Below, one piece after another: positions 1-64,000 of a stretch of 64,000 nucleotides of DNA (positions are counted from its first letter, which is position 1; every line of letters begins with the position of its first letter). Made by a program: the position numbers and the translations under genes. The notes beneath the pieces are model-generated. The model made no database searches, was not told the origin of the DNA, and worked only from the letters and a program-made list of their open reading frames with translations. This stretch comes from Pagrus major (taxonomy: Eukaryota; Chordata; Actinopteri; Spariformes; Sparidae): assembly GCF_040436345.1 (NCBI RefSeq), contig NC_133235.1, forward strand, positions 18,748,660 through 18,812,659, read 5' to 3'.

Positions 1-1490
1 TGTGTTTCTTATCAAAGCAGCAGTGAGAGTCGGAGTTACTTTGTTTGGGTGTGAAGAAGTGAGTTGGGATTAAGGAAGAATTGCACAAAATTAAATTTGA
101 TTAGGGACGTGATTTATTTCCGAACGCTGTAAAATCTCACATGGGCACGAGAGAAACTTTGCTCTTTACCTCTCACTGGACTGTTTGTATAGACAACAGC
201 AACAAAGGCAAACACACACTCACACAGAAAGACAACATGCTCCCACCTGTGTGGGTGGGAGGTGTGGCCACTCAGCAGCTGAGTGGGGCAGCATATGGAG
301 TTTCTAATTGGGTAGAACAGCACAGCTGGAGGACACCAGTCCAGGACCTGGCCTCTGGTAATCAGTCCCACAATCCTCAGCACTCCTCTGCACATCCACC
401 GCGCTGCATGTGCGCCTACGGAGGGAGGGTGGGGGCTGGTGGATGTGTTTCAGTGTTCAAACCAGGATGAAACTTCATCCTGGTTTTTCCTTTTGAATCG
501 AGGTCATGTTTAAAGACTTCTGCAAAAACTCAAAATCTTACCAAGTATTTTTGTCTAAATTCTTATCAAAATTTCTCATTATACTTGATATAACAATCAC
601 CTAAAAAAAAAAAAAAAAAGTGATATTTCAGTGAGATAAATCTGTTTTACTTGTTCTGTTGGCAGATTTTTGTCACCTATTATAAGCAAAAAACATGATT
701 TTTGAAAAAATGTAGAGAAAAAGGTGCTTTCTTTAGTTTTCTGACACTTTTTTAGAAAACTTCTTAAGGACAGAAACTTTTTATGTTAATGTTAAGGCAA
801 CAAAGGCGCTTTGGTTTGGGAAAGATCAAGCTCTGGTTTAATACAGAAAAAGTCTGCATTGCTTCGGTGTCTGAACGTATCCACAGAACACTCTCAGGTG
901 TCAAAGTCGTGCTTTATCAGCTGGCTCATTTTGTTGCCAGTTTAAAGGGCCTGGAACAACAAGGAATCCAGTACAGAACGTCAACAAAATACTTGAAATA
1001 AATGTTGAAAGAGACGCATAATCCAGGAAACAAATGTGTTTTTGAGCCCAGTCGCACACCAGTTAAAGTTTCTGCAAACCACTGATACGTTCACCTTTGT
1101 ACAAAACATGTCCTATCACGTTCACATTACATGTTTATGCTGTGGCTTTCATTTTGAGCCAAAAGATGATCTTTTCCTAATCCTAACCAAGTGCTCTTTT
1201 GTGCCTAAACCTAACCAGAGCGTAACCACAGTGTTGTCACAACATAGACTTGAAAAACTGAAGCTAAGGAAACATAAAGTTGCAACAAAAAAGACATTTG
1301 AGTTTCAACATATCTGGTTTGCAGGAATGTATATTGCCAACATTTCTTCAGGCGATTGGGTTAGCTTTGTTTGAAAAATAACTAATTAGTACCACATAAA
1401 TCTAATCTCAGGGTTCGTAAAATTGACTGTTTTATTGTTGTAACACACATTGTTTTTCTGCTTTATTGGCCAGATCTATTTTGAAATTAA
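1..1490. other. Non-coding flank, no gene seen
   Basis: The short open frames here have no recognisable domain, splice context or codon bias. A poly(A) tract lies at about 602-619. On the minus strand, about 1,140-1,240 reads as a dispersed fish repeat containing GGTTAGGTTTAGGCAC. A related plus-strand copy lies near 15,670-15,760. This is presumably distal sequence upstream of neurod6. Confidence 0.6.
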
Positions 1491-1495
1491 ATTCA

Positions 1496-1555
1496 AAGGA
1501 AAGGAAAGGAAAGGAAAGGAAAGGAAAGGAAAGGAAAGGGAAGGAAAGGAAATGA
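1496..1555. repeat. (GGAAA)n microsatellite
   Basis: About eleven tandem GGAAA pentamers, with a few substitutions at the right end. No gene overlaps it. Confidence 0.9.
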
Positions 1556-1559
1556 AATG

Positions 1560-2430
1560 TGTGGATACACTTGATCTGTTACTAAAAAGGAAAATGTCAG
1601 AGATTTGGAAGCATTTTTATCACGACTAAAACATCAAATCTTATGTGAGAACAAGAATCTGAAAATATTCAACAGCAGCAACTGAGGTATTCATCTGTGT
1701 ATTAAGCATCAACAAGTACTCAAAATAAATCCCTTGCACTTGTACTTGGGACTGCTCCGACACTTCCTTATTTAGCCTTCGTGTCTGGCTTTAATTATCT
1801 GTACATGCACCTCAGTGTAAAGCAATGCAGAATAAATGGTGAGAACATTAACAGTGCGGGGCTCATTACAGAGTCAGCGTCAAGATCTGGAGGCGTGCAG
1901 CCAACGAGACTTTGGTCAGAATCGTGTCGTATCACCACACCATCACCATATCCTCAACCACTTCACCTCGCACTCATCACCCAGACGCAAACTCCCTTTA
2001 ACTGCTGACATCAATTGAGAAACGCTTGCAACCCAGCGTGCGATCAGTGGCGCCTTCATTTGCAGCTCCACACCACGCGCCGTGCCTATAAAAGCTGATA
2101 ATGTGATAATTAAAAGAGCTGACAGGCAAGAACTGTCAGCAAGACACCCTGATTTACCAACCTCTGCTGTTTGGTGTACCTCTCAAATTACAATGCTTCC
2201 ACCCTTGACGTATGACACATAAAATATCAATTGAAATAATTAACCTGGTTCGAATGGGTGTGAAAAAAAAGGTATGGAGTCTCAGCGGAGGAGTTTGAAT
2301 GAAAACCGTCCCAAAAATCATCCGATTCAGACCTGAAAGAGGATTTCTAGCAGACAAAAGATCACTGCCATGTCTCCGTCTCTCTCTCTTTCTTTCTCTC
2401 TCAACCACACCATGATTTATTACCTGAAAA
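1560..2430. other. Non-coding stretch
   Basis: No convincing coding frame. A TATA-like TATAAAAG occurs near 2,087 without any downstream coding exon that I can identify, so I do not call a promoter. A CT-rich run occupies about 2,380-2,402. Confidence 0.5.
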
Positions 2431-2436
2431 GACAAG

Positions 2437-2516
2437 AGAACTAATTAGTGGAGTAATTAATTAATATAAATTTGCATATTTGCATTTGCAATTAGTGCAG
2501 TCAACTGATTAGTCTG
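2437..2516. promoter_or_regulatory. Candidate homeodomain/POU enhancer
   Basis: This ~80-bp AT-rich block packs several homeodomain cores (TAATTAG, TAATTAATTAA, CAATTAG) and POU octamer-like words (ATTTGCAT, ATTTGCAATTAG) with almost no simple-sequence filler. Such clusters are typical of conserved non-coding elements near neural transcription-factor genes. It lies about 4 kb upstream of neurod6 exon 1. The motif content is seen directly. The enhancer role is inference, because conservation cannot be tested here. Confidence 0.4.
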
Positions 2517-2547
2517 AGATGGGGAGTTTGACTCATCAGATGCTGTT

Positions 2548-2549
<2 letters not shown>

Positions 2550-2588
<39 letters not shown>
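2550..2588. repeat. (GT)n microsatellite
   Basis: About 19 GT dinucleotides. An open frame through it encodes only Cys-Val repeats and is an artefact. Confidence 0.9.
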
Positions 2589-2590
<2 letters not shown>

Positions 2591-3177
2591 GACCAGAACG
2601 ATCAGCAGACCAGCTGAGGCATTTTGGGGGGGACGACAGTGACGAAGGGACTCTTTTTTTATTTTTTTTTAACAGTTTTTCATGTGTCCGTGTGTGTATT
2701 TCTGGGTGTGTTCGTGTGAAATGTGTGTGTGCTCATGTCACACACATTAGGTTAAGTTCACACACACTTACCTGTGTTTGTGTACATGCTGTCATCGTCA
2801 CCCTGCGGTCTCTGATGCCCTGAACCACACTCAGGTGTCGCCAACACGCTGCTGATCGATGTCTTGTAATGTCCAATACAGAGAGATTGATAAGTCGCTT
2901 TAATTGATTCTCCTTGCAACAAGGTCATTCACAGGCGCTCGTTTGTGCGTGCACTTGTGTGTGTGTTCCACATAACTGAGGAGTGCATATACCCATATCG
3001 AGTGCCAGCTGTGCCCCAGTGTGGAGTTGGCAGCGAGCCACTGGGCCTTTTCCACGGGGTGTACTTACTGTGTACGGTCCTGAGGTACCAGCACTGTGCA
3101 CGCCCCCCTGGTACGCTCGCACCTTCCTCTGCATGTGAGGCGCCTGCTGGAATTTCTTAACCTAGTTTCTGTGGAGC

Positions 3178-3265
3178 TGCGGCGATTAGTCGATTAATCG
3201 ATAAGGCGATCGACAAAAGCTTCATCCGCAACTACTGTGTTTTGATAATCGATTAATCGTTTATG
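3178..3265. repeat. CGATTAATCG-type dispersed repeat fragment
   Basis: Contains GTCGATTAATCGATAAGG, GCAACTACTG and ATAATCGATTAATCG. These are the terminal words of a repeat that is very common in fish genomes (GCAACTA...CGATTAATCG). Longer relatives lie at 53,385-53,640 and 55,085-55,390. Only a short remnant is present here. Confidence 0.6.
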
Positions 3266-3480
3266 TTAGAGTCTAAAATAACTAACGTACGGGGACGTCA
3301 CCAGTAAAGGCCTTTTTTTGGCGCCATAGTGGCCAATCCATACCACTTTCTCATCAATATATTTATATATTTATAAATATAATATTGGCTGGTGATACAT
3401 GCAGGCATTGTCACGTCATTCACATGAGAAGATGGTGCGTGGTTCTTTTGTAAAACGTGTCTTTTAGCCTTTTTAAAGCA

Positions 3481-3850
3481 TTCAAGGTGCACAACGTAGT
3501 TTTGGGGAAGACATTTCATTCAGAAGGGAAAAATCTGCAGTGAATGTTTTTTTTTATGCCTAAAAAACAAACAGAATAAACAAACTCTCTTCATTTTCAT
3601 GACTGATTAAACTAAATAAACAAACTGACCCTGAAGGACAGTTTCAGACTGTTTTACTTTGTTTATATGTGGCGGACCCTGCCACCTTTCTAGCTTCAAA
3701 CAGTGTTCTGGGACCTTATTTTCCTCTGAGAACAGCTTGTTTATTCAATCATGGAAAAATAAATATTTCTGAGTTTGTATTATTACCTCATTAATATTGT
3801 AAATATTAGAATTCTGACTTTGAATTTCTTCTCCAAAACTACTTAAATAC
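3481..3850. mobile_element. Diverged MITE copy (family of 10,517-10,789)
   Basis: Ends read AAGGTGCACAACGTAGTTTT on the left and CCAAAACTACTTAAAT on the right. The interior carries CCCTGCCACCTTTCTAGCTT, shared with the element at 10,517-10,789. Terminal inverted repeats plus a shared interior indicate a non-autonomous DNA transposon. This copy is older: its ends are mismatched, and about 100 bp of extra sequence lies near 3,530-3,650. It has no coding capacity. Confidence 0.65.
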
Positions 3851-6360
3851 GATCATTACATGAAACATGAATTATCTGTGATTAAAATAATGTTCGGTGA
3901 TGATGGATGTTTTTACTGCTTTCATGGGATTGGCTCCCACATGGCTTGAACCCTTGTATGCTCTGATTGTCCCCGTTAAAACTGAATATATTCGGGTTTT
4001 GGAGAATAAAAACACTTTTAAGGGAGGTCAACAGGGACATTTCTCTATATATTATGACTCTGGTTAGACCAAATGATGAATCAATTGATAGAGAAAATGG
4101 TCTGAAGATGATCTGTTGAGATTGGCTGTACTGTACTCACACAAACCAAAACAGCTGTCTTGTATGTGTAAAAATAATATTAATGATCTGAGTTTTTTAA
4201 TCAACCATTTTACCCCCATTTCAGCATTCTTTTCTTTTCCTCTGACCTTGTTAAAATCCAACAAATCCTGCAAATTAAACAACAAAATATGCTGTTCTTA
4301 ACAGAGAACGACCGGTAGAAGTGTTTTCTGATTTGACGCCTCTGTCTGCAGGACATCAGGATTCATCTGCTGCTTCCAAGACTGCTGTTGGAGAATAAAT
4401 CAGTTTCTGAAAACACTCTAGTTTAGGTTTGGCTCGGTTTAAGCACAAACAATGTTTCAACAATTAGTTTTTCAGTATCAGCTTCTCCTGCTTCTCGTGT
4501 CTCCTTAGAGGAGATAACTTAAATGTGGCTGCGGACAACATAAACTTCCTGTTGCAACAACTAAATGTGTCCCAGCGAAACACAGAACGAAAAACGTACC
4601 TCCTGCATAATAACGTTTACATGCAAATAAATCATGTAAATAATATATGTAAACAAACATGAAATAATGACATAATCACATTTAAGGCACTTACACTCGG
4701 TCGTAGGGAAAGTGTTCAGTTAAGGTTATAGAAACAATATGAAGAGCGTTAAAGGGTTTTGTCACTCGAATGTAAGCAAATGCTGCTTGTGGACATTTGT
4801 TGAAATGATGCTGTCGTTTTTCTCGGGACGATGGTTTAATGTGTGGAAAAGTATCGAGGTACTTACCTTTCCCCTCTACCACTAACTGGGCTGGTGAAGG
4901 TGACAAAATACAGACAGGACTGTATATGCAGCGCATGAACAAATATATTTTGTACAAAGATGATAAGAGGAGTCCTGCACAGGATAAAAATACAGTCTTG
5001 TAGAAGTAAAAAAATAGAAGTTGAATACAAATAAAAAGCAGTCTGACCTGCCCTGATGAAGACCTTTTAGTCGAAACGCGTCGGTGTGTCCATTTACCTA
5101 ATAAAGCATTTTTAAACTTTTCAGAGTGCCTTGGATTTTCATTGCACGTAAGCTGAGTAATCACTGTTTTGCCATTTGTGGACTGTATATTGGTTCTTTT
5201 GTTGCAAAAAAAGGGCAATAATAGACGGTGAAATGTTCACAGATTATCCTACATCGTGACATCACTTGTGTTTGGGGTCCCTGTTCGACCCCTTCTAAAG
5301 TTTCAGTGCTTCCATCAACAGCGATCACTAATAAAGGAGTAATGTGTCACTTTCTGAAACACGTCATGAGTTTAAAAATCATGTTCCTGAGCATTTCTCA
5401 ACAAATTTGCGATAGTCGTGAAGTATTAAGAAGATGAAACAGTTTGAGATGAGCTCATTGAGCTGTTTAAGAGGGCTCAGGCTAACCGACTTATTATCAG
5501 CTGACCTTTAAAGGAATTAAAACAGAAGTTTTTTGTTGGTTGAATAAACACTTTTTGACAAACCATCTGTTGGTGTGATAATATAGTGGTATTGACAATA
5601 ATCGAGACAGTAAAACATTAAATATATATATATATATCTTGTTAATATTACACATATGATAGTATCGAGTGAACAATCCGGGGCAGATGTTCAGACTTGT
5701 GGATCATTTTTCAGTTCATCTGGTTGCATTTTCACTATTCATCGACTGTAATTGTTCTAACTGTGCACTTTTCTGCAGATATAGCTCCAGACTCTCCCCC
5801 TCCACCTGCCTAATCTTGTATTTTGAGTGTGATGTTTGCCAAAAAAAAGACAAAACACACAGTAAAACAAGTTAATAATGAATTTGACCGAAAGCATTTA
5901 TCTTTTTCCAATTTTTATACAGATATCGCGATATTATCGGGAATGACTGCCCACGATTATCGTCAATAACACGACTTTTGTTTCCTTTGTACCCAATCAG
6001 AAATGCATGTATTATTAATTTAATTGAATGTAATTTAATTATCTCGATTTGAGTTTTATTGGAGGACTTTAAACCTTAACTTCAGGTATGTGTGTTGAAC
6101 TGTGTATGTCTTAAACCTTTTACATTGTTTGATTTGCATGCGCAAAAACTGAAACATACAAAATTCACAGTTGGTTTATTCTAATATGAGATCCGTCTCT
6201 CTGTCTCACCTGTTGAGGCTGCCTGCAGACTCGCACTCGCTTTTCTCTTCGCACAGAAAGAACATTAATTCATCTTTCTTACACGAGGAGATGCAGATAT
6301 TAGTTGTTATCCCTCTCCGGTCTGTGTTTTTGACGGTAAACGCGGGCCTCCCGGTGCCCA
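3851..6360. other. Non-coding stretch upstream of neurod6
   Basis: No gene is recognised. A 175-codon minus-strand open frame at 4,691-5,218 matches no domain I know. It spans a CGAAACGCGTCGG...AATAAAG stretch (about 5,070-5,108) of the kind found in retroelement tails, so I treat it as non-coding. A short (TA)n lies at 5,622-5,636. The words ATCGCGATATTATCG near 5,926-5,940 may mark another mobile-element remnant. Confidence 0.5.
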
Positions 6361-6364
6361 TTAC

Positions 6365-6460
6365 AGGAGCTGCCAGATGATCGGTGCGGAATGGAGGTCC
6401 CGTGGGACGCTGAACACGTGGTCTCGGCTGCCACAAGACGTCAGCGGCAGATGGCATGGG
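6365..6460 (+). promoter_or_regulatory. E-box cluster at the neurod6 promoter region
   Basis: Two proneural-type CAGATG E-boxes (6,374-6,379 and 6,448-6,453, the second within GGCAGATGGC), one CACGTG (6,415-6,420) and a CRE-like GACGTCA near 6,438 sit within 90 bp. They lie just upstream of, or within, the predicted first exon. No TATA box was found. CAGATG is the class of site bound by neurogenin/NeuroD-type heterodimers, so activation by upstream proneural factors or autoregulation is plausible. That is inference; the exact transcription start is unknown. Confidence 0.4.
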
Positions 6461-6689
6461 TACCCGCTGTTGGCATGAGTGTCATTCCTCAAAGAGAGAG
6501 GGAAGGGGAAGAGAGAGAGAGGGGGAGAGAAGAGGAGAAGGAAGAGCAGAGCAGCAGAGGAAAGGCAGAGAGAGGGGGAGAGAGAGAGAGAGGTTTTCAG
6601 CTTTTTCCTCTTATTTGTGGTTTGGAAAAGAAGAAGCTGCACATTCAGAGGAGATATCTGGGAACATGCGAGGCGCACGCTGACCAAAG
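6391..6689 (+). other. neurod6: neurod6 non-coding exon 1 (5' boundary uncertain)
   Basis: A purine-rich (GAGAGAGG) region ends in a good splice donor, CCAAAG|GTGGGT, cut after 6,689. The matching acceptor precedes the coding exon at 7,013/7,014, which gives an intron of about 324 bp. NeuroD-family genes usually have an untranslated first exon followed by one coding exon, so this fits. The 5' end is a guess, and the open frames in the AG-rich tract are low-complexity artefacts. Confidence 0.5.
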
Positions 6690-6783
6690 GTGGGTATTTT
6701 TTATTTTATTATTATTATTATTATTTTACAAATTACGCACGCATTTGTTGACTTTCAGAGTTTGGGCTTCTCTTTAAATGTGC

Positions 6784-6842
6784 GTGTTTTGGGTAAAGAG
6801 CCTCGTTTTGTGCTGCACAAAACGAGGCTCTTTACCAAACAC
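6784..6842. repeat. Near-perfect palindrome in neurod6 intron 1
   Basis: Two 22-bp arms (6,792-6,813 and 6,815-6,836) are exact reverse complements separated by a single T. A further 6 bp on each side (6,784-6,789 with 6,837-6,842) pair across a 2-nt bulge. The loop is too small for a microRNA precursor. A short inverted duplication from replication template switching is the likeliest origin. Confidence 0.85.
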
Positions 6843-7018
6843 AATGAAGTTGAGTGTCTCTGAAAAGGAGGCAAGCTGTGACATTGGCCTCGCTTGCCAA
6901 TTTGTCCCCCTTCCTCTTGGGAGGACCCATTCACAAGGTAATTAACTGACAACCTTCACGAGACAACTACTGTGCGCTCTGTATGATAGTTTATGCTTTC
7001 TTTGATTTCGCAGGAAAT

Positions 7019-8017
7019 ATGTTGACACTGCCATTCGAGGAATCTCATATGATGTATGAGTCGCGATTCTGTGCCACTTATCCCCGCGAAAGCTTACCTG
7101 AGGGCCTGGAGCAGGGAAGACAACACAACCCAGACCGGTCAGACATGAGAGAGGCCGAGGACGACATCTCCGACAGGGAGGAGGACGAGAGGGAGGACGA
7201 CCAGGACGAGGACGGGCTTCCAAAAAAGAGAGGCCCGCGGAAAAAGAAGACCGGCAAGGAGCAGATGGACCGGTCCAAACTCCGGCGCCATGAAGCCAAC
7301 GCCCGAGAGCGCAGCCGGATGCACGGCTTGAACGCGGCGCTGGAGAGCCTGCGCAAAGTTGTGCCGTGCTACTCCAAAACTCAAAAACTGTCCAAGATTG
7401 AGACCCTGAGGCTGGCTAAAAATTACATCTGGGCCCTGTCAGAGACTCTGAGTGCGGGGAAGAGACCGGACCTCCTCACCTTCGTGCAGACTTTGTGCAA
7501 AGGATTATCTCAGCCCACAACCAACTTGGTGGCCGGTTGTTTGCAGCTGAACGCGAGAAATTTCCTCACAGACCACAACGGGGAGGTCATGTTCTCTGGC
7601 AGGTCGCCCTACGATGCCATGTACTCGTACCCGGGCTCAGACGTGAACACACCCCCTGGCCACAGCGCGAGCAGCTTGGACAGCAGCGCCAAGCCCTTCA
7701 GACACTACAGCTACAGCAGCGCGTACGAGCACTACTACGAGAACCCGTCCCCAGAGGGCGGGAGCCCGCATTTCGACGGCCAGCTGAGCCCCCCGATGAA
7801 CTTTAACGGGATTTTCTCCCTAAAACACGACGATCCGCCAGACTACGGCAAAGGCAGCCACTATGGCATGCGCTACTGCGGCGCGCCGGGGCGCACGGCT
7901 CTTGCGCCCAACTCCATGTACCGAGTGTCCCCAGAGGCCCGTTTCCCCTACGACCTGCACGTCCGCAGCCAGTCCTTCCAAGCACAAGGGGAAGTTAATG
8001 GCTCTTTCCACAATTAA
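7019..8017 (+). CDS. neurod6: Neurogenic differentiation factor 6 (NeuroD6), bHLH transcription factor
   Basis: This encodes a 332-residue nuclear bHLH activator of neuronal differentiation that binds E-boxes as a heterodimer with E-proteins. The N-terminus MLTLPFEES is the NEUROD6 signature. It is followed by an acidic stretch (about residues 44-65), a basic nuclear-localisation run (KKRGPRKKK, about 69-77), the bHLH domain (about 88-142, with [15 protein letters not shown] and [18 protein letters not shown]) and the Neuro_bHLH C-terminal region ([17 protein letters not shown] onward). It ends in GSFHN, compared with the AVFHN I recall for human NEUROD6 (about 337 aa). I chose the ATG at 7,019 because an intron acceptor (TTTCGCAG) ends at 7,013. 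The ATG at 6,983 lies inside the intron's polypyrimidine region. Whether this is the fish a or b ohnolog is undetermined. NEUROD1/2/4 are less likely given the N-terminus. Confidence 0.95.
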
Positions 8018-9490
8018 TCAATCAGCTGGACAAAGTTCAAGTTTCAGAAGCGATGCAATTTCCCCCCGCAGATGTCGAGAGTGGAACGAAATGGACTCCA
8101 GACACGCTGATGCACTGCGAAAATGCCCATTTTAACGAGTCATCTTGTTTTAAATGTTCTTTTTTTCCTTCTTCTTCTTCTTTCAAACATGGTAAAAGTC
8201 TGCAAATTAGACGTGATGATTTCACTAAATTTGTGACGATATTCGACAGGAAAAAAAAGAAGAAGAAGCTTTTGACACATGACTTCAGTGTGAAGGAAGA
8301 TTCATTTAATGAAAATTAAGGTGTATTGGCTCACTGCCAGTGAAATGTAAGAATAATTCGTTAAAGATGCAGATTGTTTACAGCTTCAGTACTCTGTATT
8401 TGTTCGTGGCTCTCCTTGGTCACGATGTGGGTCACATGAAGCTGATATTGTGCACAATTTATTAGATTTTTCTGTCTATCTAATTCGGGTCACAGCAGTC
8501 AGTAAAATGATTTTCGTGGCGAAATAAAAAAAAAGAAAGAAAAACAAACCGGGGCAGAAGAATCTTTTCACTTCATCAGGGAAGTTTGCTGAGACACGAT
8601 TGGACTTCAGATTCAGTCTGTTAGCAATAAAAGGTTAATTGAGCTATGCAAGACAGCCAAATGCAATCTTATAAAAATGATATATGTATATTTCCTCTCG
8701 CGGGGTGATTCTCCTCATCCGATATCTAATTAAAAATGATGACAATTACATGAAATGATTATTTAAAAAAAATGTGCATGTGTTCAGGAGGAGGTGATGT
8801 CATCTGAATTGGAAGTTGTGGGGAAAAACAAAGTTACAAACTGAATTTGTATTTGGAGTAAATAGTGTTGGTAACGAGCTGAATGTAAATGATTATTGTA
8901 TTTATTTATTTAAGCTTATTTATGACGAGTCCGTCAATTTGAATGTGGATAATATATTATAAGATGATATTGTAAAAAAAAAAAAAAGAAAAGAAAGAAA
9001 GAAAGAAAAAAAAATCAGCAGCAGTTGTTTCGTTTTCTGTGAATTTTCCAGACATTTAAAAAGTTAGTTTTCTGTTGCGTTGTTGTGTATTTCACCGCAG
9101 CTGAGAGTCGAGGACCGGAAGGAGAGGTCGTTTTTGTGTGACGTGAGGAGACAACATGCCTTAAAAAAAGAGATGATGACCATCAATATGCAACGAAATG
9201 ACAGTTTTTGGATAGTTTGATGTGAACTTTTTACACTCCCTTGTTCCTGCTGAAGATGCCCTCCATGTATTTCTGCACAATGTTGGTGACTGTACTCATA
9301 AATTCTGTTGCTTTTGTAACTTGACCCGGATGACGAATGATTATTGGATTATAGCTCTCTCTCTCTCTGCTCTATCTCTTACTCTCTCTTTTATCCCGCA
9401 CACACTCCTGAAAAAACTCGTTATGGATCGAAATATTATTCGTGAAGTAATGTGTTAATGTTTTTTGTGATGTGTTTGTTCGCAATAAAA
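8018..9490 (+). other. neurod6: neurod6 3' UTR and downstream flank
   Basis: AT-rich non-coding sequence follows the stop codon. AATAAA-type signals occur near 8,521, 8,624 and 9,483, so the transcript could end at any of these. An A/G-rich run lies at 8,973-9,012. No second coding region was found. Confidence 0.45.
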
Positions 9491-10516
9491 CGAAGAGGCT
9501 GTAAGAGGCTTTATGTTGTGGCCCAGCTTCTCAGCTTTTCTGTGGGAACAGTGATCGACAGCAGGCGGGTGGCAATTAAACAGAAAAAAAAAAATGTTAG
9601 AAAAATAAATCAAGACACAAACGCCTCGGGCGCAATTTATTTATTTATTTATTTATTCTATGAGAGATTGGATCCTTTAATAATCTCTGAGGTTATGGTG
9701 ACGCAGCGAGACCCGACAAAAAATAATCACTCCTGTCAAATTATTTGCTCCAACGAGACAAATGTTTTAACTTGAATTCAAGATTTGATCTTCAGATAAT
9801 GCATTTTTTCAGATTCCTCATCTGACAAGAGGCTTGTCGATATAATTTGATTTAATCTCAGTCGATCAGATGGCTGATTTGCGACAGAGAAATGCCCACG
9901 GGGTGTTTGGATGGGAGCCAGAGAGCGCAGACAACTGATCCCAGTCCTCCCAGTTACAGGAGAGGAGTGGAGCTGGTGGTCCCTGGAGACACAGCCTCTC
10001 CTGTTAAAGGTGGTCACACTCTCTAAACCAACAGAAGTGAAAGTCAGTGTCTTTCCTCGGCATTTGAAAAATAAATAAAAATCTATTCGACTTTGAAACA
10101 TCCGGATTTAAATGCGCCTTTATTACATTTTATTTGTAGTATAAGACACAACTGGATACAAAGAGTTGAAGATTAAGATGGTGTTTGTGAAATTATGTGA
10201 AGAAACTCGTTTATTTGTGTTTTTAAACAAAATACGTGTGTAATCATCATGAAAACCTTTTTAAAACAGCTAAATTAATTATTTCTGAACCAATTTTGTC
10301 AAAGTTAAAAGAGTAATTTCGCGACATTCATGATGTTAAAAAGACAAATAAATCTGAATGACAGGACGGACACAAACTTTTCTAGTAAAAGGTTCATGTT
10401 CAGTTCTGGAGCATTATGCCTCAGTCCTGTCTGACAGTCTGATGCTGATCATTGTGTAGATAAGCTGCCTGCTTTGATCCATAAATAAACTATCACTAAT
10501 CATACTGTAGGCTACA
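9491..10516. other. Non-coding stretch
   Basis: No gene recognised. A short (TTTA)n run lies at 9,638-9,656. The open frames present have no recognisable features. Confidence 0.5.
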
Positions 10517-10789
10517 TTAAAGGTGCATTATGTAGTTTTGGGGAAGAAGTTTTTATAAGAGAAGATGGTTTGTCTTGTATTTGCCGGACCCTGCCACCTT
10601 TCTAGCTTCAGACAGCGTTCTGGGGACCGTATCACCCTCTGAGGACAGCTTGTGGACATATATCAAATACATATTTTTCTAAAATATATATTATAAATAT
10701 TACAATTTGTATTAATACCTTATCAACATTGTAAGTATAACCTTTCTGAGTTTTAATTTCCTTCCCAAAACTACATAATGCCCCTTTAA
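10517..10789. mobile_element. MITE with 29-bp inverted ends
   Basis: The left end starts TTAAAGGTGCATTATGTAG. The right end finishes CTACATAATGCCCCTTTAA, its near-exact reverse complement. The interior has no coding sequence and shares CCCTGCCACCTTTCTAGCTT with the copy at 3,481-3,850. This is a non-autonomous DNA transposon; the superfamily is not assignable from this copy. Confidence 0.8.
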
Positions 10790-12690
10790 TTTAAAACAAC
10801 ACAGGAGCAGAACTCCTGTTTAAATAAAGAAAAACTTTATGTAATCTTAACATTTGACTGACGGTTTGCAGCCATTTGTATACAGATAAAATTAAAGTTA
10901 ACAGTGACCCAAACACCTCTGATTTTCAGCACCCGCTGCTGAACTCTGACTGGGTTTTGAGAGAAACAGTGTTTAATTGACTGCGTTTAGAGGAAGCAGA
11001 GTCTATCTTCAGAACAATAACAAACACATGTATGACAGTATATTCAAAAGCACGCAGAAATATATTCTCAATCCGAGCCGTGCCAAATGACTCATGAGCT
11101 AACAGTGTCTCTGCTGCAGTTGCTGCTCAGTGTGGCCAACTGGCAACCAGTGGAAACTTGTGTACCAGTATGAAGTCATGACAAAGAACATCAGAGTAGA
11201 TTAAGAGTCTGCAAATCATCATGAAATTCTTCTTCTCTTTAATAAGTAATTTCTTGGCCATTATTTGCTGTTTTTGTTGCTTTTTTAAAATAACAGATGA
11301 GCATGAAGTTAGGATGAAAAGCTCTGCAGACGTTTGAATCAAATTATAATTATATGAGAAGGGTTAAAGTAGCAATACAAAAAAAAAACAAGACAGAAAA
11401 TCAGGGGGTACAAAGTTATCCCGATGGATAATCTTTCATAGGAAAGGACTCCACTCAGACCGTATCGTTCGGCTGATGTTATCAGCTGATATCACCCGGG
11501 CTGGATCGTGGCAGAGGCATTGTAGGCACATGCCTCGGGAATTATTGCCACTAGGGGGCTCAGACAGAGGAGAAAATAACTGCCTTCTTTAAATAATGTT
11601 TAACGTACATTTTAAAATATTCTAAAAATATAAAAGAATCTCTGGTCTAAAACTTTATTTCAACTTTTTATATATTCATAGAGTTATTTTTAAACATTAG
11701 CTTTTCTTTTCTTATGACTTACCAAATACGCATGAATACCGAAATATAAATCGACACGCTAAAATGCACTAAACTAAATTAAATTACTAATTAACAAGTG
11801 CAATAATAATAATCATGTGACATTTAAGTAATTTTGCTTGTTTACCAAATATGAAAATGTGTGTAGAGGGGCCCTGAAAAAAAGTCTACCCAGAGTAATA
11901 CGTCCATTTAATCCAGCCCTGATAACTTGTTATTCTATCACAGATACTGTATATCGGTATCAGATTTTATGTTTTCCCACATGTGCCGAAATGAAAACTT
12001 TTTGTTTGTTTGTTTTTATAGAACATAATGCAAAAGAAGATGCTTGGGGTAATTCCTAATTATTAAATTCCCAGTGACATTTACTGTTTCAGCACAATGA
12101 TGTCATTTTAGACAATAAAGTTTAGTTTGTTTAACTGGAAAATATCCCGCCTTCATTACGTCTGTATCTTTATCATAGTTGTTTGATGACCACATTTGCA
12201 AAAAATTGGCGTTTCTCTTTATATTCTTTGTATATTGGGATGTTTTTACTCCCTATTATCGACATCAGCCGCAAAGATCCAGTATCGTCCGAGCTCTGCT
12301 CAGAATACCATGTGAATTTAACAGTACCTTCTCCTCTTCAGTGGATGTGACTGCAAAGATTTTCAAACTGTGTTGGGACTGACATAAACGCTGCTTTAGA
12401 TGATGAGATAAATGCTGATCTTCTAGGAATTACCAGGAAGATCACAAATTCAACTTCGTGGAAGAAAATTAGTCTTTTTTTTTATAGAGAAAATGGCTTT
12501 GTTTCCTGTCCTCATTCCCTCACTCATCCTTCTTTCCCTCTGTATCATTATAAAACTGGAAGATCTGGTTACTGAAGGTCCCTTTGGGGCCCCAAAATCA
12601 CCTCTTTAGCCCCCCATCCTTCACAACCAGGCCTTATTTATCTCATTCACTAAAATTCTCAACTTGTCAGTCTTAATGTTATTCCTACCA
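10790..12690. other. Non-coding stretch
   Basis: AT-rich DNA without any frame that looks coding. No convincing regulatory block stands out. Confidence 0.5.
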
Positions 12691-12691
12691 G

Positions 12692-12692
12692 G

Positions 12693-12749
<57 letters not shown>

Positions 12750-12766
12750 CATGTGTGTGTGTGTGA
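12692..12766. repeat. (TG)n microsatellite
   Basis: A long TG run, interrupted by ATGCA near 12,747. Purine-rich low-complexity DNA follows (GGA repeats at 12,825-12,850 and GA-rich sequence at 12,976-13,030). Confidence 0.9.
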
Positions 12767-13329
12767 ATATATGTATGCATGTGTGTGGAGGAGCTTCATA
12801 TCCCTCTCGGAGGGTGAGGAGGAGTTGAGAGAGGAGGAGGAGGAGGAGGGTGGGGTGGGGTGGGGGGGTGGCGTTTGACGCCCACAGGGTGCACGGGGCG
12901 GCGTGCAGCAGTTTAGCACGGGGTCAAACGTGTACACGTACCCCTACATTCATGCAGCTCATTAAGCTGTGCAGAGAGAGAGAGGGAGAGAGGGGGGAGA
13001 AAGAAGTATAGGGAGAGAGAGAGAGAGGGAGCATATGGCCCGGCTCTGTGTGGGAGGTGAAGGACAGGAATGGGGGATATATATTGTATAGAAGAAGTGA
13101 ATTTGCAATCTGAGATGTGTCATAATTAGCGCAAAACAAAGAGTGTGTTTCTATAAGGGATAAAGTTGCAGGATGACAACAATCATCTCGGAAGTTGAGA
13201 AAAGTTTCCACCTATAACAGAAGCACAAATTCATCTTTATATGTATATTATTTTGTGATATATTATGCTAATTTATTGTAATCAGGAGCCTTTTTCCTGC
13301 GATGTCTGAAAATCTGAGCACCAGTCAAG

Positions 13330-13460
13330 AAAAATGAAAATAATGTTCCCCGCCACGTCGGCAAGCATCCTCAAATTTTGTGCCATTCCCAAGCCCCAGA
13401 TGGTGTGGGATGGGAAACGTTCCCCCATTAAATTCCTAATAATCATTTCTCCTGCGGAAT
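13330..13460. promoter_or_regulatory. Possible conserved non-coding element
   Basis: A non-repetitive block between low-complexity tracts. It contains CCCCATTAAATTCCTAATAATCATTT and GGGATGGGAAACGTTCCC-like words in short succession. High local complexity in the flank of a neural transcription-factor gene is the only argument. No function can be named, and conservation in other fishes is untested. Confidence 0.2.
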
Positions 13461-13603
13461 CGGGGGTGGTGGCAGTGGGGACGGAGGAGGGAGGGTGGGG
13501 TGCGACTGTGTGTGTGTGTGTGTGGCTGGGAAGTGAGGATTGGGTTGGTGGGTGAGGGGAGTAGAGGGATTTGGTGTTTTAATTAGACAGATTTAAGGAG
13601 CTG

Positions 13604-13627
13604 AACCCCCCCCCCCCCCCCCCAAAG

Positions 13628-13682
<55 letters not shown>
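13604..13682. repeat. poly(C) plus (TG)n compound microsatellite
   Basis: About 20 C residues (13,606-13,623) followed after a short spacer by about 26 TG units (13,630-13,681). Confidence 0.9.
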
Positions 13683-14630
13683 TGAGACTCAGATTCATTT
13701 GTGCTTATATTTCTGTCAGTGTGGGTGCACGTGTGAAAAAATTACACATATGAGTAAAGGCGTGCATGCGTGTGAGTGGATGTGTGTGTGTTGCGGGTCA
13801 CGGCAGGGCTGATGCTCCAGCAGAGGAGGCCTGACACTCCAGTACTACGGGCCAGGATCTCATTAACGTGTCAGATTGGTGGATCAGTCTCTCTGGCAGC
13901 CAGCCCGGCCTCTCACAGGAAGTACTTTCTCTCTATCTGTGAACTTGGCACTGAAAGGTTAGAGGGAGGGAGGTGAGGGGAATATATTGGCCTGAAGGAG
14001 AGAGGAGAGGCATTAATTATAATATTTGGTCAGATTGGATAAATATTGAGTGTAGGATTGTGGTTTAAGAGCTGCTTTTATCCGTCGGGGAGTGAAAATT
14101 AATGAGTTATGAACAGCAGCGCGAAGAGAGAGCAGACCGGCTCCTGCAGACGAACTATATTGGAGGTGGAGATATGCTAAGTATGTGACAGGAGCATCTG
14201 TCACTACATCACCTTTGTGCTTTGTGCTCTTTGTCTAGGGGTGTATACATATGTGTGTGTGAAAGTGTGTGTGGCTACATTATGGGAGAGTATAGGCTGG
14301 GTTTTGTAGCAGGTGGGAAACATAAAGGGGTGTGATCCTCTGACACCCCAGCAACACCCTATTTTAGGGCAGAGTGAGTGACACGGGTGCTTCTGGGTGA
14401 AGTGGTTTCGATTCCCTCGGCTGTGAACGCGAGCATCTGTAGTCATGACTGCACTCGTGTGTGAGTCCCTGCATTTAAACACAGATATCTGTACTTTCTG
14501 CTCCTTAGATTTGCAAAACAGCCTTGTTACTTTAGTTTTAATGCATTTGAGGGGAATTATCGATTATCTTTATTTTGCGTCATAGCACGCCGCCATCCCA
14601 ACATCACAAGACTGATTTCATCATTACACC
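13683..14630. other. Non-coding stretch
   Basis: No gene recognised. The GT-rich patches are simple sequence. ATTAATTATAATATTTGG at 14,012-14,030 is an AT-rich homeobox-like patch. Confidence 0.5.
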
Positions 14631-14634
14631 TTTA

Positions 14635-14785
14635 CTTTTTACTTTGAGTGCATTCTTATTTCTTATTTCTACTTGAGTAAAAAAGTTGAATCAGTTCTTC
14701 TACTTTTACCTGAGGCTTTTTTTACACAAGTATCATTACAGTACTTCTACTTGAGTAAAGAATGTGTGTACTTTTACGCCTGAAT
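14635..14785. repeat. ACTTTTACTTGAGTA-type dispersed repeat
   Basis: Repeated words TACTTGAGTAAA, CTTCTACTTTTAC and CAGTACTTCTACTTGAG match a repeat that is widespread in teleost genomes. A weaker relative lies around 54,820-54,885. It is non-coding. Confidence 0.6.
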
Positions 14786-14799
14786 GTCATGGAGATAAA

Positions 14800-15060
14800 A
14801 ATGTCAGCTGGTGTAATGAGCAAAAAGGCCGGGAATGGAGATGAATGGGTCAAACGCAGGACTATTAACCAGGAGAAAGTGTTTGTGTGAAAGCAAAAGT
14901 AAACATTGACTTATTTCAACTTAGATTAAAATATTTTACCTACATCATTTGACCTAATAACATCATTTACGTACATAACGTAACATTACTTACTTATTTG
15001 AACCCAAACCAAGATCTTTTACTAAACCTAACCAAATAGTTTTGATGCATAAACACAACC
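14800..15060. repeat. Dispersed repeat (pair with 44,680-44,880)
   Basis: Shares ATGGGTCAAAC, GAAA(C/G)C(C/A)AAAAGT, TGACTTATTT and AAGATCTTTT(A/G)CTAAA-type words, in the same order, with 44,680-44,880. Both are diverged, so this is an old repeat family. No coding capacity is seen. Confidence 0.5.
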
Positions 15061-17300
15061 AAACTGCCACCTTTTCACAATGTTAACCACATGTTTATTA
15101 TTAGTGTTACTTTGACAACTAACATTACCTGACTATTGTTACCATTACCTGATGAAAGTCTACTAACTTTACCTTTGCCTGCATGTTCAAAACTCACAGA
15201 ATGGTCTTAAAATTAAAATGTGTAGGGGGGATGAGCTCGCCTGCAGTCACATGTCAGCTTTGAATTAACTAACAAGTTTAATTCCACAAGTTCAAAGACC
15301 GTATTGAACATGGTAACTTTAGACAAGTGAACAACTTGGCTTTTGGCTAATAAAACTGAGAAAATAAAAATAAGTCACTTTCAAAGTTTAGTAAAGAATG
15401 AAGTGTTTAATACCTTGATAAGTTAATGGTTGGATTTATCATGACATTAATTCAAAGTTCAAAGACCATGCTGAACATGAAAAATACAAACATTTGAGCT
15501 ACTTTGACAGCTAAGTGGATAATAAAGTTTTCTTTTTATGCCAGCTATACAGCTAACAAGCTGGATAGCTAGATCATGTTGGCAAAGTACGTTTCTGTAA
15601 AACCACAGATAAGTTAACACTTTATGTTTCTTTATGTTAAATTTTCAATTTGTCTCTTCATAACAACGCTGTGCTCTGGTTAGGTTTAGGCACGAAAACC
15701 GCTTGGGTAGGGTGAGGAAAACATCCTGTTTTGGTCACCACAAACATGACTGGAAATTTTCCTGAGGTATCCTAAAAAATATTAAGCGTGACCTGTTTAC
15801 AAATGTTTTACAAAAATATTCAGTGGTTTAACACTTACAAATGTTGAAACAGACTCGAGCTGCGGTCAGTGACTTTGCTGCCTTCTCACCTGTCACTCCG
15901 CCACCATCCCCTCCACATCCTGTGATATGACATGTCTTGTGGAAATTTCAATACAGTATGTAGTTTATGATGTACAAATTTGAACGTATCTGTGGTTTGC
16001 AGACATTAACTACTAACATATGATCCTGCTGGGCTGATGTACTGTAGGAATTGAAACTCTTTTTAATCACTGCAGAAAAAAATGTATCCGCCAATTTAGT
16101 ACACCATAAGTCCTTGTTTTATTGATAAATTGGTTAAAAACATGCATTGTTTATCTGATTGACACTTCATGAGGTTGAACATTTTATGAGAATTTCTTCA
16201 GAACAGGATTTTAAACTGAGGACATGTTGCAGAAGTCAACACCAGCTGTAAACACAGCTTGTTCATGAGAGGTACAACAAGTTGGACCTGACCGACCCCA
16301 AACGTCATTGTGCAAGATAACTTACATCCTTACTGGTCTGTTAATGACTTTATAGTTATTTCCATTTTTTGTCACATTTATTAATCGTGGAAGCGAAGTC
16401 TGAGGCAAAGGAAAGGATGACCATTTCATTACTTTTCTACATATTAGGTTTTAATATAGTTAGAAGAAAAGAAAAATAATAAATTAATTCAATTTTTCTT
16501 CTTGTTCCTCTCGTTATTAATACACACAGATAACACAGATAGATAGATATCAGCACCTTTCTGTCACTGACACTAATGTTATACCACCATCGCCAACATT
16601 CCCATTTGGAAATGAGAAATCACCAACATTAAACATGTAAGAACAAGTAGGAACTTTCTCGGCTCATCTAGACTAATTATATAGCGCTTTGTGAGGAGTC
16701 ATTAGGTACATAATTAACTATCTATTAGTATGGAGAAAGAATCCATTCATAATATCTATACTAAGAGGACTTGCTGCTCTTTCTTAACTCATAACGTATT
16801 GTTTTATAATCACGCCTCCTTATGATTAATCAGAATCTTGATAGAATCTCGACCATCAAATATCACTCGTATAGATCAATTTAGATGAGGTAATCACTGT
16901 ACTGTCACCTCGCACTGTAGAATTTAATAAGAAAATCTCATTTTGGAGTAGTTCTGTTTCTCTGAGCAGGATAAATTTTGGTACACAAGCATCAGCTGGC
17001 ATCGAGCATCAACAAACAACAATGTGCATCAGCAAAATCCAATTATTTCTATTATGGAAGACAACACTTTTTTGCAGTTTACACTGTGAGACATGCATAT
17101 GCACGACAGGAGATTTCTGTGGGTGTTATGACTGTAACAAATGTCCCAACTTGGCAGGAGAGCCATCTTATCGATGTATGATATTCGTATGTAGAATATC
17201 TTTGCGTTTCTCTTTAGTATTCTACTCCATTCTGCGCCATCACCAATCTGTCCCATACTGCCTTTCAAGCATTTCCTGTGGGACTCATGCTGTGTTCGCA
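15061..17300. other. Non-coding stretch with repeat remnants
   Basis: No gene. 15,670-15,760 (GGTTAGGTTTAGGCACGAAAA) is a copy of the repeat seen inverted at 1,140-1,240. The region around 15,060-15,660 reads like more of the same old repeat DNA. A short GATA run lies near 16,540. Confidence 0.5.
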
Positions 17301-17302
17301 AG

Positions 17303-17307
<5 letters not shown>

Positions 17308-17381
<74 letters not shown>
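17308..17381. repeat. (CT)n/(CA)n compound microsatellite
   Basis: CT repeats (17,308-17,344) pass directly into CA repeats (17,345-17,380). The open frames crossing it are artefacts. Confidence 0.95.
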
Positions 17382-17383
<2 letters not shown>

Positions 17384-17660
17384 CGAACTGTGGTGACTGC
17401 AGAGGGAAGTGAGCTGTCTGTGGAGGGTTGGATTCTTGGTGTCGGTCCAAAAATGTGTCACTCGGGACACGCATGGCCTGCTGGAGGCAGGAATTCTGTC
17501 GCTAATGGGCCCCGCAGCCGTCGGCACCACCTGGGGATATGGGAGACGGGATGGATGGATGGGGGAGGATTGAGGAGGGAGGGAGGGAGAGAAGAGGGAG
17601 TGTATCCAGCACAATGCGTTAGTAACAAACAGAAGGATGTAGTGCGTGTATGTGTGATTC

Positions 17661-17661
17661 A

Positions 17662-17732
<71 letters not shown>
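17661..17732. repeat. (TATC)n(TGTC)n compound microsatellite
   Basis: About ten TATC units followed by about seven TGTC units, a typical substitution-split tetranucleotide. Confidence 0.95.
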
Positions 17733-17733
<1 letters not shown>

Positions 17734-17734
17734 A

Positions 17735-19160
17735 CACTTTATTGTTCACTAAGCCATAAAAACAGCTTGAATGCACCTTTTTTTTTTAAAATCCGCAGCA
17801 ATAAAAGGGACAGTTTCCAAATTCTATTACACATAAACCAAGTGGTTTGCGCTGAATATGTTCTTTGAACTTGTGGAATTAATGTATTTAGAAGGAAAAG
17901 TCAACATTTTTCCCTGCCATGAAAGACAGCTTATAAAAAATGTGAAGGCATAAACAGGCAGGGCAGGTGTTGACGATGCAAATGAAACGGATGACAGATG
18001 GTGAGCCTCGCGATTGCTCACTGTGCAGATAATGGATGGAGGTAATCAAATTCCTCTGAGGCTTTGGGACTTTCTTCAGAACTTTCTCATCAATTGCACC
18101 ATCAAACAGTAGCGTCGTCAAATGCATCCCCCTCTACCTCAAAAGAAGGGATACAAAGGAGTTACAAGATTTTTTATTTCCTGACAGGCTCGGCCAAGTT
18201 CTGTAGCTAATGTTGAAAATACACTTTTCTCTTAGTGACAGAAGATGTGTTTTAAAGGCAAGATCCTCATCCCTTTGTGGCAAAATCCAGGTGTCGTTTT
18301 ATCTTCATACATGTCGCTGGTAAAACGGGACTGTATATGTGGCTCAGCCGGGGGATCAGACAACAAGTTTGAACAATAAATGCTCTGCAGCTATTATAGA
18401 AAAAACAACAATCACATCAGCAGGCCAACAAAGCGAGGCTGCAGGGGAGACACTGCTGTTTCCATCCATACAAACCCTTCTTTTATGTTCTATGACCGAA
18501 GCTTTCATTGATTTATTCACTCGAGCTGTGAGAGTTGTTTTGACTTCAAAAATGAGGATCATGAAAACGAGCATCTGATGTGTATTTTTCATATTTCTCA
18601 CTGGAGGGAAACAGGCTGTAGTTGTGTAAATTTCCCCATCAGTGTGGTGACAGCATTTGATTTTCACAGGGCCCAGTTTGAAGGTCAGTTTAATGGTCCA
18701 TTTGTGTTTTGTATTCGTCTTGCTTCAGTGGAAGCTTCAAAACAAAGAGGGTCAGACAACGCGATAAATGAGATTTCTTTTTTTTATGAGTAAATCATGT
18801 CATTAAAAATGCAATAAGTCCTTCAATAAGCGTGGAATCAACTTATTCTCCAACAAATCTATCAAAGCATTTCTGGAGACAACCACTTGCAAACTTGGCT
18901 TCACTGTTATCAGTATGGAAGACAAATACTGTTGTGTCAGACAGGATTTGAAAATGCCAATTCTGTATCTGAAAAGCATTTTCCTGTCACAACACTCAAG
19001 AGCGGCATATTACTGCAACAATTCTCCTTCACACTTCCAGCTATGATAACAGCTTCAAGTGTCAAACATATGTCTGCAGAAAAAGCGTAGGAGAAAGTAT
19101 CACAGAGGCAAAGGCAAGAAAGTATGCTGAATATCACAAGTTTTTATGTGTCAGGTGATG
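17735..19160. other. Non-coding, moderately complex sequence
   Basis: No coding frame is credible. The stretch is low in simple repeats and contains scattered SOX-like AACAAT and homeobox-like words. It may therefore include neurod6 regulatory elements, but I cannot delimit any. Confidence 0.4.
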
Positions 19161-19163
19161 CTG

Positions 19164-19167
<4 letters not shown>

Positions 19168-19192
<25 letters not shown>
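19168..19192. repeat. poly(T) tract
   Basis: About 26 consecutive T residues. There is no adjacent retroelement body that I can recognise. Confidence 0.9.
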
Positions 19193-19194
<2 letters not shown>

Positions 19195-19479
19195 GAATAA
19201 ATGTGCTAATTGCTCCTGTAAGATCTCAGGACCGTGCACCATATTGGTTATGTTAAAGGTGCAAAAGCATTGGAATTGCACTCCTTTTTACGTTCCTATG
19301 ATAATATTACCGGTGCAGCAGTTTTCTGACAGGCTGGTAAGAAACCTGCTGGGAAGTGTCTCTTTCTAACAGCATTCAGCAGCACCTAATTGGAGAAAAA
19401 AAAATCCATGATGACAATGAGAACCATATTGTTGGCGAAATCTAATGCACAAGCTTAAAATAAGTTTTCCTGTTGTTCC

Positions 19480-19800
19480 CTGCCCAACCAGATCAAGGAC
19501 ACACACAGCCAAGTGAGTGTAATTAACTTTTTCCAACTCATTTGGATAATCTCTCCCTCAGTTACCTTAGCTTGTGTGAAATTCCCAATTAACTATATCC
19601 CGGCAAAATCACAAAACAACGCCATGTGAAATTTCTTAATGAATTCCTTTGTCTCTGACTGGCACAGATGAGGCATGAGAAAGGCACATGTACGGCGAGC
19701 GTATTAGTTAGGCGAGCCCATGTGATGGTGCCCGTTCACGGCTGACAGAGCGTTGGTATCCTCGGGCATGGCTGCCAAGCTGCCAGTCTGTGCCGTCACA
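19480..19800. promoter_or_regulatory. Possible conserved non-coding element
   Basis: About 320 bp of repeat-free sequence with homeobox-like cores (GTGTAATTAAC, CCAATTAAC), CATTTGG/CATGTG E-box-like words and balanced composition, between poly(T) and (AC)n tracts. It looks like constrained developmental regulatory DNA rather than decayed repeat. That is a judgement from composition only. Confidence 0.3.
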
Positions 19801-19991
19801 CCTTGCTGCCTTTAAAGATTGCCCTGCAGAGACGGGGAGGGGGTACGGAGGGCCTCACGTTTTTAACAACGCACAGTCTGGCAACCCAGGAGGGTTTACG
19901 ACTCAGGATCGGTGCCAAGAACTGCCCACCAGAGAGAAGGGGGGTTGAGGGGAGAGGGGGGAGGAGGATGCAAGGAGATATGGGTGTAGAG

Positions 19992-19995
<4 letters not shown>

Positions 19996-20041
<46 letters not shown>

Positions 20042-20043
20042 CA
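19996..20043. repeat. (AC)n microsatellite
   Basis: About 20 AC units with an ACGC interruption. A second CACACC-type tract lies at 20,270-20,312. Confidence 0.9.
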
Positions 20044-20334
20044 GATTCATCAGGCCTCCATCAGTCACATTCACGCAAGGTATGTGTGTATGAATATGTG
20101 CATATGTGAATGTTTCCTCCATATATCAGTGTGTGTGTAAAGAGAGGCAGCTGGGTCTAATATTGGGGTGCACATCCAACAAAACAGTATGTCAAATCAA
20201 TTCATCAAGCTTTCTCTGTGACATGTTAAGGAAAAGAGTGTGTGCACATATTATGTAGCCCTAGCATCATGCACACACACACACCCACACCCACACCCAC
20301 ACCCACACACACTTTGCCTTTTCTCAGTAATCCA

Positions 20335-20530
20335 CACAAATGGCAGTGGATGGCAGAATGTAAATGAGCTGGTTATTACACAGCAACGTTCATCAAGCTG
20401 AGCTGGAAAGACTTCAATGGCCCTGATGAATATGCATGCAAATTTGTTAATTAAGTTAATTATTCTGCTGAAAATTCATTTGTCTTCCCAAGGACATTTC
20501 TGCGATGATTTTAACATGTTTCCACCATTA
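20335..20530. promoter_or_regulatory. Candidate enhancer with octamer and homeodomain sites
   Basis: The core at about 20,425-20,465 contains GAATATGCATGCAAATTTG (POU octamer ATGCAAAT) next to TTAATTAAGTTAATTA (overlapping homeodomain sites). It lies in about 200 bp of complex, repeat-free sequence. The same POU-plus-homeodomain grammar is seen at 2,437-2,516 on the other side of neurod6. The enhancer call is inference. Confidence 0.4.
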
Positions 20531-20739
20531 GTCATGCACGGTGCTATTGAAAATCGCTTCTGTTCACCTTTTGGAAAGTTGTGGCCAAAAAGGGGGATAG
20601 AACACCTACAAATGAGGAGGAGGAGGGACGGAGCAGGTAGAGGACAACATATCAGGGGGCGTGGAGTGTGGTCGGAGGTAGACGGCAGCTGGTGCAGCCT
20701 GAGGATAAGGAAGGGTAAGCCAAAAAGCACGGTCTGTAG

Positions 20740-20810
20740 GATATTAGCTCAGTGGGTAGGGTGTTGAAGAGTCAGAGCCACGTCTGGGGGTCTAGTTCTC
20801 ATCGGGACCA
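20740..20810 (+). repeat. tRNA-derived SINE head (degenerate)
   Basis: TTAGCTCAGTGGGTAGGGTG at 20,743-20,762 is a clear Pol III A-box context. GGTCTAGTTCTCATC about 30 bp later (20,789-20,803) is a decayed B box. There is no intact acceptor stem, so this is not a functional tRNA. It is best read as the 5' part of a tRNA-derived SINE. Confidence 0.55.
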
Positions 20811-20939
20811 TCCAAAAAATGTTTTCATTCATAGTACGGCAAAGCACTAAAACTTATGTTATAGTATAGACAGAAATGTAAGACTTGGTGTTAGTGGCGG
20901 TAATATATGACTCTTTGACAGTTTATGAGCTAAGTAAAT

Positions 20940-21000
20940 AAATACATGTCCTGGGAATACAGCTATTTTTCTTTTTAATGGCCTAATCTGTGATATTTGG
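20940..21000. repeat. Dispersed pair with 31,435-31,495
   Basis: Both copies read ATGTCCTGGGAATA...TATTT...GGCCTAATCT...TTTGG over about 55 bp, with roughly three-quarters identity by eye. This is either a fragment of an unknown repeat or a duplicated functional element. Nothing in the flanks decides which. Confidence 0.4.
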
Positions 21001-21684
21001 CCTTAAAGATATATTCCTTTACATTATATGATTCATTTGATATCATGTAATGCGCTTGTATGTGGATTACCTAATTCAAGCTCAAATGTTGTTTTCAGGC
21101 TAAAATAATCCTGTTAATTTGCTTCCATCAAGGCATCAAGAGTAAAAAGGTCAAAACACTGCTGATCATGTGATTGCATTTATGAAGCTAAGTCCATAAG
21201 CATGCACTGGGCCGACACATTCATGGCCATAAGCCTAATTTTTATCAGTGCTTCTGGCTTTATTGTGCTTTATATTCCACAATGTCTCCACGCTTTCCAC
21301 ATTTGTTTTTACAAGAATGAATGCAATTAAACATGAGTGATGTTGTTTGCACAATTAAGCAAATTATATCATACCAGAGGCAACTCTGTTCTGTATGTTT
21401 GTAGCAGTCAAACTGTACAACATGCAGTGCTTTACTGTAAAAGTTAGAAAGTTATTTGGTGCTATTTTTTTTTTTTTTTTCATGTCATCGCACATTTCAT
21501 CATGTACAGGTCGGTAGGCTAACTAATAACTAACTAACTAACTAATTAATAACTGAGCAATTAACATGATCAAAGTGGTTTCTTATATACCTCTGTGTTT
21601 GCATTGTAAATCATAATTCTATCATGTTTTTAATCAGTCCACCAAAAAAATAATTTACTGTATCTGTAATCTGTCTTTTTGACC

Positions 21685-22055
21685 AATTATTATTATCTCT
21701 GCCAAGGAGGTTATGTTTTCACCCATGTTCATTTGTAGGTTGGTTGGTTTGTCAGCAGGATTACACAAAAACAACTGAACAGATTTCTTGGAAACTTGGA
21801 TGGAGGATGGGTCTCGGCCCAGAATAGACCCCATTAACTTTTAGTGTGGATCCAGATTAATTTTTTTCTCACTTTCTTTAACATTGCAAGATTTTTTTTT
21901 TTTTTTTAATCATTTATTGTTAATTTCTCAGAAAAAATGATGAATGGATCACAATGAAATAAATCAGGCATTTTGAGGTGGCTGGTATCTGTGAGTGAGT
22001 ATCAAAGGAGACTGTTTGTCCTTGGCAAAGGTATTTGCTGAGAGCCATTCTAGTA
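21685..22055 (+). repeat. Dispersed fish repeat bordering the TTATG array
   Basis: Begins TCTGCCAAGGAGGTTATG and ends TTGGCAAAGGTATTTGCTG...CCATTCTAGT, directly followed by the pentamer array. Its interior (ATTGTTAATTTCTCAG, GGTGGCTGGTATCTGTGAGT) is shared in inverse orientation with 26,985-27,225, 27,246-27,420, 35,695-35,945 and 38,315-38,541. I recognise it as a widespread teleost repeat. It has no coding capacity. Confidence 0.7.
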
Positions 22056-25000
22056 TTATGTTATGTTATGTTATGTTATGTTATGTTATGGTGTGTTATG
22101 TTATGTTATGTTACGTTATACTGTGTTGTGTAGTGTTAATTTAAGCTATGTTATGTTATATCATGTTATGTTATGTTATGTTGTGTTGTGTAATGTTGTA
22201 CTATGTTATGTTGTGTTACAGTGTATTATATTGTGTTATGTTATGTTTTTATCTCATGTTACGGTGTTTTATGTTATGTTATTGTGTGTTATGTTATGTT
22301 ATGTTATGTTATGTTGTGTTGTGTTGTGTCATGTTGTAATATGTTATGGTGTGTTATGTTACGTTATGTTGTGTAGTGTTCATTTATGTTCTGTTATGTT
22401 ATATCATGTTATGTTATGTTATGTTGTGTTACAGTGTATTATGTATTGTTATGTTATGGTGTGTTACAGTGTATTACGTTTTGTTATGTTATGGTGTGTT
22501 ATGTCATGTTATGTCATGTTATGTTATGTTATGTTACGGTGTGTTATGTTATGTTATGCTATGTTACGGTGTGTTATGTTATGTTATGTTACATTATGTT
22601 GTGTTGTGTCATGTTGTACTATGTTATCCTGTGTTATTTTATGTTATGTTGTGTTATGTTAAGTTAAGTTATATTGTGTTGTGTAGTGTTAATTTAAGTT
22701 ATGTTATATCATGTTATGTTATGTTGTGTTGTGATGTGTCATGTTGTACTATGTAATGGTGTGTTATGTTACGTTATGTTGTGTTGTGTCATGTTGTACT
22801 ATGTTATGTTCTGTTTTTTATGTTATGTTATGTTATGTTGTGTAATGTTGTACTATGTTATGTTGTGTTACAGTGTATTATGTTGTGTTACGTTGTGTTA
22901 TGTAATGTTATGTTATGTTATGTTACGATGTGTTATGTTATGTTATGCTATGTTATGTTATGGTGTGTTATGTTATGTTATGTTACGGTGTGTTATGTTA
23001 TGTTACAGTGTGTTATGTTATGTTATGCTATGTTATGTTACAGTGTGTTATGTTATGTTATGTTATGTTATGTTATGTTACGGTGTGTTATGTTATGTTA
23101 TGTTATGCTATGTTATGGTGTGTTATGTTATGTTATGTTACATTATGTTGTGTTGTGTCATGTTGTACTATGTTATCTTGTGTTATTTTATGTTATTTTG
23201 TGTTATGTTAAGTTAAGTTATATTGTGTTGTGTAGTGTTAATTTAAGTTATGTTATATCATGTTATGTTATGTTATGTTATGTTGTGTTGTGTCATGTTG
23301 TACTATGTAATGGTGTGTTATGTTACGTTATGTTGTGTTGTGTCATGTTTACTATGTTATGTTCTGTTTTTTTATGTTATGTTATGGTGTGTTATGTTAT
23401 GTTGTGTAATGTTGTACTATGTTATGTTGTGTTACAGTGTATTATGTTGTGTTACGTTGTGTTATGTTATGTTATGGTGTGTTATGTAATGTTATGTTAT
23501 GTTATGTTATGGTGTGTTATGTTATGTTATGTTATGTTATGTTATGTTATGTTACAGTGTGTTATGTTATGTTATGTTATGTTATGCTATGTTATGTTAT
23601 GGTGTGTTATGTTATGTTATGTTACGGTGTGTTATGTTATGTTATGTTATGGTGTGTTATGTTATGTTGTGTAATGTTGTACTATGTTATGTTGTGTTAC
23701 AGTGTATTATGTTGTGTTACGTTGTGTTATGTTATGTTACGGTGTGTTATGTAATGTAATGTTATGTTATGTTACGGTATGTTATGTTATGCTATGTTAT
23801 GGTGTGTTATGTAATGTTATGTTATGTTATGTTACGGTGTGTTATGTTATGTTATGTTATGTTATGTTATGTTACATTATGTTGTGTTGTATCATGTTGT
23901 ACTATGTTATCTTGTGTTATTTTGTTATGTTGTGTTATGTTAAGTTATATTGTGTTGTGTAGTGTTAATTTAAGTTATGTTATATCATGTTATGTTATGT
24001 TGTGTTGTGTCATGTTGTACTATGTTATGGTGTGTTATGTTACGTTATGTTGTGTTATGTTGTGTTACAGTGTATTATGTTGTGTTATGTTTTGTTATGT
24101 TGTGTTATGTTATGTTGTGTTATGTTATGTTATATTGTGTTGTGTAGATTAATTTAAGTTATGTAATATCATGTTATGTTATGTTGTGTTATGTTGTACT
24201 ATGTTATGGTGTGTTATGTTACGTTATGTTGTGTTGTGTCATTTATGTACTATATTATGTTGTGTTTTTTTATATTATGTTATGTTATATTATGTTATGG
24301 TGTGTTATGTTATGTTGTGTAATGTTACGTTATACTGTGTTGTGTAGTGTTAATTTAAGTTATGTAATGTTATATCATGTTATGTTATGTTATATTATGT
24401 TGTGTTGCGTTGTGTAATGTACTATGTTACGTTGTGTTACAGTGTATTATGTTGTGTTATGTTATGGTGTGTTATGTCATGTTATGTTATGGTGTGTTAT
24501 GTTATGTTATGTCATGTTGTACTATGATATGGTGTGTTATGTTACGTTATGTTGTGTAGTATTCATTTATGTTCTGTTATGTTATATCATGTTATGTTAT
24601 GTTATGTTATGTTGTCTTGTGTCATGTTGTCCTATGTTATGGTGTATTATGTTACGTTATTTTGTGTTGTGTAGTGTTCATTTATGTTCTGTTATGTTAT
24701 GTTATGTTGTGTTACAGTGTATTATGTATTGTTATGTTATGGTGTGTTACAGTGTATTATGTTGTGTTATGTTATATTGTGTTGTGAAGTATTAATTTAA
24801 GTTATGTAATATCATGTTATGTTATGTTATGTTATTTTATGTTGTGTTATGTTATGCTGTTTAGTGATATATGTTATGTTATGTTATGTTGTGTTGTGTT
24901 ATTTCTTGACAATTCTGCCCAGAACTGCAACATCTGATGTGTTATGTTGTGTTGTGTAATGTTGTACTATGTTATGTTGTGTTACAGTGTATTATGTTGT

Positions 25001-26910
25001 GTTATGTTATGTTATGGTGTGTTATGTTATGTTATATTGTGTTGTGTGGTATTAATTCAAGTTATGTAATATCATGTTATGTTATGTTATGTTGTGTTGT
25101 GTCATGTTATCTTATGTTATGGTGCATTATGTTATGTTATGTTGTGTTCATTTATGTTCTGTTATGTTATATCATGTTATGTTATGTTATGTTATGTTGT
25201 GTTACAGTGTATTATGTTGTGTTATGTTATGTTATGGTGTGTTATGTCATGTTATGTTATGTTGTGTTGTGTCATGTTGTACTATGTTATGGTGTGTTAT
25301 GTTACGTTATGTTGTGTTATGTTGTGTTACAGTGTATTATGTTGTGTTATGTTTTGTTATGTTGTGTTATGTTATGTTGTGTTATGTTATGTTATATTGT
25401 GTTGTGTAGATTAATTTAAGTTATGTAATATCATGTTATGTTATGTTGTGTTATGTTGTACTATGTTATGGTGTGTTATGTTACGTTATGTTGTGTTGTG
25501 TCATTTATGTACTATATTATGTTGTGTTTTTTTATATTATGTTATGTTATATTATGTTATGGTGTGTTATGTTATGTTGTGTAATGTTACGTTATACTGT
25601 GTTGTGTAGTGTTAATTTAAGTTATGTAATGTTATATCATGTTATGTTATGTTATATTATGTTGTGTTGCGTTGTGTAATGTACTATGTTACGTTGTGTT
25701 ACAGTGTATTATGTTGTGTTATGTTATGGTGTGTTATGTCATGTTATGTTATGGTGTGTTATGTTATGTTATGTCATGTTGTACTATGATATGGTGTGTT
25801 ATGTTACGTTATGTTGTGTAGTATTCATTTATGTTCTGTTATGTTATATCATGTTATGTTATGTTATGTTATGTTGTCTTGTGTCATGTTGTCCTATGTT
25901 ATGGTGTATTATGTTACGTTATTTTGTGTTGTGTAGTGTTCATTTATGTTCTGTTATGTTATGTTATGTTGTGTTACAGTGTATTATGTATTGTTATGTT
26001 ATGGTGTGTTACAGTGTATTATGTTGTGTTATGTTATATTGTGTTGTGAAGTATTAATTTAAGTTATGTAATATCATGTTATGTTATGTTATGTTATTTT
26101 ATGTTGTGTTATGTTATGCTGTTTAGTGATATATGTTATGTTATGTTATGTTGTGTTGTGTTATTTCTTGACAATTCTGCCCAGAACTGCAACATCTGAT
26201 GTGTTATGTTGTGTTGTGTAATGTTGTACTATGTTATGTTGTGTTACAGTGTATTATGTTGTGTTATGTTATGTTATGGTGTGTTATGTTATGTTATATT
26301 GTGTTGTGTGGTATTAATTCAAGTTATGTAATATCATGTTATGTTATGTTATGTTGTGTTGTGTCATGTTATCTTATGTTATGGTGCATTATGTTATGTT
26401 ATGTTGTGTTCATTTATGTTCTGTTATGTTATATCATGTTATGTTATGTTATGTTATGTTGTGTTACAGTGTATTATGTTGTGTTATGTTATGTTATGGT
26501 GTGTTATGTCATGTTATGTTATGGTGTATTATTTTATGTTGTGTTATGTTATGCTATTTAGTGATGTGTTATGTTATGTTATGTTATGTTATGTTGTGTT
26601 GTGTTGGGTTATTTCTTGACAATTCTGCCCAGAACTGCAACATCTGATGTGTTGTTGTGTTGTATCATGTTGTACTATGTTATCGTGTGTTACGTTACGT
26701 TGTGTTGTGCTACGTCATTTTGTACTATATTATGATGTGTACTATGTAATGTTGTGTGTTATGTTATGTTGTGTTGTGTCATGTTGTACTATGTAATGTT
26801 GTGTTATTTTATGTTATGTTGTGATACTTTTTTTATGTTGTGTTATGTTATGCTGTTTAGTGATGTGTTATGTCATGTTAGGTTATGTTATGTAATGGTA
26901 CTTGTGTTAT
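22056..26910 (+). repeat. ~4.85-kb TTATG pentanucleotide satellite with higher-order structure
   Basis: Thousands of bases of TTATG with recurrent variants (TTGTG, TTACG, TTACA, GTGTT) arranged in longer repeated blocks. For example, a block running ACATTATGTTGTGTTGTGTC recurs near 22,590, 23,137 and 23,874. Because 5 and 3 are coprime, every plus-strand frame reads the same cyclic peptide (Leu-Cys-Tyr-Val-Met), while the minus strand hits TAA every 15 bases. The long plus-strand open frames here are therefore artefacts, not genes. The array starts at the CTAGT end of a dispersed repeat, and a short CATAA tract borders an inverted copy at 27,225-27,246. Confidence 0.95.
23985..26523 (+). repeat. 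1,262-bp tandem duplication inside the satellite
   Basis: 23,985-25,261 and 25,247-26,523 appear identical wherever I compared them, including a non-pentameric 37-bp block (24,905-24,941 and 26,167-26,203) and several unusual variants. The offset is constantly 1,262. Either this is a very young duplication by unequal exchange, or an assembly artefact. Confidence 0.9.
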
Positions 26911-26949
26911 TTCTTGACAATTCTGCCCAGAACTGCAACATCTGATGTG
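24905..26949 (+). repeat. 37-bp non-satellite block present four times
   Basis: A block starting CTTGACAATTCTGCCC occurs at 24,905-24,941, 26,167-26,203, 26,615-26,651 and 26,913-26,949. The last copy is the array's right border, where unique-looking sequence (GAGAATTATACATGATG) begins. The other copies show that border sequence was carried into the array by repeated duplication. Confidence 0.9.
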
Positions 26950-26979
26950 AGAATTATACATGATGTGAAGAAAAACAAG

Positions 26980-27420
26980 GAGAGTGGCACTCAGTAGAGC
27001 ACAGACCTCCGCCAAGACCCAACAGTCTCCTTTAATTCAATCAAGACTAATCCAATATCAAACAAAACATTTTTAAATCCAGTAGATCTGGATCTTTATT
27101 TGGATCTGCATCAAATTGTACTCCCTCATAGATACTAGCTGCTTAAATATGGCTGATTTTTTTTAATCATGATCAATGTATTATTTCCTAAGAAATGAAC
27201 GAAAATGTTGAAAAAAGGTACACAACATAACATAACATAACATAACACTAGAATGGCATTCAGTAAGGCTCCGTTGGTTCTCAGTAATAGATACCAAATA
27301 CCTTAGTTCAGATTTTTTTCATCAGGATCCACGCATAATTCAAAAAATGCCCAAGCTTGCAATGTTAAAGAAAGTGAGAAAAAAGATCCTGGATCCATCC
27401 CCTTATCTGGATCATAAAAA
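26980..27420 (-). repeat. Two further copies of the dispersed repeat flanking the array
   Basis: A first copy (about 26,985-27,225) begins GGCACTCAGTAGAGC and continues CCTTTAATTCAATCAAGAC. A CATAA tract follows at 27,225-27,245. A second partial copy then begins CTAGAATGGCATTCAGTA (27,248). Both are in the opposite orientation to 21,685-22,055. The CTAGAATGGC end adjoining CATAA pentamers mirrors the left border of the satellite. Confidence 0.7.
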
Positions 27421-28694
27421 TACCATGGAGATACAAACATGTCAGCTTCTGGAGGACTTGTGTGTCTTTTTTGGCCACATGAATTTTAGATACATTCCCA
27501 TTTTATGTTTCTAGTGTAAATCTATTTACTGAAATGTTATGTATTGCTATGTTGTGTCTTATTGTCATATGTTATGCTGTCTCAAGGGCCTTTTCCTTGC
27601 CTACAATTCTTTTCAAATTGTTGTCCTTCATAAAGTAACCAAAAAAGTTGCATGAAATACTTGCAAATAAGCAACATTAAAAGTGAAAGTTGCAAAGTGA
27701 GAGATGTTAAAAAAAAAAATTAAAAAATAAAGATACAAAACAAGCCAGATGGGAAAAATTTAGCACGAAACATCAGGACGCACTGTTTGATACATCAAAT
27801 GGCCAGTCTTACAAGAGGCAGCTAAGCCTTTGCAGTAGGCCTAGTCTGAATATCCAGATGTTTGATTTGTTAATTAAGTCTCCATGGTAGTTAATCACTG
27901 TGTTTTTCTATCTGACAACAGCAGGTAAGTAGAGGAGGACGACCCTAAAATATAGAGACATGGTGGTGTGGGATATGCAGAGACAGGCTGCATTTGTTCT
28001 TTGTGGTGAACATTTGTGTTTGAAAACACAGTAACAGCAAAAAAAGTTGCTGAATCAAAAAACAAAAGCAGATATAAACAGCAGAAACATGGAAATATTT
28101 ATTCAAAGCAGTACATCTATTTAGCTCTTTAGTAGGGATTTTGTTAGTTTAGAAGATAATACATCTCTGTCTTCATTTTTCATGGCTGATGAGGAAACTA
28201 CATCAGATTATTATCAATAATGTGGCCCAGTAATAATGACACAGACAGTATTATGCCAATACCCATGTCCCCTCTAGTGGAGAAATGTAGCACTGCAGTG
28301 GCAAAATAAAGGCCAAGCTGCAGCATGAGAGGTGTTTTTTTTAATCCATCGTCTATCAAATACACATTTTTTTTCTTTTTAAGAATGAACACATCAGCCT
28401 CCTGTATTGATGACTGAGCAAAACAAAGATGTGTTGCATTCATGTGCGAGGTCAGAGTGTGTGTTAAACATGCAATCTAATCCTTTTTTAAAACACAATA
28501 TTCCCATGACAAATTCAATCAGGATGAGGTGCATTAGCAGAGTGTCAAACATGCCAGTGTATGTCGTACGAGGATTAAGTCATCTATATTTGTTCACTAA
28601 AACAGTTGTTTGTAACAATAAGGCTGACGCACTTAATCGATTTGCATGCATTTTCCTTGACAGTCCAGATTAACTTTATTAGCAATATGCACAA

Positions 28695-28745
<51 letters not shown>

Positions 28746-29607
28746 TCACACATTTGCAAGGCATCAATTAAATTCACATATGGTTGGAGTAATTATCGTT
28801 ATAGATGCTGAAATTAAAGGGGAGATATCGATGTGAAAAAGGAGGCTGAGTTGCCCCGGAGAAAAGAAGAGCAGGGAGTGAGTGTTAGGGCCAGGGAGGG
28901 CTAGTAGCAGAGACTACATAAGAAAACATCAACAGCTGTTTAGCTTGTGGCTAAAAACAGGATTGAACAACAACATCATTTGCTAAGAAAATGATCTGGG
29001 GAGAAAGATTCTGGCTTGAAGATAAGAAATGATATGCCTCAGATTGTCTTTTCTATGAGTTCTGTAGGGTGGGTTCTCTGTTATATTTTTGTTTAGTTTG
29101 GTCTTTTCTCTTGTGTGTTTGATGTTTTTAATTCTTACAATAAACTTCCTGCATATTATTTAATTTTATTAGATCTGGTTTGCCAAAAATAACCTCTAAA
29201 CTGTGAGCTATTTAGTAAGCCTTGTACTATGTGTACTAACTGGTTTTCTAATGTTTTGCCTGCATGCTACTGTGCTGTTCTCTGTGCCTTGATTTACACG
29301 TGGATTTGTATTAGGCCCAGCTAATGGGTGAAGGGATCAAGGAAATGTTGGTGCAAATCTTTAGGGTTTGCTAACATTCTGCAGTTTTTCCTGCATGATT
29401 GGACCTTCGTTTATCGCTGCTTGTGGTGGTGTGATGTGACTGAAACTGCGTGCTCTTTCAACTCAGTCACTCTCGTGTGGTTTTGTTGTATTTAGGTGAC
29501 AGTGCATACGTGTCTGTGGTGGTGTCAGGGCCTACTTGTAGACAGAAGACAGAAGTGTTTTACTATTGACTGATCAAATCTTCGTCAGCGTCCGTGGCAA
29601 TTTTGCA
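27421..29607. other. Non-coding stretch
   Basis: No gene. A (CA)n microsatellite lies at 28,697-28,742. TTGTTAATTAAGTCTCCATGG near 27,868 and the block 28,400-28,640 are complex sequence that could be regulatory. I see nothing decisive. Confidence 0.45.
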
Positions 29608-30110
29608 TTAAAAGATAAGTTCACCCAAAACTCCAAATTCAGTCATTATCGACTCACCCTCATACTGATGGAAAGTTGGATGAAGTGTTGCAGTCCACAA
29701 AACATTTCTGGAGCTTCACAGAAAAACAGCATTGCAGTACTCTCTTAAACAACTGAAGTAGATGTTGTTGTAGATGATTTGTTTTAAAACATTAAGGCTC
29801 GTCGGACATAATCCAAGTATCTTAAAGAAAGACAATATTTACAACCTTGATGTGCGGTCAAGCCACTTCAGATAGGGTGCATGCTAATGCTTTTAGCTTA
29901 GCAGCTTCAGTAAAGATTTCAGCTTTAAAAATAAGTTATTTGGGATCTCTGGGCGTCTGGAGACTTGGATTACACCTGACAAGCTGCACGGAGTCATTTA
30001 ATGTATTTTGTAGTTGTGTTTTAGATTTTTTTTAAAGTTTCAGTTTTTTAGGATAATGCTACAACATGCAAATGACCAAATTTTCATTTTTGGGTGAACT
30101 TTTCCTTTAA
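29608..30110. mobile_element. Non-autonomous DNA transposon, AGTTCACCCAAA-type ends
   Basis: The left end is TTAAAAGATAAGTTCACCC and the right end is GGGTGAACTTTTCCTTTAA. They are inverted relative to each other and both end in TTAA. The left interior (CAGTCATTATCGACTCACCC) matches a very common teleost repeat. It is about 503 bp long with no coding sequence. TTAA at both edges suggests a TTAA-targeting superfamily, but I cannot assign one. Confidence 0.75.
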
Positions 30111-31840
30111 CATTTGGCTCTTCTTTAGGGTCTACGATTTTATTATGTTTTAATAAATAAAATGCTCTAAACCTGATTTTTTTAATGCTTGATAGTCAAT
30201 AAATTGCTCTTCTAAAGTAAAAATCCACGTCTTTCTACCACTTTGTTACCAATACATGTAGGGAGAATATATCAACCTTTATTTTTCATTTACGTAGGGA
30301 CTCTTAACTCCAGGTGGCATTGTCTAACCTCGTGGCCCGCTAGCCTCATTACTGTGCCTCAGTTATACGTATTAAAAAATAAATAAAAAATTTTGAGACC
30401 TTTCACCACCATCCGACGATCCACAACAAGGTAAGATTGAGACTTAACAGAGGTTTGATCACTTCCTTCTCCAAAACCTGTTTGTGAACACTCATAAACT
30501 GTCATGGTATGAGGAACTATATGCAAGATAGTGAGTGGGGTGGCAGGTTTATAGGTCACTGGTGTTATTTGTTTACTGACTGCATAAACACACCTCACAG
30601 ACTAAATACAGATCATTGTTATACTGATTTGTACATACAACTACAGCTACAGTATCCAATATGTTGCTGTATTACACACAAACAGATAAAATTCGGCACA
30701 AACCCTTTCTCAGTGCCTGCCAGAGAATGTGTGAGTACACCCGTGACTGCTCTGCCCTTGACTTGTATCCATTCATCCAAGCGTGCTGGATGGTTTAGTT
30801 AATTAAGCTTAATCTACCCCCTGAGACAGATATGAGTGCTGTTACAGTGGCCCACTGAGCTGTCCCAATACACTCTTCTCTGGACCCCCCGTGGAGCCAT
30901 CAGGGCTGCGCTACTCATCCATGTTCAAGTACACTGACAGGGCTCTGGAGAAACACATCATATATAATAGAGTTAAAACATTTGGACCACAGAAGAGGAG
31001 CAAAAAAAAAAAAAAAGCTTTGTGAAATATTTTAATTACCGAAATAATACAGCTAAATGACTTTACAAGTGAAATTTCTGGCTCGCGTCATTTTAAAGAA
31101 GAGCAACCAAAAGCACACGGACGGTTGTGAGTTTTAATCACATATGACATATGACACAGGATATGCAGTCTGGTATATTGATCCTGCTGCTGAGGGCTAA
31201 TTTGTTTATTCTGTGTCACATAGACAAGGTCACAATATGCAGAAGAAAAAGAAGAAGAGGACATAAATTAAGCAGATTCAGAATTGCTTTATTTGCAGTT
31301 ACAGTGGGTGCACAAGGAACATTGCATGGTTAATTGGTACTTACACATATGAAGACAGAGACCTAACAGCTGTGGACAGATATATAACATCCGATATGTC
31401 GTATTATTGTTTAACGTACAGTTTGCAAGCAAAAACAATGTCCTGGGAATATATTTATTTCACTTTATAAGGCCTAATCTTTCATTTTTGGAGCAAAAAT
31501 GCTCAAGTGTGAAATTAATCATAATTTAAAACATAGGCAAGTTTTATCTATAAATACAATTTGATATAAAATAATACATAATTGTAACATGAAACATAAA
31601 CAACACACAGCAAATGTAAAAAAATAAAAAATGAAAAGATTTCTGGATTAGACTTGGATTAAATATTGTGCTTTTAAGATGTTAATCATTTACAGTATGC
31701 ATGGTATCAGCGAAAGTCTTTCTTATAATACAGTTGGATTACAGGTTACAGTAAATTGTCTACTCTGTGCTAGTACTTTCATAGTTACAATTATTTTCTC
31801 TTTTTATAATTGATGTAAAGACATTTACATAGATATCCTC
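30111..31840. other. Non-coding stretch
   Basis: No gene. On the minus strand, about 31,283-31,330 reads TTGTGCACCCACTGTAACTG then CAAATAAAGCAATTCTGAA, which looks like a LINE 3' tail. TTTAGTTAATTAAGCTTAATC near 30,794 is a homeobox-like patch. A poly(A) run lies at 31,000-31,015. Confidence 0.4.
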
Positions 31841-31842
31841 AG

Positions 31843-31845
<3 letters not shown>

Positions 31846-31893
<48 letters not shown>
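31846..31893. repeat. (CA)n microsatellite
   Basis: About 24 CA units. Confidence 0.95.
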
Positions 31894-31896
<3 letters not shown>

Positions 31897-33120
31897 CTTT
31901 GATTATTTAGTAAATTTTTTCCCCTCCACATCTGTCCAGTTACCTTGACATGATTTAATTAACAGAGCTCTTAGTTAATCTATAAGTAGGCATTAATGAA
32001 AGCACATAACATTTTCGAATATGCATGTTCAAACACGTACCTATATGTGTGGACGTGTATGGACAAACATGTAGATATAGCTTTTGTTTTTGTTTTGTTT
32101 TTGTGTGGTTTTTTTATTTGTTTTTTTTGCTTTTTGTATCACTGGCTGTATAAAATATGAAAGAAAAGAAAATGCACAAACATGAAAACACAAAATATAC
32201 CTTACAGCTGTACTGAAATATGAATTTAATGCACAAAAGTGTACAAATAATATTAAAAAAAAAGAAATCAACACCAGCCTTACTTCCATTCATTTTTGTT
32301 GCCATCTTGTGGGTTAAGTTATTCAGTGCAGTAAAGTCATCACAACAAGGTGATCTTAAGAATTGATTAAATTGAGACAGTTGTTTTAAAAGATATTGAG
32401 TTATGCTGCTGTTCCATCATCATTTAAAATGAAGTAACTTTAATTATATAAAACTTTAGTGCCTTTTTTTCTGCATCACTTTGCGTCCACATTTTTTTGA
32501 TTGGTTTAACAGACTCTTTCTGTTTCTCACAAGCCAAAATTTCAAAAACCACAAAATATCCCTTCTGCTGCTTCCTGTCTTTTCTTGCACTTTGTCAGTT
32601 TATCTCTAACACAATCTACAAGACACATGATTCATCAGTTTTCTTGTTTCTGCTTGTTCTCTCCTGTCTCTTGTAATTGACTAATTCCTCCCCCAATTGT
32701 CCAATTATAGTTTAACAACCATAGGAAAGCCTCGGCTTGCTCCGTGTGTTCAGCATTTTCTTTTTTGTTTTGACAAAAGCAGAAACGCAAGAGGAAAAAG
32801 TGTGAAGATGGAGAAAACAGTGTTTGCTCTAACATAAGCTGCAATCATTAGCTTGTCCAGCTTACTAGCTTACTATCCAATCTACAATACTATCCTAAAG
32901 TTTTATTTCCAAGGTAAAGAGCATATAATTAGCTATAATTACCTAAATATAGGGCTTAAGAAAAAAAAAACTAGTTGAAACTGGCTGATCCATTTTGTTG
33001 TAGCCTATTTAGGCTACTCACTGCTGGTCCTGGATGCTATCAGAGTTTAGGCTAACGTTAGCAACTCTGTCCTGCTCTTTAATAGATTTAGGGGAAGTAA
33101 AAACTCCAACAACCAGCCGA
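31894..33120. other. Non-coding stretch
   Basis: AT-rich DNA between the CA microsatellite and the receptor cluster. No recognisable gene. From about 33,120 it becomes homologous to 35,946-36,165, which marks the outer edge of the tandem receptor units. Confidence 0.5.
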
Positions 33121-33345
33121 TGTTATCTGAAAAATGTTCTACATCTGCCAAAACAAAACATGTTTGTCCTCATCAACAGTTTAGCAGGGTTATGCAATTC
33201 TTTATTTTCACGTTTTCTGCGTGCAACCATGCATATTTAAAACCACTTTTATAAGACTTTGTTTTAAAAATGATTCAATTGAACTGCTAAAAAGTCAACC
33301 AGAGATGATGTTTTTCAACCAGCTCAAGAAGCTTTTCATGTTTGG

Positions 33346-33672
33346 TCACACTGAGGCAACATTTGGAGGGATGGCTGCCACTGTATTGAGGTTGTAACTA
33401 TCGTCTCCCCTCCGGGATGAAGTGCTACATGGCACAGAGAGATGCCTCCTATACCTTTGTGCTCCAAATACAACATGGAGCAGCGGGTTCAAGCAGCAGT
33501 GGAAGTAAGGCAATGTGCAAATAATATACCTTGCATAGTACATTTCGTTTGTATATTCCAGAACATTGATCACCATCAAGTAGTCTATAAAGAGTGTGAT
33601 ATTGTATGGTACCAGACTAACAAAAAACATAACAATTATCCCCAAACTCAATCTTTAAGTCTGGTGATGTCT
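33346..33672 (-). pseudogene. Truncated chemokine-receptor-like GPCR (TM6-TM7 and tail only)
   Basis: The open frame keeps the last third of a receptor closely related to the gene at 33,934-34,899: TM6 (FFVSLVPYNIT), the third extracellular loop, TM7 (CLNPLLHVVF) and the tail to NVASV. At about 33,672-33,680, receptor sequence (GGTGATGTCTGTT) joins directly to sequence (CCAGAATTAGACAGTC) that in the intact units lies upstream of the start codon. An internal deletion of roughly 720 bp therefore removed TM1-TM5. It cannot encode a functional receptor. Confidence 0.85.
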
Positions 33673-33933
33673 GTTCCAGATCCAGAATTAGACAGTCAGC
33701 AAAAAGACGACGCAACAGTCAGGATAAAGTCTTCTGGCACCAAGTTTAATGAAGAGTTCTGCGGGCAGGTAGACATGAATAAGGAGTGGAAAGATACAAA
33801 ATGGGGTACAGTAGCTGTTTGAAGATGATGCATGATGTAACACTTGTTTAAACAGGAAATGTGCAGAGAAACCAAAATCAATTTTCCATCTTAAACTCTG
33901 TTATTATTATTATATTATTATATTATTATTATA

Positions 33934-34899
33934 TCACACTGAGGCATCATTTGGAGGGATGGCTGCCACTGTATTGAGGTTGTAACTCTCATCTCCCCTC
34001 CGGGATGAAGTGCTACATGGCACAGGGAGATGCCTTCTAAACCTTTGTGCTCCAAATACAACATGGAGCAGCGGGTTCAAGCAGCAGTGGAAGTAAGGCA
34101 GTGTGTAAATAATACACCTTGCATAGTACATTTCGTTTGTATATTCCAGAACATCGATCACCATCAAGTACTCTATAAAGGCTGTGATATTGTATGGTAC
34201 CAGACTAACAAAAAACACAACAATCATCCCCAAACTCAATCTTAAAGCCTGGTGATGTCTGTTTGTCCCGCACATTTTGATAGTTATCCACATATGGACA
34301 CAGCAGAATCTAATGATAATGAACGGTACGAGAAAGAAAAGGCCAAAGCGCACGGCGAGGTTAACATGGATCGTAGTAAATGATACTGTACCTGACATCG
34401 TAATGCTTGCAGCAACACATACCAGCCATATCACAATGCTAGCTTTTAGGACACAGCATTTTTGGTGGGCCTGTGCAGACAAACACGAAGCATGCATCAC
34501 AGCAACATAATGACTCAACGTGATGGCAGTGAGGATCAACACGTAGCTGTGCAGCCCCAGAAAAAAAGCCCCTATAAATATTCTCTCGGTCCAGCCCTCA
34601 AAGATCAGGTCATGGAGCATACGGTAGGCCTTAAAAGGCAGGGTCAAAGTGAGGCATAGGTCAGACATTGTAAGTTGCAGATGCCAGATGCCAGGTGTGG
34701 TCTTCCAAGCTGGTCCCCTCAGAAGAACCCACATGAGGAAGCTGTTTCCAGGTACGCTGATGCAGAAGATGATGATTACGCACACAGAGTGGAAGAGATG
34801 ACAGAAAGGTTTCTTCACTCTGATTTCATCATCAACATCAAAGTCAGGGTCAAGGTCATAGTAGAAACTGTCATTGAATTCAGTGTCAAGACCTTCCAT
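33934..34899 (-). CDS. Atypical chemokine-receptor-like GPCR (degenerate motifs), copy A
   Basis: The protein has 321 residues with seven predicted helices and an acidic, tyrosine-containing N-terminus (YYDLDPDFDVDDE) like chemokine receptors. Helix landmarks present are GNS in TM1, SDL in TM2, W in TM4, P in TM5 and VPYN in TM6. Key motifs are altered. DRY is SHY (129-131). The TM3 cysteine of the conserved disulfide is replaced (Glu at about 105), and no cysteine is found between TM4 and TM5. NPxxY is NPLLH (275-279), and the TM6 tryptophan is Leu. A splice acceptor (TTTCTTCAG) sits upstream of the ATG, so a 5' non-coding exon is likely. It is probably plasma-membrane and poorly G-protein coupled: a decoy/scavenger receptor, or a decaying gene. 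The nearest subfamily is not assignable. Confidence 0.75.
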   Translation of the reverse strand: MEGLDTEFNDSFYYDLDPDFDVDDEIRVKKPFCHLFHSVCVIIIFCISVPGNSFLMWVLLRGPAWKTTPGIWHLQLTMSDLCLTLTLPFKAYRMLHDLIFEGWTERIFIGAFFLGLHSYVLILTAITLSHYVAVMHASCLSAQAHQKCCVLKASIVIWLVCVAASITMSGTVSFTTIHVNLAVRFGLFFLVPFIIIRFCCVHMWITIKMCGTNRHHQALRLSLGMIVVFFVSLVPYNITAFIEYLMVIDVLEYTNEMYYARCIIYTLPYFHCCLNPLLHVVFGAQRFRRHLPVPCSTSSRRGDESYNLNTVAAIPPNDASV

Positions 34900-34982
34900 T
34901 GTTTACTTGTTGCTGTTTCTTTAGGAAGTGACTAAAGCTCTGAATCCTGAAGAAATGAAGATACACTGTCCACGTAATGGCC

Positions 34983-35945
34983 TTCTCATCCAGAATTAGA
35001 CAGTCAGCAAAAAGACGATGCGACAGTCAGGATAAAGTCTTCTGGCACCAAGTTTAATGAAGACTCCTGCGGGCAGGTAGACATGAATAAGGAGTGGAAA
35101 GATACAAAATGGTGTCCAGTATGTGTTTGTAGATGATGCATGATATAACACTTGTTTAAACAGGAAATGTGCAGAGAAACCAAAATCAATATTTCATCTT
35201 AAACTGTATTATTAAGATTTCCACAATTATGCCCCAAACAGATTGAAATCATAGCAAACACAACATATCCATACACAGCACACAGCACAGGCTTGCATAG
35301 AATAATATTAACTGTTATGAAACACGTGAATGTGAAATACACTTTAAAACATCCCATGAATAATTTATATTCATTAGTTCTCATAGAAGAAGTTATAAGC
35401 AATGAGAAATAACTTACAGATAATACTTTTGATGGCCTAAATCAAAGGATGGCAGTAGATGGTGTAACAGATCATACATCTGCTGGTATTTCCGTGACAG
35501 TAAGACATGTTTCCACACTTTCTGCTTATATCGCTTCAGTAGATGCACCACATTAACCACACGTTCTGCTGAGATCACTCAATGTATGGAGGATATGACG
35601 TTAATTCCTCACAATGCTTCAGAATACATTTTATATTTGTGCACAACTCTCACTTGAAGGAATGAATAAATAACTACAATGACACTCTTCTTTCGTTCAA
35701 CAGTCCCCTTTAATTCAATCAAGCCTAATCCAATATCAAACCCTACAGCCCCATATCACTCATACTTTTTAAACCACCATAAACCCCATAACTGCTTAAT
35801 TATAATTTAAGACCACCAGATGTAGGATCCACATCAAATTGTATTCAGTCATAGATACCAGCCACCTAAGCATACCTGATGTCTTTTCCCACCAAGATCC
35901 ATGCATTGTTACCTGAGAAATTAACTAAAATCTCGCAGCGTTAAA
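34983..35945 (-). other. Upstream non-coding part of receptor unit A
   Basis: Homologous to 37,598-38,541 over most of its length. 34,983-35,215 may hold the receptor's 5' untranslated exon. 35,695-35,945 is a copy of the dispersed repeat also found at the satellite borders. The conserved short open frames are not credible proteins. Confidence 0.5.
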
Positions 35946-36165
35946 GAAAGTACCTGAAAAATGTTCTACATCTGCCAAAAACAAAAAATGTTTGTCTTCA
36001 ATAACAGTTTAGCAGGTTATGCAATTCTTTATTTCCATGTTATCTGCGTGCAACCATGCATATTTAAAACCACTTTTATGAGACTTTGTTTTAAAAATGA
36101 TTCAATTGAACTGTTAAAAAGTCAACCAGAGATGATGTTTTCAACCAGCTCAAGAAGCTACCGTT

Positions 36166-36520
36166 AGCTTAATTAGAAAGCTTGCTACAATTGATCCATT
36201 CTAGGCTTGTAACAGTCATCAATTTAGACGGCGTCTAAAAATGAGGATACTGATGTTAACTTGCTTCAGTCTACCATGGACACATTGTTTAAGAAATTTG
36301 AATTTAGAGTTTTAAATCTTGCATGGTTGTAAACTGCCATGATATGACAGGCATATGATAGACATAGAAACACCTGACAAAAGAGGATGAGGCTTTGCAA
36401 ACAGTCATGATTGAGATTTGCAAGTAATTACTTCTTATCATAAAGATTGGCTCAGTGTGGTCAATTAGACTGTTCTCATGTTTAAAAGACTCTAGACAAA
36501 TATAAATGTTTGTTGGTCAC
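36166..36520. other. Unit-specific spacer
   Basis: About 350 bp between the homologous blocks at 35,946-36,165 and the 3' end of receptor copy B, without a counterpart between 33,340 and 33,934. No gene. It explains why neighbouring homologous segments differ in spacing. Confidence 0.4.
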
Positions 36521-36566
36521 GCTGAGGCATCATTTAGAGAGATGGCTGCCGCTGTATTGAGGTTGA

Positions 36567-37514
36567 CTATCGTCTCAACCCCCCACCCCCACCCCCCCGG
36601 GATGAAGTGCTACATGGCACAGGGAGATGCCTCCTAGACCTTTGGGCTCCAAATACAACATGGAGCAGCAGGTTCAAGCAGCAGTGGAAGTAAGGCAGTG
36701 TGTAAATAATACACCTTGCATAGTACATTTCGTTTGTGTTTTCCAGAACATCGATCACCATCAAGTAGTCTATAAAGAGTGTGATATTGTATGGTACCAG
36801 ACTAACAAAAAACATAACAATTATCCCCAAACTCAATCTTAAAGCCTGGTGATGTCTGTTTGCCCCGCACAGTTTGATAGTTATCCACATATGGACACAG
36901 CAGAATGTAATGATAATGAACGGTACGAGAAAGAAAAGGCCAATGCGCACAGCGTTTTGAACATGGAATGTAGTAAATGATAGTGGAAGTGACACCCTAA
37001 TGCTTGCAGCAACACATACCAGCCATATCACAATGCTAGCCATTAGGACACAGCATTTTTGGTGGGCCTGTGCAGACAAACACGAAGCATGCATCACAGC
37101 AACATAATGACACAATGTGATGGTAGTGAGGATCAACATGTAGCTGTGCAGCCCCAGAAAAAAAGCCCCTATAAATACTCTCTCGGTCCAGCCCTCAAAG
37201 ATCAGGTTATGGAGCATACGGTAGGCCTTAAAAGGCAGGGTCAAAGTGAGGCATAGGTCAGACATTGTAAGTTGCAGATGCCAGATGCCAGGTGTGGTCT
37301 TCCAAGCTGGTCCCCTCAGAAGAACCCACATGAGGAAGCTGTTTCCACGTACGCTGATGCAGAAGATGATGATTAAGCACACAGAGTGGAAGAGATGACA
37401 GAAAGGTTTCTTCACTCTGATTTCATTGTCAAAGTCAAAGTCAGGGTCATAGCCACAGTAGTCAATGTATTCAGTGACAAGGCCTTCCATTGTTGTGGAC
37501 TGTTGCTGTTCCAT
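36567..37514 (-). CDS. Atypical chemokine-receptor-like GPCR, copy B (altered ends)
   Basis: A 315-residue paralog of the 33,934-34,899 receptor with the same degenerate core. DRY is CHY, the TM3 cysteine is absent, and TM7 reads NLLLH, so even the NPxxY proline is lost. A small insertion duplicates CCATTGT and adds an in-frame upstream ATG, extending the N-terminus to begin MEQQQSTTMEG. The C-terminus ends SSRGGGGGGLRR because an expanded C-rich tract (36,581-36,600 on the plus strand) shifts the frame. The tail seen in copy A (SYNLNTVAAIPPN-type) is still present out of frame. It is either a functional diverged receptor or an early pseudogene. Confidence 0.65.
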   Translation of the reverse strand: MEQQQSTTMEGLVTEYIDYCGYDPDFDFDNEIRVKKPFCHLFHSVCLIIIFCISVRGNSFLMWVLLRGPAWKTTPGIWHLQLTMSDLCLTLTLPFKAYRMLHNLIFEGWTERVFIGAFFLGLHSYMLILTTITLCHYVAVMHASCLSAQAHQKCCVLMASIVIWLVCVAASIRVSLPLSFTTFHVQNAVRIGLFFLVPFIIITFCCVHMWITIKLCGANRHHQALRLSLGIIVMFFVSLVPYNITLFIDYLMVIDVLENTNEMYYARCIIYTLPYFHCCLNLLLHVVFGAQRSRRHLPVPCSTSSRGGGGGGLRR

Positions 37515-38734
37515 TGTACTTGTTGCTGTTTCTTTAGGAAGTGACTAAAGCTCTGAATCCTGAAGAAATGAAGATACACTGTCCACGTAATGGCTTTCTC
37601 ATCCAGAATTAGACAGTCAGCAAAAAGACGATGCGACAGTCAGGATAAAGTCTTCTGGCACCAAGTTTAATGAAGACTCCTGCGGGCAGGTAGACATGAA
37701 TAAGGAGTGGAAAGGTACAAAATGGTGTCCAGTATGTGTTCGTAGATGATGCATGATGTAACACTTGTTTAAACAGGAAATGTGCAGAGAAACACACACC
37801 AATATTCCATCTTAAATTGTATTATTAAGATTTGCACAATTATGCCCCAAACAGATTGAAATCATAGAAAACACAACATATCCGTACACAACACACAGCA
37901 CAGGCTTGCATAGAATAATATTAACTGCTTTGAAACATGTGAATGTGAAACACACATAAAAACATCCCTTTAACAACTTATATTAATTAGTTCTCATAGA
38001 AGAATTTATAAGCAATAAGAGATAATTTACAGATAATACTTTTGATGGCCTAAATCGTAGGATGGCAGTAGATGGTGTAACAGATCATACATCTGCTGGT
38101 ATTTCCATGACAGTAAAACATGTTCCCACACTTTCTGCTTATATCGCTTCAGTAGATGCACCACATTAACCACAAGTTCTGCTGAGACCACTCTCAGTGT
38201 GGGAAGGATATGACGTTAATTCCTCACAATGCTTCAGAATACATTTTATATTTGTGCACAACTCTCACATGAAGGAATGAATAAATAACTACAATGACAC
38301 TCTTCAGTCGTTCAACAGTCCCCTTTAATTCAATCAAGCCTAATCCAATATCAAACCCTACAGCCCCATATCACTCATAATTTTTAAACCACCATAAACC
38401 CCATAACTGCTTAATTATAATTTAAGCCCACCAGATCTAGGATCCACATCAAATTGTACTCAGTCATAGATACCAGCCACCTAAGCATACCTGAATTTTT
38501 TTTCCCCATCAAGATCCATGCATTGTTACCTGAGAAATTAACATTATCTTAGGGTCATTTTTGACCCACCAGTTAAAATCACCTTCAAAGTAAATTGCAC
38601 ACCACATAAAATCACACAGACACACACACATTGAGATTTTTTGCTACTGTTTGAGATCGGGTGCAGGTGTAAGGTCCAGGTGTAACCTCTCCACGACCCT
38701 ACACTTGACTCGTTTACAAACAAAACACACACAC

Positions 38735-38735
38735 A

Positions 38736-38797
<62 letters not shown>
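38735..38797. repeat. (GA)n microsatellite
   Basis: About 30 GA units inside the piggyBac relic. Confidence 0.95.
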
Positions 38798-38800
<3 letters not shown>

Positions 38801-38819
38801 GTGCTACTGATTGATTTTT

Positions 38820-39267
38820 TCAAACCAGGAAGAACAAGAGATAGAAGAGGAAGAGGAGGAGGAGGTATCTGAAGAGTAAGATGGGGAAGAATACAACCCA
38901 GACCACGATGCATCCTCTTCAGAGGAGGAAGAATTTCCCCAGACTGAAAGAGAGACATTTTTGTTGAAGAATGGCAAAATAACATGGTCTTCATCACCAT
39001 TCAATGACCAGGGCAGAAGGGCATCACAAAATATCATAAAGATGACCCCAGGGCCCACAACATATGCAGCAGCCCATGCAAAAGACATCGCCTCAACTTT
39101 CCTCATGTTCATCTCACCAACCATCAAGAAAATCATCCTGGAGATGACAAATATGGAGGGATTCCATAGATATGGTGATGAATGGAAGAAGGTGGATGAC
39201 ACTGACCTGCGTGCCTACATAGGACTCTTAGCAGGTGTTTACAGGTTTTTGAAGTTGGATTCCTATC
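38820..39267 (+). pseudogene. piggyBac (PGBD4-like) transposase fragment
   Basis: The acidic Glu/Ser-rich N-terminal region is interrupted by an in-frame TAA near 38,877. It is followed by the DDE_Tnp_1_7 start: ITWSSSPFNDQGRRASQNI, TPGPTTYA, MTNMEGFHRYGDEWKKVDDTD and YIGLLAGVYR. The frame is cut at the nested insertion at 39,268. The catalytic Asp residues lie in the missing part, so it is inactive. Confidence 0.8.
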
Positions 39268-39270
39268 TAA

Positions 39271-40069
39271 GGTCGGGTTCACACCTAAAGGTCCGTGAAA
39301 GGTCCGTGTTTTGATCCGAACCAACGCGAGGATGATACATTGTTTCAATTTTGAGTCGGTCCGGTTTGCGTTCACAAAGGCCAAACTCAAACAGTCCAAA
39401 GTCTGTAAACAAAACTCACATGGCTGCAACGCCCTTCTGTTATTGGTCAAACTGTTTAGGCGGGTAGACAGCAAATCTGTACATCAGATCAGTAGCCTAC
39501 TGTACATCATGGAGCGTCTGCTTACTTTTTACATTAGTGCTGATCTGGAGCGCTTACACGCAAACTTCAATGGACCGCGCGTATGAACGCCTCATAGAGC
39601 AGCGGGCATTAAATAATGTCTTGATCCATGCATTTCGCCGAAGACGCTATGCGATCCGATGATCGTACAGGAGCAGACGACAGGCTATAATGAGGGCCTA
39701 CCATGACGTTTTGTCTACACAAGCAGGACCAGTGAGGGAAGCAGACAATCACAAACGTGTAAAAATCACAAAGTTGGCTCATCATAAAAGCAGCTCTTGT
39801 TTATAGAATCCATGCATCTCCTTGAATGAATGAATGAATGAATGAATGAATGCCCCTATAGGCTACTGTACACACCAGAAATAATCCGCTCTGGAGTTCG
39901 CTTGATAGCGGACCGAGACCACCTCTACGAGGCGGACCAGGGTGCGGTTGTTTGGTCCACACCAGAGTTCGAGGGGAGCATTCACACCGACTCAAACAAA
40001 CTGCACCATGGGGCAAACGCTCAAGGGTTTGGTTTAACCGGACTAAACAAGGCTGGTGTGAACGCGCCC
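39271..40069. mobile_element. Nested Harbinger-like non-autonomous element with TAA target duplication
   Basis: The left end is GGTCGGGTTCACACC. The right end is GGTGTGAACGCGCCC, an inverted match with two mismatches in 15. TAA flanks both sides (39,268-39,270 and 40,070-40,072), as expected for PIF/Harbinger-type insertion. It interrupts the piggyBac transposase fragment. Short coding-like remnants near 39,510-39,680 are too decayed to name. A (TGAA)n run lies at 39,825-39,851. Confidence 0.75.
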
Positions 40070-40528
40070 TAAGATTATATCACTGTTTGCAAGAATGCTG
40101 TTTCCCTTCAATAAAGTGCATTCGAAACTACTTTCTGCCCATTTCTGCCACTTATACAGGGTACTATAATATAATCTTTTGCTAAAATATTATCTGTACA
40201 CCTGTGCCGCGCCTTTAGTAATAATAATAACAATGTTAAACCTCTACTACACAAACTACAAACTACACAGAAAACAATTATAACAAGTATGTTGAAATAA
40301 AAACGAATGGTATTCACAGACTAAATGCAGTCTTTCTACACTGTGAAAAGAGAAAACTCAGACATTTATATAGTGTGTGATGGGTAACAAGTTGTTTCTT
40401 AATGCAAAAAAGATTTTGGGTTGAAAATACAATAAAGCTCCTCAATATTATGGGTTTAATGGAGGCAGGTCATTTTTGACCCCTAAGACAACCAGTGTAT
40501 ACAGGAAGTTAAGACCGCACAAGGGTTA

Positions 40529-41290
40529 AGAGAAAAAAAATAATGGACAACTAAGGAAACTGAATCAAAAGCTGAAATATCTCATAATGACTCCATATTT
40601 TGTCTCATATTTGCACACAGGTCATAATTAGCCCACAATGAATCTGCATTAGTGAGCCATTGAGAAATATGGTGGCCGCAATCTGATAATGAGAATGATA
40701 ATATGGCCGCTGCATGACAGTCATAAACCTTTTATATTAAACAGATAATGGACGATGTTAGCAGTAAATAAAAAAAGAAAACATTTCTCCAACTCTCATG
40801 ATTTTTATTTGGCATCAGCAAATAACAATATATTCTTTGTCAACTTTGTAAACAGCTTCTTTATTTGTTTGTATGTTTGTTCAGAAAAGCAAGTTCACAG
40901 CAAACACCTCATTATCATACATGCATACATGCATACATACAGTACAAGGTTAATCTATTCAGCATTATCAATTTAATTTCATATTCTCAAGTTTTATTCA
41001 ACTCTCTCTCAATATTCTCATTCTTTCTTCATGTTGTCGTAGCCATACTTTTATTTAATGTTTTTTAATTTCAGTAAATTCTCAGAATTTGATTCCACAT
41101 TCTTGTATTTTCATTATGAAATCTCATTTCATTTAATCAACAATTAATGAATAGATATCCCGTAACATAATGCAAAGAGATTAAAAAAATAAATAAATCC
41201 CCGACCTTAGACATGCACTCAGTTACTGCTCTTTGTTTTTTCAGTAACTGTTTATTCCTTGTCTCATTTAGTTAATCTGTCTGGCACTTT
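40529..41290. other. Non-coding stretch
   Basis: AT-rich, no gene. Short (ATGC/ATAC) runs near 40,920. Confidence 0.5.
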
Positions 41291-41296
41291 TCCTGA

Positions 41297-41342
41297 AGGA
41301 AAATACTTGCACAGCAAAATTTTGCTGTGCAAGTATTTTCCT
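41297..41342. repeat. Perfect 46-bp palindrome without spacer
   Basis: Two exact 23-bp inverted arms (41,297-41,319 and 41,320-41,342) with no loop. It lies just beyond the 3' UTR of the receptor at 41,868-42,881. A spacer-free perfect palindrome is unstable, so a recent template-switch event or a sequencing/assembly fold-back is likely. Confidence 0.9.
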
Positions 41343-41410
41343 CCAGCCCATTCTGCTATGGCACAACATGAAAAACAGAAGTGAAAACAGCTGAACTAGA
41401 TTCCAGCTTA

Positions 41411-41867
41411 GCTTTATTCATAAACATTACAGGAACAGCAGCAGTGGGCATTCATCAGGGCTGAGAAAGTGCAGCAGTGAAACCATTTGCAGACATCATT
41501 GGTTAGATGTTTTACTTTTGCTTCTTTTTTACACATATTCATCATAGATCTGGCACATTTTATGTAAAAATAGACCCAAGTAGACCCACATATTTTTAAG
41601 GAACTATTCAAAACATAAAAATTAAGGTAATACTTCATTTTACCGGTCTGCAAATTTCGTTGACATTATGTACAAATTACTATCATTTCTGGTTGATTTA
41701 GATGGTATTATCATAATTCATTATTGTGGTAATTAGGGAGTAATGACATTTTCAGACCTGCAAAATAAAGTGTTACCAAAATCAAACATAAAATACATTT
41801 TGAAAAAACAGTATTGCGTTGAAGCATTTACAGATTTGGATAAATGTCTCATTTCGAAAGTGAAAGT
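41411..41867 (-). other. 3' UTR of the XCR1/CCR12-like receptor
   Basis: Minus-strand sequence downstream of the stop codon contains an AATAAA signal at 41,413-41,418 (TTTATT on the plus strand). No other coding region is present. Confidence 0.45.
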
Positions 41868-42881
41868 CTATTTTGAGGGTAGTTCCAGTATCACGGCAGA
41901 GTTTTGTGCAATAAAAGCTGCATTCTGAATAACAGAAGTGTTCTGGCCAGCGCCCTTGTCTGTGCTCTTTCTCTGGGCTTTCTGGCAGCGTAGAAGTTGC
42001 AAAAGATGTCTTCGTAACTTTTGAGAGAGCATATACAGCAGAGGATTCATACAGCAGTGAGAAAAAGCAAGTATACGAAAAATAGAATGGGCAATGTATA
42101 TGCGTTCCTTCGCATTACAGCCCCGGGGTTCATAAAAAGCCTGGATGAAAATCAAAATATTGTAAGGACCCCAGCAGATGAAGAAGGCTGCAATGATACA
42201 AAACATCACCACTACAGGCCTGTACCTTTTCCTGTTTGAAGCCTGCAGAACGGTCTTGAGGATGGCAGAATAGCAGAAAACAATGATGGCAAATGGGAGG
42301 AAGAAGAGCAGTGACACTTGGAGATAATATCCCAGGTTGACATCAGAGCTATCAGAAGTAGCCTCACAGTACGAACGATTGTCCCAGTAGGTTTCCACCT
42401 GTACTTTGACAGCATCACTCACAGATGCACCAATGCTGATGACCCAGGCAGCTGCACAGCCGGCTATAGCACACCTCTGCCTCTTTAGCTGGCTGCCTGG
42501 CCAGTTGTGCAGCACCACTGTTATGAAGCGATCCACAGTCATGGCAGTCAGCAGAATGATGCTACTGTACAAACCAAGAAAATTTGCTGCAGTCACAAAT
42601 TTGCAGACAAAGTCACCAAATACCCAGTGGTGCAGGTAATAGACGGCCCAGAATGGAAGTGTGAAGGTGAAGACCAAATCGGAGCAGGCCAGGTTCAGGA
42701 TGAAAAGATTTGTGACATTTTTCATCTTCTCGTAGATGAAAAGAACACATGCGAGGATGATGTTGCCTATGACACTGAAGATGAAGATCAGAATGAAGAT
42801 GGCACCACTGACGGTGTCAAAGTCAATCTCCTCACAATAATACACCACTTCATTGTCGTAGTCCACACCTCCATCGCCCAT
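41868..42881 (-). CDS. Chemokine receptor, XCR1/CCR12-like
   Basis: A 337-residue seven-helix GPCR of normal family length for immune-cell chemotaxis. Its N-terminus is acidic with Tyr residues (candidate sulfation) and a Cys. TM1 has GN, TM2 SDLVFTFTLPFWA, and TM3 starts with Cys93 paired in family terms with Cys172 in loop 2. The TM3 end is DRF (117-119) instead of DRY, TM6 is CWGPYN and TM7 NPLLY. All core motifs are thus near canonical. An acceptor (TTTCCTAG) lies about 15 bases before the ATG. A good donor (CAGG|GTAAGT) near 43,097 and a TATA-like ATAAAAG at 43,273-43,279 (minus) outline a 5' exon and promoter. XCR1 or fish CCR12 is the closest class by feel; the exact ortholog needs a phylogeny. 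Confidence 0.85.
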   Translation of the reverse strand: MGDGGVDYDNEVVYYCEEIDFDTVSGAIFILIFIFSVIGNIILACVLFIYEKMKNVTNLFILNLACSDLVFTFTLPFWAVYYLHHWVFGDFVCKFVTAANFLGLYSSIILLTAMTVDRFITVVLHNWPGSQLKRQRCAIAGCAAAWVISIGASVSDAVKVQVETYWDNRSYCEATSDSSDVNLGYYLQVSLLFFLPFAIIVFCYSAILKTVLQASNRKRYRPVVVMFCIIAAFFICWGPYNILIFIQAFYEPRGCNAKERIYIAHSIFRILAFSHCCMNPLLYMLSQKLRRHLLQLLRCQKAQRKSTDKGAGQNTSVIQNAAFIAQNSAVILELPSK

Positions 42882-43097
42882 TGTGGAGTTGTAGGTTTTC
42901 TAGGAAACAAAAGTACAAAATAAATTTGACAAAGTGTACTCAGGGCTGAGCACGTCTCCAACTTTCCAGCAATTTTTCATTTCAAAACAAAGATTTCCTT
43001 CTAAATAATTTCAATATGGTGAGCAATTGAGTACTAAGTAGGTTATGTTACGGTTAAAAATAAGGAGAGCAGTTACAGTAAGTGAGAAGCAACTTAC

Positions 43098-43282
43098 CCT
43101 GAACAATGCCTGTAACGTCCTCGGCTGACTTGCACTGTGAAAGAAAGGTCTTGATGTAGAAGTGCAAACCAATAGTTCCTCTTTTTATTTTCACATTAAG
43201 TCAGCAGTGTTTCATCAGTCTTCAAGTTTAAGCATGAAGGTACTTTGAATTAAAAAAAAAGAGGTTTGGCTTTTATCCAGAA
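43098..43282 (-). promoter_or_regulatory. Predicted promoter and 5' non-coding exon of the 41,868-42,881 receptor
   Basis: Read on the minus strand, GGATAAAAGCC at about 43,270-43,279 is a TATA-like box. An exon of about 150 bases would then end at donor GG|GTAAGT (exon edge at about 43,098) and splice to the acceptor next to the start codon. Placement is inferred from signals only. Confidence 0.4.
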
Positions 43283-44936
43283 GGAGCAGTGAGGGTTGCT
43301 CACTATTCAAAACAGAGACACTCCAGATCTTAAATTGGGTGATTTTTAGTTTATTGTCAAGCATGGAAATAATGATGATGATGACAAAATTATCATGTTA
43401 AAGCAAAAATGTACATATTTATATATATATTACAAAAAAATTCTGATGATCAAAAAGTATTATAATTTCCAGCATAGATAGCATGACTCCCATGACATGT
43501 TAAAGGTGAAAATATAGATTAAAATGATTGATATGAAAATGTTAAATGCAGTTAATCAAGGTAAATCACATACAGTTTTTTATCTGAAGTACAATGTATA
43601 ATCATTTTATCAACATGCATTCAAAATCACTTGCATACTGTATTAACACAGCAATACAGGGTTCATTATTCTTTAACAACAGCACAGTTCGATTGGAAAC
43701 TACTAGACAAAAGTTGACGAAATCATTAATGAAACACTGTACATTATGTATCACTGTTGTAAAATAAAAGCCTCACGCACTCAGTGACCATTGCATGGAT
43801 ATGGGTAGGCCACTCTTTTTAAGATCTGGGATGAATGCATTCCAGATGTGATGTGTGCTCTATGACATGAGTCATTAGAGGATGGATAGACTCTGGCCAT
43901 AAACGGATGCATGTGGTCAGCAGCAATACTCGGACAGGTTGTGGTATTTACATCAATCGGTAATAAGAGGCATAATTCCTGCCAAGAAAGTGTTCTCACA
44001 CCTATATAACACTACTAACAGACTGAACTTTTCTTACACAAAGAAGGATGCATGCATGGATTCATGTTGCTTGCATGAAATTCTGAACCAACCATCCCAA
44101 CATACTGTTACAAGCCTGGATTTTTGGTAACTGTATTTCCTCAAACAGTGGCCTATTTGCACTGTTGATTCTTTATTAATGCATTATACTATTAAAGGGG
44201 CTCTGTGGAAGCATTAGTTTACGTTAGCGGACTCCATTTCTAAACTAACATTAGCTACTGTTGCCTTCTGTTAGTGGAGACGAAAAGAGGCAAATAATAA
44301 AAGTTAATTGCTACAAATTGTTAAATGTAGCCCCTTAAACACAATTCCAGTGGACAGAATCCCTTCATTTCTTCAAAAGGCTTTATCGTGAAACATTTGC
44401 AGGAAATTTAGTGACTTGCGCTGTACTTCTAATGTAGCTACTGCCATCTTGTGGCACTTGTACATAACTACAAAATACAGTTTGGCTGAGACATAAACAC
44501 ACATATACCTGCAGTGACTGAAATATGACAATTATACTTGAGTTACATTTGCATAATTATATTGCTGAAGTGATGAAAATGTACATATTCAACCCAAAGT
44601 GTGTAATTGACCCTCCGATCAACTAGAGGATACAGTGTCAGTGTCATGTTTTGCCTCGTGTGTATGACAATGTAGTACTGAGCATAGTACAAAAAGTGAG
44701 AAAGTCTTTGTAGGGAGGGATTGATGGGTCAAACAGACAACTTTCACCTAGGAGACTATGTGCCATGTGAAACCAAAAGTCAAGACTGACTTATTTTAAC
44801 ATATATACGTAAGTTAACTAAGTAATGTTCAATTAAGTCACGCACCATGATCTTTTGCTAAAATAAATAAAACTAAATTGCAAATGACAGCTGGAATCTT
44901 TCTAAGCAAGCTTTATTTTGAAAGTCTAATCCATAG
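43283..44936. other. Non-coding stretch between receptors
   Basis: No gene. 44,680-44,880 is the old dispersed repeat paired with 14,800-15,060. The rest is AT-rich and unremarkable. Confidence 0.5.
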
Positions 44937-45445
44937 TTAAAAAGGAGACATATTATGCTAATTTTCAGGTTCATAACTTCATTTTGGAATAGGTTTACAT
45001 GCTTTAATGCTCAACAAACACATCAGTTTTGTAGCAACGTATTCCCCGTCTGTCTGACATGCTCTGTTTTAGCTCCTGTCTCTTTAAGGCCCCCTCTCCC
45101 CAAATACCCAGTTTCCTCTGATTGGTCAGCTCACACACGCCTGAGTAAGTACCGTTTACAACAACAGAGCAGCTGTGCTGAATCAATTCTTACATGCCAA
45201 ACCACCCACTAGGCATAAATTATGTAAATATGTGACATGGTGACATAGTGTGATGTCACAAAGTCATGGAATTAAAGGCAGGACTGCTGACAAGGTGTTT
45301 CAGGTGCAGTGTTGGGAAGAGAGAGAAGGTTCATTTGGTGCGTACTCTGACCTTTTCATCTTTGAAGATTTTTACATGCACATGAACCTGTTTAACACAC
45401 TAAAGGAAAGGGGGGAAATGATAAAGCATAATTGGTCTCCTTTAA
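44937..45445. mobile_element. MITE with AAGGAGACATATTATGC-type ends
   Basis: The left end is TTAAAAAGGAGACATATTAT and the right end is CATAATTGGTCTCCTTTAA, inverted copies with TTAA at both edges. The interior carries CCTCTGATTGGTCAGCTC. I recognise this as a common teleost non-autonomous DNA element. It is about 509 bp, non-coding, and lies between the two conventional receptors. Confidence 0.8.
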
Positions 45446-45740
45446 ATCATATTTATTATTGATAACTTTCTCTTCTTTTCTTGCTGAGGTGAGGCAAAAT
45501 GTGACACTGACATGGTGGACAAACTTTGGCATGGAGTTTATCCACCCTTGTTTTTTTTCCTGGACTGTATTTGTTCATGTCAGCCACAGACATTAATCGA
45601 TATCCAATTTTTATTTGACCAACAGTTTTTGATTGTGTAAATATGGTACTTGCATTATTACAAATGTCAGAGGGATTTTGGATTAGGTTTTGGAAGTTCC
45701 AGTTTTACTTCTCTTCTACATTTTTTGATCTTTATATTAA

Positions 45741-46790
45741 CTACATCGACAACTCCTCGCCACTTGTTACTGATATGATTGTGAGTCGACTTTGCCTATT
45801 GGGGATGCTGCTGTTGTTGTTATGGCCCCAGCTCTTCAGCATTTTCTTCAAGTGGTTCTTGAATTTAACCCCCAGAAACACATAAAACACAGGGTTGAGG
45901 CAGCAGTGTGAAAAGGCAAAAAGTCGGCTGATGTAAAAGGCATAATCCAGTCGTTTTGTCATCTCACAACTTCTAACTACATCCGCTGAGTCAGCAGGTG
46001 GTTGGGGCCAAAAAGAAAAAGACTTTAGAAATATTACTATATTGTAAGGTGCCCAGCCCACAAAGAAAACAGCCACGAGAGCGAAAATGAGCTTTAAAGT
46101 TTTGCTCTTTCTTCTTTGGGCAGTGGGACGCAGCAACCTGCAAATGATCTGAGAATAGCAAAAAATGAATACCACTGAATTTAATATGAAGAGAGCATTT
46201 TGCTGGTAGATTGCCCACAAATTCCAGTTAGAATTTTCAAAGACACAGTGATTCTGGTCGACTTTGGTGAAGATGAAGGCTGGACTGGTGACCAGTACGC
46301 TCAGTCCCCAAATGACCACAGATGCTAGGACACTGTAGAAGCCTTTGGTGGACACAATGTCGGACAGAGGATTCATGACAGCTATGTAACGGTGAGCAGT
46401 CATCAGGATGAGAAGGAAGCCACTGCTGTAGAAGCCGAGATAGAAGACAAAGCTGACTATTTTGCATGGATATAACCCAAAAATCCATCCATGCATGTGG
46501 TCGTAGGCCCAGAAAGGCAGACCTGCGGTGAAGAAGAGATCGGATACAGCCAGGTTCAGGATGAAAGTGTTGGTGATGGATTTGAGATTCTCATACTTGA
46601 CCAGAATCACAATGACCAGGATGTTGCCAAACAGACTGAGGATCACCACGATGGAGAAGAACGCTGGGATGAAGATTGCTCCAGACTCAATGAGGCTTGT
46701 TTTGTCGCACTCGTCACTTTCGTAGTAAAAGTCGGTGGTTGTGTCGATGCTTGTAATAGTTGTAACTGCAAAGTCTTCAGATGTAGCCAT
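45741..46790 (-). CDS. xcr1: XC chemokine receptor 1-like (XCR1)
   Basis: A 349-residue GPCR. The TM3 end reads TAHRYIAVM, the HRY variant characteristic of XCR1 (human XCR1 also has HRY). Conserved cysteines are present in the N-terminus (Cys29), TM3 (Cys109), loop 2 (Cys182) and loop 3 (SCEMTKRLDYAF). TM6 is FFVGWAPYN and TM7 HCCLNPVFYVF. KYENLKSITNTFILNLAVSD also matches the XCR1 pattern. In mammals XCR1 binds XCL1 and directs dendritic cells. Its position next to fyco1 matches the human XCR1-FYCO1 neighbourhood and supports the call. The ATG at 46,790 follows an acceptor (AATTTTAG, exon edge about 46,806). Which of the several fish xcr1 genes it is remains open. Confidence 0.85.
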   Translation of the reverse strand: MATSEDFAVTTITSIDTTTDFYYESDECDKTSLIESGAIFIPAFFSIVVILSLFGNILVIVILVKYENLKSITNTFILNLAVSDLFFTAGLPFWAYDHMHGWIFGLYPCKIVSFVFYLGFYSSGFLLILMTAHRYIAVMNPLSDIVSTKGFYSVLASVVIWGLSVLVTSPAFIFTKVDQNHCVFENSNWNLWAIYQQNALFILNSVVFIFCYSQIICRLLRPTAQRRKSKTLKLIFALVAVFFVGWAPYNIVIFLKSFSFWPQPPADSADVVRSCEMTKRLDYAFYISRLFAFSHCCLNPVFYVFLGVKFKNHLKKMLKSWGHNNNSSIPNRQSRLTIISVTSGEELSM

Positions 46791-46806
46791 ATTCTTTCAG
46801 TCAAGT

Positions 46807-48507
46807 CTAAAATTAAAAGAGGCTTTGTTAGAGGGGTAAATCAAACAGGGCAGATGAGATTATATTGGAAACGTGTTTTTCACAGATTTCTGTCAAAGCT
46901 TCATTTGTCACTGTCTTGAAACTGAACCACATTTTGTTTGGGGCACTCTCACTCTTTTATTTGACATATCTATCTTTTAGTAGGGCTGCCCAAAGTGGGG
47001 ACCCAAAGCCAAAGATTTCCCTAGCAAAAAATAAATAAATAAATAAAAATAAAAATACAAAAATTTATAGAAAAACCATACAGACTTTAAGGTTGGCGAG
47101 CCACCAACACAAGCATCTGTCCATTATCTTTTTTTGGACTGTATAGTCCAGTTTTTATAGACACATTCTAATATCATCCTGTATAGTATACCTTTAAGAT
47201 TGGTACAGTAAAGCACTACAATATTTGGCAACTTAAATATTTGTTTAGAGGAAATACGTCACATCAGCTGTAAAACGCCGACTCTGTTCAATTCAAACCA
47301 GTGAGAGAGACACTAAAAACAGACACAGATGGAAATCTACCAGTTAGCTGATCGAGTTCATTGAGACATGTTTAGGCACTACTCAGGTATTTTGTGTTTC
47401 TTCATGTTTGTCTTTGTGCTGTTAAAAGGCTCGGATGATGTCACTAAGTTGTACTGATTAAAATTTTCATGTTGATGTGTCGATTGGACCAAAAGTCACT
47501 GACAAAAAAAAATGTAAATCAGCAAAAATTTCAAATGTTAACGCATTCAATATTATAATGGCTGCCACATAATTTATAAAATGTGCTGTAATGTATTATT
47601 GCTATTTGACAGAAAATTATACTTGATGGATGCCAACACACATAATAAAAGCTAACTAAGAATATGTGTTTTCAGGACTTTTAAACAATTCAACAGCAAC
47701 AACTTCTTTCCAACTTCGTTCCTGCTACTTTTAACCCATAAGGACCCAGACCCATTTTAGGACATTTAAAGATTTTAGGAAATTTAAAGTGTTTGTTACA
47801 AGCATGTCACCATGGGTTAATCCACTGACTGAATAGTTTCTTAGGAAGAAAATATTCTCAGTGAAAACTGTTCAACAAAATTAGTTACCTCAATTTTGCT
47901 CCAAGGTTACTGCAGAAAAAAGAGTCAAGTATCTCTAAAGGTTGCCAAATAAAATAAAAAATTATCCGAATGGCCGCCAGTAGAGATACTGTAAGTGAGA
48001 AGGGAATTATTGAAGTGAAATTGGGTGAACTGGGCCTTTAAATGTTTTCGTATCCTCTATCTTAAAGCTAGACTATGAAAATAAGACACAACACTCTTTC
48101 TTCAATTTCTTTCCTTCTCATTACACTGACTGCAACTGTTTAGTCATCATATCCACATTACAAAGAAAACTTCTTTTTTTTTACCAAATACAAAATATTA
48201 TAAACATTAACTTCCATATTTTATTTTATCCCTAGCTCATGAGAGATCCTTACTATCAAATAATTGAAAGTGTAGAAATATAAACTGTACCTGCACAAAA
48301 AAGCTGTGTACCCACCAGAGTCCTTCCTGCAAATATCAATGGAAAACTGAACTGGGAATTGCTTGTTAAGTATCGACCACAAAGGTGAACAGAGAAATCA
48401 GGCGTCATTTTCAGATCATCCACGCCCTCACAGTTTCAACAATGCATGTGTCAGAACATGTTCCCTTTGATCGTATATATATATATATGTATATATATAT
48501 ATGTATA
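46807..48507. other. Non-coding stretch upstream of xcr1
   Basis: A possible minus-strand donor (GCAG|GTACAG) near 48,286-48,291 could end a 5' exon of xcr1. 47,733-47,760 (TTAACCCATAAGGACCC) looks like the end of a piggyBac-type MITE. A (AT)n patch lies at 48,476-48,505. No gene. Confidence 0.4.
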
Positions 48508-51358
<2,851 letters not shown>

Positions 51359-51389
51359 AATTTCCAGACTACACTGCCCTCACCCCACA

Positions 51390-54134
51390 ATGGCCTCGTC
51401 CTCATCAGTTGGAGATAATCAACTGCAGAGGATAATCAGAGATCTGCATGGTAATTAAGCTGTTCACACCATCTCTTACAGTCTCTCGCAGCATTTTTCC
51501 GACAGCACGTTTAATGTGTGCTTTAAGCATCCAACAGGAGAAAAATATCAGTCACAGATATTCATCAACGAAAGCTTTTGCGCTTGATTAGGATCTCTAA
51601 CTAATAGAAATGTCACAGATTGTATTGTGGGAGCAAAGAACTGTGCATATTCTACTGTTTCTTCCCGTCTAACAACAACGTAATTTGATATTTGTGTGCA
51701 TTTTTGTGTTAATAATGCTGTTACTGTCTTGTTTAGATGCTGTGTTAGAGTTGAGTAAAGAACACAAGGAGTGTGGTGAACCCATAACGGATGACAGCGG
51801 CAACCTGCACAAGTTCTTCTATAAACTAGAGTACCTGCTGCAGGTAAACAACCTCCTATACAACGACACTTTAATAAGAGTTTGTGAGGATGATTAAGCT
51901 TGAGTTGAAAGTGTGTTCATGTGGCTCTCCAGACCAGTTGTTTCAAACTCACACCGAAAAGGCTCACAAGACGAATCATAAGGGTTTTTACATGATTAAA
52001 AAAAACCAAATGTGTTCTTACATTGTCTGTCCCCTCCTTGTTATTTCTTGTGAAGTACTGGAGAGTTATAACTTTTCAGGCCATTAAATTAAAAAAACTC
52101 TAGAAGTGATCATGTTTTTTGGAGTGAATTGTCCACATCTCAAACAAATGCAACCTCTGACAAGGTTTTGTGACTAAGGACTAGTGTTGTCATGTATCGA
52201 TACATATTAATTCTGAATATTTGAAACGGTTTTATGACACATTTCTGGCAGTGTCGTACCCATGCCATACCATCCTTAGTTAACTTGGATGCTGTTGTGC
52301 TTAACACACAGTCAACATGCTTTTTCATAATTAGCTTCATAAAAATCTTAAATTTCATGCCCTCAGTGTTGTGTCAAGGTTTCACCATGGCATTGAAAAT
52401 GGTATCGAATATCAATATTTTTCAAGCAATTGTACTGAAGTTATGAATTCTAGTATCATGACAACACTACTAAGTATTAGGATTTGGAAAGTAGTATCGC
52501 TTCGCTACAAGGGTCACAAATGAACAGGATTGGGAGCCAGTGCTCTTCACCAGTGACTCTGAATCTTTTTGTGTAGTGTCTTCTTATAATAAAACACTTA
52601 AGACCCCTTATTACAAGTAGTATAAATGTATTTTTTGTTTCATTAGTTACAGACCATAAAAGTTGAAACCATGATGAGAAAAAAAGTGAAAAAGGAAAAG
52701 TTAATTTGTCTTCAAGTGTTTGTAGCAGAACAAATCTTAAATTGAATTGTGGGAACTTGTAACCATGTGGAGGAGTCTCAACCTGCAGATTAATTTCAAT
52801 CTGAACGTAATCCTCAACTACACACTGCAGTGTCTGACAGACCTGTTTGGCAGGACGTTGTAAGGTAATGCAGTAATGAGGTGATATGTGTTTTTCAGTT
52901 CGACCAGAAAGAGAAGACAACCTTCCTTGGCCAGAGGAAAGACTACTGGGATTACTTCTGCGACTGCCTGATTAAGATCAAGGGAGCTAACGATGGCATC
53001 CGTTTTGTTAAGTCCATCCCTGAGGTAATCCTCCTCTGCAGCACACACACACAATCACCTCAGTGCCTCGGCCCTGCCACACAAATACGCAGTGTCCATG
53101 TAACTAATCCTCTGCTCGGTGAGGTACAGTACGACTCAGTGCTGCTAATTTACTTGCTGCCTTTCAACTGTTACTTGCTGTACTGCACTATTTCTCCCTC
53201 TCTTTCTATCCTGGGAATTCACAGCGGTGAGCTTGATACTGGAATAACTGTAGATGAATTAGTCCTTGTTTGCACTGTATTTATTATGTAGGTTGTTAAT
53301 CCTTCTGTGTGCCTGATAATGAGTTTGTGTGTGCTTCATGTACAAGCCATGTTGTTCTCTCTAACAGGGCCAAAGGTAGCAACTATTTTCATTAAGAATA
53401 ATTATGCTTTTTTTTTCTGACTCGATTAATCATTTAGTCTTTTAAATGTTAGAAATTACAATCTGCTAAGCCCATGGAGACATCTTTAAAATGTTTTTTT
53501 GTAACATATTATCATACGTCATGAAAGAAATCAACAAATCGTCAAATTTGAAGGGCTTTTTTCTTCTAATTATGTATGAAATATTTGATTTTCTGTATAT
53601 TGTCTAATCATTTAATAGACTAGTTGTTTCAGGTTTACTCTCTATAAATTAAGCAAGTAACTAATGATCTGATCTGAATCTTTTCAGTGATCTTTTTGAA
53701 AATATGAATTTGTCAAGACCGTAAATGAGTTTTCTTTCATGTCTTCCAACCCACTGTCCTTTTGTTAGTGATGGTTTATATTGAATACTAAAATTGCTCA
53801 ATCCCATAACCTATTTTGGGAATGGATCACCAAACCTATGTTCAGACTGCCAGCCCAAATCGTTTTTTGGCATATCCAGATAGTATCTCAACTGCAAAAA
53901 AACACATGAAATGCGAATTTTGCTAATCAGATCCAAATCACATTTGGGGTTTTCTACAGATATGTCTCAGTCCGGATGCTGTCACCGCTCATATCGAATT
54001 TCAAAGTGTTTGTGTCACTCGCAATACGAGATGCAGCGGTGACGTCAAATCCAGAAAGATGGAAGTGTATCAGAGCGGCTGAGCAGAATACAAAACAAAT
54101 GTTTGTTTTCATTATCAATTCATCTGACAATTAT

Positions 54135-54175
<41 letters not shown>

Positions 54176-56095
54176 ATGCCTTTTGAAATTCGAGCCCAAA
54201 GTGATCTTTACTGACCACTAGTCCAAATATGTCTAAGAAAGAAGATCAGGAACTCTTTACATATAAGGAGCTGAAACCAGGAAATGTTACTAAAACAATA
54301 ATTACATTGTCAAAATAGTTTCCAATCAATTTCCTTTCAATCAGTATTTAATTGTTCATTTAAGTGACATTTGAGCGCAGTGCTATTGTTTAATTTTCAG
54401 GAAAAATCCCTATTATAAGTTAGCAGTAGACCTGCAACTAACGATTACTTTCATTATTGAGAGTTTCCTCACTATTTTCACAATATGTAGGGTAATAGGG
54501 TCCCGAAGCCCAAAGTGCAAAGCAGCGAATCCGTACATCTAAGAAGCTCGAATGTTAAACATTTTTGTTCGGAATAATGACAGAAACAATATTCGATTTC
54601 AGTCTTTCTTGAATCGACAAATCAGCTCTAGTAAGCTGTATACTAGCAAGAGGGAGCTAATCAATGAGTAAGTCCTGTTTTGAACAAGACCACATGCTTC
54701 ATTTTATGCAAATGTATTTTATGCAAATTGACCTTCATTCATTAGGAAACATGCATGTGGTTTAAAGTTTCCTTTGGGATTTGCAAAATTCAGTATTTTT
54801 CTTTTTTAAAGTTGTGGAGTTTACTTGTGCTAATTACTTGCTGGAAACCTTTTGTACTCTTACTTAAAATTTTACTTTTACTCTTCTTGTCCCCTGTCTG
54901 TCACTCACTGACGTAAGTCTCCAGCTGGTGTCCTGATGGTAGATCTGTGTGTCTGTTGTCCCTCTTAAATCCCTCCATCTGCTAATGTATTGGAGAGTCT
55001 GGGCTCTCAGACAGACACTGTCAATTTAGCGTCTATGCAGCGATGACCTTTAAATTCAGGCATCCTTAAATGTTCTTTAAAGTGGGCTTAATTTAGAACC
55101 AAAGCTGAAATTAGTCAATACATGCATTTTTTTTCAAGCACAAAACCCATACACTCCCTGGGTGTGAAATTTTTTTCTGTTTTTATCATTATGAGCCAAA
55201 AAATCTTTGATTTTTGACTGTTTATGGGGAAAAAAACATCTGAAGACATAATCTTGGACTGTGGGAAAATGTGATGGACAGTTTTTGCTGTTTTCTGACA
55301 TTTTCTAGGATAAGAAATATTCAACAAAGAGGGAAAATAACAGACAAACTAATCAGTGGTGAAAATAATTGCTAGTTTCAAACTAATTAAAAATGAGTTA
55401 AATTGGTTTAACGTCCTGCAATTATAACTGTGTCACACAGAAAAACAGAACATTCAGAAAACAGGAGCCAATTCCTGTTAAATACTTTAACCTGTATGAT
55501 ACGGATTAAAGAGCAATGACTCAATGTCTATATGAGTGTGAAGATACATTAAAGTGTGTATGTTTGTGTGTCCTCAGTTGAAGACATCACTGGGGAAAGG
55601 ACGGGCCTTCATCCGCTATTCACTCGTTCACCAGCGTCTTGCTGACACTCTGCAGCAGTGTCTTATAAACCAGAAGGTCACAAGGTCAGAGGACACAAAT
55701 ATTCTTATATATTCTGTATGTATGGATTATTTTGTCACTTTTGTTTCTGTCAAGTTGTCCAGACATATTTGATACCACAGAGGTACTTTATGGTTTGACT
55801 ACGTACTTTCTAAGGAAGTGTGACTCTCTCTTCCTGATTTTCATGAATGTCTTATTTCTGTTTTAACAGAAAACATAACAGCCACATAGTCTAACCAGAG
55901 ACACCCACACTCACATCTCACTTCCTCAGCAGTTTGTTTTTACTTACTTGAGTATTGGGGGTGATCGAATGACAACCGACCGGAATAATAATTTCATGAT
56001 CTTTTTCAAGAGAATGTTGGACAAAATGGGGTAGTGGGTGAAGTAAAAATTGTTTCAATCATATTCTGTAGGCAGGCTGTCTTTCAATAGCATAT

Positions 56096-56143
<48 letters not shown>

Positions 56144-59100
56144 ATAGACTGTGTTTTGAATCTGTGTGTTAGTGTCAGCTCACACCAATCACACACAATC
56201 TGCAGTAACCATAACCATAGCTTAGCTTAGCTTATTTTAGCTTAGTTTAGTTTAGCTTAGCTTAGTTTAGCATAAAGAATGGAAGCAGGAGAAAAGAGCT
56301 AGCCTGGCTACCTAGCAAAATCCACCTACTAGCACCTCTAAAGCTCACAATTAGTGTTAATATTGGCACCTTATGTAGATTAAGTTTTAGTCTTTTGACA
56401 GATTATATATGTTCGGGCTGTCACTCGGATTAAAATATTTAATTGCGATTAATTGCATGATTGTCCATAGTTAACTCGCGAACAATTGCAAATTAATCTA
56501 ATATGTTTTATCTGTTCTAAATGTACCTTTTTAAAGGGATACTTTTTCAAGTTTTTAATACTCTTATCAACATGGGAGTGGACAAATATGCTTGCTTTAT
56601 GCAAATGTACGTTTATTATTATTGCATCAATCCAAAACAATGACAAATACTGTCCAGAATATTCTCCTGAATAACCTCAAAGGTACTGCATGCTCAAAAA
56701 ATATGCTGAAAGCATAACATGGCAAATTCAAGCCCAACAAGCAACAACAGATGGGCATATTGACCTGAATGTAACATTAGTAATACTAACACAATGTAGT
56801 GTCCAACTTTACACTTGTAAAGGTTAACTACACAATGTTAATCGGCCTGCAAGCTGTTGCCGCCCATTTAGCTATCGCTGTCGAAAGTTTGTCTCATGTA
56901 GAGTTGTCCAGGCATCTCTGTTGCAAACTATACAGCGCAGTCTGCCTTTGGAGGAGGGAGGAGGAGTCTCTGCATCAGCTGTGCACTTGGCCAGCAAGTG
57001 GTATTTGAGACTCGACGTACTCCGGTGGTAACTCAATTCACATCGACAGTAAATGAAAATAGTTTTGTTTGTTTGTATCCATTTCTGCTCAAGGAGGCAG
57101 GCTGAGGGTCATAACTAAAAATTGATATATCATATATCAGTTCTTGTTTGTTTATTTGTTTGAGATAGTGCTCACTAACTAACAACACTTCTTAGCCTGG
57201 GCTTCCTTGTGTTTGGCATCACTGTTGTTTTGGCTTCCTGAGTTTCCTGCATTTGCTTTTGGCTGTCACAGCACTTTGTAATATCTGTTTTTAAAGGTGC
57301 TATATAAATAAAGTTATTATTATTACTATTGTCATTATGATTAATCAGCAGTGACAACATGGATGTAAATGTGCTGGGGATAGGGTCCAAAACAGCTGTT
57401 GAGCCTTGTCTGTGGATGGTTATTTTATTCTACCGTCCAGAGTTTGCCTTTGTGCACTGTACGTCGTATTGTTGCTTCACTGCTCTTGCATTGGAGTTTA
57501 TTACATTTTTCATCGATCAAAACAACTTTATTAACAACAATTAAGTTATGCATTGATTATGAATCGATTCGGAACAATAGAGGGTAAGATTAGTGGTTCT
57601 TAGGTGAATTGATTTTTTCCTGCGCCCCTCATATGTGTGGTGTATATAGAGGCTTTATTTGTATTTTTCAAGCTTGCGTCTGTTTTTGTAGTTTGTTTTG
57701 TTGCTGTGCTGTGTGTCCTTGCATGGGATCAATAAAACTAAGTAAAGATAATCTTATCATAACACAAACAGCATAATGTACATTTTAAACACATTCAATA
57801 ACCAACTGCATACAGAAAATTGTCTGTGACATAAAAGAAATATGTGTGTGTCCTTGTCCTCAGTATCGTGTTTCATGTTTGTTTTTGTTTGTATTTTTCT
57901 CATGCAGTGACTGGTATTATGCCCGGAGTCCTTTCCTCAAGTCTCACCTCACTGCTGACATAATCAACCATCTTTATGAGCTCAACCAGATCCAATTTGA
58001 TGTGGCGGCCAGAGGTTACGACCTCGATGCGGATTGGCCAAACTTTGCGAGGTAAACAATGCTCACAGTTATCTGTTTACACTTCTTAAATTGTCTGCTT
58101 TCTACCTTTTGTTGAAGAAAACATGCTTGCACCTGTGTGTTATTTTGTTGAACAAACAGAGTTAAGAAGTAAAAGCTTGTAGTTCTTCCGCCTGGGGGTT
58201 GGAAATGATTTGTAAATTGATCTGAGACCGCACAGGATTTAAGTAATTTGAAATAACACATCGGTTTAGTACAAATAATGTAACATTGTGGTGAAGCAAT
58301 TTTGAGTATTTCACAACTTGAAGTAACACTTAATTATCTGATGACTGCACATTCACAGCTCCTTTTTTTTCTCCTGTGTGTGTGAGAGTGTGTGGTTTCC
58401 GACAGCGTGTGAGCGCTGATCGCTGTTCCTCACGTCAACACCTTTGCCAAAACCTTTCACTTCGTTGTCATCAATTTGCTGCTGGTTTAAAACATTTCTT
58501 GAAAATAGGGTTGAATCTTACGGAGCCTAGGAGGTGACATGGATGTGCTTTTTTAAATGCGTGCGCAAATTATTTGTGTTTTTTGCGCCTGTTTTATTAA
58601 AACTCGAAATACCTCTGAAACCAGGCGTTGCTGCAGGAAAGTCTGGAGGTAATCATCCATTTTTTGGGAGAATAGTATATCAATAATCACTCCATTGAAC
58701 TGTTCAACAGAAGTTAATAAAGTGTATTATTATTGTGTAACGGTATTAGGTACATGCAATAGGTATTTTGATGATCCGCAATGAGTGTCCAGGTGTAGGT
58801 TGTATTAGCTATTATGCTAGCCATATTGATGTCAAGGTAACAATACTTTGGTAATGATTAATTTATGAAACACCGTTGCAGCAGTGACTACTGCTGGATG
58901 GATGGATGCATATGCATAAAGTATCATATCCATGCAAAAGTTGTGACAGAAAACGTACATTTAGTAAAAGACCCTCACTTTTCCACAAGATTCTCACACA
59001 GACCACATTCTCTCGGCTTTCACAGTGGCACTAAACACATCTTAACTTCCTTCAATCTTCCTCCTAAAGATCAGAAATGAGGTGGACAGGCGAGAGCTGA

Positions 59101-62100
59101 CTGATCAAACCGGAGCATGAGTGCATCGTGTGCACGTGTACATAAAACGTGTGTGCAAATTACTAAATTTAAATTTAAATTAAAATTTTATTTAAATAAA
59201 AATTAAATAAACACATTTGTGTCACCTCCCAGGCTCCTTAGAATCTACTCCTGTCACACACATTATAAAATAAAGATACAATTTGCAAGTGCAGTATTTC
59301 TTTCAACGGTTATTTTATAGTTACATTCGACAGTACAGATGCAGCATGTTTGATAAGGTGTATTTTTTTGTGGTCTCTTTCTCAACTTGAGGGCAAGCCT
59401 TTTTTCCGCTTGTCATTTCCTTTAGCCTGATGCAATGGGAACCTTATCATGACTGTACCAGAGAAGATATATTTAACATATTCTTTTAACTGTCATTTGA
59501 GAAGCATCCAGGAACACTGTGTTGTTATAGTGTCACCTAAATTCTCACTTCTGTGAATCTAAGTTCCTCTTTTGTGTTGAGATTGTTGCCATGTTTATCT
59601 TACACTTGCCTTTTATTAGGTTTTAAATTACCTTAATTTGGTGTCTCATTATGTGCCAGGCGAACGTTAGGCCCTGCCTCATCAGCTTTCCTGTGGAAGC
59701 CTCCCAGTCGCTGCTCCAGCATCAACAGTCTCGTTAGCTACTCACATTCACAGGTACACACAATTATATAAAAGGGGTGTTTGATTTTAGACTATCACAT
59801 CTGGATACGTAAGGATCAACAGATCCCTGACAACTGTCGTTTACATTTTCAAATTCTTCATTCAAAAGATAAATGATAAATCAATAAAGGATCTCTGATA
59901 AAGAAAATAAACCCAAATCTCACAGTTACTACTACTACCACTACTACCAGTTGTTATTTTCTTTTTTCTTCAGACGCAGAGCCTCCTTTTGATTTGGTTG
60001 TTGTAATTGGAAGCTCATTTTGATGCTGAATCTGATTTTAATTCAGCATCAAATTCGTGACACCCCTATTACATTCATACTCTACTTAGACAATCTTGCA
60101 CAAATATTTTTGTAAATGTGACTTTGAATTTAAAAGCACCTAAAACGGTTCTCTCTTGTTCCATTCACTGACCAGGCGCACGAGTTTCTCCCTATCCCCG
60201 ACTTGAGTCACAGTCTCCTTGGTGACCTGGGGGAACTGGGGGAACCTTCTCCTTGCAGCATCGCGGAAAACCTCCGCATTGAGCTCGACCAGTCCGAGCT
60301 GAGACAGCAGGAACTTCTGGAACGGGTTCAGGAATTAGGCAAAGAGGCTGCTGAGCTGAAAGGCGTGGTCAAAGACCTTCAAGGGCAGCTATTAGCGGCT
60401 CAGAAGTCCTCTGGCCTCTCAGTGTCTACAGCAGCCAACCAAGAAACAGACAATCAGGAGAGTGCAAATCACCGTCAAACCAGTCGGGAAGCAATAAACA
60501 GTGAACTTCAGGACAGACTCACAGCTGCTGAGAACAAAAATATGGAGCTTCTCTCCAAGTTGGATGAGGCTCTTAAGGAAAAGGGACAGCAAACAGCGAG
60601 CTACTGCGACTCAGCTTGGAAAATCCAGGAACTCCTGGATAAACTCAAGACAGCAGAGGAGGAGAGGTTGGAGGCAAAGAGAGAGGCTGAGGACAGGACC
60701 AGGAACTCTGAGCGTCTGTCCCAGGAACTAAAACTCAGGGAAGAAGAGTTGAGGAACAGCGAGGAGAAGCTTGTCGAGGTAAAAGCCGGAGCCCATGATG
60801 AACGCGAGGAGGCACTCAAACGTCTTGAGGAGCTCCAAAGTGCAGTCAGTCGCATTCAGGGGGCGCTGACATTAAAAGAGAAGGAGACAGGGAACTTGAG
60901 AGCCCAGCTTCAGGATCTACAAGCATCGCTGGAATGCAGAGAACGGCAGGCGGAAGAGCTGAGAAAAAGACTTCAGGAGGAGAGGGACGAGGAAGAGCAG
61001 AGATGGAGCATGAGCAGTACTCAGAATGAGGAACTTGAAAGCCAACTCCTAGATGTAAGAAAAAGTCTAAAAAACAGAGAGAAAGAGCTAGCTGTAAGTT
61101 CAGAGAGAATTAAGCACTTAGAGGAGCAGTTGGAGAAGCTAAACATTGAGAAAGAAAGTCTGAGCTCCAGACTTGCTGATAATGAAGATGTTTGCGGTGA
61201 TCAAACCAAGAACCTTGATGACTATAAAACCCAGTGCAGTAACCTCATGGAAATAAACACCAAGCTACTCCAAACTGTCAAGGAGAGTGAGGAGAGTATT
61301 ACAGAGCTGACTGAGAGCAGGGAAGCCTTGTTAGACCAGCTGGCTTCTATGAGGGCTTCAGAAAAGCACTTAAAGGGCAGAATAGAGGCTGCAAAGATGT
61401 GCGTCGAAGATCGGGAGAAGAAGCTTCTGGATGAAAACCTGCATTTGGAGGAGAGTCTCCAGAAGACGCTCGTTCAGAAGGAGGTATCCAACGCTCAATT
61501 AAAGAAGCTAGAGCATGAGAACAAGGAGCTTCTTGAGGTTCAGTTCTCGTTGAAGAAACAGTTAGCTACATCTCAACAGGAAGTGGACTCGCTCACTGCC
61601 AAAGCCGCACAGTTGGACAAGAACCTCACAGTGTCCCAAAGAAGCCAAGCAGAGTTACTTGAAAAACTCCAGGAAACTGAGGCTAAACTGAGAGACCAGA
61701 CTGTGAAATGTGGGCTTCTGCAAGCTAGAGCAGAGGAGCTGGAGAGCAGGACCACGGAGCTGCATGATGAAAAGGGAGCTGCAGAGAGCAATGAAAAAAT
61801 GCTGAAGCTTCATGATGAGCATCAGACATCCTCAATGGAAACCAAAGAGGCTCCGTTCAGGCTGGTTATAGCCGAGGCTCAGCTAGAACTCAACCTGAGG
61901 GAGGTGCACCGACTCCGGGAAGAGGTGGTGGAGCTCAGGGCTCAGCTTCTAGCAGGCGCTGAGGAGAGGATGAAAGTTCAGGCACTGCAGGAGGTGACGG
62001 AGTCTTCCAGAGAGGACCTCCGTGTCTTAGCAGAACAACTCAAAGCCCAGGTGGAGGAGCTGAACCGCCGGCATGTGGATGAGATTCTCCGGTCCCGGGA

Positions 62101-63508
62101 GCGAGAGGAGGCTCTCATCCGGGAGCGTGACGGTGAGGCTCAGGCTCGAGCAGGTCTGGCTGCGGAGGTGACAGCCTCTAGAGAGGAGCTCAGTAAACTA
62201 AAGCAGCGTTATGAAGCCTTGTGTCTGGAGAACACTGAATCCAGGGAGGCACTTCATAGAGCAAACACCGAAACAGCTGAACTCGGTGTACAGTTGTGTA
62301 TGCTAACTGCTGAGAAAGAAGAGGCTCGTCTCCGCTGGGAGGGCTTGTCGACAAGGCTGCAAGAGCTGGAGGAGGAGGCAACTGAGGAGGCAGAAAGGCT
62401 GAATACCTGCATAGAGCAGCTACGTCAGGAGAACCAGCGACTGCTCGATCAGCTCCATAATGACGAGAGTTTGTTGGTAACCAGGCAGGAGCTGAGCAAG
62501 GCCCAGCAGGAGGCTGAAGCTGTGCAGGAGACGAACCAGGAGGAGATTCAGGCGCTCCGCTTCCAGCTCAGCAGCCAAGCCATGAGCCAAGGCAGCCAGC
62601 TTCAGGTCAGTCACAATGAGTTCAGCTAAAGAAATATGTGACACACAACTTACTTCGTTTTTTTTTTGTTTTTTTTAATGTAATCCCCTTCTTATAACTT
62701 ATAAACCAAAATGACTTGGTACAAGGTTTGACACCAGGCCTATGTGACAGTTGAATCAGATATTTTACTGTTTTTAATGGCAACTGCATTTTAGTTGAAA
62801 ATGCTTTTGCTACATTTGAAAGAGTTTGTGCAATATTAAACATAGCTGGAACCTCTTCCACTGAAGTGAAAGGGTAAAGTTACAGCGCAATTCTATGAAA
62901 GGAGAAGTCACATGTAGTTAAGCATTCTTATATTTGAAATAATTCCTTCCTAAGTCAGACTGAAACCAAAATTAACATAAAGAAGCCACTAAAAATATGA
63001 ATAAGCAGTTTCCGCAGCTGCATGCAGACACCTTTGACAGTGGGTAAGAAATCCCCCTACTGACCTGCTGATGTTTTTAGTTTCAGTTTTATTTATTTGT
63101 ACATTTATAACACTTTAAAATAACCATCATTAATAAAATTCTAATTAATTAAACTAGTTATTCCTCTGTTAATAAACAATAAAATGCTTTTAAACCATTT
63201 ATTGAGCCATTTTAAAGGTTTATGAACATTAGTTGCAACTTTATAATGGCGGCACTGTATTCATTAACCATTTACAAATAATTCTAAACATTAGTTGCAA
63301 CTTTACTATGAGCAATTGCTTGAAAAACAGCTTATTAGGCAACATCAGCAAAACTACTGTAATATCAGAATAGTCATCAGTAAATGAGTTTGTGGTTTGT
63401 TTTCTTCTCATCCAGACTGTGAATCAAGAGTTACAGGAAGTGAAATTACAGCTGACGACTGAGCAGGAGAAAGCAGACAACCTGGAGAACAAATTCAAAC
63501 AGCTTGAG
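51390..63508 (+). CDS. fyco1: FYVE and coiled-coil domain-containing protein 1 (FYCO1), 5' part, eight coding exons
   Basis: FYCO1 links autophagosomes and late endosomes (Rab7, LC3, PI3P) to kinesin for plus-end transport. Coding exons, all GT-AG with matching phases, are 51,390-51,450, 51,737-51,843, 52,899-53,024, 55,578-55,684, 57,908-58,051, 59,660-59,753, 60,176-62,605 and 63,416-63,508, giving 1,054 codons. The start [20 protein letters not shown] resembles human FYCO1. The RUN domain (about residues 36-170) includes [54 protein letters not shown] and [11 protein letters not shown]. The coiled coil begins at about residue 230. The FYVE zinc finger, LIR and GOLD domain must lie in later exons past 64,000. 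No receptor gene is nested in these introns, unlike CXCR6 in human FYCO1. Fish have two copies; a or b is undetermined. Confidence 0.93.
52182..52472. mobile_element. MITE in fyco1 intron (TAGTGTTGTCATG ends)
   Basis: The left end is TAGTGTTGTCATGTATCGAT and the right end is AGTATCATGACAACACTA, inverted. It is about 291 bp, lies between coding exons 2 and 3, and is non-coding. Confidence 0.75.
53385..53640. repeat. CGATTAATCG/GCAACTA dispersed fish repeat
   Basis: Runs from GCAACTATTTTCATTA through CGATTAATCATTTAGTCTTT and AGACATCTTTAAAATG to TAATAGACTAGTTG. This order is that of a ubiquitous teleost repeat. It is intronic in fyco1. Confidence 0.7.
53830..54075. repeat. Possible mobile-element remnant in fyco1 intron 3
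   Basis: TTCAGACTGCCAGCCCAAAT...CAGATCCAAATCACATTTGG...GTGACGTCAAATCC resembles decayed DNA-transposon sequence, but no terminal repeats could be paired. No coding frame. Confidence 0.35.
54137..54174. repeat. (ATTG)n microsatellite
   Basis: About nine ATTG units in fyco1 intron 3. Confidence 0.9.
55085..55390. repeat. Inverted/partial copy of the GCAACTA dispersed repeat
   Basis: The right end is AACTAATCAGTGGTGAAAAT followed by AATTGCTAGTTTC, the typical end of the same family as 53,385-53,640. The interior has decayed. It lies just upstream of fyco1 coding exon 4. Confidence 0.5.
56097..56142. repeat. (GT)n microsatellite
   Basis: About 22 GT units in fyco1 intron 4. Confidence 0.95.
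56218..56350. repeat. (TTAGC)n and adjoining dispersed repeat
   Basis: Pentamers TTAGC/TTAGT at 56,220-56,274 are followed by TAAAGAATGGAAGCAGGAGA and GAGCTAGCCTGGCTACC. This is a common fish repeat whose end is pentameric, a situation parallel to the TTATG array. Confidence 0.7.
56408..56765. mobile_element. GGGCTGTCA...GCGATTAATTGC-type dispersed element
   Basis: Starts GGGCTGTCACTCGGATTAAA and includes GCGATTAATTGCATGATTG, CTCTTATCAACATGGGAGTG and AACATGGCAAATTCAAGCCC in the order of a very common teleost repeat. Open frames through it, on both strands, are not genes. It lies in fyco1 intron 4. Confidence 0.75.
57200..57335 (+). mobile_element. LINE (L2/CR1-like) 3' tail
   Basis: GCACTTTGTAATATCTG...AAAGGTGCTATATAAATAAA followed by a (TTA)n tail is the characteristic 3' end of L2-type LINEs. 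A second tail-like piece (TGCATGGGATCAATAAAAC) lies at 57,720-57,740. Only 3' ends are present. Confidence 0.65.
58517..59241. mobile_element. ~725-bp element with GGAGCC(T)RGGAGGTGACA inverted ends
   Basis: The left end is CTTACGGAGCCTAGGAGGTG followed by ACATGGATGTG. The right end is ACACATTTGTGTCACCTCCC followed by AGGCTCCTTAG, its inverted counterpart over about 31 bp with a few mismatches. The interior is AT-rich without transposase. This non-autonomous DNA transposon lies in fyco1 intron 5. I cannot assign its superfamily. Confidence 0.75.
60018..60053. repeat. Short inverted repeat before fyco1 exon 7
   Basis: 13-bp arms (TTTGATGCTGAAT at 60,018-60,030 and its complement at 60,041-60,053) around a loop of about 10 bp, some 120 bp upstream of the exon 7 acceptor. 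Function unknown. Confidence 0.7.
60176..62605 (+). CDS. fyco1: fyco1 giant exon 7: coiled-coil rod
   Basis: A 2,430-bp exon (810 codons) encodes residues about 214-1,023, almost entirely Glu/Gln/Leu/Lys-rich heptad sequence that should form a long dimeric coiled coil. The frame is fixed by the upstream phase-0 junction (CAG|GCGCACGAG). Translation does not start here, although the frame is open from the exon edge. It ends at AGCTTCAG|GTCAGT; the frame continuing to a stop at 62,629 is intronic. An equivalent single large exon is known in mammalian FYCO1. Confidence 0.92.
62606..63415 (+). other. fyco1: fyco1 intron 7
   Basis: Between donor CAG|GTCAGT and acceptor TCATCCAG. AT-rich, with the duplicated word CATTAGTTGCAACTTTA (about 63,229 and 63,288). 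No other gene. Confidence 0.6.
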
Positions 63509-63589
63509 GTGAGAGGATACACTGATTCCATGTCTGCCCAAAAGTTTGGTACTCTGTCGAATCACTAAAGCAGCCGAAATGTTTTAAAT

Positions 63590-64000
63590 CATGGTTGTTA
63601 ATCCGTGTATCATTCGTTCATTCGTTTTTCAAAATAAAACCAAAAATAAGAAAACGAAAAAACAATTCCTTTTCTCAGTATTCGTTTCCTAAACTAAAAT
63701 GAAAAAACGGATAACGACTCGTTTTTTTCAGTTTTCGATTTTATGCTCAAATGAATAATGGAAAAAACGGATAACGAGCGTTTCACGTTTCATGTTTTAT
63801 CCCATTTTGATCTGAAAAAAGTTCAATGAGCCGGAAGCGGAAGTGACCGTCTCTGTCTCTGTACTGCGAGGGCGCGCAAAACAAAAATAATGGCAGGACT
63901 TGAGGATCATGCAGATATAATTGGACAGCTTTTTGGGGATGGTAAAACGCATGCCGAGATTTCTACCACGCTCTGGTAACGTCAGAGAATTGACTGGCTC
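63590..64000 (+). mobile_element. Partial mobile element at the window edge (fyco1 intron 8)
   Basis: GAAAAAACGGATAACGA occurs twice (63,701-63,718 and 63,761-63,777). GC-richer sequence then leads to an ATG at about 63,890 whose frame reads [20 protein letters not shown] and ends at TGG TAA near 63,980. The abrupt change of composition inside an intron and the helix-turn-helix-like start suggest the beginning of a transposon or integrase-type gene cut by a stop. The family is not identified, and the element continues past the window. Confidence 0.4.

Follow-up and report, generated by a model that had tools for sequence, protein, structure and literature searches.

A tandem pair of XCR1-type receptors in Pagrus major without the activation switches and the TM3-ECL2 disulfide

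The window analysed here is a stretch of 64,000 nucleotides from the genome of Pagrus major (NCBI RefSeq assembly GCF_040436345.1, contig NC_133235.1, positions 18,748,660 to 18,812,659 of the forward strand). It contains two neighbouring open reading frames, A and B, for seven-helix (7TM) receptors with altered motifs, the fragment of a third copy, C, and two normal receptors of the XCR1 type, R42 and R46. Counted from the first base of the window, the features are:

33346..33706, minus strand: copy C, a pseudogene fragment in which upstream sequence joins the TM6-tail region directly, with two in-frame TAA codons
33680..33906, minus strand: noncoding sequence left from the upstream part of unit C; identity 93.8% with its counterpart in unit A and 91.6% with that in unit B
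33934..34902, minus strand: receptor A, a 7TM open reading frame of 321 amino acids with its ATG at 34899; motifs SHY, SLVP and NPLLH; no TM3-ECL2 disulfide; tail intact
34903..35925, minus strand: upstream part of unit A, with a likely 5' intron whose splice sites were found by inspection
36567..37544, minus strand: receptor B, a 7TM open reading frame with its first ATG at 37514; motifs CHY, SLVP and NLLLH; no P7.50; C-terminal tail replaced after a G-rich insertion
37545..38542, minus strand: upstream part of unit B, with the same acceptor as unit A and the candidate donor GTAAAT, not GTAAGT (by inspection)
41868..42899, minus strand: R42, a normal XCR1-type receptor with DRF, CWGP and NPLLY; sister of A and B in the tree
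45741..46796, minus strand: R46, a normal XCR1-type receptor with HRY, as in the XC receptor 1 of solved structure
60134..62629, plus strand: a coiled-coil exon, presumably of a FYCO1-like gene

A, B and C are the result of a recent tandem duplication with a unit of about 2.6 kb, and local alignments between the copies, including noncoding flanks, are 89.7–94.8% identical. The region of copy C (33.12–33.91 kb) holds only a fragment, with an internal deletion in addition to the two TAA codons; the presence of this third copy means that A and B are the remainder of a three-unit duplication. By inspection, R42, R46, A and B each have a probable intron acceptor immediately upstream of the start codon, which argues against a retrocopy. 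The acceptor of unit A, TTTCTTCAG, ends at 34947, 47 nt upstream of the ATG, and a candidate donor, CTGTAAGT, lies near 35417 (both by inspection). The window also has a gene with HLH and Neuro_bHLH domains (Pfam), which we take to be neurod6-like. A transposase at 38880–39314 was a guess that Pfam did not confirm, and it was dropped.

Both A and B match the Pfam 7tm_1 domain above its gathering score of 30.5 bits, at 67.1 and 55.8 bits respectively, and are thus rhodopsin-family 7TM proteins; the two normal neighbours score 187 and 176.9 bits. The initial annotation of this DNA described two full-length open copies. Both have 7TM open reading frames, but the frame of B downstream of residues SSR runs through the G-rich insertion and ends early, so that its tail is replaced.

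Motif positions were read from an alignment with named receptors of solved structures, and are named by the Ballesteros-Weinstein scheme, mapped through CXCR4. All eight named positions (W23.50, the G of xFG, C3.25, R3.50, C45.50, Y5.58, W6.48 and Y7.53) are lost from both A and B. DRY has become SHY in A and CHY in B, NPxxY has become NPLLH and NLLLH, and in both copies C3.25 is replaced by Glu, W6.48 by Leu, Y5.58 by Cys and S3.39 by Tyr. There is no residue aligned with C45.50, and loop 2 of A (residues 169–182) is without Cys. The W-xFG motif of ECL1 and the Cys of ECL3 are absent; among the named receptors, all 7 that cover the site have C45.50, and all 8 have the ECL3 Cys. TM4 and TM5 are separated by 19 residues in A and B, compared with 29 in XC receptor 1 and R46. 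Residues retained by both copies are N1.50, D2.50, W4.50, P5.50, F6.44, P6.50 and N7.49, while P7.50 is retained in A and lost in B, which also lacks a conserved Phe of helix 8. The motif changes reported in the initial annotation, from SHY and CHY and the Cys of TM3 and loop 2 to the Trp-to-Leu change of TM6 and the NPLLH and NLLLH motifs, are thus all present in the alignment. R3.50, Y5.58, Y7.53 and W6.48 are switch positions in G-protein activation. As the alignment reads, A and B have lost these switches, in agreement with the annotation's statement that positions central to activation are gone. The normal activation route should be unusable for A.

How unusual are these losses within the same genome? 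A search with A covered 785,883,843 bases in 25 contigs, one of which (C25, 17,031 bases) has a start that by eye resembles a fish mitochondrial genome; 124 of 131 candidates were scored, giving 64 matching rows. Among the scored candidates, A, B and C are 79–100% identical to A and all other rows at most 38%, R42 being at 31%. No further locus of the A and B type was present among the 124 of 131 candidates scored in this one genome. Forty further genome stretches were fetched, and in 38 of them an open reading frame scored more than 100 bits with a receptor profile. The set excludes L037 and L042, which scored lower, L008 (a duplicate of L011) and a second weak frame in L023. With R42 and R46 included and weaker matching rows left out, this gave 40 relatives, of which five or more are partial (L016, L021, L023, L040 and L048).

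C3.25 is kept in 40 of the 40 relatives, R3.50 in 39 (all but the partial row L021), Y7.53 in 38 (the exceptions being one F and one truncated row) and Y5.58 in 33. W6.48, kept in 29 of 40, is variable by itself. Only A and B have lost more than three of the eight positions by substitution; none of the 40 relatives has. The next-most losses are four in L048 (all gaps), three in L021 (two of them gaps) and three in L038 (no gaps). The TM4-TM5 stretch is 29–56 residues in the 39 rows that cover the region, the fortieth, L048, being truncated. In the 38 other taxa, 18 columns reach at least 85% conservation; 11 of these are retained in A (N1.50, D2.50, W4.50, P5.50, P6.50 and P7.50 among them) and 9 in B, and the 11 other taxa printed keep 15–18. 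The seven that A has lost are the disulfide and ECL1 module together with the R3.50-Y5.58-Y7.53 triad, a grouping into modules that was made after the result was seen. The pair is an XCR1 or XCR1-like offshoot in which the seven-helix frame is kept and the switch network and the ECL1-TM3-ECL2 disulfide module are lost.

The origin of the pair was examined in a maximum-likelihood tree of 40 taxa and 274 columns (LG+F+I+G4), which omits ten partial or near-duplicate rows (L012, L016, L021, L023, L031, L032, L040, L041, L048 and a partial CX3CR1). A and B group with R42 (aLRT 89.4, UFBoot 97) within an XCR1 clade of XC receptor 1, R46, L009, L018, L030, R42, A and B (95.9/96). ACKR3 pairs with L046 (100/100), away from A and B. 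A phylogeny of the kind proposed with the initial annotation places the pair in the XCR1 clade beside R42, and gives no grouping with ACKR3. The stem of A and B is 1.675 substitutions per site, versus 0.733 for R42, and the tips of A and B measure 0.024 and 0.103. Long-branch effects are possible with such a stem, but R42, with which the pair groups, sits on a short branch and is also its physical neighbour. Judged by the tree, A and B are an offshoot of the XCR1 family and not of ACKR3. Orthology with ACKR1, ACKR2, ACKR4 or CCRL2 is unlikely because the pair is placed beside R42, in a tree that is without named sequences of these four.

The location agrees with this origin. The annotation's observation that the pair adjoins normal XCR1-type genes holds: the best solved-structure match of both R42 and R46 is XC receptor 1, and the tree agrees. 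The synteny expected of XCR1 genes, on the FYCO1 side, is also seen, as R42, R46 and the FYCO1-like exon are all in the window. On contig C11, a second FYCO1-like exon (40% identity) adjoins the XCR1-like gene L009, which is the sole match to A in the 90 kb examined; these 90 kb have no match to the neurod6-like protein.

Is A a working receptor, or a gene in decay? One explanation is that an XCR1-type duplicate was released from constraint before the duplication or at about that time and lost its switches, and that all copies have been drifting since, with A not yet broken. We regard this as quite possible, if somewhat doubtful. It has to account for the long stem. When unconstrained drift was simulated from R42, a mean of 7.5 stops had arisen at 50% identity and 10.6 at 30%, and 0 of 2000 runs were still open at either level; A is without stops. 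The stem is thus far too long for a chance open frame, and over most of it the lineage was maintained as a protein. The conserved residues that were kept and lost are also unlike a random sample, with the reservation that their grouping was post hoc.

The time since the duplication gives the opposite picture. Over 298 codons, A and B differ with a dN of 0.060 and a dS of 0.050 (NG86); dN/dS is 1.2–1.6, the three methods besides NG86 giving 1.3–1.6. The upstream noncoding parts differ at 51 of 1001 sites. Coding divergence is therefore about equal to noncoding divergence, which gives no indication that A is under constraint at present and counts against its reading as a working receptor. The initial annotation had named a dN/dS near 1 with no expression as grounds for giving up its proposal, and the ratio found corresponds to the first half of that. 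In the transmembrane and inner parts, the frequency of nonsynonymous differences is not significantly below that of noncoding differences (p = 0.25). The probability that A would have no stop after 25 neutral substitutions is about 0.45, indels excluded, so an open frame by chance since the duplication is plausible. That the type is present at one locus among the scored candidates of the genome also favours decay.

B and C are degenerating. B has lost P7.50, the helix 8 Phe and its tail, and C is broken. In the TM6-tail region (330 sites) the private differences are 7 in A, 16 in B and 8 in C, and in the upstream noncoding sequence (227 sites) they are 2, 7 and 12. With 7 upstream noncoding differences in B versus 2 in A, the excess of B is not limited to coding sequence. 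The A-only and B-only protein differences are 1:4 against R42, 0:5 against R46, 2:5 against L009, 1:4 against L018, 3:4 against L030 and 2:2 against XC receptor 1; relative-rate counts this small do not establish a faster rate in B than in A, despite the longer tip of B in the tree.

The outer face of the proteins was examined separately. The first 33 residues of A include 11 acidic residues and 2 Tyr, and an acidic Tyr-bearing N-terminus is common to A, R42 and R46. The N-terminus of A has an NDS sequon that is not in B, R42 or R46. Differences between A and B fall at 26 of 189 extracellular sites versus 24 of 705 elsewhere (p = 7e-7), and the extracellular count is also in excess of the noncoding 51 of 1001 (p = 6e-5), with region borders that were set from landmarks after the differences were known. 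Synonymous differences are likewise high outside (6.0 of 38.2 sites) and low in the transmembrane parts (1.5 of 127.7). As synonymous sites share the pattern, sequence exchange between the copies explains it at least as well as selection, and positive selection on the outer loops is not claimed.

Our preferred reading, to which we give a probability of about 0.45, is that A and B represent a G-protein-uncoupled XCR1-type receptor of which A is the only possibly working copy. The A protein would reach the membrane, its acidic Tyr-bearing N-terminus might still capture a chemokine-like ligand, and A could hold or internalise that ligand without G protein activation. By analogy with what has been proposed for zebrafish Cxcr3.3 and Cxcr3.2, A may thereby limit the signalling of the neighbouring XCR1-type receptors. 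It is the sole copy that could plausibly still do so, B and C appearing to be on their way out. The loss of the disulfide and the shortening of ECL2 weaken a ligand-holding role for A, and the decay of B and C puts the pseudogene reading close behind. For the same reasons, the decoy or scavenger role put forward in the initial annotation can be kept in part only: it fits the anatomy, but the loop that normally clasps the chemokine is shortened, and B and C are degenerating. Nothing supports the annotation's further suggestion of viral-ligand binding. In two scans of viral contigs by pattern no relatives of A came up, a result with no bearing on ligands, and a pattern-based scan of bacterial and archaeal contigs also gave none.

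That A is a living atypical receptor in the full sense is unlikely. It would be an XCR1-derived chemokine sink without the TM3-ECL2 disulfide or the switches, its loops kept different by sequence exchange, acting as a brake on XCR1-type signalling. Less probable again, and in our view rather improbable, is that A works without a soluble ligand, for example by binding and restraining XCR1-type receptors or other membrane proteins as partners, the loss of disulfide and loop meaning that ligand binding is lost. The 19-residue TM4-TM5 stretch, the absence of both C3.25 and C45.50 and the retained helix-packing residues would suit such a role, but the N-terminus of A has kept the acidic residues and Tyr that R42 and R46 also have, and the extracellular clustering of the A and B differences may mean that the outer face matters. 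An assembly or sequence error as the source of the odd motifs or tandem copies is very improbable: although the B tail change is a G-rich insertion, an error-prone kind of sequence, A and B share the same losses, the altered TM6 and TM7 motifs are also in C, and the copies differ by 5–10% in local alignments, more than haplotypes of a single mis-assembled gene would.

Structure prediction did not bear on these readings. An AlphaFold model of A with four window receptors had a pLDDT of 44.5, and the control, R46 with the same four sequences, was equally low at 44.2, so the models are uninformative on A. A hydropathy scan was uninformative as well, with seven clean peaks in neither A nor the normal R42 at the threshold used.

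If A works, it would be a further silent receptor made from a fish duplicate, after zebrafish Cxcr3.3, and to our knowledge the first in the XCR1 family. It would also illustrate how small a part of the receptor core is required by a 7TM protein that does not signal. If A does not work, the locus clearly demonstrates birth-and-death turnover at XCR1.

Among known systems, the closest are the teleost XCR1 and XCR1L receptors, which belong to the same clade and whose XCR1-type members adjoin A and B. R42 and R46, like the XC receptor 1 of solved structure, differ from the pair in having R3.50, Y5.58, W6.48, Y7.53, C3.25 and the ECL2 Cys; the family traits absent from A and B are xR at 3.49–3.50, W6.48, NPxxY and the TM3-ECL2 disulfide. 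XCR1 has expanded to several copies in teleosts, including XCR1L, for which the available part of the source mentions no loss of switches or disulfide (PMC4690017). A GPCR survey, as far as excerpted, assigns fish-specific chemokine receptor sets and cites three XCR1-like receptors of grouper (PMC6504862), and the zebrafish duplicates are named xcr1a.1 and xcr1b.1 in the available text of another paper (PMC9059464). No description of XCR1 paralogues without the switches was found in the open-licence literature, available in part, which is a weak negative. Like ACKR1-4 and GPR182, A and B are receptors from whose sequence no G-protein signalling is expected. ACKR3, on which the ACKR comparison was made, is unlike them in keeping DRY, both Cys of the TM3-ECL2 disulfide and NPxxY. 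In the accessible sections of a review, XCL1 and XCL2, the ligands of XCR1, are counted among the chemokines that are unpaired with any ACKR, and GPR182 is elsewhere stated to bind chemokines from all four classes, XCL included (PMC10157204). Zebrafish Cxcr3.3 is of another receptor family and, according to the available excerpts, has a conserved ligand-binding site (PMC7028096), while A and B are without the disulfide and much of ECL2. It is nonetheless like A and B as a fish paralogue in which R3.50 is replaced (DCY) and the microswitches are altered, and it clusters with normal paralogues (PMC7028096) and has been proposed to be a scavenger of Cxcr3.2 ligands (PMC7028096; reviewed in PMC7053378).

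Short stretches at 21915-22001, 27020-27063 and 27102-27206 of the window match the far upstream part of the ~2.6-kb tandem duplication units that carry the XCR1-family receptor ORFs A and B (near 35.7-35.9 kb in unit A and 38.3-38.5 kb in unit B). Their sequence identity of 74-95% suggests that a repeat element lies at the edge of the duplication unit. Just upstream of unit B are the following:

38719-38803: AG/GA microsatellite, immediately past the upstream edge of the unit
38880-39314, + strand: ORF of 144 aa, presumably resembling the start of a piggyBac-type transposase

A Pfam search of this 144-aa ORF returned no match.

The window also contains, at about 22000-28000, a long low-complexity array with a unit of 5/10 bases and overlapping matches in the hundreds. 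It is strongly strand-skewed (GC skew of 0.45 across 24-28 kb) and gives rise to long, spurious + strand ORFs.

Related receptors are present elsewhere in the same Pagrus major genome (G000):

C19, 6.78-6.84 Mb: L030, L031 and L032, three receptor ORFs that are alike
C11, 13940500-13947000: L009, an XCR1-like receptor with YRY replacing DRY

In the alignment, each of the C19 receptors has Ser at D2.50 and at N7.49, and DRH for DRY. L030, the only one of the three kept in the maximum-likelihood tree, falls within the XCR1 clade, as does another receptor ORF, L018. Close to L009 on C11 is a second FYCO1-like exon, in addition to that of the window, and the L009 locus is likely the whole-genome-duplication counterpart of the A/B locus.
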